From Flectonema sp. DT1601 (lineage: Eukaryota; Euglenozoa; Diplonemea; Diplonemida; Diplonemidae): a stretch of DNA of 64,000 nt. The stretch covers positions 680,477 to 744,476 of the forward strand of contig OZ025841.1 in NCBI GenBank assembly GCA_964019425.1, in the 5' to 3' direction. Shown piece by piece: positions 1-64,000 of this stretch; position 1 is the first letter of the stretch, and each line of letters starts with the position of its first letter. Made by a program: the position numbers and the translations under genes. Under the pieces are notes generated by a model, which was given only the letters and a program-made list of their open reading frames with translations, was not told the DNA's origin and did no database searches.

Positions 1-2675
1 AGTTGATTCATAAAAAACAATCATCAATTCTAACATCAAACATCAGTGACTTAGAAAACCAATTACACTTATCAGAATCACAACTCGAATCAGAACTTCA
101 CAATCATGAGCAGACCAGAACTTTAATATCTGAAATTCAACAACAGTTCGCTGATGACATAAAAAGTACGATAAACAAACACACCAACGCACTCATTCAA
201 AAAGAAGAAACTGTCAGACGTGAATATCAAAAGGAAACATCTAATGCGATCACTCAAACAGAAGTGTTGGTGAAAACTTCTTCTAAAAATATTCAAGTAG
301 CACCTCCACAGATTCAGATGACGACTGCTGAAGTACAAACAACAGATTTATCGAATCTGTGTAGAACAGCTGGTCGTAACTTAGAACTAGCCATGTCAGG
401 TAGACAACAAGAATTGGAGCAGATCCACGCTCAGCATATTAATCAAGATTATGTAAAGTTGAGATTTTCTTCAGCGTGTTTTGCTGAAGAGGGTCTGAGT
501 ATCGCCCTACCTGCAAACAGTAATATCCTTCCTCTTGTTTCTGTAGAACTCGTTAGAGTAAATGATTTATCAATTGTTAATCAACACACAGTAATGATGG
601 TCATCGCTAGTGTTGGAACATTTGTTATAGCTACTTCAAGTCTTGTTTCAGGTAGGGCAGTCTTTACTGAAGTGACTGTCCCTGAAGCCTGTAGTGGAAA
701 GTCAATATCCTTCACTTTAAATAGTACCGATAGTAGTCATCCAACTGTTCCTTTATTATCAACTGGGATTGTTGTTATGAATGACGTTGTCGATGATAAC
801 TCTGATTCCAGTAGAGTTGCTGCTCAACGTCTTCTTCGATACAAATTAAGTAAACTTCGTCAGAGACATTCTATTCCACCGATGAGATCGTTGTCGGCAT
901 CTCATTTCAGTTCTACTTCACCTCCTCCGGTGTTCGCAGATGCAATGCAGCATTCAGCGTCTGAGACATTACCGAGTAGGAGTTTCTCTCAGGGGGACTT
1001 CGTTGTGGATATGCCTCCACCAGACCTTCCCAAACAGATTGACTCATTTCAACAACAAGTTCCTCTTCATCCTCATCCTCATCAACCGACGTCAGGTGTG
1101 ATCCAATCCGTGGAAGTTGTTCCTCCTCAACAAGTGATGCAAACCTCTTCACAAGTTACTGTTTCTCAGAGGACTGATAACGTTCTGCAGAGTGAGGAAC
1201 ATTCTGAATTAGCGGCAGTGCAGCAAACTCAGAATCAACATCAGCAACACCAGCAGACTGACTTCCGACAGCCATCACCAGCAAGTGTTCTTCAAAATGA
1301 ACTCACAGCAGTGCAGCAAACTCCCCAAGTAGCTCAGCAGCAGCTCCAACAATCATCATCATCATCATTGACAGCTGTTCCACAGAATGAAGTAGTGCCT
1401 CTGTCACAGCAGGTCATCACAGTTGGGGACAATTCGATTGATGCGCAGCCAATTTCATCGATAGCTCCTCAACAGGAAGCTGCGGTGATGGAGCAGACTT
1501 CCCAAATGACTCAACAGCCTGAAGTCGCCCTTTCACAGCAGGTCACTAGTCAGAGTGACTCCCGCCAGCCATCACCGCCAGAAGAAGTTACTGCTACTCA
1601 GCAAACTAATCCTCACATCACTCAGCAGTCGGTAGCTGTTCTTCAAGGTGAAGTTGCGCCACAGCAAGTTGCAAGTCAAGTTGGTAATGTGGCTGATGCC
1701 CAGCCGCCTACATCAGTGGCTCCTCAACAAGCTGCTGCAGTGCAGCTTGTTCCCCAACACCATTCATCTTCTCGGGTAGTTCAAAATGTCGAACCATCTC
1801 AGTTGGCTGCGAGTACCTCTCAGAGCGATGTCGTCAACCAGACTGCTGCTCAGCAATCAGATGTTCCTAAAGTTGGAGATGGAGCGCAGCCAACTTCTCA
1901 AGTGAGTGAAGCTGATCAGTCGCAACACTCGTCATCTGAAATTAGTTTGCGAAGTGAAGCTGAAGTACCTCAACAAGCAGTTCGGATAGCTGATGACCAG
2001 AACTCGCTACCATCTTCCCAGGTGAGTTTTTCACGAGATGAAGTTGATGTTGTGCAGCCTCCTCAATTTGATGAGAAGACGATGAAGTCAGCTGATGTTA
2101 TAAAACAGTCGTCATCTCTGTTACCATTAGAGATCTCTTCAAGTCATAGTGACTTTACTGAAGAAGTTTCAGCTTTACAGAAATTAGCTAAAGAAATGCA
2201 CACTCCTCCTTCACGTACATCTATTGAGATAGAGTCACCAGGTATTGTAAGTCCTCCTCCTGATCCGAGTGGAGGATTATCAAGAGACGTGTTACGAGTA
2301 CTTCATCAACGTGTTGCTGAGATATCTGCTGCTGTTGGAGCTGAGTCTCCGTTTTACGAACTGGTGTCTGGTCTCTTGGAGGAAGTCACAGAGCTACGAG
2401 CTGAGCTGTACCCGTCTGATTCTAAGATACCTCTGACCTTACCACCTCCTACTAATGCGGTACTTCCATCTACTGAGGTTTGTTATTAGTTATTGAATTA
2501 TCTATTTTTATAAAAAACATAAAACACAAACAACACCAATCAGATTATTCAACAACTTCTCAACGAAGTGGAAAGTGTGAAGCGATCTCTGGAGTCGACG
2601 AGGGCGGCTTCACTCGAAGGGTCTGAAGATCCGTCACCTCCGCGAGAGGATTCTGTCAGCCCTCCACCTCGATAG
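1..2675 (+). CDS. Coiled-coil, beta-domain and Gln/Ser-rich protein (5' end outside window), two exons
   Basis: I do not recognise this protein. The reading frame is open from the window edge (codons in phase with base 3), so the start is missing. The first ~150 visible residues are heptad-like and charged (coiled coil). Then about 120 residues of alternating hydrophobic pattern (roughly 150-270, from YVKLRF to GIVVMN) could be a C2-like beta-sandwich; that is inference. About 450 residues of low-complexity Gln/Ser/Pro/Val sequence follow, with recurrent Q-Q-V/T motifs, then a short helical tail. The frame reaches a stop just after 2477, but 2478 begins GTTTGT and an in-phase CAG ends at 2543. 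Splicing adds 43 residues ending in SPPPR before TAG at 2673-2675. Exons visible: 3-2477 and 2544-2675. A cytoskeletal scaffold role is possible but unproved. Confidence 0.72.
2478..2543 (+). other. Cis-intron (66 nt) in the first gene
   Basis: The donor is GTTTGT directly after codon GAG and the acceptor is ACCAATCAG. The intron has an in-frame TAG near its start. Splicing is phase 0 and restores 43 more codons rich in charged and Pro/Ser residues, like the end of exon 1. Confidence 0.7.
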
Positions 2676-3259
2676 TAGAAAGAGGTTAGTGTTGTATCAA
2701 GTAGGTTGTGGTATTCCTTTAACCTTCCTCAGTGATGAGGTTCTGTTCTAAATATGTTCCTTTTTTTGTATTGCCAACCTGTATGATTAGCGCCCTTCGT
2801 TACGTAGATGAAATATTATTTTGTTACTTTCTATTGCCATGTGACATTCATAAGTTATGTTTTCCAGGTGATTCCCACTCTCAAACCTGAAATGGTATTC
2901 CCTGACCCCCCAAAAGGGTGCTCTTCCTGAATTAATACGAGGTAGGCATTTTGTTTTATATTTATGACAGCAGGTCGAGTTAAGAAGTTGGGGGCAGTTG
3001 GTTCTTTGTTTTTCTTGCAACTTTCCTTTTTGTTTTAGGCTTTATATGAAGTGAAGTAAACATACATTACAAAACAGTTACTCGTTTTGAACATTTTACT
3101 GTTATTGCCTACTACCCAACCATGTGATTCTTTATACGGCTGTCCTCCTGCCTTTGAAGGGTTTCAACCCAGATTGAGATTTGTGTATACTTCTGAACTC
3201 AAGAAACATATTAATTTATTCCCTCCTCGCAGTTAGTATTCCGACCACCAGAAATCAAA
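2676..3259 (+). other. Intergenic region with 3' and 5' UTRs
   Basis: No convincing gene. The strand carries T-rich stretches and ends with a pyrimidine-rich segment plus CAG (AG at 3231-3232), a likely splice acceptor for the next gene 28 bases upstream of its ATG. Confidence 0.5.
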
Positions 3260-3604
3260 ATGTCGGTAAACACGGACGCCCTCAAGAAGGAAATTGACAT
3301 TATGGCTGCTGCTCTCGAGGCGAAGAAGAGAGAGTTGGCTGAGGCAACGTATGTTCAGCTTTTTCATCCCACATGACATTAGAGACGGAATGCATAAATT
3401 ACAATCACAGTAAGAAACCTGACGTAGAGGAGGAGAAGTTTGTGGTTCCAAAAGAACCGTTCTGTGCAGTTTACGAACCAGTATGTTATACTTCAGAACT
3501 GAAATAGTAAATATAAAATAACCTTCCAACACCACAACAAACAGTACAACGTAGGAAGTGAACACTCAGTGGATGCTATCTATGCTGCAGCTATTGGAAA
3601 GTAA
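3260..3604 (+). CDS. Small three-exon protein, 72 residues, unknown function
   Basis: Exons 3260-3348, 3411-3480 and 3545-3604 join in frame to a 72-residue protein. Exon 1 encodes a short amphipathic, probably coiled-coil helix (ALKKEIDIMAAALEAKKREL). Exons 2 and 3 encode an acidic linker and a Pro/Tyr-containing segment ending AAAIGK. Without splicing each exon runs into stops, so the model depends on the two introns. Both have GTATGTT donors and CAG acceptors, and both junctions keep the frame. A splice acceptor (AG 3231-3232) lies upstream of the ATG. I do not recognise the family. The gene is easily missed because no exon makes an ORF of 60 codons. Confidence 0.7.
3349..3410 (+). other. 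Cis-intron 1 (62 nt) of the small gene
   Basis: Donor GTATGTT, acceptor AATCACAG. Phase 2: the split codon becomes ACT (Thr). Confidence 0.7.
3481..3544 (+). other. Cis-intron 2 (64 nt) of the small gene
   Basis: Donor GTATGTT, acceptor CAACAAACAG, phase 0. Same donor heptamer as intron 1. Confidence 0.7.
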
Positions 3605-4040
3605 AATTATTTTGTAGTGAAAGTTCAGTTTCCTACTTCCCAATCGTCTCCGTAGAGCGAGAGACGTAGTGTGTTCTTTCTGGTTCTAGCTTGGAAAAAA
3701 AATTTAAAAAAAAAAAAATATTTTGTCTAGAAAATAAAAGAAGAGAGGAAAAAGAACCTGAGAAAGAGTTATCGCAGGCGCAACCTTCGGAGTTGCAGCG
3801 GCCAGCGCGGATCAATAGTTCGCTGTGAGAATTTCTTTCTCTTTTTTTCCTTTCGAACAACTAACTTTCCTCTCACATACAGGGTTATTAAATGTGATAT
3901 AATTACATCACACGAAACAGTGAAATTATTACGTAAAAATTCGTTTTATTATTTTATTTCAATCTCCCCCTAAACAGTAAAAGTTGTTAGACATAAAAAG
4001 TTAACTATTTAACAACCAGAGTGTGCTGGTAGAGGAGAGC
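3605..4040 (+). other. Intergenic region
   Basis: No gene seen. It holds an A-rich tract near 3690-3720 and a T/C-rich stretch. The segment ends with AACAACCAG (AG 4018-4019), the probable acceptor for the zinc-finger gene. Confidence 0.45.
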
Positions 4041-5953
4041 ATGCTGAACTCTGGATTAAATATTAACGCACGGGAATGGCGATCTCCAACATTGGGAGAG
4101 AGTGAGACAGTTGGTGACCATCAACAGCAGCAACAGCAGCAACAACAACAACAACAGCAGCAACAGCAACACCAACAACAACATGGGTTTGCATCCCATG
4201 ACGGTGATAACGGTAGGTATTGCGATACTTGTAATGTTTGGATGATGGTAGAAGGAACTACCTGCAACAACTGTATCAACAGACGAGCAAAGGAAATAGC
4301 AGTCGCAGAAGAGCAAATGCGAAAACAAAAAGACGACTCCATGCACCAAATGAACTTCTCAGGCAACACTTCCTCACCTGCCACAAAGGGTGGAAGAGGT
4401 CGCTGTAAGTATTTTCAGTTCGGGAGTTGCTCAAAGGGTGATCAGTGCAGCTTTCTTCATGAATATGAGGAACAGCAACCAGCAAAGGTTCACATTCCGG
4501 AACATATGAAAAGTAAGTTTTTAGAACAAATTAATCAAACTTCAAATAAGAAAAATGGACAAATTCAATTAGAACCAATTCAACCTATTCAAATGAGAGG
4601 AGGTGGTGGTATCCATCCGGTCAAAGCTCAGCAACAGCCGCCACAACAGCAGCAGCAACAACAGCAACAACCGCCACAACAGCAGCACCAGCAACAGCCG
4701 CCGCAACAGCAGCAGTTTCAAATGCAAATGAGGCCGCAGCAACAGCAGCAGCAAGAAGTACAACAATTTCAAGCCATCGTACCCGGTCTGACTTGGGTGA
4801 GGGATGATCATAATCGGCACCACCAACAACAGCACCAACAACACCAGCAGCAGCACCAGCAGCAGCACCAGCAACAACACCAGCAACAACAGCAGCAACA
4901 CCAGCAGCACCAGCAGCAACAACACCAGCAGCAACAACACCAGCAGCACCAGCAGCAGCAGCAGCAGCAGCACCAGCAGCAACAACAACAGCAGCAGCAA
5001 CAGCGCGCAACGTGGAATGACATTTGGAAGCCCAATGCCCAGCAACAACCTCAGCAACTCTCGCAGCAAGTCGTTCAATCAACTCAGATGCAGCAACAGC
5101 AACAGCAACAGCAGCAGCAGCAGCAGCAGCCAGCTATTATTCAAGCTGCTCACGTCATGCCTCAGTTTTCCCAACCCGGGTCATCATCTCTTCAACAACA
5201 ACAACAACAACAACTTCCTCAGCATCAGATGCCTACCTCACCTGACAAGATTAGAATTCTATCTCCTCCTCAACCAGAACATCGAGTGGTCACTGCAGAA
5301 CAAGTTCAGTTTGGATATCGACAAGAAGATCCTCCACGACAGTATGTAATCACTTTGTGATCCTTCTTTGATTATGAAATAAATAAACATAAAACCAATC
5401 AGTGAGGAACCAATGATGAGTCAACATCCTCCACAGCAACAGCAGCAGCACCATCAGCACCAACAACAGTCGTGGATGATGGACTCCGTACGACCTGTTC
5501 AACAGCAACAACAACGGATACCACATCAACAAACACAACAACAATATCAACAAGATGTATGTATTTTATGTTATTGAATACTCTTTACGGATTTGTGATA
5601 CTTCAAATCTGCTACACTGCCGCTGACTGAGAACCATTTATTTATGTTGTGATGCCAGCCAGTGAACGGACCGCATCACTTTAGATTTTATTGACCAAAG
5701 CCAATTATCTTTTTTGTTGGATAAAGAGAAAATCTACCACAGGCTGTGCAAGTCAATCGACAGCAACAACCAGATGTCTCAGGTGGTGATGCTACAGTTG
5801 GTGGTGGCAGTAAGATGTCCTACGCTAGTGCGTTACGGAAGGGAATGCCAGCTAACCAGGCGGATGATAGTAAACCTAAACATGTTAGTCAGTGGTTAGA
5901 AGAGATTAAAACTCAGCAAAAGAAGCAACAGGCGGTAGTTATGGGAAGGGGTC

Positions 5954-5987
<34 letters not shown>

Positions 5988-6273
5988 GCAACAACAACAA
6001 CAACACCAACAACAGCAGCAGCAACAGCTGCAGGCAATTCAGCACCCTCAGCAGCAGCCTCAGCCGCAGCAGCAGCAGCAACAACACCCTCAGCAGCAGC
6101 CACTGCAGCAGCATGCGAATGGTGTCAGCGTTGTTGAATTTTTTCGGGGAGGACAACAACAATCTGTGACTTCAAATACTGCTCCTGTCCCGCCTCACCC
6201 TCACGCTATTAATGCTGAAGATCTTGAGAGAGAGGCTCGTGGTCGGGGTATGTTTTCATTTAGTGACAACTAA
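4041..6273 (+). CDS. Polyglutamine CCCH zinc-finger protein, three exons
   Basis: Probably an RNA-binding regulator of mRNA; this follows from the CCCH family and is not shown directly. Exons 4041-5341, 5403-5556 and 5743-6273 give 661 residues. I chose ATG 4041, the first ATG after the acceptor at 4018-4019. A CxxC-x10-CxxC motif (C61, C64, C75, C78) comes first. A classic CCCH finger follows, C122-x7-C130-x5-C136-x3-H140, in the context GRCKYFQFGSCSKGDQC. The rest is dominated by long runs of Gln with His and Pro, coded by mixed CAG and CAA, continuing into all exons. The C-terminus (YASALRKGMPANQ, then FFRGG and RGRGMFSFSDN) is not low complexity and may be a short interaction motif. The long opposite-strand Leu/Ala/Cys frames are shadows of the CAG/CAA repeats. 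Confidence 0.85.
5342..5402 (+). other. Cis-intron 1 (61 nt) of the CCCH gene
   Basis: Donor GTATGTAATC, acceptor AACCAATCAG, phase 2 (codon CA|T). Unspliced translation stops within the intron. The exon beyond continues the Gln/His-rich composition in frame. Confidence 0.75.
5557..5742 (+). other. Cis-intron 2 (186 nt) of the CCCH gene, with an internal hairpin
   Basis: Donor GTATGTATTT, acceptor CTACCACAG, phase 0. It is about three times longer than the other introns seen here. It holds a perfect 7-bp inverted repeat, GTGATGC (5649-5655) and GCATCAC (5673-5679), with a 17-base loop. Confidence 0.72.
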
Positions 6274-8098
6274 GAGAAGATTAAAATAAACAACAACAAC
6301 AACAACAACAGCTGCACATACTGACGCTGACACTGATAGCTTGCTTCATACCTTTATAAATTCTTTCAATCGCACTTAGGACACTATTTTAGGTCTGCTT
6401 TTGATACTATTTTAGATAATGTGAATAACTAACCAACACCTTTTTACAAAAAAAAAAAAAAAAAAAAAAGCAGGAAAAATGGTTTTTCTAAATGCCCAAG
6501 CAGACGTTATGGTAAATGGGCCTGCTCACTTGTTGTGTTTCACCTTTAGAGGGTGAAATATATTTTATTTTTTTACTTACTACCAGTTAGTTTTCCCTCG
6601 TTGTATTTTATTCTGTCACCTCCGGCCTTATTTTCTCTTGAATATAAGGCAAAAAAAGACTACAAAAACAAGAGTATCGGTAGCTTTTCATACTGTGCTT
6701 GGGAGGGGAGGGTGTTGGCACTGAAAAGTTGAACGAAAAAAAAAAAAAAAAAAAAAACTTCGGGAAAATGATATAGCATAAAATAGAATCTCCCAACACC
6801 TGTTCCCCCGCCTTCCTATTTGAAGACTGTAATTTAGTCGGAAGAAAAGTGATGTGAAGTTGCTTGTGATGATTGCAGAAGTCAAAGTCATGATGCAATT
6901 GTAAGTCTGCTGCTTGTTCCCAGTTCCTAACTATTAATGGGGAACTTTAAAAAAAAAAAAAAAAAAAACTCTTGTATTAGAAACGATTTTAAAACTGGAA
7001 AAAAAAAAAAAAAAAAAAAAAAAGATTGAGTAGCGTGAATCCATTACGTGATCTGTTTGTACAGACGATTTATTTCGGTCTTTGCGTGATTGATTTTGCA
7101 CGCACTCAGAATCTGATGCGTATCCCGGTTGCTGATTGTTCTTAACGGGCTTTTACTGTTATCTCGCGGAACTAAGCTTCTTCGACATTTAAAAAGCTTA
7201 GGAGGAGGGGAAAAAAAAAAAAAAAAAAAAAAGAACTTTTGTGTCTCTTTTTTTTTTTTTTTTGAGAGTAAATTTCCTCGTTGGTTTGCCTGTTATAATC
7301 CAAGAATTGAACGAAAAAAAAAAAAAAATAAAACAAAAAACAAATATAAAATAAAAGCTGTGTTTCTTTGAAATTGGCATTGCACACATCAGGTTCACTC
7401 ATCGTGGAAAGCACAACACGATGCCCGCACTCCTACATGTTATATGTCTGATACATCTGCTTGCGTAGTTAAAACACACTTCGGTATTTATGTTGAGATT
7501 AGCGGTTGGGAGAAAGAATCAAAAATAACAAAGACAAAAAAAAAAAAAAAAAAAAAAAAGCACGAATAAAATAAAATACAATGCATGTGTTGTGTGTTCA
7601 TTGGAAAAAAAAAAAAAAGAAAAAAAAAGCAAAACAGAAAAAAAAAAAATAAAAGAAAAAGAGAGAGATTTACCGAAAAAAAAAACAAACTAAAAAAAAA
7701 AAAACAAATCCCCTGAAAAAAAGAAGAATAATAACAAAAAAAAAAAAAAAAAAAAGTTGGTACAGAAAGCAAAGGTCTGAAATCTTTTCTATCTGAAGGA
7801 GAAAAGAAACAAAAAAAAAAAAAAAAAAAAGTAATCCCCTTTAAAAAAAAAAAAAAAAAGGACCTGCGCCATTCCAACTTGCTTTATTCCCCGTGCATTT
7901 CCCTTGAGCACCCCCTTCTTCCCACCAACTAGGTAGCCTTACTGTTGTTGTTATTGTTGTCGTCGTTCTGATACTGAATTCACAATTTTATGTCACACAG
8001 GTATAGAATATCACAGGTATCGCATATGATGAAAATATTTTATTTGATTTCAATTATAATCTCACTTTTCCCTTTCACTTGTTATCAGACAATACTAA
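6274..8098 (+). other. Gene-poor spacer rich in A/T homopolymers
   Basis: No credible gene. Many A and T runs of 10-25 bases occur (for example near 6450, 6740, 6950, 7000, 7210, 7540 and 7810). A 7-bp hairpin TTTCACC/GGTGAAA lies at 6538-6558. Short frames here are poly-Lys or poly-Phe artefacts of the homopolymers. The acceptor for the ABC transporter, TTATCAG, ends at 8088. Confidence 0.5.
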
Positions 8099-11000
8099 AT
8101 GCTGGGACCTGAACCTCCCCTTCAAAAGAAGGCTCAGCAAAAATGTACGAAACCAAATCCATTCGAGACTGTCTCGTTGTTATCAAGAGAGACGTATGCC
8201 TTTCTAGGAGAGCTGCTGTCAATCGGTTATAAAAGACCACTCGTAGCTGATGACATGTACGCTACCCTTGAAGAGGATGACTCTGCTCTACTTGTCAAAC
8301 AGCTCAGAGACAATTGGAATAGTGAACTTAATGAAAAACCAAATAACCCATCTCTGTTTTGGGCGATTGTAAAGACATTCAGAAGAGAGTACTCGATGGC
8401 TGTCATTGTTGGAGTCTTGGAATGGACTGCTGGACTTATCGAACCATACTTCGTCTCTCGGTTGATATTTTTATTATCTGATGAAGATGACGATAAGAAA
8501 GTCGATACCAACGAATTGTGGATGTACGCTGGACTGTTTATGTTTGCTTCTCTATGCCGAGCCTACCTCCATCATCCAATGTTTTACAGAACTATGCACA
8601 CGGGAATGAGAGTTAGAGTTGCATGTGTTGGATTAACCTATGACAAAGTCCTCAGTCTGTCGAATGACGCAATTGCAAAAACGACAACAGGTCATCTCGT
8701 CAATTTAGTGTCAAACGACACTGAGACTTTTGATCAAGCTTTTATATTCGCTGCGTTCTTACTCATCGGACCAATAAAAGTTATCGTTGGAGCGTTTCTT
8801 ATCTATCAACACCTGGAGTATGCTTCGTTTGCTGGTATTTCATTTTGTGTATTGTTGGCACCTATTCAATATTATTCAGGAAAGGCGTACAGTAAATTTA
8901 GACAAACGTCAACTGTGCTGACCGACACCAGAGTCAAACTAATGAATGAGATCATTATGGGAATCAGGTTAATCAAGATGTATGCCTGGGAAGAACCAAT
9001 GTCAACATCAGTCCTCGGTGTTAGAAAAGAAGAAGAAAAAAAAAAAAGATTAACATCGAATTTACGTGCTGCGAACGCTGCTTTTTTCTTTTGCACGACT
9101 CCTTTGATAATGTTTGTTATGATTTCAATCTACACTAACTACAGCAGTGAGGAACTAACTCCTGCGAAAGTATTCGCATGTGTGATGTACCTCAACGTTA
9201 TTAGACTGTCGGTATCTTTATTCATTCCTGAAGCGATTAAGAACGGATCTGAAGCATTAGTTTCAATGAAGAGAATTGAAGCTTTCCTTCTATTCGATGA
9301 GTTCAAACCTCTGAAGCAATCATCAGATTCAAATAAATCTCAAGTAACGTTTAACAACTTTACGAGTACCTGGTCGTTGGGTGATGACGTGAAGACTAAG
9401 TCAGCTCAAGCGACACTTAAAGACGTAACTTTTACGGCATCAGCACCAGAGTTAATTGGGGTAACTGGATCTGTGGGTGCTGGAAAGAGTTCGATATTCG
9501 CAGCAATCTTGGGAGAACTACCAGCAGCTTCAGGAACAGTCAACGTCTCTGGTCGTATTACTGTAGCACAACAGGAAGTATGGATCGCATCTGATACAGT
9601 TCGATCAAATATTCTATTTGGTAGAGAATACGATGAGAATAGATACGCTGCTATTGTTGATGCTTGTTGTCTTCAATCAGACTTTGATCAATTTCAAGAC
9701 GGTGACAACACCAGCATTGGTGAACGTGGAATAACTTTATCAGGTGGACAACGTGCTAGGATATCACTCGCCAGAGCCTGTTATCAGGGAGGTGATATTT
9801 ATCTTCTTGACGATCCTCTCTCAGCTGTTGACACAATAGTTGGAAGGAAGATCTTTGAGAAATGTATTAACACACTTCTAAAAGGGAAGCTCAGATTCCT
9901 AATTACTCATCAGCATCAGTTCATTCCTCAATGTGATAGAGCATTTGAAGTAAAAGATGGACAAATGGATGAAGTTAGTCCTTCTGCTTACCTTCTTAGC
10001 TCTTCAAGTTCATCTTCTTCAGAAATTGAAGAAGAAATTGAAGAAGAGATGCCAACTGATGAGGAAGGTGTTAAGGATGACTCCAAGTCACCAGAAACAA
10101 GTAAACCAAAGATCGAAATGATATCAAAAGAAGATTCCTCAACTGGAGGTGTTTCTCTTCAGACTTACTTTTCATACTTCAGACATGGCGGTACTGCGAA
10201 GGGAATCATATTTATGATATTAGCAATCTCATCTCAAGTAATGTTCGCATTAACTGACATCTGGTTATCCAAATGGACTGATCGAAACATTAACGACAAA
10301 GACGACTCATTTCATTATCGTTACTATGCAATCGCTGTATCAATATTAATTGTGTTGGGAGTGACCAGGTCGTTGTTGTTCTTCAGATTAGCAATCACTG
10401 CGGCAACAGGTCTTCATAACAGTATGTTTAAAGCGATTATTGCATCTCCGGTTTGCTTTTTTGACAGCAATCCAAGTGGAAGAATTCTAAACAGATTTGC
10501 TAAAGATTTAGGACAGTTGGATGAGTTGTTGCCTTGGATATTCTTTGATACTATTCAGAATTCACTGTTGTGTTTGGGAGGAATCATAACTGTTTCAGTA
10601 GTGAACCCTTGGGTACTTGTTGTTGTTGGTCCTCTACTCGCATTATTCATCTACATGAGACGATTCTTTGTCGCAACTGCTAGAGAAGTAAAGCGTCTTG
10701 AAGCCACCTGTCGATCACCTTTATACACAGCCTTTTCTGAAGCTATTTCAGGTCTTCATACGATCAGAGCTTACGACAGATCTGTTTACTTTAAAGATCG
10801 TTATAGAGCAATGCAGAATGACCACTCTAGTTCTTGGTTCTTGTTCTTAGTTTGTAACAGATGGATAGGTTTGAGATTGGATCTAATGTCCTGGGCATTC
10901 ATATCATCGGTCACAATAGCTGCTATTCTCGTACGTGATTCTTTATCTCCTGGACAGGTTGCGTTGTCGTTAGCCTACGCTAGTAGTCTCGCTGGATCAT

Positions 11001-11962
11001 TTCAATGGACAATTCGTCAAACTGCAGAAACCGAAAATCACATGACCGCCACTGAGCGTATCCGAGCATACGGAAAGCTGCCTGCTGAGGAATCGAAAAA
11101 ACAACTTAAACGCGCAAAGACTCCTCCAAAGAATTGGCCAAGCAAGGGAGAAATTGAATTCAAAAACTTTTCACTCAAATACAGAGAAGGTCTTCCTTTG
11201 GTTTTGAAGGACCTAAACATTGTTATAAAATCAGGTTCGAAGGTAGGAATTGTTGGGAGAACTGGTGCCGGTAAAAGTTCAATAATGCAAGGATTATTTA
11301 GACTGGTAGAAGCCTCAACTGGATCAATATCCATTGACGGGATTAAAACTAAAAGTATTAATCTTCAGAAACTGAGATCATCCTGTTCTGTAATCCCTCA
11401 AGATCCAATCTTATTTAGTGGAACAATTCGTTATAATCTCGATCCATTTGGAAGACAAGAAAACGATCAAGCACTTTGGAATGCATTAGAATCAGTTGAG
11501 TTAAAACCAGCAGTAAAAAGGATCGGGGGACTGTCGTTTTTAGTTAGTGAGGGAGGAAGGAACTTTAGTATCGGACAAAGACAATTAATTTGTTTGGCGA
11601 GAGCGATTTTGCAAAAGAATAAAATATTAATGATGGATGAGGCTACTGCGAATGTTGATCCGGAAACAGATTCTATTATTCAAGAAACGATTAGAAAACA
11701 ATTTGATGACTGCACTGTCATTACAGTTGCTCATCGTCTTCACACTATAATTGATAACGACTTAGTAGTCGTTCTTCACAAGGGTGTTGTTACAGATTTC
11801 GGTGAACCACATCAACTTCTTCAAAAAGAAGATTCCCTTCTAACTAAGTTTGTTAATCAAACTGGAGCTTCTTCCGGACGATCACTTAGAGAAACAGCTA
11901 AACAAGCTTCAATGAAGCGTTTGAGTTCACCTTCTATTATTCATAAAAATGTTCCTTATTAA
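8099..11962 (+). CDS. ABCC/MRP-type full ABC transporter
   Basis: A 1287-residue ATP-driven membrane exporter with the layout TMD1-NBD1-TMD2-NBD2 and no extra N-terminal TMD0, as in short MRPs (ABCC4-like). NBD1 has Walker A GSVGAGKSS near residue 457, signature LSGGQ near 547, and Walker B ending LLDDPLSAVD. The Asp in place of the catalytic Glu is typical of degenerate site 1 in ABCC. NBD2 has Walker A GRTGAGKSS near 1050, signature FSIGQRQ near 1156 and MMDEATANVD with catalytic Glu. The linker between the halves (about 640-690) is Ser- and acid-rich, a likely phosphoregulatory stretch. Family members export organic anions, glutathione conjugates or nucleotides; the substrate cannot be read here. 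ATG 8099 follows the acceptor AG 8087-8088 by ten bases. No intron is apparent. Confidence 0.93.
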   Translation: MLGPEPPLQKKAQQKCTKPNPFETVSLLSRETYAFLGELLSIGYKRPLVADDMYATLEEDDSALLVKQLRDNWNSELNEKPNNPSLFWAIVKTFRREYSMAVIVGVLEWTAGLIEPYFVSRLIFLLSDEDDDKKVDTNELWMYAGLFMFASLCRAYLHHPMFYRTMHTGMRVRVACVGLTYDKVLSLSNDAIAKTTTGHLVNLVSNDTETFDQAFIFAAFLLIGPIKVIVGAFLIYQHLEYASFAGISFCVLLAPIQYYSGKAYSKFRQTSTVLTDTRVKLMNEIIMGIRLIKMYAWEEPMSTSVLGVRKEEEKKKRLTSNLRAANAAFFFCTTPLIMFVMISIYTNYSSEELTPAKVFACVMYLNVIRLSVSLFIPEAIKNGSEALVSMKRIEAFLLFDEFKPLKQSSDSNKSQVTFNNFTSTWSLGDDVKTKSAQATLKDVTFTASAPELIGVTGSVGAGKSSIFAAILGELPAASGTVNVSGRITVAQQEVWIASDTVRSNILFGREYDENRYAAIVDACCLQSDFDQFQDGDNTSIGERGITLSGGQRARISLARACYQGGDIYLLDDPLSAVDTIVGRKIFEKCINTLLKGKLRFLITHQHQFIPQCDRAFEVKDGQMDEVSPSAYLLSSSSSSSSEIEEEIEEEMPTDEEGVKDDSKSPETSKPKIEMISKEDSSTGGVSLQTYFSYFRHGGTAKGIIFMILAISSQVMFALTDIWLSKWTDRNINDKDDSFHYRYYAIAVSILIVLGVTRSLLFFRLAITAATGLHNSMFKAIIASPVCFFDSNPSGRILNRFAKDLGQLDELLPWIFFDTIQNSLLCLGGIITVSVVNPWVLVVVGPLLALFIYMRRFFVATAREVKRLEATCRSPLYTAFSEAISGLHTIRAYDRSVYFKDRYRAMQNDHSSSWFLFLVCNRWIGLRLDLMSWAFISSVTIAAILVRDSLSPGQVALSLAYASSLAGSFQWTIRQTAETENHMTATERIRAYGKLPAEESKKQLKRAKTPPKNWPSKGEIEFKNFSLKYREGLPLVLKDLNIVIKSGSKVGIVGRTGAGKSSIMQGLFRLVEASTGSISIDGIKTKSINLQKLRSSCSVIPQDPILFSGTIRYNLDPFGRQENDQALWNALESVELKPAVKRIGGLSFLVSEGGRNFSIGQRQLICLARAILQKNKILMMDEATANVDPETDSIIQETIRKQFDDCTVITVAHRLHTIIDNDLVVVLHKGVVTDFGEPHQLLQKEDSLLTKFVNQTGASSGRSLRETAKQASMKRLSSPSIIHKNVPY

Positions 11963-13119
11963 GTTTGATGGAGAAGACAACAAGTAAACTCCGTTGAGTA
12001 TTTTGTGTTCAGAGAGTGGTACGTTCTATTAATTATTTATAACATAACCTTCTCCCACCCATTTTTAAAAAAAAAAAAAAAAAAACTAATTCATCTATTC
12101 TCTCTTCCTTGTTGTGGCAGCAACTAACCCTGATTCATTTTTTGCCGCAATTTTTGTGTTTTTTTCGAGAATCACCACTTTTTTTTTTTTTTTTTTTTTT
12201 TTTTTTGCACAGATTGTGTTTGAGAAGGGGAGGAGGAAAAAAAAAAAAAAAAAAAGAAAAAGAAAATTTCCCTGTTTGACCCTCAGAAAAAAATAGTACG
12301 CGTTCAAAGGAGAAAAGGTTTTTTGTTATTATGGTCGAACATGGATTTTCTCAAAAAAAAAAAAAAAAAAAGGAAACGTGAATCAGGTCTCAATCTTCTT
12401 TATCAATGATTTGGTTGTAGCCTTTTCTACTTTTTTTTTTTTTTCTCTATTTCTCTCCCTCTTCGTTTTTTGTTAAAACATTTAAAAAATATAGCAGTGA
12501 TGTTTGAACAAAAAAAAAAGAGGTTCGAGCATAACCCTATCACGTCACTTTCGTTTCTCACGGCGATTTATTATTATTTCAGCTTACCATTCGTTGGTTA
12601 CTTTCCGAGACACTTTTTTTTCTTCCCGTATTCTTAATTTCTAAAGTTGTTACTGTTTTTACATTGTCAAAGTTTCACTCCCAGTATTCTTTTTTATATT
12701 CTGGTCCAATGGGCAGGTGTGTGAATTAATTTTACCCTTAACCAAAAACTCACGTAGATTAACTCTGAGAAATGGCTGCGCAATAGAAATGAAAAAAAAA
12801 ACATATTTTAACAAAAAAAATAAAATAAATAAATAAAACTAATATTAAATCTAATAATAAAAAGTTTAGAGTCAGAGAAATACAACAATCAGTGATGTCA
12901 ACCTTGCCATTTTTTTAAAAGTAAGTGTCAGTCAATCATCAAGAGAGAATGGAGGGAGAAAGCTCAAAACCTACACTGACTAAAACCGCAAAAAGAGGCC
13001 TGACTCACCCGAGCACTACCTTTATATTATTGTGATCACCGATGAATCAGATTGACAGTAAGTCACAATACGAAATTAAAAAAAAAAAAAATTAAATAAA
13101 ATAAAACTATTGATTTATT

Positions 13120-13235
13120 GAAAATCAGATAGCCTGATTTTCACGCATGGGCGAGTATGTTTACCTCACGAGCGAAGTAAGGTAAAGAAACGATGTAAAA
13201 ACTCCCACAAGTGAAAAATCAGGCCATCTGATTTT
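13120..13235. repeat. Fold-back palindrome (MITE-like) with hairpin ends
   Basis: The left hairpin is GAAAATCAG-atagc-CTGATTTTC (13120-13142) and the right one AAAATCAG-gccat-CTGATTTT (13215-13235). The right end is nearly the reverse complement of the left, and similarity continues inward (TGGG, GAGT), giving imperfect terminal inverted repeats of ~35 bases. A third inverted repeat, TTTACCT (13160-13166) with AGGTAAA (13180-13186), lies in the centre. No clear target-site duplication is visible. A small non-autonomous element or a structured RNA are both possible. Confidence 0.4.
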
Positions 13236-13603
13236 GCATCTAAAATCGTCGTTTTGCTGTCCCTTTTTTTGGTGTACGTCCCACAGTGAGAAATGAGTTT
13301 CTTCCAAAAATTAAAGGACAATCCTATCAGAATCCCCTCAAAAAAAAAAGAAAAAAAAAAAGAAATCCATTGAAACAAGTTATTGTATTCTAGCAGAATC
13401 AACCAGGTTTCTTGTTACGCTAACAAACAGAAGGAAAAAAATAAGATCATGTATTTGTCAGAAGATTGTATCTTGCTACTTTCAGTCTTCTTCTTTTTTT
13501 TTTTTTTTAAAGTTCAGTTTCTGCATGTCAGGTGGACCCTTTTTTGATTGAAATAACTACAGTTATTTATAGCTTATAGTTGGGTACGAGTGAGATCCTA
13601 AAA

Positions 13604-13636
<33 letters not shown>

Positions 13637-14511
13637 GTTGTGAAAAACATCGTTGCTACTACTGAGGTATTCCTTCGATGTGTCAGTGTGGAGTGTTTTT
13701 GTGGAAATATTTTTGTTGTTGCTTGTTCCCTTTTTTTTTTTTTTTTTTTTTCTCTTGCTGCTTTCCGTTGGGTCATTTCCCCTCTCCCCAAAAAGTTGCG
13801 TGTTAACCTTCCCCGGGTCAATTTGACTTGACAGCATTTCTTTTTCTGGTAGTTTATTTAAAGCATGCGATTCTGTGTGGACAGAATCCAGTTATAATGA
13901 TTCATGTCTAATTTGTTGCGTGTTAACCCTTTATTTATTTATCCAAGTCCCTCCCCAAAAAAAGAAAAAGGTAATCTTCAAGTTTGTTGAAAATCACAAT
14001 AAAATTGTTTATTCGGAGCAGGAAACAGATCTTAGGTACTGCGTCACAATTCTCATTCTCTTGTAAAAGGGTCGTAATTATACACTCAAATCTTTGCATT
14101 CTTCTTATTCTTATTCTTTTAGCACTAGCAGTATTTTGCTTTCTCTTGAACACGAGGTCAGCTCTTGTCATGAGTTTTAGAAAGGAAAATTCAGCGATTT
14201 AAAAAAAAAAAAGAATCTAATGTCGAGTGGTCTTTCAAATTGTTTTTTTTTTTTTTCTTTTTGTATCTAAAAAATTGTGTAACTTTTTTTTTTTTTTTTT
14301 TAATTATTTTTTGAAGTTATTTGTTACTCTCGGTAATAAAGAACCAAAAAAAAAAAAAAAAAAAAAAAGGAAAAAATTAAAACACATTTTTTTTTTTTTT
14401 TTTTTTTTTTTTGGTATTGGTCGCAAGTTAGCTCGCCATCCAACGTGCAAATGTCTTGAGTGAAATCTGAATAACATTAATATAAAGATTCCAACGTGTG
14501 TCTTGCCTCAA

Positions 14512-14581
14512 CCTGACTCTGTCAGGAATAAGTTCTGGTGTACCTCTTTCGGTAGAAAGAGAATTGTGGCAGGTAGTACCT
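14512..14581 (+). other. Cluster of three compact hairpins
   Basis: Three perfect stem-loops occur in 70 bases: CCTGAC-tct-GTCAGG (14512-14526), CTCTTTC-ggta-GAAAGAG (14544-14561) and AGGTA-g-TACCT (14571-14581). The stretch is flanked by homopolymer-rich DNA. It could be a small structured RNA, but no known family was recognised. Confidence 0.3.
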
Positions 14582-14714
14582 AACCTGTTCCTTTATTAGG
14601 ATTTTGTATCGGGTTGCGTGCAAATAAATGGAGAATAAGTGGGTAAGAAAGTTTTAAAAAAAAAAAAAAAAAAAAATGAAGTTGGGCCAATTCTTTTTTC
14701 AAGAGAGGCTTTCA

Positions 14715-14748
<34 letters not shown>

Positions 14749-14976
14749 GGAGAAAAAAAAAGAACGAGAAAAAAAAAACGGAAGTGCCTACAAAAGAAAC
14801 GTCCCTGTGGATCCGCTTTTCCCCCTCTTTTTTTTTTTTTTCCCGGTTGTTAACACAACTCTCAGAAGATTCGCAGTTCGAATAGCACCCTTTGAATAAT
14901 TTAAAAAAGAATGATTCAACAAACTGAACGCTGAGTCGATTTGTATACTCTTTTATAGAGTACCACGAGTACCATG

Positions 14977-15011
<35 letters not shown>

Positions 15012-15439
15012 GTAACAAAAATCAGAACAATTAAAAAAAAACATGAGATTCTACTAAAAATCTACTGAGGATATAACGCGAATTAGTAGTGTAGTTTTTT
15101 TTCTCAGTGAGAGAAATGACTCGCCTTTTTTGTTGTGACAAAATTTGTTATTTCGTGTTAGCGAGTGTTGTGACATTGTAAGTAGCACATGAAGCTAGCC
15201 ATTACCTGCTTTAGCCATTACCTGCTTTACTGTTTTTTGCATGAACTTGAAAGAAAAAAATTCTGTACTTGAGCACAACCTTAATAAGTTGCTTTAATAA
15301 ATAAATAAATAAATAACACCCTCCATTAGTTGTATTTCCTTGGGATTCTATCTTATCTGAGCCGAAAAACCAATTTTTTTTTTTTTTTTTTAAAATTTCC
15401 ATAAAAAAATGATGTGCTCCCCAAAATTGGTGTTGTAGC

Positions 15440-15960
15440 GGTGTCATCGTCTGCCCTTAGGACCGACTGACCCGTGTCCAACTGCTGTTGACACGGAAAC
15501 CTTCTCCACTTCGGCCTTCAATGTTCTCCATTGAATATTCGCTACTACAACCAAGATCTGCACTCATCCACGCTCCAGAAAGGCTCACGCCAATTCCTTC
15601 GCGGCATGGATCACGCACTCCTACTCAAGGCCGGCTTTTGAATACCGGACCTCGGCCGACTATGGGTGGATCGCTTGAGCATCATCCATTTTCGGGACCG
15701 GTTCATTCGGCAGGTGAGTTGTTACACACTCATTATCGGATGCCGACTTCCATGGCCACCGTCCTGCTGTCTAGATGAACCGATACCCTTTGTGGGATCT
15801 GATGAGCGACCACTCGGACACCTTAAGTCAGCTCTCGGTTCATCCCGCGTCGCCAGTCCTGCTTACCAGAAGTGGCCCACTTGGAACCAAGATTCTTCGT
15901 CGGGGTTCAATTGAGCAACCCCGCGTTCACGCCCATTTAAAGTTTGAGAATAGGTACTCA
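15440..15960 (-). rRNA. Isolated fragment of cytosolic LSU (28S-type) rRNA, antisense to the genes
   Basis: Read on the minus strand, the segment is colinear with conserved eukaryotic LSU rRNA over about 500 bases. In order: CTATTCTCAAACTTTAAATG, GGGCCACTTCTGGTAAGCAG, GACAGCAGGACGGTGGCC, GTGTGTAACAACTCACC (the GTPase-associated centre region), GAAAATGGATG, GCAGATCTTGGTTGTAGTAG, GAAGGCCGAAGTGGAGAAGG, AACAGCAGTTGGACACGGG and GTCAGTCGGTCCTAAG. No other rRNA parts flank it. It is either a transposed rDNA fragment or one piece of a fragmented LSU rRNA. The conserved motifs are well preserved, so it is not an old ruin. Ends are approximate to about 20 bases. Confidence 0.85.
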
Positions 15961-16594
15961 CATATACGCGTGGTATCCACTACCCTCATGAGAGTGTTAA
16001 TTTACTGAAGATAATAAAACTCTCATCAAACTCCCCTATTCAAGTCAGTGATGTCACAATATTACTTGTCGTGATTGTCGTATGCGAATGATGTTTTCTG
16101 TTTGTTTGTTTGTTTGTTTGTTTATTTTCTTTTTTTTTTTTTGCAAACTTCCTCTCCTCATCATTATCCAACACAACCCATTGAGTTTTTATTTTATATC
16201 CATTGACATCTCATTTTAAAGTTTTTTTTTTTTTTTCATTTCCAAATTAATCACATTTGGTACTGGAACCTCTTTATGTATTATTGTCAAGAAAAAAATC
16301 ACACGTGATGATATAAAAATAATTCTGTGGGTGTGCGATTGCCTCTTGTTTCCAGCAAGCTCCAAAAAAAAAAAAAAAAAAGTAAAATAAAATAAAATAT
16401 ACTTGTTATCTCTTAGCCTGTTTCCGGTTTGAGGAGTACAATACAAAAAAAAAAAATAAACCTATTTATCAGCGATACCTCTAATCCTGGTGGTGGTATG
16501 TCGCTGTTTAGCGATACTGGCTGATTTCTTCTTTTTTTTTTTTTTTGTTTTTTTTTCAATACCATTCATTCTGCATCCAACAATAAAAAAAAAA

Positions 16595-16629
<35 letters not shown>

Positions 16630-16760
16630 CGACTTCGAAACCAACTCTGTTGTAATTCATGTGTGCGGTATTTGATTTAATTTTAATTTTTTTTAAATTT
16701 TTTTTTTCTTAAGTTTTTATTTCCCCCTCCAGCATCACATTAAGAAAGCAAACCCAACAA
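15961..16760 (+). other. Homopolymer-rich spacer
   Basis: No gene seen. It contains a TTTG microsatellite near 16100 and A/T runs up to ~30 bases. The last ~80 bases form a strong T/C-rich tract ending CCCCCTCCAG (AG 16731-16732), a likely splice acceptor for the Trm5 gene. Confidence 0.5.
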
Positions 16761-17987
16761 ATGTCATCAACAGAACCAGACAGCACAGAACCAATATCAG
16801 CAAACTACCACGAGATGTTTAAGAGAACCGTCCTCGTGGAGGGTGTTAGGATCCCAGCCAGGTCAATTCAAGAGACGACGAAAAAATTAAAATCTGTCCA
16901 ATACGCGAGACCCGGAGTAAAACCTGTTCAATCAGATCCAAACGGTGATAAGACAACTAAAATATGGTTAGTCGATACCACAACAGAATCAAACATGAAA
17001 TTAGTTAAAGATCACCTCGGAGAGAATACAGACGTTGTTGAGATTCCTATTCAGCTGACGAGTTCAAATTTTTCAAGCTATGAAATACTAAAAGAAATAT
17101 TACCCAAAGGCGCTACTATTCCATCGAGTTTTGAAGCTGTCGGTCACATTGCACACATCAATTTAAAAGATGAACATCACAAATATAGATTCGTAATTGG
17201 TAATGTTATCCTCGATAAGAATCCTGGCCTTAAAACTGTCGTTAATAAGTTGGGTGTTATCGGATCGGAGTTTAGAGAATTCAAATTTGAGCTGTTGGCG
17301 GGAATCGAAGACTACAACGCTACAGTAAAACAACACAACTGTACCTTTACGGTTCCGTACGATAAGGTTTATTGGAACAGTCGACTCCAAACAGAGCATT
17401 CTCGATTAGTTAAAATAGTCTCTGATGATAAATCTTCTATCCTTGCTGACGTAATGGCTGGGATCGGTCCTTTTGCAGTTCCGACAGCAAAAGCTGGAAT
17501 TTCAGTTCATGCGAATGACTTGAATCCCGTCAGCTTCGAGTACCTTCAGAAGAACTCTAAACAAAATGGTGTTGAACAAAAGGTTGTATCGTATTGTGAA
17601 GATGGAAGGGATTTTATTAAAAAGATTCGCGACATGTTTTTATTGGAAGACTCTGCTCACCAAGATGACGTTCACTTTGCGATGAACTTACCTGCGACAG
17701 CTGTTGAGTTTCTCGACGCATTCCTCGATTGGCCTGCAGCTGCTCACCGTCATCGTGCCGTGATTCACGTCTACTGTTTCTCATCAGCAAAAGACTTCAA
17801 GTCAGATGCAGTTCGATTAGTTCAGCAAAACCTTAAAAGTGATGCTCCACTCTCTGATGTATCAGTTCACCATGTCAGGAACGTAGCACCAAAGAAAGAA
17901 ATGTTATGCGTCTCATTCAGACTGGCAACTGCAAAGAGAAAGTCTGAAGAACCGACTGCAGAGAAGAGACCAAAAACTGTTGAATAG
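16761..17987 (+). CDS. TRM5: tRNA (guanine(37)-N1)-methyltransferase
   Basis: Class I SAM-dependent enzyme that makes m1G37 next to the anticodon, preventing +1 frameshifting; family members act in cytosol, nucleus and mitochondria. At 408 residues it is close to usual Trm5 length. Visible motifs: the substrate-binding segment VYWNSRLQTEHSRLV near residue 205; SAM loop DVMAGIGPFAVPTAKAG from about residue 230; NDLNP near 252, the acidic SAM-ribose contact; and MNLPA near 308, the NLP motif of the catalytic region. The C-terminus is Lys-rich (KRKSEE...KRPKTVE) and could be a nuclear signal; that is inference. ATG 16761 is the first after the acceptor at 16731-16732. No introns seen. Confidence 0.9.
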   Translation: MSSTEPDSTEPISANYHEMFKRTVLVEGVRIPARSIQETTKKLKSVQYARPGVKPVQSDPNGDKTTKIWLVDTTTESNMKLVKDHLGENTDVVEIPIQLTSSNFSSYEILKEILPKGATIPSSFEAVGHIAHINLKDEHHKYRFVIGNVILDKNPGLKTVVNKLGVIGSEFREFKFELLAGIEDYNATVKQHNCTFTVPYDKVYWNSRLQTEHSRLVKIVSDDKSSILADVMAGIGPFAVPTAKAGISVHANDLNPVSFEYLQKNSKQNGVEQKVVSYCEDGRDFIKKIRDMFLLEDSAHQDDVHFAMNLPATAVEFLDAFLDWPAAAHRHRAVIHVYCFSSAKDFKSDAVRLVQQNLKSDAPLSDVSVHHVRNVAPKKEMLCVSFRLATAKRKSEEPTAEKRPKTVE

Positions 17988-18368
17988 AAGAGTCCTGAGA
18001 GGTGTTCCTCGTCGTTTATTAATTGCTACCTTCTGGTGGTTGTTCGGAGTGTTCTGAAAGTATTTTAGTCCAACGACCGTGAGGAGTGAGGAATGTGTTT
18101 ACTCACTCCTCTGTTCATCTATCACGGTGGAGTGTCTACACGTTATGCTGCCGACTGGTGTGATGGAGTTTTGAGATGACTTCCTCTACAGCAGGAGCGC
18201 AAACGTTGTTAAGAAGTGCGACCTTCCTAACCCTTCACTTCATCATATTAGTGAAGTCTCTAGCTGGTTGTTAAACAGTCGGGTCTCAGTACCTTGTGAG
18301 AAGTGTGTTGTGATGATGGTGGTCATCTAATTAATTAATTTACCTCAAAACAGTTTATAAATTAAGTC
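17988..18368 (+). other. Intergenic region
   Basis: I see no gene. The segment ends with TACCTCAAAACAG (AG 18352-18353), a probable acceptor 15 bases before the next ATG. Confidence 0.45.
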
Positions 18369-18833
18369 ATGCCTCCGGTAATATCAAATATTTTGAGTTC
18401 CGTCATGTCTGAGAAGAAGGCAAATGGTCTTGCTCAGGAGGGATCACCTGCTACGATGAATGAAATAAAAAGTTTGAGAGCAAGTATAACGGGTTTGGAT
18501 AGCAGAGCCGCAGCCAGCGAGCGATTAGTTGGAAAGTTATCAACAGCAGCTGCGCACAGAACTGTGTCGGGTGTCAGGCCAGCTGTAGCTGTTGCTCAAG
18601 AGTTCACCGCCAAAGCTCTACTCGGGCAAGCGAATCAGGCAGCGACACGTTCGATGTATCACCAGCAGGCTGCACTGTCGGTGGCTTCAAAAAAGATAAA
18701 CAGCGCCCTCCATCGTAGTGCTGTTCGTCATTCTCTAAATGAGGCTGCTGTGGCTCTTCGAACATCTGATTACGCAGCCGAGAGATCTCATCTACTTCGA
18801 CATCCTCATCATCATAAAACATTCGTATCGTAA
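18369..18833 (+). CDS. Ala/Ser-rich helical protein, 154 residues, unknown
   Basis: Not recognised. The protein is mostly Ala, Ser, Arg and Leu with few aromatic residues, predicted helical, and ends in a His-rich tail (HLLRHPHHHKTF). Its N-terminus (MPPVISNILSSVMSE) resembles that of the next gene (MPSGLEEILSRVVGE). Both are small, basic and Ala-rich, so they may be tandem paralogues that have diverged. The ATG follows the acceptor at 18352-18353 closely, which supports the start. No transmembrane segment or known motif is visible. Confidence 0.65.
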   Translation: MPPVISNILSSVMSEKKANGLAQEGSPATMNEIKSLRASITGLDSRAAASERLVGKLSTAAAHRTVSGVRPAVAVAQEFTAKALLGQANQAATRSMYHQQAALSVASKKINSALHRSAVRHSLNEAAVALRTSDYAAERSHLLRHPHHHKTFVS

Positions 18834-19283
18834 GTAGTAAGGACATCTTAAAGAGTTCACATGAAGAATGGAACTGTTTGTTAGACAACAGCAACTTGTG
18901 TCATCCACACTTCGGTAGTAAAAATTACCGATCGACTTCTTACACACCAATACACCTTATAGTCGTTCTTCACGAGTAGTATAGACTGGGGTGAGTTACA
19001 CCTCCGCTGTGAATGGAGTCAGTTTGATCTTCACATCTCATGTTGGGATTTGATGTGTTGTTCGAATGTATTTTTGTTTATTTTATTTACTTTACTTTAC
19101 ACGTCCAATTGGTTGGACAGTTTAGGCAGTCGTTCCATTCGATGATTTTCTTGCATTTCTTGGCAAGTCGGCCTCGTTCTATTCGTTACGAGTCCGTCAC
19201 CTGTTTTTGTGTTCAAATAAAATAACAATTTAATTACTTTTCACCCTCTCAGTTATGTAATTGTGTTGACGACGAGGAAGTAA
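18834..19283 (+). other. Intergenic region
   Basis: No gene seen. T-rich in its second half, ending TTTTCACCCTCTCAG (AG 19251-19252), the likely acceptor for the next gene. Confidence 0.45.
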
Positions 19284-19652
19284 ATGCCGTCTGGACTTGA
19301 AGAGATTCTGAGCCGTGTGGTGGGTGAGGGTGCAGCAGGCGCAACTATAGCAGCAAATCGACCGACTGCACCAGAAGCAAGACACAAATTATCAGCTAAC
19401 AGATTAGCCGTAAGCGACCGAGCCAATACTGCGTCAAGAATCAGTCGAGTATCAGAAAGACAGGCACTGAATGCAACCATTCACTCATTAGCTGCGATAA
19501 AGATGAGTAGAATGGCTAGCGATACTTTACTTCATGGAGTGGGATCTCAGAGTACGAAGACTCTCAGTTCATTACGACAGGTGAATGGATCGATGAAAAC
19601 TTTTAATAACCAAATTCATAATATAAAAAACTTAGGAAATGCTCATTCTTAA
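19284..19652 (+). CDS. Ala/Ser-rich helical protein, 122 residues, unknown
   Basis: Not recognised. It is Ala-, Ser- and Asn-rich with regularly spaced Arg and Leu, probably helical. The N-terminal pattern MP-x5-ILS-x-V-x2-E is shared with the 154-residue protein just upstream, which suggests tandem duplication; the remainder has little obvious identity. The C-terminal third is Ser/Asn-rich. An acceptor (AG 19251-19252) lies 32 bases before the ATG. Confidence 0.62.
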   Translation: MPSGLEEILSRVVGEGAAGATIAANRPTAPEARHKLSANRLAVSDRANTASRISRVSERQALNATIHSLAAIKMSRMASDTLLHGVGSQSTKTLSSLRQVNGSMKTFNNQIHNIKNLGNAHS

Positions 19653-19872
19653 AGTTGTGTGTTTCCCAACGACACTACTTTCATTCATTCAAGATAACCA
19701 ACCTGCTTTATGTTACTGATTGAATTGTTTCTGTTTCGAACGAGGCCTTACACTGGCTGCTGTGTTACACACATCAGAGAGATTATTTTCTTTGTAAATG
19801 TTAACGTTTTTGATGACTTAAAAAAAAATTTTTTTTCCCCCCCCTCCCTAACCAGAAATCCACAAAAGAACA

Positions 19873-20970
19873 ATGAAGCCGTACACTATTCAAGGAACAG
19901 CCTTCTTCAGGCACTACATTGTTGCTTCTCTTCTAAGTGGAAGAGGTCTCGTATTTGATAATATCCGGGTAGACGGTGAGAGGGTTGGTTTGATTGAACA
20001 CGAAGTTAATTTCTTGAGACTGGTCGACAAAATAACAAACGGAACTCAAATTGAGATTAATGAAACAGGAACCCGAGTAAGAATAAAACCCGGAATTGTT
20101 GCTGGCGGATACATAACTCATGAATGTGTAAAACAAAGAGGGATGGGATACTATTTAGAACCCTTATTAATGTTAGCACCATTCGCAAAGAAACCTATTG
20201 AAGTAACACTTGAGGGAGTTACAAATAATCAAATTGACATTGGAATCGACACTATCAGAACTGTTACTATTCCTCTGGTTGCAAAGTTTGGAGTCTCAGC
20301 ATCGCTAAAGATTAAAAGACGAGGTGTTGAACCTCTCGGAGGAGGACAAGTAATTCTAACTTGTCAAACAGTTCGTAAGTTAGGAACCATCTCGTTGGTT
20401 GAAAGAGGAAAGATAAAAAGAATTAGAGGAGTTGGATTCACCTGTAGAACATCAGCTGACCTGGTTAACAGATCAATAAGTACATCAAAAGGATTACTTT
20501 TAAAACTACTTCCTGACATCTTCATCGCAGCTGATAACTTTGTTGGAGCAGATGCTGGTAAGAGTCCCGGCTATGGGCTTACTCTTGTTGCTGAAAGTAC
20601 ATCAGATGAGTTTATTGGTCTGAGTGAAGAGTTAGTATGCGACCAGTCGGCAATGCAAAAACATGTAAACGCTGAAGACATAGGTTTAAATGCTGCAAAA
20701 CTACTTCTTGATCAAATTAAAAAAGGAGGATGTGTTGATACTCACCACCAGTCTATTTGTTTATTTTTAATGTCACTCGCTCCTGAGGAAGTTTCTCAAG
20801 TTCGTCTTAGTTCTTTAACACCAGCGGGTGATAATATGATTCAGATTTGTAGGGAATTCTTTTCTGTTTCATTTACATCATCCAAAGACGATACTTATTC
20901 ATACTCTCCAACATCAGTCTATTCTTGTATTGGTTCTGCTCTTATCAACGTAAGTAAGAAGAGTGCGTAG
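19873..20970 (+). CDS. RCL1: Rcl1-like RNA 3'-terminal phosphate cyclase-like protein
   Basis: Nucleolar protein of the RNA cyclase fold. In yeast Rcl1 works with Bms1 in the SSU processome and is needed for early pre-18S cleavages; it is not an active cyclase. This 365-residue protein matches family length. Typical segments are the N-terminal FRHYIVASLLSGR, HEVNFLRLVDKITNGT, a Gly-rich GRGMGYYLEPL-like stretch (here QRGMGYYLEPL), and KRRGVEPLGGGQV near the centre. ADAGKSPGYGLTLVAES lies in the C-terminal half. The start is supported by a T/C-rich tract and CCAG (AG 19854-19855) 17 bases upstream. Its nearness to a snoRNA array that may guide 18S methylation is suggestive only. Confidence 0.9.
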   Translation: MKPYTIQGTAFFRHYIVASLLSGRGLVFDNIRVDGERVGLIEHEVNFLRLVDKITNGTQIEINETGTRVRIKPGIVAGGYITHECVKQRGMGYYLEPLLMLAPFAKKPIEVTLEGVTNNQIDIGIDTIRTVTIPLVAKFGVSASLKIKRRGVEPLGGGQVILTCQTVRKLGTISLVERGKIKRIRGVGFTCRTSADLVNRSISTSKGLLLKLLPDIFIAADNFVGADAGKSPGYGLTLVAESTSDEFIGLSEELVCDQSAMQKHVNAEDIGLNAAKLLLDQIKKGGCVDTHHQSICLFLMSLAPEEVSQVRLSSLTPAGDNMIQICREFFSVSFTSSKDDTYSYSPTSVYSCIGSALINVSKKSA

Positions 20971-21143
20971 TCTCATTAAAGGGTGAGTTATGTTTTATTA
21001 TATATGTCTAGTGTACCCTTCCACCCGTTCGTCTTATCAGTTATCACTTTTCTTTTTATCACATTACTCATTACGCTTTTATATATCTGAGTAGTGAATA
21101 ATTTAAATTATTATTTTAATACTATTTCAACACGCAGGGAACA

Positions 21144-23168
21144 ATGTACGATGTGGGGACACCAACCCGTGAAGAGTTAGTCCATTATTGTAAGTGGTTG
21201 GGTGTTGGTGATTATGATCACGAACTTCGACACATTCTCGCTTCAGGTCTTCGAAGTAAACTTCCAGTCGGATGGAAACACTGCGCAACCCGACATGGTC
21301 GTTCTTATTATTTTGATACGTCAGCTGGTGTGTCGAAATGGAACCATCCAAATGATGAAAATTGTAAACAACAATATCTTCAAAAAAAAGAACTAAAAAG
21401 AAGATCACTATCTTGTGTAACAAACACAGAAAGACGACCTCAACCAGAAACTCCAAAAGGCCCATCGTCGGGTGTGTTTCACAGAGAGTGGAGTGATATT
21501 AGATGCGGGTCAATTGATACACCGAAAGTCAGTCTTTCTGATATTAAGGAAACCCGATTGTGTTTAGAAACACTGCTGACCTTTAATATGATGATGTCTC
21601 CTTTTGATCCGAGTACTCGAACGAAAAACTTATTGGGTTGTTGTTCTTCTTTGAAATCACCCTCGTCTGTTAAGTATATTCATAAAGGTACACCACAGGA
21701 AGTGGAATGTTCATCATCGCTCCCTTCTTGTCGTAAGTCTCGATTTCATTTAAACGCCAGTCACTCATTGCAATCAGTTCAGGAACCGTCAATATCATTG
21801 TGTAGTCGTAGTCACTCACCTGATGTTAGAATACAAGTTGAAAATAATTCCCCTCCTGCTGCCATGTCAGTTGTGAAGCCTCGTGAAGATCGCAGCCCAT
21901 CTTTGATTAGAGTTGGAGCGAATTTTGATTTAAATCAACCCGTTGATTCTCGTAGACAATTACAACTAACAAATGAATCAGATATTAAAACAGTTTGTCT
22001 ACAACAGACAGAAGGCTGTGAGATGTCATCACAACAATCTTCGAGTAGAACGTCACCTTCAAATGTCACCAGTCGGAGTACTTCAACGACAAGTAAGAAT
22101 CTAACTGTTGATGTCTTCTCTAATTGTAGAAGTGATCGAATGGTTGAAGAAATTCAAAATCAACTGAGCAGTCAGTCAGACTCATCCCAGTCATTGAGTG
22201 CTACAGTTCGTTGTACTTCACTTGGTGAGGAATGTAGCTGCTCTCCACATCCATCAGGTCGATGTCAAAGTGCTTCAAGTCAGTACCTGGCAGGACAGAC
22301 TTCGAATCGATTGAGTAATCGAACATCACATTCTTCAGTCGTAGGAGGCTGTCAAGAGTTGAGGGAAGAATCGCAATCGACGGAATGCTCTCCTCAATCT
22401 TTGAAATATCAAAGTGACAACAGATTGAGAGAACAACATGTTCAACACTCACCACGTGAGACGTCCATTCCCTCAACAGTCGGATGCGATGAACTCTCAT
22501 TATCGAATAGCAAACAATTAAATATGAACACTCTTAGTCAGTCGAAATCTGAATCAAAGTATCGAGAGACGCCATCACCTCATCCAATAGCTGAGTGTAG
22601 TTCAGTTCAGACACCTGTTACTCCATTGAGAATGTTATCACCTGAAGGAGTTCACTCTTCTTTAATTGTGAAGGAAGTCAATTCAAGAATCCAACGAGCT
22701 ACTTCAAACATATCAAAAAGTCATTCAGAACTCTCATCAACAACTGGTAGTCGTCTGAAGGAACTACAGCCCAGACGATTAGTTGGTGGAGTCTCACGTG
22801 AGACGCAGACCCTTCCAAACACTGAATGTTGTTTATGTACTTCAGGTATTCTGATGTCTGAAGTGAAGTCAACCAGAAATACAATAGAAGACTCCTACTT
22901 CAAGAGGTTGGCTCGTTTGGTTCAGAAGCGACGTAAACATCTCCGCTGCATCAGACAATCAACTCGCCACCTTCGGACTGTTGTCGATCAGAACTCTGAA
23001 GTTCTCTTGCGAAGAATTCAATTTGGAGTAGAGCCGGCTGTTCTACTAATGAATAATCAAACTTCTATTGCTCAACTTAAAGTAAACGTCTTGAAAACTG
23101 AGCTGTCCCTTCAGCACATCGACACCTATCACAAAATTAAAAAAATATACGCAGCGACTACTGCTTAA
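21144..23168 (+). CDS. CEP164-like WW-domain protein
   Basis: A 674-residue protein, Ser-rich after its N-terminus. Residues ~12-75 resemble the N-terminal module of CEP164: HYCKWLGVGDYDHELRHILA, then a WW domain LPVGW(44)...GRSYYFD...KW(66)NHP with the conserved Trp pair and Pro69. CEP164 is a distal-appendage protein of basal bodies, needed for docking and ciliary assembly, where the WW domain binds partners such as TTBK2. Residues ~90-560 are low-complexity Ser/Thr/Gln/Cys. The last ~110 residues (FKRLARLVQKRRKHLRCIRQ onward) are basic and helical, possibly coiled coil. The ATG lies six bases after CACGCAG (AG 21136-21137). Family assignment rests on the N-terminal 75 residues only. Confidence 0.75.
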   Translation: MYDVGTPTREELVHYCKWLGVGDYDHELRHILASGLRSKLPVGWKHCATRHGRSYYFDTSAGVSKWNHPNDENCKQQYLQKKELKRRSLSCVTNTERRPQPETPKGPSSGVFHREWSDIRCGSIDTPKVSLSDIKETRLCLETLLTFNMMMSPFDPSTRTKNLLGCCSSLKSPSSVKYIHKGTPQEVECSSSLPSCRKSRFHLNASHSLQSVQEPSISLCSRSHSPDVRIQVENNSPPAAMSVVKPREDRSPSLIRVGANFDLNQPVDSRRQLQLTNESDIKTVCLQQTEGCEMSSQQSSSRTSPSNVTSRSTSTTSKNLTVDVFSNCRSDRMVEEIQNQLSSQSDSSQSLSATVRCTSLGEECSCSPHPSGRCQSASSQYLAGQTSNRLSNRTSHSSVVGGCQELREESQSTECSPQSLKYQSDNRLREQHVQHSPRETSIPSTVGCDELSLSNSKQLNMNTLSQSKSESKYRETPSPHPIAECSSVQTPVTPLRMLSPEGVHSSLIVKEVNSRIQRATSNISKSHSELSSTTGSRLKELQPRRLVGGVSRETQTLPNTECCLCTSGILMSEVKSTRNTIEDSYFKRLARLVQKRRKHLRCIRQSTRHLRTVVDQNSEVLLRRIQFGVEPAVLLMNNQTSIAQLKVNVLKTELSLQHIDTYHKIKKIYAATTA

Positions 23169-23535
23169 TTATATCCATCTTTTTTATTCTAGAACCTTTG
23201 TATTAATCATTCAGGTTTTCAAAAACCTGTTTACCCTCGCTCTTCTTTACTTAAGCTGCAAACATAGAACCAACTTTAGATAAGCTACCGACAATTATTA
23301 TTATTGATGTCGTTTTACAATTTCTTTTTAAACAAAATACATTTTCTCGTATATTTAGGAATTTCAATAATAATAAAAAAAAAGATGTTCCGAATCTCAA
23401 AAAATTAATTATTTCTACGACTTTGTTAAATTCTAAAAAAATAGAAACGACGTTCAGCCGATTACTCCAATCGGTACCATTAGAGAGACACAATAAAGAA
23501 CCTCCTTGGCAGTCAGTTCTCATCTCTTCCTCAAA
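23169..23535 (+). other. Spacer upstream of the snoRNA array, with a palindrome
   Basis: No gene seen. A perfect 18-base palindromic hairpin, CAGGTTTT-ca-AAAACCTG, lies at 23212-23229, 44 bases after the stop of the WW gene. It may mark the mRNA 3' end or a processing site; this is conjecture. Confidence 0.4.
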
Positions 23536-25080
23536 ATGATGAAATTAATTTGCTAGTGCTGGCACCAGAGCAGAGTTGCTTCGGTAACGATGAGCACTTT
23601 ATATTATTACCGTAACTGAAAGACCGTAGCCTCCTCGTCGCTGTTTCCCTCTCTCCTTCGATGCTTCTCGTCTCCTTCTCAAATGATGAAATTAATTTGC
23701 TAGTGCTGGCACCAGAGCAGAGTTGCTTCGGTAACGATGAGCACTTTATATTATTACCGTAACTGAAAGTCTGTAGCCTTCTCGTCGCTGTTTCCCTCTC
23801 CTTCGATGCTTCTCGTCTCCTCATCAAATGATGAAATTAATTTGCTAGTGCTGGCACCAGAGCAGAGTTGCTTCGGTAACGATGAGCACTTTATATTATT
23901 ACCGTAACTGAAAGTCTGTAGCCTTCTCGTCGCTGTTTCCCCCTCCTTAGATGCTTCTCTTCTCCTTCTCAAATGATGAAATTAATTTGCTAGTGCTGGC
24001 ACCAGAGCAGAGTTGCTTCGGTAACGATGAGCACTTTATATTATTACCGTAACTGAAAGACCGTAGCCTTCTCGTCGCTGTTTCCCTCTCTCCTTCGATG
24101 CTTCTCGTCTCCTTCTCAAATGATGAAATTAATTTGCTAGTGCTGGCACCAGAGCAGAGTTGCTTCGGTAACGATGAGCACTTTATATTATTACCGTAAC
24201 TGAAATACCGTAGCCTCCTCATCGTTGTTTTCCCTCTCCTTCGATGCTTCTCTTCTCCTTCTCAAATGATGAAATTAATTTGCTAGTGCTGGCACCAGAG
24301 CAGAGTTGCTTCGGTAACGATGAGCACTTTATATTATTACCGTAACTGAAAGACCGTAGCCTTTTCGTCGCTGTTTCCCTCCCTCTTTCGATACTTCTCG
24401 TCTCCTTCTCAAATGATGAAATTAATTTGCTAGTGCTGGCACCAGAGCAGAGTTGCTTCGGTAACGATGAGCACTTTATATTATTACCGTAACTGAAAGA
24501 CCGTAGCCTTCTCGTCGCTGTTTCCCTCTCTCCTTCGATGCTTCTCGTCCTACTCAAATGATGAAATTAATTTGCTAGTGCTGGCACCAGAGCAGAGTTG
24601 CTTCGGTAACGATGAGCACTTTATATTTTTACCGTAACTGAAAGACCGTAGCCTTCTCGTCGCTGTTTCCCTCTCTCCTTCGATGCTTCTCGTCTCCTAC
24701 TCAAATGATGAAATTAATTTGCTAGTGCTGGCACCAGAGCAGAGTTGCCTCGGTAACGATGAGCACTTTATATTTTTACCGTAACTGAAAGACCGTAGCC
24801 TTCTCGTCGCTGTTTCCCTCTCTCCTTCGATGCTTCTCGTCTCCTACTCAAATGATGAAATTAATTTGCTAGTGCTGGCACCAGAGCAGAGTTGCTTCGG
24901 TAACGATGAGCACTTTATATTATTACCGTAACTGAAAGACCGTAGCCTTCTCGTCGCTGTTTCCCTCTCCTTCGATGCTTCTCTTCTCCTCTTCAAATGA
25001 TGAAATTAATTTGCTAGTGCTGGCACCAGAGCAGAGTTGCCTCGGTAACGATGAGCACTTTATATTATTACCGTAACTGA
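23536..25080 (+). ncRNA. Box C/D snoRNA tandem array 1, 11 copies
   Basis: Eleven 84-nt cores start at 23536, 23683, 23828, 23973, 24120, 24266, 24413, 24558, 24705, 24852 and 24997, spaced 145-147. Within each core: box C ATGATGA at 1-7 (perfect RUGAUGA), D'-like CAGA at 36-39, C'-like ACGATGA at 52-58 (one mismatch) and box D CTGA at 81-84. Bases 22-34 (TGCTGGCACCAGA) complement the SSU rRNA 530 loop sequence TCTGGTGCCAGCA. The core is almost invariant. The ~61-base linkers are C/T-rich and drift, which is expected of a transcribed small RNA and not of a plain satellite. Box C/D RNAs guide 2'-O-methylation with fibrillarin in the nucleolus. No promoter is seen; long primary-transcript processing is likely. 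Confidence 0.82.
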
Positions 25081-25985
25081 AAGTCTCGTCGCTGTTTTCC
25101 TTCTGTTCGATGCTTCTGTAAGAATCGTAAGACTAATTATTGGTACTGGGACAGAAAAATAGGTGCTTGGGCACATTTGTTTTTACTGCTGCTCACTTAA
25201 TCCAAGTAGTTTCTTACTCATCCAGTTTACACTAATGTTATTTAAGAATAGTTAGATTGCTAACAATAAAGCAGGGGTATTGTAGACAAGTGTTTCATAT
25301 GAACTTATCGCGGGAACATTCCTTCAGAAAAGTTACGGATGTTCTGTTTCTGTGATTCCAATCTGACGACTGATATGTTTTCTGTTGTTTGCTTTAAGTA
25401 ATAGTTTAATTGGGACTATGTGTGACCTGTGACATGTGTGACCTGTGACATGTGCGTTTGATTAGATTGGTAGGCGTGTCTTCTGTGGGTCTGTTTCGTT
25501 AAGCTGGTGGTCACAATCTGGTGTTTCTATTCGAAGTGAAACTTTTCGAAAACCACCCCAATAGACTTCGTGGTCGGAAAGAAACCACGCGATAGTTATT
25601 ATGACTACGCAATGGATGACTAGTACCTGACATACGTAATGGTTGGGTTCTTGGGAATGGTTGTTTTTGTGTGAACGATGATCATTAAAATTATCTCAAC
25701 TTTTTTGGTTTCCTTCCGACATTGTACGATAAGTGTGAGGTTGTGCTCATTCCCTTGGAAAAGTTTCTTCGAGCCAAGTTGTAATTTATTCAACAAAAGT
25801 CTGGAAGGAACTCGTACTCTCGTTTTTTAACTTACGTATTTCCCACTTTGAATTGGTGCTATAATGCATTATATTAACTTCCCTTTACAGGCTTACAATG
25901 TAACGATCTATTTACTTATGATAAATAATAATGACTCTTCACATCATATTTACTATTCATTTTAATTATCACCTCTCTCGTCAAC
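25081..25985 (+). other. Unique spacer between the two snoRNA arrays, with hairpins
   Basis: The first ~40 bases are a degraded linker; the rest is unique. A direct duplication of TGTGACCTGTGACATG lies near 25428-25452. Two adjacent stem-loops are visible. GGTGGT (25506-25511) pairs with ACCACC (25552-25557) and encloses GTTTC...GAAAC. CGTGGT (25569-25574) pairs with ACCACG (25584-25589). Between them lies ATAGACTT. A hairpin followed by AGA recalls the single-hairpin H/ACA RNAs of trypanosomes, but this is weak. No protein gene is seen. Confidence 0.35.
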
Positions 25986-28900
25986 ATGATGAAATTAATT
26001 TGCTAGTGCTGGCACCAGAGCAGAGTTGCTTCGGTAACGATGAGCACTTTATATTTTTACCGTAACTGAAAGTCTGTAGCTTCTCTTCCGTGTTTTACCC
26101 TCCTCCGATGCTTCTCTTCTCCTTCTCAAATGATGAAATTAATTTGCTAGTGCTGGCACCAGAGCAGAGTTGCTTCGGTAACGATGAGCACTTTATATTA
26201 TTACCGTAACTGAAAGTCTGTAGCCTTCTCGTCGCTTTTCCCCTCTCCTTCGATGCTTCTCATCTCCTCTTCAAATGATGAAATTAATTTGCTAGTGCTG
26301 GCACCAGAGCAGAGTTGCTTCGGTAACGATGAGCACTATATATTTTTACCGTAACTGAAAGACCGTAGCCTTCTCGTCGCTGTTTCCCTCTCCTTCGATG
26401 CTTCTCTTCTCCTTCTCAAATGATGAAATTAATTTGCTAGTGCTGGCACCAGAGCAGAGTTGCTTCGGTAACGATGAGCACTATATATTTTTACCGTAAC
26501 TGAAAGACCGTAGCCTTCTCGTCGCTGTTTCCCTCTCCTTCGATGCTTCTCTTCTCCTTCTCAAATGATGAAATTAATTTGCTAGTGCTGGCACCAGAGC
26601 AGAGTTGCTTCGGTAACGATGAGCACTTTATATTATTACCGTAACTGAAAGTCTGTAGCCTTCTCGTCGCTTTTCCCCTCTCCTTCGATGCTTCTCATCT
26701 CCTCTTCAAATGATGAAATTAATTTGCTAGTGCTGGCACCAGAGCAGAGTTGCTTCGGTAACGATGAGCACTATATATTTTTACCGTAACTGAAAGACCG
26801 TAGCCTTCTCGTCGCTGTTTCCCTCTCCTTCGATGCTTCTCTTCTCCTTCTCAAATGATGAAATTAATTTGCTAGTGCTGGCACCAGAGCAGAGTTGCTT
26901 CGGTAACGATGAGCACTTTATATTATTACCGTAACTGAAAGTCTGTAGCTTCTCTTCCGTGTTTTACCCTCCTCCGATGCTTCTCATCTCCTCTTCAAAT
27001 GATGAAATTAATTTGCTAGTGCTGGCACCAGAGCAGAGTTGCTTCGGTAACGATGAGCACTTTATATTTTTACCGTAACTGAAATACCGTGGTTTTCTCG
27101 TCGCTGTTTCCCTCTCCTTCGATGCTTCTCTTCTCCTTCTCAAATGATGAAATTAATTTGCTAGTGCTGGCACCAGAGCAGAGTTGCTTCGGTAACGATG
27201 AGCACTTTATATTATTACCGTAACTGAAAGTCTGTAGCCTTCTCGTCGCTTTTCCCCTCTCCTTCGATGCTTCTCATCTCCTCTTCAAATGATGAAATTA
27301 ATTTGCTAGTGCTGGCACCAGAGCAGAGTTGCTTCGGTAACGATGAGCACTTTATATTATTACCGTAACTGAAATACCGTAGCCTCCTCATCGTTGTTTT
27401 CCCTCTCCTTCGATGCTTCTCTTCTCCTTCTCAAATGATGAAATTAATTTGCTAGTGCTGGCACCAGAGCAGAGTTGCTTCGGTAACGATGAGCACTTTA
27501 TATTATTACCGTAACTGAAAGTCTGTAGCCTTCTCGTCGCTTTTCCCCTCTCCTTCGATGCTTCTCATCTCCTCTTCAAATGATGAAATTAATTTGCTAG
27601 TGCTGGCACCAGAGCAGAGTTGCTTCGGTAACGATGAGCACTTTATATTTTTACCGTAACTGAAATACCGTGGTTTTCTCGTCGCTGTTTCCCTCTCCTT
27701 CGATGCTTCTCGTCTCCTTCTCAAATGATGAAATTAATTTGCTAGTGCTGGCACCAGAGCAGAGTTGCTTCGGTAACGATGAGCACTTTATATTATTACC
27801 GTAACTGAAAGTCTGTAGCCTTCTCGTCGCTTTTCCCCTCTCCTTCGATGCTTCTCATCTCCTCTTCAAATGATGAAATTAATTTGCTAGTGCTGGCACC
27901 AGAGCAGAGTTGCTTCGGTAACGATGAGCACTATATATTTTTACCGTAACTGAAAGACCGTAGCCTTCTCGTCGCTGTTTCCCTCTCCTTCGATGCTTCT
28001 CTTCTCCTTCTCAAATGATGAAATTAATTTGCTAGTGCTGGCACCAGAGCAGAGTTGCTTCGGTAACGATGAGCACTTTATATTATTACCGTAACTGAAA
28101 GTCTGTAGCTTCTCTTCCGTGTTTTACCCTCCTCCGATGCTTCTCATCTCCTCTTCAAATGATGAAATTAATTTGCTAGTGCTGGCACCAGAGCAGAGTT
28201 GCTTCGGTAACGATGAGCACTTTATATTATTACCGTAACTGAAAGTCTGTAGCCTTCTCGTCGCTTTTCCCCTCTCCTTCGATGCTTCTCATCTCCTCTT
28301 CAAATGATGAAATTAATTTGCTAGTGCTGGCACCAGAGCAGAGTTGCTTCGGTAACGATGAGCACTTTATATTTTTACCGTAACTGAAATACCGTGGTTT
28401 TCTCGTCGCTGTTTCCCTCTCCTTCGATGCTTCTCTTCTCCTTCTCAAATGATGAAATTAATTTGCTAGTGCTGGCACCAGAGCAGAGTTGCTTCGGTAA
28501 CGATGAGCACTTTATATTATTACCGTAACTGAAATACCGTAGCCTCCTCATCGTTGTTTTCCCTCTCCTTCGATGCTTCTCTTCTCCTTCTCAAATGATG
28601 AAATTAATTTGCTAGTGCTGGCACCAGAGCAGAGTTGCTTCGGTAACGATGAGCACTTTATATTATTACCGTAACTGAAAGTCTGTAGCCTTCTCGTCGC
28701 TTTTCCCCTCTCCTTCGATGCTTCTCGTCTCCTCTTCAAATGATGAAATTAATTTGCTAGTGCTGGCACCAGAGCAGAGTTGCTTCGGTAACGATGAGCA
28801 CTTTATATTATTACCGTAACTGAAATACCGTAGCCTCCTCATCGTTGTTTTCCCTCTCCTTCGATGCTTCTCTTCTCCTTCTCAAATGATGAAATTAATT

Positions 28901-31578
28901 TGCTAGTGCTGGCACCAGAGCAGAGTTGCTTCGGTAACGATGAGCACTTTATATTATTACCGTAACTGAAAGTCTGTAGCCTTCTCGTCGCTTTTCCCCT
29001 CTCCTTCGATGCTTCTCATCTCCTCTTCAAATGATGAAATTAATTTGCTAGTGCTGGCACCAGAGCAGAGTTGCTTCGGTAACGATGAGCACTTTATATT
29101 TTTACCGTAACTGAAATACCGTGGTTTTCTCGTCGCTGTTTCCCTCTCCTTCGATGCTTCTCGTCTCCTTCTCAAATGATGAAATTAATTTGCTAGTGCT
29201 GGCACCAGAGCAGAGTTGCTTCGGTAACGATGAGCACTTTATATTATTACCGTAACTGAAAGTCTGTAGCCTTCTCGTCGCTTTTCCCCTCTCCTTCGAT
29301 GCTTCTCATCTCCTCTTCAAATGATGAAATTAATTTGCTAGTGCTGGCACCAGAGCAGAGTTGCTTCGGTAACGATGAGCACTATATATTTTTACCGTAA
29401 CTGAAAGACCGTAGCCTTCTCGTCGCTGTTTCCCTCTCCTTCGATGCTTCTCTTCTCCTTCTCAAATGATGAAATTAATTTGCTAGTGCTGGCACCAGAG
29501 CAGAGTTGCTTCGGTAACGATGAGCACTTTATATTATTACCGTAACTGAAAGTCTGTAGCTTCTCTTCCGTGTTTTACCCTCCTCCGATGCTTCTCATCT
29601 CCTCTTCAAATGATGAAATTAATTTGCTAGTGCTGGCACCAGAGCAGAGTTGCTTCGGTAACGATGAGCACTTTATATTATTACCGTAACTGAAAGTCTG
29701 TAGCCTTCTCGTCGCTTTTCCCCTCTCCTTCGATGCTTCTCATCTCCTCTTCAAATGATGAAATTAATTTGCTAGTGCTGGCACCAGAGCAGAGTTGCTT
29801 CGGTAACGATGAGCACTTTATATTTTTACCGTAACTGAAATACCGTGGTTTTCTCGTCGCTGTTTCCCTCTCCTTCGATGCTTCTCTTCTCCTTCTCAAA
29901 TGATGAAATTAATTTGCTAGTGCTGGCACCAGAGCAGAGTTGCTTCGGTAACGATGAGCACTTTATATTATTACCGTAACTGAAATACCGTAGCCTCCTC
30001 ATCGTTGTTTTCCCTCTCCTTCGATGCTTCTCTTCTCCTTCTCAAATGATGAAATTAATTTGCTAGTGCTGGCACCAGAGCAGAGTTGCTTCGGTAACGA
30101 TGAGCACTTTATATTATTACCGTAACTGAAAGTCTGTAGCCTTCTCGTCGCTTTTCCCCTCTCCTTCGATGCTTCTCGTCTCCTCTTCAAATGATGAAAT
30201 TAATTTGCTAGTGCTGGCACCAGAGCAGAGTTGCTTCGGTAACGATGAGCACTTTATATTATTACCGTAACTGAAATACCGTAGCCTCCTCATCGTTGTT
30301 TTCCCTCTCCTTCGATGCTTCTCTTCTCCTTCTCAAATGATGAAATTAATTTGCTAGTGCTGGCACCAGAGCAGAGTTGCTTCGGTAACGATGAGCACTT
30401 TATATTATTACCGTAACTGAAAGTCTGTAGCCTTCTCGTCGCTTTTCCCCTCTCCTTCGATGCTTCTCATCTCCTCTTCAAATGATGAAATTAATTTGCT
30501 AGTGCTGGCACCAGAGCAGAGTTGCTTCGGTAACGATGAGCACTTTATATTATTACCGTAACTGAAATACCGTAGCCTCCTCATCGTTGTTTTCCCTCTC
30601 CTTCGATGCTTCTCTTCTCCTTCTCAAATGATGAAATTAATTTGCTAGTGCTGGCACCAGAGCAGAGTTGCTTCGGTAACGATGAGCACTTTATATTATT
30701 ACCGTAACTGAAAGTCTGTAGCTTCTCTTCCGTGTTTTACCCTCCTCCGATGCTTCTCTTCTCCTTCTCAAATGATGAAATTAATTTGCTAGTGCTGGCA
30801 CCAGAGCAGAGTTGCTTCGGTAACGATGAGCACTTTATATTATTACCGTAACTGAAAGTCTGTAGCTTCTCTTCCGTGTTTTACCCTCCTCCGATGCTTC
30901 TCTTCTCCTTCTCAAATGATGAAATTAATTTGCTAGTGCTGGCACCAGAGCAGAGTTGCTTCGGTAACGATGAGCACTTTATATTATTACCGTAACTGAA
31001 AGTCTGTAGCCTTCTCGTCGCTTTTCCCCTCTCCTTCGATGCTTCTCATCTCCTCTTCAAATGATGAAATTAATTTGCTAGTGCTGGCACCAGAGCAGAG
31101 TTGCTTCGGTAACGATGAGCACTTTATATTTTTACCGTAACTGAAAGACCGTAGCCTTCTCGTCGCTGTTTCCCTCTCCTTCGATGCTTCTCTTCTCCTT
31201 CTCAAATGATGAAATTAATTTGCTAGTGCTGGCACCAGAGCAGAGTTGCTTCGGTAACGATGAGCACTTTATATTATTACCGTAACTGAAAGTCTGTAGC
31301 TTCTCTTCCGTGTTTTACCCTCCTCCGATGCTTCTCTTCTCCTTCTCAAATGATGAAATTAATTTGCTAGTGCTGGCACCAGAGCAGAGTTGCTTCGGTA
31401 ACGATGAGCACTTTATATTATTACCGTAACTGAAAGTCTGTAGCCTTCTCGTCGCTTTTCCCCTCTCCTTCGATGCTTCTCATCTCCTCTTCAAATGATG
31501 AAATTAATTTGCTAGTGCTGGCACCAGAGCAGAGTTGCTTCGGTAACGATGAGCACTTTATATTATTACCGTAACTGA
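25986..31578 (+). ncRNA. Box C/D snoRNA tandem array 2, 39 full copies
   Basis: Same 84-nt core as array 1. Core starts: 25986, 26130, 26275, 26420, 26565, 26710, 26855, 26999, 27144, 27289, 27435, 27580, 27725, 27870, 28015, 28159, 28304, 28449, 28595, 28740, 28886, 29031, 29176, 29321, 29466, 29610, 29755, 29900, 30046, 30191, 30337, 30482, 30628, 30772, 30916, 31061, 31206, 31350 and 31495. Boxes C, D', C' and D and the SSU-complementary guide are the same in all copies I read. The few core variants cluster upstream of box D (TTATATTATT, TTATATTTTT or ATATATTTTT). Linkers fall into about five types, such as GTCTGTAGCCTTCTCGTCGC, GTCTGTAGCTTCTCTTCCGT and TACCGTGGTTTTCTCGTCGC. Confidence 0.82.
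27435..30336. repeat. Higher-order repeat inside array 2 (about 1451 bp, 10 units)
   Basis: The order of linker variants recurs after exactly ten units. For example the GAAATACCGTAGCCTCCTC linker near 27371 recurs near 28822 and 30273, and cores 27580, 28304 and 28449 pair with 29031, 29755 and 29900, each 1451 bases apart. Half-period (~725 bp) similarity is also present. Recent block duplication or unequal exchange enlarged the array. Confidence 0.7.
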
Positions 31579-31639
31579 AAGTCTGTAGCCTTCTCGTCGC
31601 TTTTCCCCTCTCCTTCGATGCTTCTCGTCTCCTCTTCAA

Positions 31640-31678
31640 ATGATGAAATTAATTTGCTAGTGCTGGCACGAGAGCAGA
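31640..31678 (+). pseudogene. Truncated last copy of the snoRNA unit
   Basis: It begins with a perfect box C and matches the core for 39 bases, then diverges into unique DNA before C' and D. It also carries the only change I saw in the SSU guide: C31 to G (base 31670), the base five upstream of the proposed D' box. This is where the array ends, 213 bases before the sirtuin ATG. Confidence 0.75.
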
Positions 31679-31890
31679 TTATGATAATAAAATTGAAGCA
31701 GGTTTGAGATTAGTTAGTTTATTGTTGTGTGTAGATATGTGAAGTTGTAGATGCAGCTTCGTGGAGTTGTGATGAATATCGCTATGTGAGTATAAGTTAT
31801 GGGTAGATAATATAGAATTTGCCGTATAATGTAATGTACGTGTAGTCTATTAAAAGTAATATATTTGAATCTTAAGAATAATTAATAATA

Positions 31891-33063
31891 ATGGAGGGTG
31901 ATGACGACCCGATTTTGCTTAAGCGATTCCGTCGTAAGGGAGAACGTAGATCAGTTGATGGAGTAAAGAGAAAGAGACGAATAATAGATCCTTACTTCCA
32001 AGCTGTGAATATCATGCTGGAGGCAAAGGGAAAGGTAATGGTTTTTACTGGAGCAGGTGTAAGTCAAGAAAGTGGAATCCCAACATACAGAGACCCAGGT
32101 GGGATATGGGAATCTTTCGACAAGAAGAAGGTTGGTCACATTAAAGGATTTGTATCTAATCCACTGATGTGTTGGCGTTTTGAGTTCGAGCTTCACAAGC
32201 TACTAAAGCAGTGCGGACCTAACAAGGGTCACAGAGCCCTTGCTGCTCTGGAAGAATTGGAAGTAATTCAGGGAATTATTACCCAAAACGTGGACAGCCT
32301 TCATCAAGATGCTGGTTCAGTAAATGTTCACGAACTCCACGGTAATGAAATGAGGGGAGTTTGTCTTAAAGAAGATTGTGGTAAGAAGTTTCATGCCACC
32401 GAAGTTTTTAAAAAACTCAAATGGATGGATGACGAAGGATGTATTCTGGAACAGAATGTTCCTCCGTGTCCCGGCAAGCCCTCGAAATCTGAGAAAGCAG
32501 CAGAAGAAGAAAGTAATGATGACGATGACGACAGTGACAGTGGAAGTGATTCAGAAACCTCGTCGAGTTCTTCTGATGCGACGAGCATTTCCTCTTCAGT
32601 CTCGAGCACATCGTCGGGAAGTTCTGAACAAATTGATTACGAAAGAATCTTTGCTCAGCCCAGTAAACAAACTGCCGTATCTGAAGCGCCAAAGTGTGCT
32701 TGCGGTGGAATCATTAAACCTGACGCAATATACTTTGGAGAACCTCTCGATTCTTCAGTAAGACGCGCCTGTAAACAGTTAAGTAAAGACTCTCGAGTTG
32801 TTGTTGTGGTTGGCTCAAGTTGTGTAGTTTCCCCAGCCAATAAATTACCGCTTCTTGTCAAAGCTTCCGGTGGAAAGATAATCGAAGTAAACGTTAAGGA
32901 AACTATTATGACTCGACACTCATGTTTAAACCTCCGACACACATCAGGTAATGCACTCTCTGATTTATTAGTGACTACAGTCGCACTCATCTCTGCTGAT
33001 GCTGCTGTCTTAGCGATTGTCGCAGTCTCTCTCATCTCATCATACTCTGATGAGGAAGAGTGA
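31891..33063 (+). CDS. Sirtuin (Sir2-family NAD-dependent protein deacylase)
   Basis: A 390-residue protein that uses NAD+ to remove acyl groups from lysine. The Rossmann motif FTGAGVSQESGIPTYR starts near residue 52, the TQNVD motif is at 131-135 and the catalytic His is H150 in HELHG. IKPDAIYFGE follows the second zinc pair. Zinc ligands are C158 and C163 (CxxxxC), then C269 and C271 (CxC); both spacings differ from the usual CxxC. About 100 residues separate the pairs, including a Ser/Asp/Glu-rich insertion (roughly 195-255). The C-terminus (about 350-383) is strongly hydrophobic and ends SSYSDEEE, perhaps a membrane anchor or helix. ATG 31891 is the first in frame; no clear acceptor is visible close by. 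The target protein and compartment are unknown. Confidence 0.9.
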   Translation: MEGDDDPILLKRFRRKGERRSVDGVKRKRRIIDPYFQAVNIMLEAKGKVMVFTGAGVSQESGIPTYRDPGGIWESFDKKKVGHIKGFVSNPLMCWRFEFELHKLLKQCGPNKGHRALAALEELEVIQGIITQNVDSLHQDAGSVNVHELHGNEMRGVCLKEDCGKKFHATEVFKKLKWMDDEGCILEQNVPPCPGKPSKSEKAAEEESNDDDDDSDSGSDSETSSSSSDATSISSSVSSTSSGSSEQIDYERIFAQPSKQTAVSEAPKCACGGIIKPDAIYFGEPLDSSVRRACKQLSKDSRVVVVVGSSCVVSPANKLPLLVKASGGKIIEVNVKETIMTRHSCLNLRHTSGNALSDLLVTTVALISADAAVLAIVAVSLISSYSDEEE

Positions 33064-33481
33064 TGACGCTTTTCGGCAGATCCGCTTGAGTAGTTTTTTT
33101 TAGTTGTTGTTAAGACTGTGAATCCTCAGCGATTATCGTGTTCGTAGTGATTTTGTTAGAGAAGTCAATTAGCTGCTTATTATTATCATTTCGCTGATGG
33201 CTGTTCTTCGATTCTATTAACCCTGAACCCCAACTTGTACACGTGTTAGACTCTCTGGTCCGTCTTCAAGACTGGTTCATACCAACATTCTGTTTGTGAT
33301 GAGTCCTATCTTCAGCAGTTATAATGAAGTAGTTGCTGTATGTTGGGTATCGTTTTTTTCCTTAACAAGTACAACACGAAAAAGAAAATGACTCATCTCC
33401 AATCTTCTTAACCTTATTAACGCCACTGAGTTGGTGTTCCCTGTTTCTCACTTTCCCTTTCCCCTTTTAGTTACTTGCTTC

Positions 33482-33519
<38 letters not shown>

Positions 33520-34316
33520 TTGTTTTGGGTAACGTTTGTTGCCAATTGATTCGAATTAGTGAGAAAGAAGAACATGATCGGATCCGAGAGAAGTGCTATT
33601 CTCCGACCGGAAACCTGATGTAGGGAAATAATACGATACGAGTACGCAGGACTAGTAGTTACTTTTTGCCAGTCAGGTTACTTACATCTGAGACGCATTT
33701 TGTTGTATTTACGGATGACTAATTATATGTTTATTGGTAACACGCATAGACAACGTTCCTTTTTCTGTTTTGTTTTTTCTTTCAAATCAAAGAAACGATT
33801 ATTATGTTGATAACTGATTGACTGGACACGTATCCTTCCCGTTGGTATCTTTAAGATTATCAACTAACGCTTGTCATAATGAGCGAAGCTTCAGTCAAAA
33901 TAGTTTCCCCCATTCTCGTTGGTGGTGTTTAGATATTTTCGAAAGGTTACTGTTACGCCTATTTTTGCTGTACCTATCAATGAGATTATTGTGCTTCAGT
34001 TCGATTCCATGTCGTGTTACTATTATTTCATGTTTTCCCCTACCGCAGTGCTTTTTTGATGACTGTCGGAGACATCTGAAGATGCGAAGCTCTCGCATCG
34101 TAATAGGGGAAGTTTATTATCATCATAAGACAATGCTGTGTCGCATTGTTTTTATCCTTCTGGTCGTCTTGTGAGGAAGAATTATCGCATTTATACTTGC
34201 GCAAGGTTTTTTTTTTTTTCCCGATCGAAACTGTTGTGACCCTTCTACGTGCATTCACAGGGGGGAATGGACATAATCTTTTTACGATCATACCGACAGT
34301 GAATTATGACATAAAT
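33064..34316 (+). other. Intergenic region
   Basis: No credible gene in 1.25 kb. It holds a T run of ~32 bases near 33485 and a second T tract near 34208. The end ATACCGACAG (AG 34298-34299) and an earlier CATTCACAG (AG 34259-34260) are two possible acceptors for the next gene. Confidence 0.45.
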
Positions 34317-35252
34317 ATGGAGCACCTTGCCAGCGCTATCACTGGGCGCTCTCCCAATTGTCGGATTGAAGATGTGATAAATTTAATTCAAAGCAGGTCG
34401 TTAGTGGCACTGCACCATTCCGTATCGGGAGGTTTGCTGTGGAACGAACTTGAGATGCTCGCGCAGAATTATTGTGCAAATAGAGAACGAGATGAAATTA
34501 TGACAATTATTGGATCGCTGTTGCCTGACAGAGTGAGAAAGTGCAGGAGATTTGCTGAGATGAAACGCAGAGAACAAAATGGATATTTTGAGTTGGCAGA
34601 AATAAAGGAGCGATGTCCAGAATTGTACGAACTGTACGTTGGTCAGTACGATACGAGACCAGACAACTACAAAGATATTTCTGATTGTGTTATTCATGGT
34701 GACACAACTCCTGGTTTACAAAAATTGGAAGAATACGTCGTCCGTGCGAGTGAAGTAGTTACAACTAATCAAACTAATAATTCAAATAAATCAAATAACG
34801 AACTCGTCACTAATGACGATGACTTCTTCGGTGGTCCACAAGGTGAAGAAGAAATCAGTGATGAGGAACTACCTCAACATGATAATAGAATCCCAATACC
34901 ACTCATACCTTCAGATCGATGCTTTAAGAGTGCAGTTGATGTCGAAGTGACTAACAACCTCCTTCACATATCAGAAGATGAGCAGCAATCTTATATTGTA
35001 GAGCTTCAGCAACTGATGATGTCAAAGTTTATAACTGGTGCTGACCAATCTCTATCACCGTCAGACTATCTGCGAATTGATACTTTCCCAACTAAAGAAG
35101 ATTCTCTGCTTCAGATTGCTGATAACGAGGATCTCTACTTCGAAGAGACGCCTTCTGAAATAATATCGTATTCTGATGCTGTTCTCAGGATGCGTCGATC
35201 ACAACAGTCAACACCTCCTCCATGTGACGAGTCAAATAATTGGGGATGGTGA
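34317..35252 (+). CDS. CCDC97-like (DUF2052) protein
   Basis: 311 residues from ATG 34317, chosen because it follows the acceptor AG 34298-34299; the frame is open further upstream but over a poly-T tract. The signature is RRFAEMKRREQNGYFELAEI followed by KERCPELYELYVGQYDT near residues 80-120. This resembles the CCDC97/DUF2052 motif, in which a YFSDEEM-like stretch precedes RxPLLYExYIGQY. An acidic region FFGGPQGEEEISDEELPQHD follows, also usual in the family. Human CCDC97 is linked to the SF3b part of the U2 snRNP, so a splicing role is plausible. The C-terminal 130 residues are acidic, Ser/Thr-rich and end NNWGW. Assignment comes from motif memory and is not certain. Confidence 0.65.
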   Translation: MEHLASAITGRSPNCRIEDVINLIQSRSLVALHHSVSGGLLWNELEMLAQNYCANRERDEIMTIIGSLLPDRVRKCRRFAEMKRREQNGYFELAEIKERCPELYELYVGQYDTRPDNYKDISDCVIHGDTTPGLQKLEEYVVRASEVVTTNQTNNSNKSNNELVTNDDDFFGGPQGEEEISDEELPQHDNRIPIPLIPSDRCFKSAVDVEVTNNLLHISEDEQQSYIVELQQLMMSKFITGADQSLSPSDYLRIDTFPTKEDSLLQIADNEDLYFEETPSEIISYSDAVLRMRRSQQSTPPPCDESNNWGW

Positions 35253-35473
35253 TGGCCACTTGAGTCACGAACTTGAAAATCGAATGGGTTTCTGTTGTAC
35301 TTTCTCATACTCGTACTGCTTAAGTTTATTGATAGCGAATATCACTAATTCAAGACACACCTTCTGAATATAAGTATTCTGATCATATTATTTAATGACG
35401 GCAATGCAGCCATCAGTTTATTGGTACTGTTGTGTAGCTCGTTTAGTTATTTTTATCTCAGCAATGAATTTAC

Positions 35474-37714
35474 ATGCCAAGTAAACATGAAGGAAGGGTA
35501 TCTCCACACCGGAGCCCCTCAAGAAGGCGAAATCGCAGCTCGGAGTACGTAGTTGTTGCGATTCGACTGAGGGGAGGTATTGAAGTCAATAGTACTGCTG
35601 TGGCGATGAAGGACAGGAGTTGCTGCGTTCAAACAGACAGGAAGCAAGTGAAAACAGTTACAGTTGACTACTGCCTGAACGATACTACAAACCAACAAGA
35701 TTTGTATGAAAAGTTGGGGAGGTCTTTAGTAGACAACACCTGGAACGGTATCAACTCGTCTCTACTGGCATACGGACAAACAGGATCAGGTAAGACTTAC
35801 AGTATTTTTGGTCCCCCGGAATTACCTGGCTCGGAACTCTTTCGTGAGGGAGCATTTCATTCAGAGGCTGGATTGGTACCGAGATTATTTAATGACATCT
35901 TTTGTAAGGTATCGAACTCAAGTCAAACTCACATCATAGAAATATCCCTCCTTGAGGTCTACCTCGAAAGGGTATTCGACCTCCTACGAGGTAGAGAACA
36001 GGTTCCCATAAGAGGAACTAACGAACATGGTTTCTTTGCGGAAGGGTTAACAAAGCGACGAGTTAAATCTTATAGTGACGTGTTTCCAATTCTACGAGAA
36101 GGATATGCTCAGATGAGCATGGCAGGTACGGCTCAGAACTTAACGTCTTCGAGAGCGCATACGATCTTAGAAGTGTCGATACGAAGAGCTGACAGCTCTA
36201 AGTCGAGTAAGATTACAATTGTTGATCTGGCTGGATCTGAAGACGTCAAGCGAACAGATGCTCAGGGAGAGCTGTTGTTACAGGCAGCGAATATCAACTC
36301 CAGTCTCATGGAGTTGGGAATTCTTATAGAGAGGATAGTCGACGGTTCAAATAGCCGCGCAGAACCTTATCAAGTTTCCTACAGAGGATCAACTCTAACA
36401 AAGTTACTTAAAGATTCACTTGGTGGGAATACTAAGGCAACCCTGTTGGTCAACATATCTCCAAAAGTGTGCGACTCTGTACAAACATTAAACTCGTTGA
36501 GATTTGCTGATCGGGCAAAGCACTTGCGAAATCCCCCGACTGCTGAGAGTTTCTTTGTTGAAAATTCAAAAGTTGTGCAATCTAACCTCCTTGAGAACGA
36601 GAATGAAATCTCCCACCTGTTTCATGGTAAGCAGAGCAGAGTACATCAAAACAGGGATCCGAAACACGTCCGATCAGAAGATAGCCTTTCCAGAGAGCTT
36701 GAGTGCTTCAAGCTTCTTGACTTGCAATCGAAATACGAGGAAGATATTTCAAACTTGATGAACAAACAAAAGAGCCTGTCAGCTATAATTTCAGACTACG
36801 TTGAAAAAACTGATGCGGAAGGAGAAAGGGAAGAAGAATTCATCCTGACGACCAGCGGAGAAAAGCAACTCCGTGACAGGATCACCCGATTGGAAAATAA
36901 ACTGAACGCTGATGCTCTTTCAAGCAAAGCAACGATTGCTTTCCTGCAGCTGGAGGTGGAAACAAGAGGATTAGAACTATTAGAGGCGGGGAGGCAAATA
37001 TCAGTACTTCAATACGATGCTCGTGTCAAACATAAACTTACATCATCTACAACGGTAGCTGATTCTCTATTGCCATTTGACACACCTGACTGCCGCTCAG
37101 ACGAAAGCTCTTTGTTAACCTCATCCTTCGATACGGAAAGGTCCAAACTTCTCTCTTTAATAAATGCCAGCTCCGCTCAAATAGCTGACCTTACAGCAGA
37201 AGTAGCTCGTGGTACAGCGATTATTTCAAAACAGGATACTGACTTAGCGAGGAAATTAAAAAGTAAATCAGAGCTGACAGCGAAGTATCAAATCGCCTTA
37301 GACACAGAGGAAAGGGAGAATTTCTTGCTTAAAAATCAAGTAAGAGATTTGAGAAAAGAAGTATCGGATTTAACTTCAGCAATGGCAGGTTTTGAAGATC
37401 GTGAAAAACAACATCGGGAAGAGCGACAAGGATGGAAGAAGAAGTATTCCTCTCTCATTGCTCACGTTGTATTCTTGCATGGGTCAGCAGTAATTGGAAG
37501 TACTCCGCTCACTAGTATTTCACATTCATTCGATCCTTATTCAGACTTGGATGATTGCAGCAGCATCAGTCACATTACGACTCCAGGAAGTGGTACTCCA
37601 CCACTCTCTAGTCCTCTGGCAGCAACTATACCGCAATCGTGCACTCCACCTTCTCAATTTCTCACATCAAAACACCGTTGGGAGATGAGAAGAAAAGAGC
37701 GTTCGTTAGACTAG
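35474..37714 (+). CDS. Kinesin motor protein
   Basis: A 746-residue microtubule ATPase with an N-terminal motor of about 350 residues. It shows P-loop AYGQTGSGKTYSIFG (Gly from about residue 101), switch I region NLTSSRAHT near 223, switch II IVDLAGSE near 252, and the LTKLLKDSLGGN and LRFADRAKHLRNPP segments that end the motor. Coiled coil follows (about 400-660), then a Ser/Thr/Pro-rich tail ending MRRKERSLD. The motor begins VVVAIRLRGG instead of the usual VxVRVRP, and the region before the P-loop is short, so the protein is divergent. The subfamily is not clear. The ATG is 12 bases after an acceptor-like TTTTTATCTCAG (AG 35460-35461). No introns seen. Confidence 0.92.
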   Translation: MPSKHEGRVSPHRSPSRRRNRSSEYVVVAIRLRGGIEVNSTAVAMKDRSCCVQTDRKQVKTVTVDYCLNDTTNQQDLYEKLGRSLVDNTWNGINSSLLAYGQTGSGKTYSIFGPPELPGSELFREGAFHSEAGLVPRLFNDIFCKVSNSSQTHIIEISLLEVYLERVFDLLRGREQVPIRGTNEHGFFAEGLTKRRVKSYSDVFPILREGYAQMSMAGTAQNLTSSRAHTILEVSIRRADSSKSSKITIVDLAGSEDVKRTDAQGELLLQAANINSSLMELGILIERIVDGSNSRAEPYQVSYRGSTLTKLLKDSLGGNTKATLLVNISPKVCDSVQTLNSLRFADRAKHLRNPPTAESFFVENSKVVQSNLLENENEISHLFHGKQSRVHQNRDPKHVRSEDSLSRELECFKLLDLQSKYEEDISNLMNKQKSLSAIISDYVEKTDAEGEREEEFILTTSGEKQLRDRITRLENKLNADALSSKATIAFLQLEVETRGLELLEAGRQISVLQYDARVKHKLTSSTTVADSLLPFDTPDCRSDESSLLTSSFDTERSKLLSLINASSAQIADLTAEVARGTAIISKQDTDLARKLKSKSELTAKYQIALDTEERENFLLKNQVRDLRKEVSDLTSAMAGFEDREKQHREERQGWKKKYSSLIAHVVFLHGSAVIGSTPLTSISHSFDPYSDLDDCSSISHITTPGSGTPPLSSPLAATIPQSCTPPSQFLTSKHRWEMRRKERSLD

Positions 37715-38696
37715 TCGACTTCATTCAAAACCTTTTTCGTCTTTAATTAGTTTATATAATATTTGTTTACTTGGTGAATGTGATCCAAGAATTCCACTCC
37801 GATGGAGTTGTTTCATATTATTTTAGTAAAGCTTCCATCCAACTGTTTTATATTTCCTTCTCTCTTTTTCTCTTTCTATTCGATACCACAGTTTGGTACC
37901 ACGTTGGGTGGAGTAATAATTCAAAATAGGTCGCACACACAAGTAAAAATAAATCTTGAGTTTGAAGTTTAGTTCGAGAACGGGACTACTTTGACTGTTT
38001 TATTAGATTCTACTCTGGTCAACAAACAAACAGGCCTCTTTATCTCCTTTCTTAGTACACACATTGTTTATATTATTATGAGCTTCGAAAACAAACAAAC
38101 AAAACAATGATACAGTTCACAGTTAGTTAGTCCATAGTTTAATTTTTATTTTTTAGTATTTTTTTTTATTTTTATTTTTAAAGTAGTTGTGTACAAACAC
38201 AACAATTTCCCTCCAAAAAAAAAAAAAAAAAAATCTATTTACCACCCCCACCTTGATTTATTTATCCAAGTCCCCCTTTTTTTCTTTTCCTTTTCAAGTT
38301 GCTTTATTAATTAAGGATATCAAAAATTACTTTCTCACAACCTCCGTGTTGATTGAAATACTAAAGTAGTAATCCGAACTCTGTCTGATTTGTTTAATGA
38401 CAGCTTCTGTTGTTGAGGAGTCCTCCAACATGTGAATTGTAATAAATAAAAATAAAAAACAAAACCTTGCTATTGATAGTTTGTTTCTTAGTAAGTTATT
38501 GTTCTTTTCTGTATTTGGTTGAGTGGTGTTGGGTGCTGTTTATTTGTCACAAAAACTGGTTTTTTCAGATTCTACGATCCACAAACATGAACGACTTCTG
38601 AGTGAGTTTTGTGATATCAAATTGTCTGTTTGTTTGTTGTCAATTTTTGTTTTTTTTCAGTTTACGAAAAAAAAAAAAAAAAAAAAAAAAGAAATA
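37715..38696 (+). other. Intergenic region
   Basis: No credible gene. T-rich, with A runs near 38215 and 38668-38690. TTTTTTTTCAG (AG 38659-38660) is a strong acceptor candidate for the next gene. Confidence 0.45.
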
Positions 38697-39260
38697 ATGA
38701 AAGGGTTCACTAAGGTCACTACAACACCATCTTGGAAGAATAAAGTTTTAATAAGCAGCGCAGTGACTTCAGTCATCGCATACCTGCTCTATGCATTCTC
38801 AACAATGGCATTGGCTCTGCGAAAGCCTCACAAAGACGTTGAAAAAGGCGCTGATATGTTTATTGTTGTTATTATTACGGCTACTGGGTCTTTAATTGCC
38901 TGGGTAATCTGTTCTGTTTTAGTTTGTATTGGCAAGAACAGAGGTTTCTGGGATCTACCTACAAAAGTTGTCGTTAGTCAGTTAATCTTAATGGTTATGA
39001 CGGGTGCTATCGCTGTAGTTGTTTCGCTTAATCACAACTTCAGTAGTAGCAGTGATGTAGAGAAGAGAGACGAAGCTAATTCACAATCACGTGGGATGAC
39101 CATAATGTATATTATTGTGTTTAATATTATTGTTTTGATAATAAATGGAATCGTGTTGTGTGCTACAGTGAGATGTTGTTTGAAGACGTCCGACCTCCGA
39201 ATGAACGATTCCGAGGAAACAGACGAGTTTTCGATTACTGTGAGCGAGCATCAGAAATAA
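38697..39260 (+). CDS. Four-transmembrane protein, 187 residues, unknown
   Basis: Not recognised at family level. ATG 38697 was preferred to upstream in-frame positions because it follows the acceptor (AG 38659-38660) and an A tract; upstream frame sequence reads through homopolymers. Four hydrophobic segments are visible, near residues 17-42, 52-78, 88-110 and 132-158. A polar Ser/Asp/Glu loop (FSSSSDVEKRDEANSQSRG) lies between TM3 and TM4, and an acidic, Ser/Thr-rich tail ends SVSEHQK. The topology resembles tetraspan proteins such as claudin- or MARVEL-type, but the tetraspanin CCG motif is absent. Location is probably the plasma membrane or endomembranes. Confidence 0.7.
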   Translation: MKGFTKVTTTPSWKNKVLISSAVTSVIAYLLYAFSTMALALRKPHKDVEKGADMFIVVIITATGSLIAWVICSVLVCIGKNRGFWDLPTKVVVSQLILMVMTGAIAVVVSLNHNFSSSSDVEKRDEANSQSRGMTIMYIIVFNIIVLIINGIVLCATVRCCLKTSDLRMNDSEETDEFSITVSEHQK

Positions 39261-40320
39261 ATACTTAATCAGTTCTTGTAACTCTGACCTCTCTAACTTC
39301 ATACAAAACCTATTTATCTATTCTATCATCATGACTAACTGTTGTACGTTCCGTTGGTGCTTTTTCTCTTAAATGAACTAATCCTTGACTTCGGGGAGTT
39401 TTTGTACTTCCTTCCCCATTTTTGTTTTCTCCGTTAAACTTAATTTGTAGGAGAAATCTTTTCTTTTTTGAGTAACTAAATATATTGCTTTTTATCTGAT
39501 GAAGATATTCTTTTCTTTGACTGTCGTGTATAACTGAGGCACGTGATAAGGATTATCTCCGTCTCTCTTTATCTTTTTAACTTTGCCTGAGAATAATAAA
39601 ATATTTTGATGACACTTTTGGATTATATTTCTTCAAATAATAATGTCAGCCACAGCCGAACTGATGGAAGGATGAGTTCTTCTGTTTTGTTTTTGTTTTT
39701 GACCTTCTTCCGATTTCCGTACATTCCTGTGATCTTTTCTGGCAGGTATATCTTTGCATAGAGTCAGTGGAGAGTATTGTTTGTTCTTTTTTTACTGGAG
39801 AATGCGAAGATCTGCTTTCAAGGTTGCTTTCCGACGGGTGTGCTAATAATTCGTTGATGGGAACTGTGTTCCTGAATCCCTTTTGTCCTTTTCCTTTCTT
39901 GCATCTTTTTCTAACTAAATTAAAATTTTTTCGTCGAAGCTTTTTGATGTTGAACTACATGACGACAGATATTATTTCTTTTTATCAGGTGGAAATTATA
40001 CGTGTGTGTTTTTTCATCCATGTTTAAGCTACTTCATTAGAGATCCCTTTGAGATTTCAAATCTGTCCTCATTGGGGTGGCAAAGTGAGTTCAATAATGA
40101 TTGTTCTCTTTGCGCTCTTTGAGTAGAGGAAGATGTCAGGCCTTTGTAAGATGACGACATGTGTAATGAACTGTGGGATTTGCATTCCTCTGTTTCCAAT
40201 GTCATCCAGTAAGACCTAAACAATCACCAGTATTGGTGATTGTTTCTTGTGTTTCTTATAAACTTTCTCTCCCTACAGACCGACATTAATAAAGCAGATT
40301 TCGGTAGTATTTTGAACGAG
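39261..40320 (+). other. Intergenic region
   Basis: No credible gene. An open stretch near 39767-40027 is Phe/Leu-rich and lacks any recognisable pattern, so I leave it out. CTCTCCCTACAG (AG 40277-40278) is a good acceptor 43 bases before the LRR gene start. Confidence 0.45.
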
Positions 40321-41463
40321 ATGCAGGTTTCTGTGACATTCCCAGATTCAGGACTCCCGACGGTATCATTCACAGCTGGTGCTGATTCTCTCGTGAGCGA
40401 CGTGCTGACTGCGGCAGCTGGTGAGTGGGATATCGATCCGGAAGATGTCGAACTCACTTTCGCTGGTGATCTTCTTTGCGAAACTAGCGGGTTGCTTGCC
40501 GTTCATGGAGTGGGCCCAAACGCAGAGCTGGAGGTGCAAAAGAAGCGATTTCGGGTATTCGGCAAACGTTGGCTTATTGATAAGACAATGCGAGAGAAGC
40601 TGCTCCTCAGACTAGAAGGAAGTAATTACCTTCACCTGGATACTCCCACATTCTCAAAGGACGGTAGTCTCAGCTTTGACGGAGATTTGCTTCCTCCGAT
40701 GGTCAAATCCATCTGGTTTCGCAATTCCAATTCTGAAATAAACATTGTTACAAAAAAGTTCTTATCAAACTCTTCAATCACTGACCTTAACCTTTCAGGT
40801 CTCAATGCTGTTACAACTATTGGAGATAACTTCTTGTCACGCTGTTCTTCAATCACCGCACTTGACCTTTCAGGTCTCAATGCTGTTACCGCTATTGGAT
40901 GTGAATTCTTGTCAGACTGTTCTTCAATCACTGCGCTCAGCTTTTCAGGTCTCAATACTGTTACAACTATTGGAGTTAACTTCTTGTCACGCTGTTCTTC
41001 AATCACCGCACTTGACCTTTCAGGTCTCAATTCTGTTACAACTATTGGAAATTATTTCTTGTCACGCTGCTCTTCAATCACTACACTTGACCTTTCAGGT
41101 CTCAATGCTGTTACAACTATTGGAAATTATTTCTTATCACGCTGTTCTTCAATCACCGCACTTGACCTTTCTGGTCTCAATTCTGTTACAACTATTGGAA
41201 ATTATTTTTTGTCACGCTGTTCTTCAATCACTACGCTTGACCTTCCCAATACTGTTACCGCTATAGGAAATTATTTTTTGTCAAACTGCTCTTCAATCAC
41301 TACGCTTGACCTTTCAGGTCTTCAGGCTGTTACAACTGTTGGGTATGGATTCTTGTTGGACTGTTCTTCAATCACTGCGCTCAACCTTTCAGGTCTTAGT
41401 AAGTCTAGTCGTCTTTCGGATGTCGGTTTGTTCTTCCTCAATGGCTGCGAAGGACTTGAATGA
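40321..41463 (+). CDS. Ubiquitin-like/BspA-type leucine-rich-repeat protein, copy 1
   Basis: 380 residues from ATG 40321; the frame is open upstream, but the acceptor at 40277-40278 and homology with the paralogue at 46050 fix the start. Residues ~1-75 (MQVSVTFPDSGLPTVSF...EDVELTFAGDLL...AELEV) resemble a ubiquitin-like beta-grasp domain. A basic linker follows (RFRVFGKRWLIDK). From about residue 145, nine ~24-residue repeats of the form CSSITALDLSGLNAVTTIG plus four to five residues fill the rest; this is the BspA-like LRR pattern. The seventh repeat is shortened. No signal peptide or TM segment is seen, so it is probably intracellular. Such LRRs mediate protein binding. DNA repeats of ~75 bp make it prone to slippage and conversion. 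Confidence 0.85.
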   Translation: MQVSVTFPDSGLPTVSFTAGADSLVSDVLTAAAGEWDIDPEDVELTFAGDLLCETSGLLAVHGVGPNAELEVQKKRFRVFGKRWLIDKTMREKLLLRLEGSNYLHLDTPTFSKDGSLSFDGDLLPPMVKSIWFRNSNSEINIVTKKFLSNSSITDLNLSGLNAVTTIGDNFLSRCSSITALDLSGLNAVTAIGCEFLSDCSSITALSFSGLNTVTTIGVNFLSRCSSITALDLSGLNSVTTIGNYFLSRCSSITTLDLSGLNAVTTIGNYFLSRCSSITALDLSGLNSVTTIGNYFLSRCSSITTLDLPNTVTAIGNYFLSNCSSITTLDLSGLQAVTTVGYGFLLDCSSITALNLSGLSKSSRLSDVGLFFLNGCEGLE

Positions 41464-41932
41464 TTGCTAAATACCTGTTCCAAAGCCTACATCACCTGCA
41501 GGAATTATCATCATACGATCACCAATCTAGTGGAGAGTTTCAACTCCTCCCAATCAAAAACTTGAAACAAGAATGTGATAGGGTCATTCAACGGATTGGT
41601 ACAAGCTGGTTTTCTTTTGACAGGCGCAATGGGGTGAATGTTGTTGATGATGAAAACGATGACGAAGTGCTCACCCACATTCGAGATCAAGGAGATGTAC
41701 AGAATCGGGGAAGTACCACAGAAGATACCTTTTGGTACGTTGGTAAATATTAGGAAATATTTCTTTTATGGAAGCACAAATGATAGCGTCAGTGCATGCG
41801 ATGCAAGGACTCTTGACGCCTGACTTACTTGTACTGCAGACAGCACAACGAAATGAGGCACAAGAACAGCGAGGGCAAGTTCCGTTGAACAGCAAAAAAA
41901 GAAGAAGACCTCCTTTGATAATGAACTATTGA
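41460..41932 (+). pseudogene. Two short overlapping reading frames, origin unknown
   Basis: The first frame (41460-41753, 97 residues) starts at the stop of the LRR gene and contains ECDRVIQRIGTSWFSFDRR and an acidic DDENDDEV stretch. The second starts at ATG 41768 (54 residues, MEAQMIASVHAMQGLLTPD) and ends in a basic KKRRRPPLIMNY. Composition looks coding in both, so this may be the remnant of one gene broken by a frameshift. I recognise no family. Confidence 0.35.
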
Positions 41933-42065
41933 ACGGCAACAAAAAAACTTGGTGTACCCCTGAATAATAAAATTATCTAATTTCGAACATTCTACAGCAG
42001 TATTGATATCTTTGTGGGAATCTAATAACAACTTCTTGTCCCTCAGCATATTACTCAAAACAACA

Positions 42066-42688
42066 ATGCAGGTTTTTGTGACGTGTTCGGATTTGGGATT
42101 CGCCGCGGTATCAGTCACGGCTGGTGCTGATTCCCTTGTGAGCGACGTGTTGACGGCAGCGGCTGGCGAGTGGGATATCGATCCAGAGGAAGTTGAACTG
42201 TCGTTCGCTGGTGACACCCTTTGCGAAATGAGCGGCTAGCAGATCGTGGAGTGGGTACAGACAGCGAGTTGGAAATGTGCAGGAAGCGGTTTCGTATATT
42301 CGGTAAATACTGGTTAGTTGATGATTCAAAACGCGTGAAGCTGCTTCGTTGGCTAAGAGAACACAATGAGGAATACTTATGCCTTGACACCACAACATTC
42401 ACAGAAGATGGTTGCCTCAGTATTGAGGGTGATTGGCTTCCTTCAGTTGCGGAACGGCTTTCTTTTAGCAATTCAAATTCCGACATCACAGTCATCTCAC
42501 TAGCTACCACTATTGGAGATTATTTCTTGTCTAACTGTTCCAAAATCACTTCTGTTAACCTTTCATGTTTTAGCAATGTAACCACTATTGGAGATTTCTT
42601 CTTGTATTCGTGTTCACAAATTACTTCTGTTGACCTTTCATGTTTCGGCAATGTAACCGCAGTTGGAGATTTCTTCTTGAGAAACTAA
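42066..42688 (+). pseudogene. Broken copy of the ubiquitin-like/LRR gene
   Basis: It starts MQVFVTCSDLGFAAVSVTAG, close to the paralogue at 46050, and follows a CCTCAG acceptor (AG 42045-42046). At ~42225-42235 the sequence TGCGAAATGAGCGGCTAG is one base shorter than the paralogue's TGCGACAGTGATCGGCTAG. The frame therefore meets TAG at 42237-42239 and homology resumes in another frame up to 42688. Only about three LRRs remain (ATTIGDYFLS and following), and the C-terminal cap is lost at a stop after FFLRN. A single-base assembly error could explain the frameshift but not the short C-terminus. Confidence 0.75.
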
Positions 42689-42979
42689 ACCAAGTTGTTT
42701 ATTTTAGGTTAAATTGGTCTCAGCGACTGTGAAATAGCAAAAATGATTTGTGTTCGTAAAGGGTTTTCTGATTTCTGAGTAGCAGCACCAAGTCCTATGA
42801 AAGTGATTCTTTAACCCTATTTTTGTTCTTCACCCCTCAAGAAAGGGATTATTGTTAGAAGTTTCTTTCATAGACAACACGCTACTGATCTGTTCTCTCT
42901 TCCCCAGAAGGCAGTACTCATGTGCAATCACTCACTATAACTTAGCCATCATGGTTAATAGTTCCCACACATTACAACA

Positions 42980-45243
42980 CGTGAAACCCTAGATAAGTTT
43001 CTAGATGAAGTATTGAAACAAAATCTAAAACGTATACCATTTCTTATAATATCACAAAGAACACCATATCCACATTATATACTCTTCATTGGAGAGGAAA
43101 TGGAATACAAAGGTTTTGATATTATCAAATCTACAGACAGTTGTGCTGAAATAGAAAACATTCGAATATCATGCTGTGATGTACTCGTCTGAAGATATCC
43201 CTCTTGTTGATTTCGAATCATTTATTCTCTTCCTGAATAACCACATCAAAAGAGTTCAACTACCAACATTACCAACTGGTTCCAATCCAAAAGACAGCCT
43301 CCAATGAGACTAAAAAAGCCACGGTGTCAACAAAAACAGTTCATGAGCCGAAAACGATCACTAACACAAAGGCCACAGCTTCAGCCAAGACAATGCAAGA
43401 GCCGAAGACTAACACAAAGGCCTCAACAAAGCCGAAGATTATTACTAAAGATAAAAAGGCTACAACGTTAACAAAGATTGTTCATGAGCCGAAGACTATC
43501 ACAAAGAATAAAGAAGTCATAGCTCAAGGAATGAATACTATTGTCAATACGCTCCAAGGGAATACTTTCCACAACTAAGTACATCAGATCTGATTAAGAT
43601 GATGGACACAATGTTAAATATAAAATACACCAATAGAGGTACTCATATTATAAAAACCGAACCAGCATGGAACTTTGAAATTAAAAAGTTAGATACGGAT
43701 GTACTAATGCTATCCCCGGTGAGAGGTACACAATTGTTATCTCCGGAAAAAGTACGTTTGAAACCATCATTCCAACTGTTCCAAACATGACAAAATGTCA
43801 TACACCACTTTATGACTCACCTGCGGATATTACATACCAAACCATGACAATATCACCACCGGGTACCCATGTTGGGACAAATCAAATTAAAGCCATCTCA
43901 CCACCGGATTTCAATACCCCGGAACATCGTTATGCATTTATGGATACACCAATGTTGACTAACGCCACGGCACCTAAGACAGAAGTGAAACATCCTGTAA
44001 AATACAACATTAGGACTCCTACTTTAAAGAAAGTAGCCCAAGAGCCTAAAACATGTTGAAACGGTCAATAATCGAGAGTTGATTCGTAATCTCTCGATGG
44101 AAAGACAGGATAATAAGATAGTTACAACATACTATCTCACTCCACTTAGAACAACAACACCTGTAATAGTTGCAACTACCTGTAACAATTACACGTATGT
44201 ACAAGGAGGAAGCTATTCACACGGTAACAAGAGCCAATACAATAACAATACTGGATGAGCGGACAAAACTCACGGATCTCGGCAATACCAAACGCAGCAA
44301 GAAAATCAAGAAGATCTCTTTTAGGAAAGTTAAAAAAGACAAGAATGATAAAAAAGATGATCAAGATTACTGACACTTCTAAAACACAGAAACCAACAAC
44401 AATAACTTGCACGACAAATCAAATAATCAATGCGATTAAAACTACTACGAAAATTGACACCTGCGCCAACACATCTGATAATGGCAATACGGATGAGACA
44501 TCAAAGAAGAACAAGAACTCATGCATTACGCCACCTATCACACCGCCACAAAGATCTATAGAACCGACATATGTAGACACAGATAATATCAAGAGAATAT
44601 GTCGATACTGTGGGAAGACTAAAAAATCGATTATTCATCATTTAACCAAATGTTCATTGTTCAAAGCTTCAAAGGACTATCCGACTTATATAGATGAAGA
44701 TGATAAGACGAGATATGAAGTTACAAATGAAAAGATTAATGAGAATAATAAAGTTATCTCGGTAATCAAGGACAGAGAGACAACCAATATGCGATCTATC
44801 AAGAAAACCGGCAAGTTAATAACACAAACGATTCATGTCAAAAATCCGTCTGTAGAGGAAACGCCGAAAAAAGTTAAAAACAAAAGATTAAATTCTCAAA
44901 GTCCGATACAAATAATTCAATTCAATAAATATCTGAAAAAAGGCAAGAGAAACAAGGAAGAAGATAAAATTGAAACGAAAACATTACAAAAGATAACTTT
45001 AGAAGTCAAAGAATGGATGACCACAACGATCAAAAGTAAAAAGAAGTCGAAGATTATTAAGAGGCTGAACTCACAAAGTCCTTAAGGCCACTTCTCAGAA
45101 AATGTAATCAGAAAAAGAGAAACAAACAGGACAATGAAGCCACGCTGGAACAAAAAAGCGAGACGGACAAGGCAAACAGCCCGCAACGCTCTTCAACACC
45201 AGAACTTCACGACTTCGAAGATGTATCAGACTTTGACAATTAG
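42980..45243 (+). pseudogene. Decayed Lys/Thr-rich ORF with a C2HC zinc finger, possibly a retroelement gag
   Basis: A string of reading-frame pieces in shifting frames: ETLDKFLDEVLKQNLKRIPF near 42988, EDIPLVDFESFILF near 43191, then pieces at 43324-43578, 43599-43790, 43787-44059, 44170-44373 and 44255-45085, and a tail ending SDFDN at 45243. The Lys/Thr/Pro-rich composition is constant across the pieces, which indicates one ancestral ORF with at least five frameshifts or stops. Near 44597 a finger CRYCGKTKKSIIHHLTKC gives C-x2-C-x9-H-x4-C. EPKT motifs repeat in the first half. A nucleocapsid-like or DNA-binding role is possible. No reverse transcriptase lies next to it on this strand. Confidence 0.5.
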
Positions 45244-45357
45244 TTATCACACTTTCTACATTTATTGTAGAAGAGTGCTCCACTAGTAGTGCGCTACGAA
45301 CTAGTAATAATGATATAAAGTTTTTTTATATTTTAATAAAAGAAACAAAAGTAACTA

Positions 45358-45382
45358 CACTCCAGTCCTGCAAACTGGAGTG
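45358..45382 (+). terminator. Perfect 9-bp hairpin downstream of the decayed ORF
   Basis: CACTCCAGT (45358-45366), loop CCTGCAA, ACTGGAGTG (45374-45382). It lies ~115 bases past the final stop and just after an AATAAA-containing stretch (45334-45342), so it may be part of the element's 3' end. Function is inferred only. Confidence 0.35.
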
Positions 45383-46049
45383 CTTCAGTCTAAATAATTG
45401 ATTGACTTACTTCTACACCATACTGATGATGAGAGAATAGAGGTAAGAGGTATATGGATTACTCTCGAAACCTAATAGTTACTTTAAAAGGCTAAGTTAA
45501 GCATCACCATAGTCACTGTATCCTTAACAGATGTTAAACTATCGCTATGTTACGCGATACAAAACGCGATACAAAAATTGTATTTTACAAATTCAAACAT
45601 TCAACCCCCCTGGGTAGCGTCAGCCGGGTTTTCCCCTTAACGAAAATAAATTTCAAAATAACCACTGTAGTGGACCCCCCGTCCTTAATGGGTTAAGTTA
45701 AAGGGGGTCACAAAAACCATAATTAGTGGCCACGTGCAATATGTTTCCGTAACAGTTCCTCATAACAAGGCTTTGGTTGTTTTTGTTGCTTTTATTAGTT
45801 CTTATCCTTGGGAAGTTAATATCCGTAGCTGTTCAAAGGAAGTGTTTACAAACAGAGTAGAGCCGTAATAGTATTTTATAGGAAATTACAACCACAGAAT
45901 ATGTTGCACTATTCAGAAATGGAAGCTGCTTTTCAGTTTTTCCTTATTACTTTACGATTGTTGCCGCCGTTTGGAACACTTCAGCAAGATTAGTAAATCT
46001 TTTTTTCTTTCAGTAGATTACTAAAAAAAAACAAACAAAAATAACAACA
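45383..46049 (+). other. Intergenic region with inverted repeats
   Basis: No gene seen. CCACTGTAGTGG is palindromic near 45662-45673, and GACCCCC/GGGGGTC forms an inverted repeat near 45673-45709. A TTAA at 45693-45696 is followed on the minus strand by CCCATTAAGGACGG. The acceptor for the next LRR gene is TTTTTTTCTTTCAG (AG 46012-46013). Confidence 0.4.
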
Positions 46050-47276
46050 ATGCAAGTTTTCGTGACGTGTCCGGATTTAGGATTTCCTGCGGTGTCAGTC
46101 ACAGTTGGTGCTGATTCTGTTGTGAGCGACGTGTTGACGGCAGCGGCTGGCGAGTGGGATGTCGATCTGGAGGAAGTTGAACTGTCGTTCGCTGGTGACA
46201 CCCTTTGCGACAGTGATCGGCTAGCAGATCATGGGGTGGGTGCAAACAGCGAGTTGGAAATATGGGAGAAGCTGGTTCGGATCTTCGGTAAATGTTGGTT
46301 TGTTGATGATAGAAAAAGGGAGAAGCTGCTTCTTTGGATCAGAGACCACATTACGGAGGTTTTATGTCTGGACACTCCCACATTCTCGGTGGATGGTTGC
46401 CTCACTATTGACGAGGGGTTGCTTCCTTCAGATGCCAAACGGATTTCCTTCCGCCATTCAAATTGCAACAGCACGGTCATCTCACAGGTTACTGCTATTG
46501 GAGATGACTTCTTGTCTTATTGTTCAAAAATCACTTCTCTTGACCTTTCCAGTCTTAGTAGTGTGACCAGTATTGGACATAGTTTTTTGTCTTATTGTTC
46601 AAAAATCACTTCTCTTGACCTTTCCAGTCTTAGTGTCACCAGTATTGGAAATGATTTCTTGCGTAATTGTTCAGAAATCACTTCTCTTGACCTTTCAGGT
46701 CTTAGTTGTGTCACCAGTATTGGAGATAATTTCTTGCGTAATTGTTCAAAAATCATTTCTCTTGACCTTTCCAGTCTTAGTAGTGTGACCAGTATTGGAC
46801 ATAGTTTTTTGTTAAATTGTTCAGAAATCACTTCTCTTGACCTTTCAGGTCTTAGTTGTGTCACCAGTATTGGAGATAATTTCTTGCGTAATTGTTTAAA
46901 AATCACTTCTCTTGACCTTTCCAGTCTTAGTAGTGTGACCAGTATTGGACATAGTTTTTTGTCTTATTGTTCAAAAATCACTTCTCTTGACCTTTCCAGT
47001 CTTAGTAGTGTCACCAGTATTGGAGATAATTTTTTGTTTAAATGTTCACAAATCACTTTTCTTAACCTTTCAGGTCTTAGTAGTGTCAACAGTATTGGAG
47101 ATTATTTCTTGTCTGAGTGTTCAAAAATCACTTCTCTTGACCTTTCCGGTCTTAGTGATGTGAAGGAAATTGGTGAGCGCTTCTTCAAAGAATGCAGCGC
47201 CCTGAAGACTGTTCAGCTACCTCAAAATAATAGAGCTCTTTTTGAACGGTCTGTTAAATGTAAAGTGTTGAATTGA
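46050..47276 (+). CDS. Ubiquitin-like/BspA-type leucine-rich-repeat protein, copy 2
   Basis: 408 residues. The N-terminal ~75 residues (MQVFVTCPDLGFPAVSVTVG...EEVELSFAGDTL...SELEI) form a ubiquitin-like domain homologous to the copies at 40321 and 42066. About ten LRRs of the form CSKITSLDLSSLSSVTSIG plus ~5 residues follow. A final cap CSALKTVQLPQNNRALFERS is followed by the end KCKVLN. Alternate repeats are nearly identical in DNA (pairs about 144-147 bp apart), which points to recent internal duplication by pairs. One repeat (LSSLSVTSIG) is one residue short. The start has a clean acceptor at 46012-46013 and an A-rich leader. No signal peptide. Partner binding is the likely role; the substrate is unknown. 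Confidence 0.86.
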   Translation: MQVFVTCPDLGFPAVSVTVGADSVVSDVLTAAAGEWDVDLEEVELSFAGDTLCDSDRLADHGVGANSELEIWEKLVRIFGKCWFVDDRKREKLLLWIRDHITEVLCLDTPTFSVDGCLTIDEGLLPSDAKRISFRHSNCNSTVISQVTAIGDDFLSYCSKITSLDLSSLSSVTSIGHSFLSYCSKITSLDLSSLSVTSIGNDFLRNCSEITSLDLSGLSCVTSIGDNFLRNCSKIISLDLSSLSSVTSIGHSFLLNCSEITSLDLSGLSCVTSIGDNFLRNCLKITSLDLSSLSSVTSIGHSFLSYCSKITSLDLSSLSSVTSIGDNFLFKCSQITFLNLSGLSSVNSIGDYFLSECSKITSLDLSGLSDVKEIGERFFKECSALKTVQLPQNNRALFERSVKCKVLN

Positions 47277-48506
47277 TTCTTGGTTGTCATTTATTTTTTA
47301 TATTTTTGTTTGAAGTATTGTAAGGTACTGAAAAATATTGTTCGGACTGGAAAACAATAAAATAGTTTTATGTTTCCCAATTTCCGTGTTAGTTTAAGTT
47401 AAAGCTATTTCCTTTTTTTTCCCTTTCCTCCGCCGATCGGGACGGAAACTATTTGCAACTTATTCGTAAAATACATCAAACAAAAGTTATTTTATAGTGG
47501 TCAAGGCCAAATGCGCACACCTCTTCGTGGTTTTTGTGGAATCATTCTCCCTCCCTAACTTGTGGGGAACCTTGGGAACCTTGCAAATGGCGGTGTTTAA
47601 TTTATCTAATATCATTTCTCTTGTTTTCATTTCATTATTTATCGCTAGTGTCAAAAGAAGTTCGAGTTCTCTGTTTTTTCTGTTTTCCGAAGGGTCTGCT
47701 CATTGACAATAAGTTTGCTGCACCGACTTGGTTGCAGACGCTGATTGTTAGACAAGCAGTCTTTCTTCAAAAGGGGACTTCCCCTAGACTATTTTTGTGA
47801 TTCCGAGTGCATTCAAGCTGTTCCTGTTAAAACGGCTTTCTTAGGCTTTTCAAGTCCAGAAAAGAAATTAGATTGCTTTTAAGATTTATTTTTCCTACAA
47901 TATCATTCTTTTAGCTTTATCACAGGGTTTTTCAGACTTTTACGTTAAAGTTTTGAAAGACCCCCCCTGTGACGCAGCGCATGTCCCCCGGCGCCGTTGT
48001 GAATGTATGGAATTCTTTGTCTGTTACTTGTGGCGTAACTCCTTTTTCTCTCTCAGTTCGGATACAATTATGAAGATTATTTATTCTTGCCTTATAAATT
48101 CTTAACTTCGTTTCTCTTTATTTCCCTTTCTAAAAAGTACAATTAACCCTTACACCACCGGAGCTGATATAGTCTGAAAAAAAATTTTTTTTTTGCTAAG
48201 TGAAAATTTTGTGAGTACAACGATTTCACGGGAGAGGTGTTATTGCGATGTCTTTTATGTTCCTTACATGTTTGCCGCAATAGTTTTTAAATGGTAAATT
48301 TTCCACTGAAGCTGGCCAAAATCAACTTGGGGAATATGTTGGTCCACAGTTCTGATGAGGATGCAACAGTATTTGTTAATCCATCGTCGGTGTGCTCCGA
48401 TTCGTCACTTGACGAAGTATCTGACTCCAAATGGGGAGGGGGGGTATGCACCTGGGAAAGAGAAGTAATACTTAATTGAATGAACATGCAGTTAACAAGT
48501 CTGAGA
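47277..48506 (+). other. Intergenic region
   Basis: No credible gene. TTAA at 48143-48146 is followed by CCCTTACACCACCGG, reminiscent of piggyBac ends. A short frame at 48291-48479 has an acidic segment (HSSDEDATVF, SDSSLDEVSDS) of the kind seen at the N-terminus of piggyBac transposases, but nothing beyond it supports the call. AATAAA occurs near 47356. Confidence 0.4.
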
Positions 48507-49138
48507 TCACTTAGAAGAATCTACACTGTGGTGCAGATTACTTCTGCGTAGGGGTTGTACCGGGCCGTTTCGATTCGACGGGACACCGGCACCACCACCA
48601 CCACGCGAGTTAAAGAACGACCCCAACGCTTGTTCAACCTTCGCTCTCGTTCCGTGTGAGACTTCCTCTCGAGAAGGAATGTCTGCTGGGTTTAGCTTCG
48701 TGCTTACCCAGGCAAGTAGGAACATTTCAAAACTAAAAGGCATTCAATCGCAGTTATCAAACACCTGTTGAGACTGTGTGAGCGAACACACATCTTCTTC
48801 CTAAAAGCACCACAAACTGTAGTGTTGTCAACCCAGATGGAAAGGTGGTCGGCCTTTGCAATTCCTTTGAGTGTCTTCCCAAGAGCGTCCGCTTCAAGGA
48901 TATTTATATGTCGGTCTTCACCAGCAGGCCATGCCGCACCAAGAATTTCCAACTCACCTGTTTTCCAAACAATGACACTTCCCCATCCCTGCAATGAGGC
49001 ATCTACAAACACTTCGGCAGTCCTCCCCTCTTTCTGCTCAGGCATAATTATTCTCCCCTTCTGCACAGCACCGATCCACATTTCTAATTCCCTCCTTACT
49101 GAACGGGGCAATTTTAGTACCTGCTGTACTTGTAGGGT
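48507..49138 (-). pseudogene. RNase H domain of the retroelement, frameshifted
   Basis: It continues the RT frame after the TGA (TLQVQQVLKLPRSVRREL). The carboxylates D-E-D-D of RNase H1-type enzymes are visible: VFVDASLQGWG, INILEADALGK, IWVDNTTVCG and, after a frame change near 48740, KLNPADIPSRE. It ends in a Gly-rich tail and a stop at 48507. The enzyme would degrade the RNA of RNA:DNA hybrids during reverse transcription. Confidence 0.8.
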
Positions 49139-50190
49139 TCACTTGTTCAAGTAATTTGTGACTCTGCGAAGATGCTCCAAGCTAAACCAGTACTTCCCAG
49201 GTGGAACTCCAACAATGGGGCTGGCATGCAACAGGCGACCTCCTAAGGACTCCAACTCCGATGCAGTCAATGAATCAAGGTTGGTGTTCTTGATTTTTCT
49301 CCCAATCTTGGTCCCCAAGCTCACCCTGTCTGTATGGTGATCAAAGGTGACCCCCAAGAACTCATACTCCGGAGAGAGATCCACAGTATCACTTGGTTTC
49401 CATGTGATGTTTGCCATTCTGGCAAAGGAGTCCATCCTCTCAGCTGCGCATTTAACCTTCTCCTTGGGACCAAATAACCTAATGTTATCAATCCACCAGT
49501 GAATCCCAACTTCCTCCTCCGCAAATTCTTTCTTAACGAACAGCGGGTCACCAGCAACTACTGCAGCGATGGTGTTCATCAGTTCTGGGGCACACACATG
49601 ACCCATCGGAAGTCGAGTCAAAGAATAAACCTTCCCAGCTGAATCAGAAAAACTGAAGAGTGAAGTTGACTCCTCAGGTATGCAGACCTGGTAGAATCCA
49701 GTCTTGAAGTCCCTGCAGGATGCCACCTCCGAATGTACAGCATCCAGGTAACAAGGTGCTGCAGTGGAACGAATGGTTCATATCCCCCAGACGAGATCAG
49801 TTCGTTCTGCTCTTTTGTCCAGGGGATGAACCGCTGTCTGTTCCCCGTCTCCCTCTCCTCATACACTGTAAATGGTACATTCCGAGACAGCGGTACAGAA
49901 TCACTCGGCACTGCAATACCACACTCAACCAATTCTCTTGCATGTTTCCCTGCCAACTTCGAAGTTGCCCTCGAGAGCCGTGCATTGACAGAAGAATCCT
50001 TAGGAAAGAAGGTGAGGTCCCAAACATAATCAAACCTCTTCAGGACCGATGGCAGCATCCTCCCCCTCACAGCTGAAACATCCATCTTAGGTGTAGGGGC
50101 CACATGTAGTGGTGAAGATATCTCCTCCTTCGTTATGGGAATGCGCGTGCTCTTTGTTCTGTGTGTGAACTGGGCTGCTACGCTCCGCAT
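49139..50190 (-). pseudogene. Reverse transcriptase, frameshifted
   Basis: The start is probably ATG 50190-50188 (MRSVAAQFTHRTKSTRIP), 35 bases beyond the recombinase stop. The first frame covers the fingers (RFIPWTKEQNEL). It continues in a wrong frame after ~49750, while the palm resumes in another frame: CRDFKTGFYQVCIPE, TRLPMGHVCAPELMNTIAA, then HWWIDNIRLFG, and EFLGVTF in the thumb region. The usual YxDD box reads WIDN. The frame ends with TGA at 49139-49141 in YLNK*, directly before RNase H in the same frame, so that stop breaks an RT-RH fusion. Confidence 0.82.
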
Positions 50191-50225
50191 CACATCCCGT
50201 TCGCTCGCATTTTTTGATCTATCAA

Positions 50226-50491
50226 CTACTGGAAACAGGTGACATCCCCTGTCTTTAACGCCCTCGCCATTGCAATTGGGTTCCCCCCGTACCTCAGCGT
50301 GGTGTCCGAAAGGGCCGACACTCCTGCATGCTTGGCCAGCCTGCTTATCAGCCCTTCTGTGAGTCCTTGCTGCTCTTGGTCGGATGCCAGAACTTCCAAC
50401 AGATGACTTATCGCACCCCTTTTTATTGAGTGGGCGGTGTATCTTTTCATCCTGCCGTCTTGCTGGAACGTTTTCACTAACTTTGACGTGT
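50226..50491 (-). pseudogene. Tyrosine recombinase, C-terminal ~88 residues
   Basis: The remaining part begins at the satellite junction (YTSKLVKTFQQDG) and ends at TAG 50226-50228. It includes the second active-site box, AHSIKRGAISHLL, with His and Lys/Arg in the HxxR region. The LAKHAGVSALSDTTLRYGGN box has the second His and the nucleophilic Tyr. The first catalytic Arg and the rest of the N-terminal part are missing. In a live element this enzyme would integrate circular cDNA. The frame runs on through the repeat as AGLRVCGF units, which is meaningless. Confidence 0.82.
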
Positions 50492-53400
50492 AAACCCGCA
50501 AACCCGCAAACCCGCAAACCCGCAAACCCGCAAACCCGCAAACCCGCAAACCCGCAAACCCGCAAACCCGCAAACCCGCAAACCCGCAAACCCGCAAACC
50601 CGCAAACCCGCAAACCCGCAAACCCGCAAACCCGCAAACCCGCAAACCCGCAAACCCGCAAACCCGCAAACCCGCAAACCCGCAAACCCGCAAACCCGCA
50701 AACCCGCAAACCCGCAAACCCGCAAACCCGCAAACCCGCAAACCCGCAAACCCGCAAACCCGCAAACCCGCAAACCCGCAAACCCGCAAACCCGCAAACC
50801 CGCAAACCCGCAAACCCGCAAACCCGCAAACCCGCAAACCCGCAAACCCGCAAACCCGCAAACCCGCAAACCCGCAAACCCGCAAACCCGCAAACCCGCA
50901 AACCCGCAAACCCGCAAACCCGCAAACCCGCAAACCCGCAAACCCGCAAACCCGCAAACCCGCAAACCCGCAAACCCGCAAACCCGCAAACCCGCAAACC
51001 CGCAAACCCGCAAACCCGCAAACCCGCAAACCCGCAAACCCGCAAACCCGCAAACCCGCAAACCCGCAAACCCGCAAACCCGCAAACCCGCAAACCCGCA
51101 AACCCGCAAACCCGCAAACCCGCAAACCCGCAAACCCGCAAACCCGCAAACCCGCAAACCCGCAAACCCGCAAACCCGCAAACCCGCAAACCCGCAAACC
51201 CGCAAACCCGCAAACCCGCAAACCCGCAAACCCGCAAACCCGCAAACCCGCAAACCCGCAAACCCGCAAACCCGCAAACCCGCAAACCCGCAAACCCGCA
51301 AACCCGCAAACCCGCAAACCCGCAAACCCGCAAACCCGCAAACCCGCAAACCCGCAAACCCGCAAACCCGCAAACCCGCAAACCCGCAAACCCGCAAACC
51401 CGCAAACCCGCAAACCCGCAAACCCGCAAACCCGCAAACCCGCAAACCCGCAAACCCGCAAACCCGCAAACCCGCAAACCCGCAAACCCGCAAACCCGCA
51501 AACCCGCAAACCCGCAAACCCGCAAACCCGCAAACCCGCAAACCCGCAAACCCGCAAACCCGCAAACCCGCAAACCCGCAAACCCGCAAACCCGCAAACC
51601 CGCAAACCCGCAAACCCGCAAACCCGCAAACCCGCAAACCCGCAAACCCGCAAACCCGCAAACCCGCAAACCCGCAAACCCGCAAACCCGCAAACCCGCA
51701 AACCCGCAAACCCGCAAACCCGCAAACCCGCAAACCCGCAAACCCGCAAACCCGCAAACCCGCAAACCCGCAAACCCGCAAACCCGCAAACCCGCAAACC
51801 CGCAAACCCGCAAACCCGCAAACCCGCAAACCCGCAAACCCGCAAACCCGCAAACCCGCAAACCCGCAAACCCGCAAACCCGCAAACCCGCAAACCCGCA
51901 AACCCGCAAACCCGCAAACCCGCAAACCCGCAAACCCGCAAACCCGCAAACCCGCAAACCCGCAAACCCGCAAACCCGCAAACCCGCAAACCCGCAAACC
52001 CGCAAACCCGCAAACCCGCAAACCCGCAAACCCGCAAACCCGCAAACCCGCAAACCCGCAAACCCGCAAACCCGCAAACCCGCAAACCCGCAAACCCGCA
52101 AACCCGCAAACCCGCAAACCCGCAAACCCGCAAACCCGCAAACCCGCAAACCCGCAAACCCGCAAACCCGCAAACCCGCAAACCCGCAAACCCGCAAACC
52201 CGCAAACCCGCAAACCCGCAAACCCGCAAACCCGCAAACCCGCAAACCCGCAAACCCGCAAACCCGCAAACCCGCAAACCCGCAAACCCGCAAACCCGCA
52301 AACCCGCAAACCCGCAAACCCGCAAACCCGCAAACCCGCAAACCCGCAAACCCGCAAACCCGCAAACCCGCAAACCCGCAAACCCGCAAACCCGCAAACC
52401 CGCAAACCCGCAAACCCGCAAACCCGCAAACCCGCAAACCCGCAAACCCGCAAACCCGCAAACCCGCAAACCCGCAAACCCGCAAACCCGCAAACCCGCA
52501 AACCCGCAAACCCGCAAACCCGCAAACCCGCAAACCCGCAAACCCGCAAACCCGCAAACCCGCAAACCCGCAAACCCGCAAACCCGCAAACCCGCAAACC
52601 CGCAAACCCGCAAACCCGCAAACCCGCAAACCCGCAAACCCGCAAACCCGCAAACCCGCAAACCCGCAAACCCGCAAACCCGCAAACCCGCAAACCCGCA
52701 AACCCGCAAACCCGCAAACCCGCAAACCCGCAAACCCGCAAACCCGCAAACCCGCAAACCCGCAAACCCGCAAACCCGCAAACCCGCAAACCCGCAAACC
52801 CGCAAACCCGCAAACCCGCAAACCCGCAAACCCGCAAACCCGCAAACCCGCAAACCCGCAAACCCGCAAACCCGCAAACCCGCAAACCCGCAAACCCGCA
52901 AACCCGCAAACCCGCAAACCCGCAAACCCGCAAACCCGCAAACCCGCAAACCCGCAAACCCGCAAACCCGCAAACCCGCAAACCCGCAAACCCGCAAACC
53001 CGCAAACCCGCAAACCCGCAAACCCGCAAACCCGCAAACCCGCAAACCCGCAAACCCGCAAACCCGCAAACCCGCAAACCCGCAAACCCGCAAACCCGCA
53101 AACCCGCAAACCCGCAAACCCGCAAACCCGCAAACCCGCAAACCCGCAAACCCGCAAACCCGCAAACCCGCAAACCCGCAAACCCGCAAACCCGCAAACC
53201 CGCAAACCCGCAAACCCGCAAACCCGCAAACCCGCAAACCCGCAAACCCGCAAACCCGCAAACCCGCAAACCCGCAAACCCGCAAACCCGCAAACCCGCA
53301 AACCCGCAAACCCGCAAACCCGCAAACCCGCAAACCCGCAAACCCGCAAACCCGCAAACCCGCAAACCCGCAAACCCGCAAACCCGCAAACCCGCAAACC

Positions 53401-56400
53401 CGCAAACCCGCAAACCCGCAAACCCGCAAACCCGCAAACCCGCAAACCCGCAAACCCGCAAACCCGCAAACCCGCAAACCCGCAAACCCGCAAACCCGCA
53501 AACCCGCAAACCCGCAAACCCGCAAACCCGCAAACCCGCAAACCCGCAAACCCGCAAACCCGCAAACCCGCAAACCCGCAAACCCGCAAACCCGCAAACC
53601 CGCAAACCCGCAAACCCGCAAACCCGCAAACCCGCAAACCCGCAAACCCGCAAACCCGCAAACCCGCAAACCCGCAAACCCGCAAACCCGCAAACCCGCA
53701 AACCCGCAAACCCGCAAACCCGCAAACCCGCAAACCCGCAAACCCGCAAACCCGCAAACCCGCAAACCCGCAAACCCGCAAACCCGCAAACCCGCAAACC
53801 CGCAAACCCGCAAACCCGCAAACCCGCAAACCCGCAAACCCGCAAACCCGCAAACCCGCAAACCCGCAAACCCGCAAACCCGCAAACCCGCAAACCCGCA
53901 AACCCGCAAACCCGCAAACCCGCAAACCCGCAAACCCGCAAACCCGCAAACCCGCAAACCCGCAAACCCGCAAACCCGCAAACCCGCAAACCCGCAAACC
54001 CGCAAACCCGCAAACCCGCAAACCCGCAAACCCGCAAACCCGCAAACCCGCAAACCCGCAAACCCGCAAACCCGCAAACCCGCAAACCCGCAAACCCGCA
54101 AACCCGCAAACCCGCAAACCCGCAAACCCGCAAACCCGCAAACCCGCAAACCCGCAAACCCGCAAACCCGCAAACCCGCAAACCCGCAAACCCGCAAACC
54201 CGCAAACCCGCAAACCCGCAAACCCGCAAACCCGCAAACCCGCAAACCCGCAAACCCGCAAACCCGCAAACCCGCAAACCCGCAAACCCGCAAACCCGCA
54301 AACCCGCAAACCCGCAAACCCGCAAACCCGCAAACCCGCAAACCCGCAAACCCGCAAACCCGCAAACCCGCAAACCCGCAAACCCGCAAACCCGCAAACC
54401 CGCAAACCCGCAAACCCGCAAACCCGCAAACCCGCAAACCCGCAAACCCGCAAACCCGCAAACCCGCAAACCCGCAAACCCGCAAACCCGCAAACCCGCA
54501 AACCCGCAAACCCGCAAACCCGCAAACCCGCAAACCCGCAAACCCGCAAACCCGCAAACCCGCAAACCCGCAAACCCGCAAACCCGCAAACCCGCAAACC
54601 CGCAAACCCGCAAACCCGCAAACCCGCAAACCCGCAAACCCGCAAACCCGCAAACCCGCAAACCCGCAAACCCGCAAACCCGCAAACCCGCAAACCCGCA
54701 AACCCGCAAACCCGCAAACCCGCAAACCCGCAAACCCGCAAACCCGCAAACCCGCAAACCCGCAAACCCGCAAACCCGCAAACCCGCAAACCCGCAAACC
54801 CGCAAACCCGCAAACCCGCAAACCCGCAAACCCGCAAACCCGCAAACCCGCAAACCCGCAAACCCGCAAACCCGCAAACCCGCAAACCCGCAAACCCGCA
54901 AACCCGCAAACCCGCAAACCCGCAAACCCGCAAACCCGCAAACCCGCAAACCCGCAAACCCGCAAACCCGCAAACCCGCAAACCCGCAAACCCGCAAACC
55001 CGCAAACCCGCAAACCCGCAAACCCGCAAACCCGCAAACCCGCAAACCCGCAAACCCGCAAACCCGCAAACCCGCAAACCCGCAAACCCGCAAACCCGCA
55101 AACCCGCAAACCCGCAAACCCGCAAACCCGCAAACCCGCAAACCCGCAAACCCGCAAACCCGCAAACCCGCAAACCCGCAAACCCGCAAACCCGCAAACC
55201 CGCAAACCCGCAAACCCGCAAACCCGCAAACCCGCAAACCCGCAAACCCGCAAACCCGCAAACCCGCAAACCCGCAAACCCGCAAACCCGCAAACCCGCA
55301 AACCCGCAAACCCGCAAACCCGCAAACCCGCAAACCCGCAAACCCGCAAACCCGCAAACCCGCAAACCCGCAAACCCGCAAACCCGCAAACCCGCAAACC
55401 CGCAAACCCGCAAACCCGCAAACCCGCAAACCCGCAAACCCGCAAACCCGCAAACCCGCAAACCCGCAAACCCGCAAACCCGCAAACCCGCAAACCCGCA
55501 AACCCGCAAACCCGCAAACCCGCAAACCCGCAAACCCGCAAACCCGCAAACCCGCAAACCCGCAAACCCGCAAACCCGCAAACCCGCAAACCCGCAAACC
55601 CGCAAACCCGCAAACCCGCAAACCCGCAAACCCGCAAACCCGCAAACCCGCAAACCCGCAAACCCGCAAACCCGCAAACCCGCAAACCCGCAAACCCGCA
55701 AACCCGCAAACCCGCAAACCCGCAAACCCGCAAACCCGCAAACCCGCAAACCCGCAAACCCGCAAACCCGCAAACCCGCAAACCCGCAAACCCGCAAACC
55801 CGCAAACCCGCAAACCCGCAAACCCGCAAACCCGCAAACCCGCAAACCCGCAAACCCGCAAACCCGCAAACCCGCAAACCCGCAAACCCGCAAACCCGCA
55901 AACCCGCAAACCCGCAAACCCGCAAACCCGCAAACCCGCAAACCCGCAAACCCGCAAACCCGCAAACCCGCAAACCCGCAAACCCGCAAACCCGCAAACC
56001 CGCAAACCCGCAAACCCGCAAACCCGCAAACCCGCAAACCCGCAAACCCGCAAACCCGCAAACCCGCAAACCCGCAAACCCGCAAACCCGCAAACCCGCA
56101 AACCCGCAAACCCGCAAACCCGCAAACCCGCAAACCCGCAAACCCGCAAACCCGCAAACCCGCAAACCCGCAAACCCGCAAACCCGCAAACCCGCAAACC
56201 CGCAAACCCGCAAACCCGCAAACCCGCAAACCCGCAAACCCGCAAACCCGCAAACCCGCAAACCCGCAAACCCGCAAACCCGCAAACCCGCAAACCCGCA
56301 AACCCGCAAACCCGCAAACCCGCAAACCCGCAAACCCGCAAACCCGCAAACCCGCAAACCCGCAAACCCGCAAACCCGCAAACCCGCAAACCCGCAAACC

Positions 56401-59400
56401 CGCAAACCCGCAAACCCGCAAACCCGCAAACCCGCAAACCCGCAAACCCGCAAACCCGCAAACCCGCAAACCCGCAAACCCGCAAACCCGCAAACCCGCA
56501 AACCCGCAAACCCGCAAACCCGCAAACCCGCAAACCCGCAAACCCGCAAACCCGCAAACCCGCAAACCCGCAAACCCGCAAACCCGCAAACCCGCAAACC
56601 CGCAAACCCGCAAACCCGCAAACCCGCAAACCCGCAAACCCGCAAACCCGCAAACCCGCAAACCCGCAAACCCGCAAACCCGCAAACCCGCAAACCCGCA
56701 AACCCGCAAACCCGCAAACCCGCAAACCCGCAAACCCGCAAACCCGCAAACCCGCAAACCCGCAAACCCGCAAACCCGCAAACCCGCAAACCCGCAAACC
56801 CGCAAACCCGCAAACCCGCAAACCCGCAAACCCGCAAACCCGCAAACCCGCAAACCCGCAAACCCGCAAACCCGCAAACCCGCAAACCCGCAAACCCGCA
56901 AACCCGCAAACCCGCAAACCCGCAAACCCGCAAACCCGCAAACCCGCAAACCCGCAAACCCGCAAACCCGCAAACCCGCAAACCCGCAAACCCGCAAACC
57001 CGCAAACCCGCAAACCCGCAAACCCGCAAACCCGCAAACCCGCAAACCCGCAAACCCGCAAACCCGCAAACCCGCAAACCCGCAAACCCGCAAACCCGCA
57101 AACCCGCAAACCCGCAAACCCGCAAACCCGCAAACCCGCAAACCCGCAAACCCGCAAACCCGCAAACCCGCAAACCCGCAAACCCGCAAACCCGCAAACC
57201 CGCAAACCCGCAAACCCGCAAACCCGCAAACCCGCAAACCCGCAAACCCGCAAACCCGCAAACCCGCAAACCCGCAAACCCGCAAACCCGCAAACCCGCA
57301 AACCCGCAAACCCGCAAACCCGCAAACCCGCAAACCCGCAAACCCGCAAACCCGCAAACCCGCAAACCCGCAAACCCGCAAACCCGCAAACCCGCAAACC
57401 CGCAAACCCGCAAACCCGCAAACCCGCAAACCCGCAAACCCGCAAACCCGCAAACCCGCAAACCCGCAAACCCGCAAACCCGCAAACCCGCAAACCCGCA
57501 AACCCGCAAACCCGCAAACCCGCAAACCCGCAAACCCGCAAACCCGCAAACCCGCAAACCCGCAAACCCGCAAACCCGCAAACCCGCAAACCCGCAAACC
57601 CGCAAACCCGCAAACCCGCAAACCCGCAAACCCGCAAACCCGCAAACCCGCAAACCCGCAAACCCGCAAACCCGCAAACCCGCAAACCCGCAAACCCGCA
57701 AACCCGCAAACCCGCAAACCCGCAAACCCGCAAACCCGCAAACCCGCAAACCCGCAAACCCGCAAACCCGCAAACCCGCAAACCCGCAAACCCGCAAACC
57801 CGCAAACCCGCAAACCCGCAAACCCGCAAACCCGCAAACCCGCAAACCCGCAAACCCGCAAACCCGCAAACCCGCAAACCCGCAAACCCGCAAACCCGCA
57901 AACCCGCAAACCCGCAAACCCGCAAACCCGCAAACCCGCAAACCCGCAAACCCGCAAACCCGCAAACCCGCAAACCCGCAAACCCGCAAACCCGCAAACC
58001 CGCAAACCCGCAAACCCGCAAACCCGCAAACCCGCAAACCCGCAAACCCGCAAACCCGCAAACCCGCAAACCCGCAAACCCGCAAACCCGCAAACCCGCA
58101 AACCCGCAAACCCGCAAACCCGCAAACCCGCAAACCCGCAAACCCGCAAACCCGCAAACCCGCAAACCCGCAAACCCGCAAACCCGCAAACCCGCAAACC
58201 CGCAAACCCGCAAACCCGCAAACCCGCAAACCCGCAAACCCGCAAACCCGCAAACCCGCAAACCCGCAAACCCGCAAACCCGCAAACCCGCAAACCCGCA
58301 AACCCGCAAACCCGCAAACCCGCAAACCCGCAAACCCGCAAACCCGCAAACCCGCAAACCCGCAAACCCGCAAACCCGCAAACCCGCAAACCCGCAAACC
58401 CGCAAACCCGCAAACCCGCAAACCCGCAAACCCGCAAACCCGCAAACCCGCAAACCCGCAAACCCGCAAACCCGCAAACCCGCAAACCCGCAAACCCGCA
58501 AACCCGCAAACCCGCAAACCCGCAAACCCGCAAACCCGCAAACCCGCAAACCCGCAAACCCGCAAACCCGCAAACCCGCAAACCCGCAAACCCGCAAACC
58601 CGCAAACCCGCAAACCCGCAAACCCGCAAACCCGCAAACCCGCAAACCCGCAAACCCGCAAACCCGCAAACCCGCAAACCCGCAAACCCGCAAACCCGCA
58701 AACCCGCAAACCCGCAAACCCGCAAACCCGCAAACCCGCAAACCCGCAAACCCGCAAACCCGCAAACCCGCAAACCCGCAAACCCGCAAACCCGCAAACC
58801 CGCAAACCCGCAAACCCGCAAACCCGCAAACCCGCAAACCCGCAAACCCGCAAACCCGCAAACCCGCAAACCCGCAAACCCGCAAACCCGCAAACCCGCA
58901 AACCCGCAAACCCGCAAACCCGCAAACCCGCAAACCCGCAAACCCGCAAACCCGCAAACCCGCAAACCCGCAAACCCGCAAACCCGCAAACCCGCAAACC
59001 CGCAAACCCGCAAACCCGCAAACCCGCAAACCCGCAAACCCGCAAACCCGCAAACCCGCAAACCCGCAAACCCGCAAACCCGCAAACCCGCAAACCCGCA
59101 AACCCGCAAACCCGCAAACCCGCAAACCCGCAAACCCGCAAACCCGCAAACCCGCAAACCCGCAAACCCGCAAACCCGCAAACCCGCAAACCCGCAAACC
59201 CGCAAACCCGCAAACCCGCAAACCCGCAAACCCGCAAACCCGCAAACCCGCAAACCCGCAAACCCGCAAACCCGCAAACCCGCAAACCCGCAAACCCGCA
59301 AACCCGCAAACCCGCAAACCCGCAAACCCGCAAACCCGCAAACCCGCAAACCCGCAAACCCGCAAACCCGCAAACCCGCAAACCCGCAAACCCGCAAACC

Positions 59401-62400
59401 CGCAAACCCGCAAACCCGCAAACCCGCAAACCCGCAAACCCGCAAACCCGCAAACCCGCAAACCCGCAAACCCGCAAACCCGCAAACCCGCAAACCCGCA
59501 AACCCGCAAACCCGCAAACCCGCAAACCCGCAAACCCGCAAACCCGCAAACCCGCAAACCCGCAAACCCGCAAACCCGCAAACCCGCAAACCCGCAAACC
59601 CGCAAACCCGCAAACCCGCAAACCCGCAAACCCGCAAACCCGCAAACCCGCAAACCCGCAAACCCGCAAACCCGCAAACCCGCAAACCCGCAAACCCGCA
59701 AACCCGCAAACCCGCAAACCCGCAAACCCGCAAACCCGCAAACCCGCAAACCCGCAAACCCGCAAACCCGCAAACCCGCAAACCCGCAAACCCGCAAACC
59801 CGCAAACCCGCAAACCCGCAAACCCGCAAACCCGCAAACCCGCAAACCCGCAAACCCGCAAACCCGCAAACCCGCAAACCCGCAAACCCGCAAACCCGCA
59901 AACCCGCAAACCCGCAAACCCGCAAACCCGCAAACCCGCAAACCCGCAAACCCGCAAACCCGCAAACCCGCAAACCCGCAAACCCGCAAACCCGCAAACC
60001 CGCAAACCCGCAAACCCGCAAACCCGCAAACCCGCAAACCCGCAAACCCGCAAACCCGCAAACCCGCAAACCCGCAAACCCGCAAACCCGCAAACCCGCA
60101 AACCCGCAAACCCGCAAACCCGCAAACCCGCAAACCCGCAAACCCGCAAACCCGCAAACCCGCAAACCCGCAAACCCGCAAACCCGCAAACCCGCAAACC
60201 CGCAAACCCGCAAACCCGCAAACCCGCAAACCCGCAAACCCGCAAACCCGCAAACCCGCAAACCCGCAAACCCGCAAACCCGCAAACCCGCAAACCCGCA
60301 AACCCGCAAACCCGCAAACCCGCAAACCCGCAAACCCGCAAACCCGCAAACCCGCAAACCCGCAAACCCGCAAACCCGCAAACCCGCAAACCCGCAAACC
60401 CGCAAACCCGCAAACCCGCAAACCCGCAAACCCGCAAACCCGCAAACCCGCAAACCCGCAAACCCGCAAACCCGCAAACCCGCAAACCCGCAAACCCGCA
60501 AACCCGCAAACCCGCAAACCCGCAAACCCGCAAACCCGCAAACCCGCAAACCCGCAAACCCGCAAACCCGCAAACCCGCAAACCCGCAAACCCGCAAACC
60601 CGCAAACCCGCAAACCCGCAAACCCGCAAACCCGCAAACCCGCAAACCCGCAAACCCGCAAACCCGCAAACCCGCAAACCCGCAAACCCGCAAACCCGCA
60701 AACCCGCAAACCCGCAAACCCGCAAACCCGCAAACCCGCAAACCCGCAAACCCGCAAACCCGCAAACCCGCAAACCCGCAAACCCGCAAACCCGCAAACC
60801 CGCAAACCCGCAAACCCGCAAACCCGCAAACCCGCAAACCCGCAAACCCGCAAACCCGCAAACCCGCAAACCCGCAAACCCGCAAACCCGCAAACCCGCA
60901 AACCCGCAAACCCGCAAACCCGCAAACCCGCAAACCCGCAAACCCGCAAACCCGCAAACCCGCAAACCCGCAAACCCGCAAACCCGCAAACCCGCAAACC
61001 CGCAAACCCGCAAACCCGCAAACCCGCAAACCCGCAAACCCGCAAACCCGCAAACCCGCAAACCCGCAAACCCGCAAACCCGCAAACCCGCAAACCCGCA
61101 AACCCGCAAACCCGCAAACCCGCAAACCCGCAAACCCGCAAACCCGCAAACCCGCAAACCCGCAAACCCGAAACCCGCAAACCCGCAAACCCGCAAACCC
61201 GCAAACCCGCAAACCCGCAAACCCGCAAACCCGCAAACCCGCAAACCCGCAAACCCGCAAACCCGCAAACCCGCAAACCCGCAAACCCGCAAACCCGCAA
61301 ACCCGCAAACCCGCAAACCCGCAAACCCGCAAACCCGCAAACCCGCAAACCCGCAAACCCGCAAACCCGCAAACCCGCAAACCCGCAAACCCGCAAACCC
61401 GCAAACCCGCAAACCCGCAAACCCGCAAACCCGCAAACCCGCAAACCCGCAAACCCGCAAACCCGCAAACCCGCAAACCCGCAAACCCGCAAACCCGCAA
61501 ACCCGCAAACCCGCAAACCCGCAAACCCGCAAACCCGCAAACCCGCAAACCCGCAAACCCGCAAACCCGCAAACCCGCAAACCCGCAAACCCGCAAACCC
61601 GCAAACCCGCAAACCCGCAAACCCGCAAACCCGCAAACCCGCAAACCCGCAAACCCGCAAACCCGCAAACCCGCAAACCCGCAAACCCGCAAACCCGCAA
61701 ACCCGCAAACCCGCAAACCCGCAAACCCGCAAACCCGCAAACCCGCAAACCCGCAAACCCGCAAACCCGCAAACCCGCAAACCCGCAAACCCGCAAACCC
61801 GCAAACCCGCAAACCCGCAAACCCGCAAACCCGCAAACCCGCAAACCCGCAAACCCGCAAACCCGCAAACCCGCAAACCCGCAAACCCGCAAACCCGCAA
61901 ACCCGCAAACCCGCAAACCCGCAAACCCGCAAACCCGCAAACCCGCAAACCCGCAAACCCGCAAACCCGCAAACCCGCAAACCCGCAAACCCGCAAACCC
62001 GCAAACCCGCAAACCCGCAAACCCGCAAACCCGCAAACCCGCAAACCCGCAAACCCGCAAACCCGCAAACCCGCAAACCCGCAAACCCGCAAACCCGCAA
62101 ACCCGCAAACCCGCAAACCCGCAAACCCGCAAACCCGCAAACCCGCAAACCCGCAAACCCGCAAACCCGCAAACCCGCAAACCCGCAAACCCGCAAACCC
62201 GCAAACCCGCAAACCCGCAAACCCGCAAACCCGCAAACCCGCAAACCCGCAAACCCGCAAACCCGCAAACCCGCAAACCCGCAAACCCGCAAACCCGCAA
62301 ACCCGCAAACCCGCAAACCCGCAAACCCGCAAACCCGCAAACCCGCAAACCCGCAAACCCGCAAACCCGCAAACCCGCAAACCCGCAAACCCGCAAACCC

Positions 62401-64000
62401 GCAAACCCGCAAACCCGCAAACCCGCAAACCCGCAAACCCGCAAACCCGCAAACCCGCAAACCCGCAAACCCGCAAACCCGCAAACCCGCAAACCCGCAA
62501 ACCCGCAAACCCGCAAACCCGCAAACCCGCAAACCCGCAAACCCGCAAACCCGCAAACCCGCAAACCCGCAAACCCGCAAACCCGCAAACCCGCAAACCC
62601 GCAAACCCGCAAACCCGCAAACCCGCAAACCCGCAAACCCGCAAACCCGCAAACCCGCAAACCCGCAAACCCGCAAACCCGCAAACCCGCAAACCCGCAA
62701 ACCCGCAAACCCGCAAACCCGCAAACCCGCAAACCCGCAAACCCGCAAACCCGCAAACCCGCAAACCCGCAAACCCGCAAACCCGCAAACCCGCAAACCC
62801 GCAAACCCGCAAACCCGCAAACCCGCAAACCCGCAAACCCGCAAACCCGCAAACCCGCAAACCCGCAAACCCGCAAACCCGCAAACCCGCAAACCCGCAA
62901 ACCCGCAAACCCGCAAACCCGCAAACCCGCAAACCCGCAAACCCGCAAACCCGCAAACCCGCAAACCCGCAAACCCGCAAACCCGCAAACCCGCAAACCC
63001 GCAAACCCGCAAACCCGCAAACCCGCAAACCCGCAAACCCGCAAACCCGCAAACCCGCAAACCCGCAAACCCGCAAACCCGCAAACCCGCAAACCCGCAA
63101 ACCCGCAAACCCGCAAACCCGCAAACCCGCAAACCCGCAAACCCGCAAACCCGCAAACCCGCAAACCCGCAAACCCGCAAACCCGCAAACCCGCAAACCC
63201 GCAAACCCGCAAACCCGCAAACCCGCAAACCCGCAAACCCGCAAACCCGCAAACCCGCAAACCCGCAAACCCGCAAACCCGCAAACCCGCAAACCCGCAA
63301 ACCCGCAAACCCGCAAACCCGCAAACCCGCAAACCCGCAAACCCGCAAACCCGCAAACCCGCAAACCCGCAAACCCGCAAACCCGCAAACCCGCAAACCC
63401 GCAAACCCGCAAACCCGCAAACCCGCAAACCCGCAAACCCGCAAACCCGCAAACCCGCAAACCCGCAAACCCGCAAACCCGCAAACCCGCAAACCCGCAA
63501 ACCCGCAAACCCGCAAACCCGCAAACCCGCAAACCCGCAAACCCGCAAACCCGCAAACCCGCAAACCCGCAAACCCGCAAACCCGCAAACCCGCAAACCC
63601 GCAAACCCGCAAACCCGCAAACCCGCAAACCCGCAAACCCGCAAACCCGCAAACCCGCAAACCCGCAAACCCGCAAACCCGCAAACCCGCAAACCCGCAA
63701 ACCCGCAAACCCGCAAACCCGCAAACCCGCAAACCCGCAAACCCGCAAACCCGCAAACCCGCAAACCCGCAAACCCGCAAACCCGCAAACCCGCAAACCC
63801 GCAAACCCGCAAACCCGCAAACCCGCAAACCCGCAAACCCGCAAACCCGCAAACCCGCAAACCCGCAAACCCGCAAACCCGCAAACCCGCAAACCCGCAA
63901 ACCCGCAAACCCGCAAACCCGCAAACCCGCAAACCCGCAAACCCGCAAACCCGCAAACCCGCAAACCCGCAAACCCGCAAACCCGCAAACCCGCAAACCC
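50492..64000. repeat. 8-bp satellite (AAACCCGC)n, 13.5 kb, runs off the window
   Basis: From 50492 to the window end the sequence is AAACCCGC repeated about 1,688 times plus six bases. The only flaw I found is one missing C after 61170. The minus strand is GCGGGTTT, telomere-like in composition (a G3 block per unit, able to form G-quadruplexes). It reads toward the left, into the gene region, which is the wrong direction for a chromosome end on the right. Since 8 is not a multiple of 3, all frames on a strand give one 8-residue repeat, and neither strand has a stop; this explains giant false ORFs. Confidence 0.97.

Follow-up and report, generated by a model that had tools for sequence, protein, structure and literature searches.

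A tandem array of about 50 copies of a predicted box C/D guide RNA gene in the diplonemid Flectonema sp. DT1601

Layout and variation of the array

The window (the whole 64-kb stretch of DNA analysed here) contains 50 full copies of an 84-nt core, all on the + strand and arranged in repeat units of 144–147 bp, with linkers of 60–63 nt across the two blocks (Table 1). This bears out the first-pass annotation, which had proposed ~50 copies of one core in ~145-bp tandem units within a single 8-kb array, except that the 50 copies, although indeed gathered in ~8 kb, do not form a single uninterrupted run, since 905 bases of other sequence split them into blocks of 11 and 39 copies. Within block 2, a higher-order period of 434 bp, corresponding to three units, was identified by Tandem Repeats Finder. 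Across the assembly, a 151-base unit gave at least 51 BLAST matches, all at this locus, and the guide-plus-D' motif described below (up to one mismatch) occurred 51 times, always in the array and on the + strand.

Table 1. Features of the array locus in window coordinates (elements of the core are given for copy 1)
Feature	Position	Strand	Remarks
WW-domain protein gene, upstream	21144..23168	+	same strand as array
Tandem block 1	23536..25080	+	11 copies of the 84-nt core, linkers 61–63 nt
Box C, ATGATGA, core nt 1–7	23536..23542	+	intact in 50/50 copies
D' guide, core nt 21–34	23556..23569	+	14-nt antisense to own SSU 608–621; exact in 50/50 full copies
Box D', CAGA, core nt 36–39	23571..23574	+	alternative D' CAGA at core nt 31–34
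D'-C' spacer, core nt 40–51	23575..23586	+	12 nt
Box C', ACGATGA, core nt 52–58	23587..23593	+	one base off RUGAUGA
D-side guide region, core nt 59–80	23594..23615	+	harbors two of the core's three variable sites
Box D, CTGA, core nt 81–84	23616..23619	+	intact in 50/50 copies
Example linker, after copy 1	23620..23682	+	pyrimidine-rich, variable
Spacer between blocks 1 and 2	25081..25985		905 bases, non-array sequence
Tandem block 2	25986..31578	+	39 copies of the 84-nt core, linkers 60–62 nt
Truncated 51st copy (decayed edge copy)	31640..31678	+	one substitution in guide
SIR2-family protein gene, downstream	31891..33063	+	same strand as array

The two flanking protein genes belong to a longer run of like orientation: 17 of the 19 ORFs of at least 150 aa in the first 50 kb (some of them overlapping) are on the + strand, and the two exceptions adjoin an end satellite. 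This AAACCCGC repeat was considered as a telomere and rejected, its orientation being opposite to that of the canonical telomere at the ends checked; it is named end satellite here because its C-rich strand runs to the right end, against the canonical arrangement.

Within the array, 35 of the 50 cores are identical to the consensus, and variation is confined to positions 45 (2 copies), 64 (5 copies) and 71 (14 copies) of the core. Overall, 3 of 84 core columns are variable vs. 31 of 63 in the linkers, pairwise diversity is 0.008 vs. 0.124, and 5 haplotypes were counted among 50 cores vs. 16 among 48 linkers, so that the earlier description of a nearly invariant core between variable ~61-base linkers holds. 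The linkers are pyrimidine-rich (C+T 76% across the 48). We consider it very improbable that the repeat is an untranscribed satellite with chance C/D-like motifs: tandem layout and higher-order repeats would be in keeping with such an origin, but satellite turnover by itself should not leave one 84-nt segment intact while the linkers diverge and gain indels.

Box C/D anatomy and rRNA complementarity of the core

The core is organized in the order C – guide – D' – C' – D, opening on ATGATGA and closing on CTGA, which confirms the architecture first annotated. Because the variable core sites all fall outside the boxes, ATGATGA, both CAGA motifs, ACGATGA and CTGA are intact in all 50 copies. The D' assignment was right in that CAGA is present, but the motif occurs twice in the core and the second occurrence (nt 36–39) is the better candidate. 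Spacers between D' and C' normally measure 3–9 nt, which places the 12 nt of the array core on the long side; paired by hand, this spacer together with bases 52–53 could form a GUUGC-UUCG-GUAAC hairpin, which is not the predicted fold. Folding of the core was no better than that of shuffled sequences (z = −0.48), and neither unit nor core had significant structure.

A terminal stem is a frequent but non-defining feature of box C/D snoRNAs. In the 50 window copies, uninterrupted pairing next to the boxes extends over 0–2 bp, and terminal pairing in the other arrays described below is 0–1 bp, except for 3 bp in 5 of the 11 copies of core A on contig C17. Weak or absent terminal stems across all the arrays seen may represent a lineage trait. 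The covariance-model check proposed with the first annotation did not favor a known family: no snoRNA family reached Rfam gathering cut-offs, the window yielding an LSU rRNA fragment only. Permissive searches yielded nothing but weak matches to CD-box families; one of them, over 601 bases, returned 11, of which 10 were on the + strand and all were far below cut-off.

Upstream of D', core nt 21–34 are antisense over 14 of 14 positions to the organism's own 18S rRNA (SSU 608–621) and end one base before the box. Antisense of at least 14 nt anywhere in SSU, 5.8S or LSU was reached by 19 of 20,000 dinucleotide shuffles of the core, a test which counted antisense alone and demanded no neighboring box, and the longest same-sense match of the core to rRNA was 8. 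The antisense takes in SSU 621, which is a C here and a G in the common eukaryotic sequence; the exact common eukaryotic SSU motif had 0 matches in the Flectonema genome, in which the variant motif is present. We take SSU 608–621 to be part of the 530-loop helix, a functional-centre helix. The core thus combines boxes C and D, a D'/C' pair and rRNA antisense at D', as in box C/D snoRNAs, in which D' and C' are often degenerate and a guide of about 10–21 nt precedes D or D', and such antisense adjoining D' also argues against a satellite with chance motifs. Given 14 nt of SSU antisense one base before D', the core is, on its sequence, most likely a 2'-O-methylation guide with SSU G611 as its predicted target.

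On the D side, no exact rRNA antisense of at least 9 nt was found in SSU, 5.8S or LSU, and a weak pairing is possible with the nearby SSU 624–631 (7 Watson-Crick pairs and one G-U). This pairing bears on another role for the RNA, which we regard as rather unlikely: a box C/D snoRNA acting mainly in pre-rRNA folding or processing, like U3 or U14, by holding the 530-loop strand open, with the many copies providing one RNA per nascent rRNA. A 14-bp duplex would cover part of the presumed functional-centre helix, the D-side region could add its weak contact just beyond it, and abundant trypanosome snoRNAs, tested singly, affected rRNA processing (PMC6411936). However, the match to SSU 624–631 scores under two other SSU places, equals one LSU place and is shorter by one pair in those 14 copies that have T at core position 71, and the D' guide is positioned exactly like a methylation guide. 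Copy number alone is no sign of a processing role, since the two-core unit described next is also multi-copy.

A second array and its relatives

A random sample of 20 stretches (200 kb of 89.5 Mb, two contigs) met one other tandem array, located on contig C17, with two different C/D cores (A and B) per unit and ORFs of its own strand on either side. Its cores carry antisense stretches of 15 nt to LSU, 12 nt to SSU and 11 nt to SSU. A 138-base query running from the last part of core B through the linker into core A, and so holding no whole core, located the A/B pair on contigs C87 and C6 as well. In the 1,801 bases of C87 and 681 bases of C6 that were read, the cores hardly differ from those on C17, whereas the C6 linkers are largely different in sequence; the C6 copies were counted from partial matches to the query. 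The contrast between core and linker is uneven in this second array: the B-to-A linker is close to core B in substitution diversity (0.023 vs. 0.013), with gaps in 24 of 86 linker columns. Cores A and B nearly unchanged on three contigs, next to linkers largely different on one, again speak against a satellite, and the box C/D snoRNA reading of the first annotation gains support both from the own-18S antisense before D' and from this similarly built array.

A scan of both strands of 250 kb that required C-like and D-like boxes in addition to at least 11 nt of antisense gave 73 hits, all of them inside the two arrays (51 in the window and 22 in the second array). With one array in 20 stretches and relatives on two contigs, tandem snoRNA arrays look like the usual layout in the Flectonema genome, as far as the 200 kb sampled go, and the 50-copy array is the extreme single-gene case among them. 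Guides for four universally methylated sites were not found in the genome; these guides may differ in register or boxes, or be absent. A search for U3 (RF00012) gave no match in this genome, and none in the control genomes either.

Proposed expression and comparison with known systems

Taken together, the array very probably consists of ~50 genes for one predicted box C/D guide RNA of ~84 nt. The same-strand gene run is the observed layout, and the units would probably be read through within a long RNA polymerase II transcript, which would be cut inside the pyrimidine-rich linkers, after which trimming would proceed up to boxes C and D, at which snoRNP proteins would protect the RNA. The D' guide would pair with SSU 608–621 in the 530-loop helix, and fibrillarin would 2'-O-methylate the nucleotide opposite the fifth base before D', i.e., SSU G611 if D' is core nt 36–39 or C616 if it is core nt 31–34.

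Alternatively, each unit could be an independent gene, driven by a polymerase III promoter (A-/B-box-like) in the linker, as in yeast SNR52. The linker stretch TTCGATGC is highly conserved (0.85–1.0 at columns 122–129) and resembles a B box, linkers on C6 carry GTTCGATTC, and a four-T run is present in 34 of the 48 window linkers. In the window, the B-box-like element is nonetheless missing its initial G, the C87 linkers read do not have the element, such a match should be fairly frequent by chance (hand estimate), 14 of 48 linkers have no four-T run, and none of the 48 has a five-T run, all of which makes independent polymerase III units improbable.

For the preferred polycistronic guide array, copies would have expanded by unequal crossing-over, with selection keeping cores alike (the core/linker contrast is the observed part), and high copy number would raise output where polycistronic transcription offers no strong individual promoter. 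A dosage or processing role of the 50 copies is conjecture. Diplonemids are unicellular marine flagellates. These protists are abundant in the sea (PMC10161547). It is tempting to speculate, as a possibility we hold to be less likely than not, that their default is one tandem, rDNA-like array per rRNA-guide snoRNA or pair, in which copy number sets dosage, concerted turnover leaves linkers free, and nearly stemless cores are released from gene-dense polycistrons, 50 copies then marking an RNA for which demand is exceptionally high at a decoding-centre (530-loop) helix. The array and its relatives would permit asking whether gene copy number sets guide dosage, and how euglenozoan polycistrons release snoRNAs without terminal stems; paralogous arrays with near-unchanged cores also mark RNA ends closely, which would aid annotation where family models fail.

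Tandem structural RNA genes are already described in a diplonemid, as SL RNA-5S rRNA-U2 snRNA units occur up to 27 in a row in Diplonema papillatum, but these are not snoRNAs, a word absent from the main text of that paper (PMC10161547). The paper also describes 'repeat-bounded' tandem arrays adjacent to D. papillatum genes. Our literature search found no diplonemid nuclear snoRNAs. Among other Euglenozoa, trypanosomatid snoRNA genes are likewise clustered in same-strand runs, and the Flectonema array resembles them in having several tandem copies within such a run. Trypanosomatid clusters mix C/D and H/ACA RNAs, however, whereas the window unit holds one C/D core per 145 bp, repeated 50 times, and the C17 unit two. 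For Euglena, tandem multi-copy guide snoRNA arrays were reportedly described by Moore and Russell in 2012. Euglena gracilis U3 is multi-copy, with at least 14 variants, and the U3 study searched for a tandem arrangement of these genes without detecting any (PMC2784804). Flectonema shares with Euglena the multi-copy state of snoRNA genes and differs in its near-homogeneous, tightly packed cores.

Outside Euglenozoa, SNORD115/116 repeat units are of kilobase size. SNORD115, SNORD116 and SNORD113/114 are mammalian examples of a box C/D RNA repeated in large tandem arrays (PMC11028025). RNAs of the SNORD115/116 type are orphans with no rRNA target, encoded in introns at imprinted eutherian loci, whereas the Flectonema core has an rRNA antisense guide and lies in 145-bp units. 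The copy number first described as extreme is therefore less so beside the large C/D repeats of mammals and the multi-copy U3 of Euglena, but the array does stand out by its compactness and its single-gene unit with an rRNA target.

Copy number and conservation of the window array

In a direct scan of the window the 84-nt core occurs in full 50 times, always on the + strand, in keeping with the ~50 copies proposed by the first-pass annotation. Its single run at 23536..31678 did not hold: the copies are there, but in two blocks of 11 and 39 (Table). The core sequence is identical in 35 of the 50 copies, with the remainder differing at core positions 45, 64 and 71 only, and the linkers (60-63 nt) take 16 distinct forms among 48. 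When 48 units were aligned, pairwise diversity was 0.0078 in the core vs. 0.124 in the linker, with 3/84 vs. 31/63 variable columns, which bears out the near-invariant core and varying linkers noted from the sequence at first sight, as do the intact boxes for the box C/D architecture. The unit appears confined to this place: BLAST against the 89.5-Mb assembly (at least 51 matches) and a guide-plus-D' motif search (51 matches) placed every match at the window array and reported none elsewhere.

Table. Positions of the array components, related arrays and other features (window numbering unless a core, contig or locus is named; rRNA numbering follows this genome's own rDNA)
Feature	Position	Strand	Remarks
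Box C	core 1-7		intact in every copy
Box D'	core 36-39		intact in every copy
Box C'	core 52-58		one base off; intact in every copy
Box D	core 81-84		intact in every copy
Block 1	23536-25080	+	11 full cores
Gap between blocks 1 and 2			905 bases, non-array
Block 2	25986-31578	+	39 full cores
Truncated core copy	starts 31640		
L043 array	L043:4700-7700 = C17:1104700-1107700		paired box C/D cores with rRNA antisense
L043 stretch scanned	C17:1100001-1110000		
C87 array relatives	C87:80585-88256		paired box C/D cores with rRNA antisense
C6 array relatives	C6:1356737-1409715		paired box C/D cores with rRNA antisense
Glutamine-run proteins	4041-6273		by eye
LSU rRNA piece (LSU 1090-1590)	15455-15955	-	501 bases, intergenic
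RCL1	19873-20970		
BspA-type genes	40321-41463, 42506-42679, 46050-47276		75-bp tandem repeats
Reverse transcriptase-like ORFs	49139-50190	-	two, by eye; just before AAACCCGC array
(AAACCCGC)n array	50492-64000		13.5 kb; right end of contig C62

A predicted guide to the small subunit rRNA

Core nucleotides 21-34 are antisense to SSU 608-621 (14/14), the sole exact antisense match of at least 9 nt in the genome's own rDNA, and stop one base short of box D'; a single substitution abolishes this match in the truncated edge copy. When the core was shuffled 20,000 times with its dinucleotide composition preserved, 19 shuffles reached 14 nt or more of antisense anywhere in SSU, 5.8S or LSU, counting matches irrespective of a neighbouring box. 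Guides of this type direct methylation to the target nucleotide opposite the fifth base upstream of D or D', a rule that predicts SSU G611 as the site, or C616 with the first CAGA taken as D'. The predicted target segment is the 530 loop (helix 18), and a role of the RNA in processing or folding at that loop is possible. At SSU 621 the guide is complementary to a C, whereas G occupies this position in the common eukaryotic sequence; the exact common motif had no match in this genome, which carries the C variant. For the D-side guide region, which contains two of the three variable core sites, comparison with the genome's own rRNA yielded no convincing partner, the best candidates being short or G-U-rich, and the core RNA is taken to be a single guide acting via D'.

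Paired C/D cores in other arrays

Antisense to rRNA (at least 11 nt) with one of six D-like boxes at most 2 nt after and an exact RTGATGA at most 75 nt before was sought on both strands of 250 kb, made up of window positions 1-50,480 and twenty 10-kb stretches of contigs C15 and C17. Matches were confined to two places, the window array (51, i.e., the 50 full copies and the truncated one, the latter through 11 nt to a different SSU place) and locus L043 on C17 (22). There, a two-core unit is repeated 11 times, with core A (79 nt) identical in 11/11, core B (76 nt) in three forms, and linkers variable in both length and sequence. The A-to-B linker is far more diverse than core A (0.246 vs. 0.000), but the B-to-A linker exceeds core B only slightly in substitution diversity (0.023 vs. 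0.013) and varies chiefly by gaps (24/86 columns). Core A carries a 15-nt antisense to LSU 2339 ahead of its D box and, in its D' half, an 11-nt antisense to SSU 477; core B has 12 nt antisense to SSU 1700 ahead of an internal CTGA. This array has same-strand ORFs of 829 and 505 aa on its two sides, and the upstream one extends into the first core, so that the array may begin in that ORF's 3' region or in an intron.

When 138 bases of this array, running from the end of core B through the linker into core A, were used as query, contig C87 matched at no fewer than two places and C6, through the first part of the query, in at least 17 partial matches. Full cores read from short stretches (2 A and 2 B on C6, 6 A and 6 B on C87) revealed the A/B pair on both contigs, with cores A at most one substitution from the C17 form, save for a C87 copy lacking one base, and C6 cores B separated from the C17 forms by 3 to 4 differing sites. 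The linkers of C87 and C17 are related; on C6 the A-to-B linker and the greater part of the B-to-A linker hardly resemble their C17 counterparts, the B-to-A linkers sharing 22 bases directly after core B and 5 directly before core A. The clearest indication that the cores, rather than the spacers, would be the product comes from this between-array comparison. Terminal stems in the arrays read were absent or at most 3 bp (3 bp in 5/11 C17 A copies).

Gene context, proposed production and comparison with known systems

The window array shares its strand with most surrounding genes (17/19 ORFs of at least 150 aa in the first 50 kb are on the + strand), and its linkers are pyrimidine-rich (76% C+T). 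Passages of a review describe polycistronic Pol II transcription of trypanosomatid snoRNA clusters (PMC6562600). The units here are probably likewise transcribed polycistronically by Pol II, the transcript cleaved within the pyrimidine-rich linkers and the RNA trimmed back to its boxes, after which it would guide methylation of SSU G611; copy number would raise output where genes are without strong promoters of their own. A Pol III promoter in each unit is less likely, because 14/48 linkers have no run of four T.

Elsewhere in the window, the BspA-type leucine-rich repeat genes are clustered, the assignment coming from a Pfam match for the first; by eye, the two long ORFs have a similar non-repeat N-terminal region, and the first glutamine-run protein (long runs from CAG/CAA repeats) a CCCH-like motif. 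The two reverse transcriptase-like ORFs, which look like fragments of such an enzyme, had no Pfam match. A 32-base form of the AAACCCGC repeat has 56,786 + 58,057 exact matches in the genome. Six further contig ends were read over 200 bases each: the start of C15 and the end of C33 are pure AAACCCGC arrays, the start of C62 carries a degenerate form, and the ends of C15, C17 and C6 consist of other sequence. Since its C-rich strand is oriented toward right ends, the reverse of a canonical telomere, the array would be an end satellite or a reversed telomere-like repeat; no three-fold TTAGGG run was seen in the loci examined.

The encoded RCL1 protein shares 66-68% identity with proteins apparently from diplonemids, to judge by their source names (among them Diplonema papillatum and one given as Rhum, taken as Rhynchopus humris), and 60% with one labelled Hpha (taken as Hemistasia). 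The intergenic LSU piece, 99.8% identical to the rDNA copy, represents a recent rDNA fragment insertion, and divergent SSU copies also occur at loci L009, L013, L017 and L018. In the rDNA unit, a single unbroken LSU match spans the entire Rfam model, which agrees with the 28S of D. papillatum, reported as unsplit in its genome paper (PMC10161547), and differs from kinetoplastids and euglenids. Together with the RCL1 identities, this makes the source very likely a diplonemid. The main text of that paper does not mention snoRNA, and a diplonemid and snoRNA literature search, with thin coverage of subscription papers, found neither term in the title or abstract of any paper listed. Already known are box C/D snoRNAs, the clustering of snoRNA genes in euglenozoans and the large tandem C/D repeats of mammals; new here are a compact single-gene unit present 50 times, with a predicted 18S target, and, within the literature searched, any array of nuclear snoRNA genes from a diplonemid.
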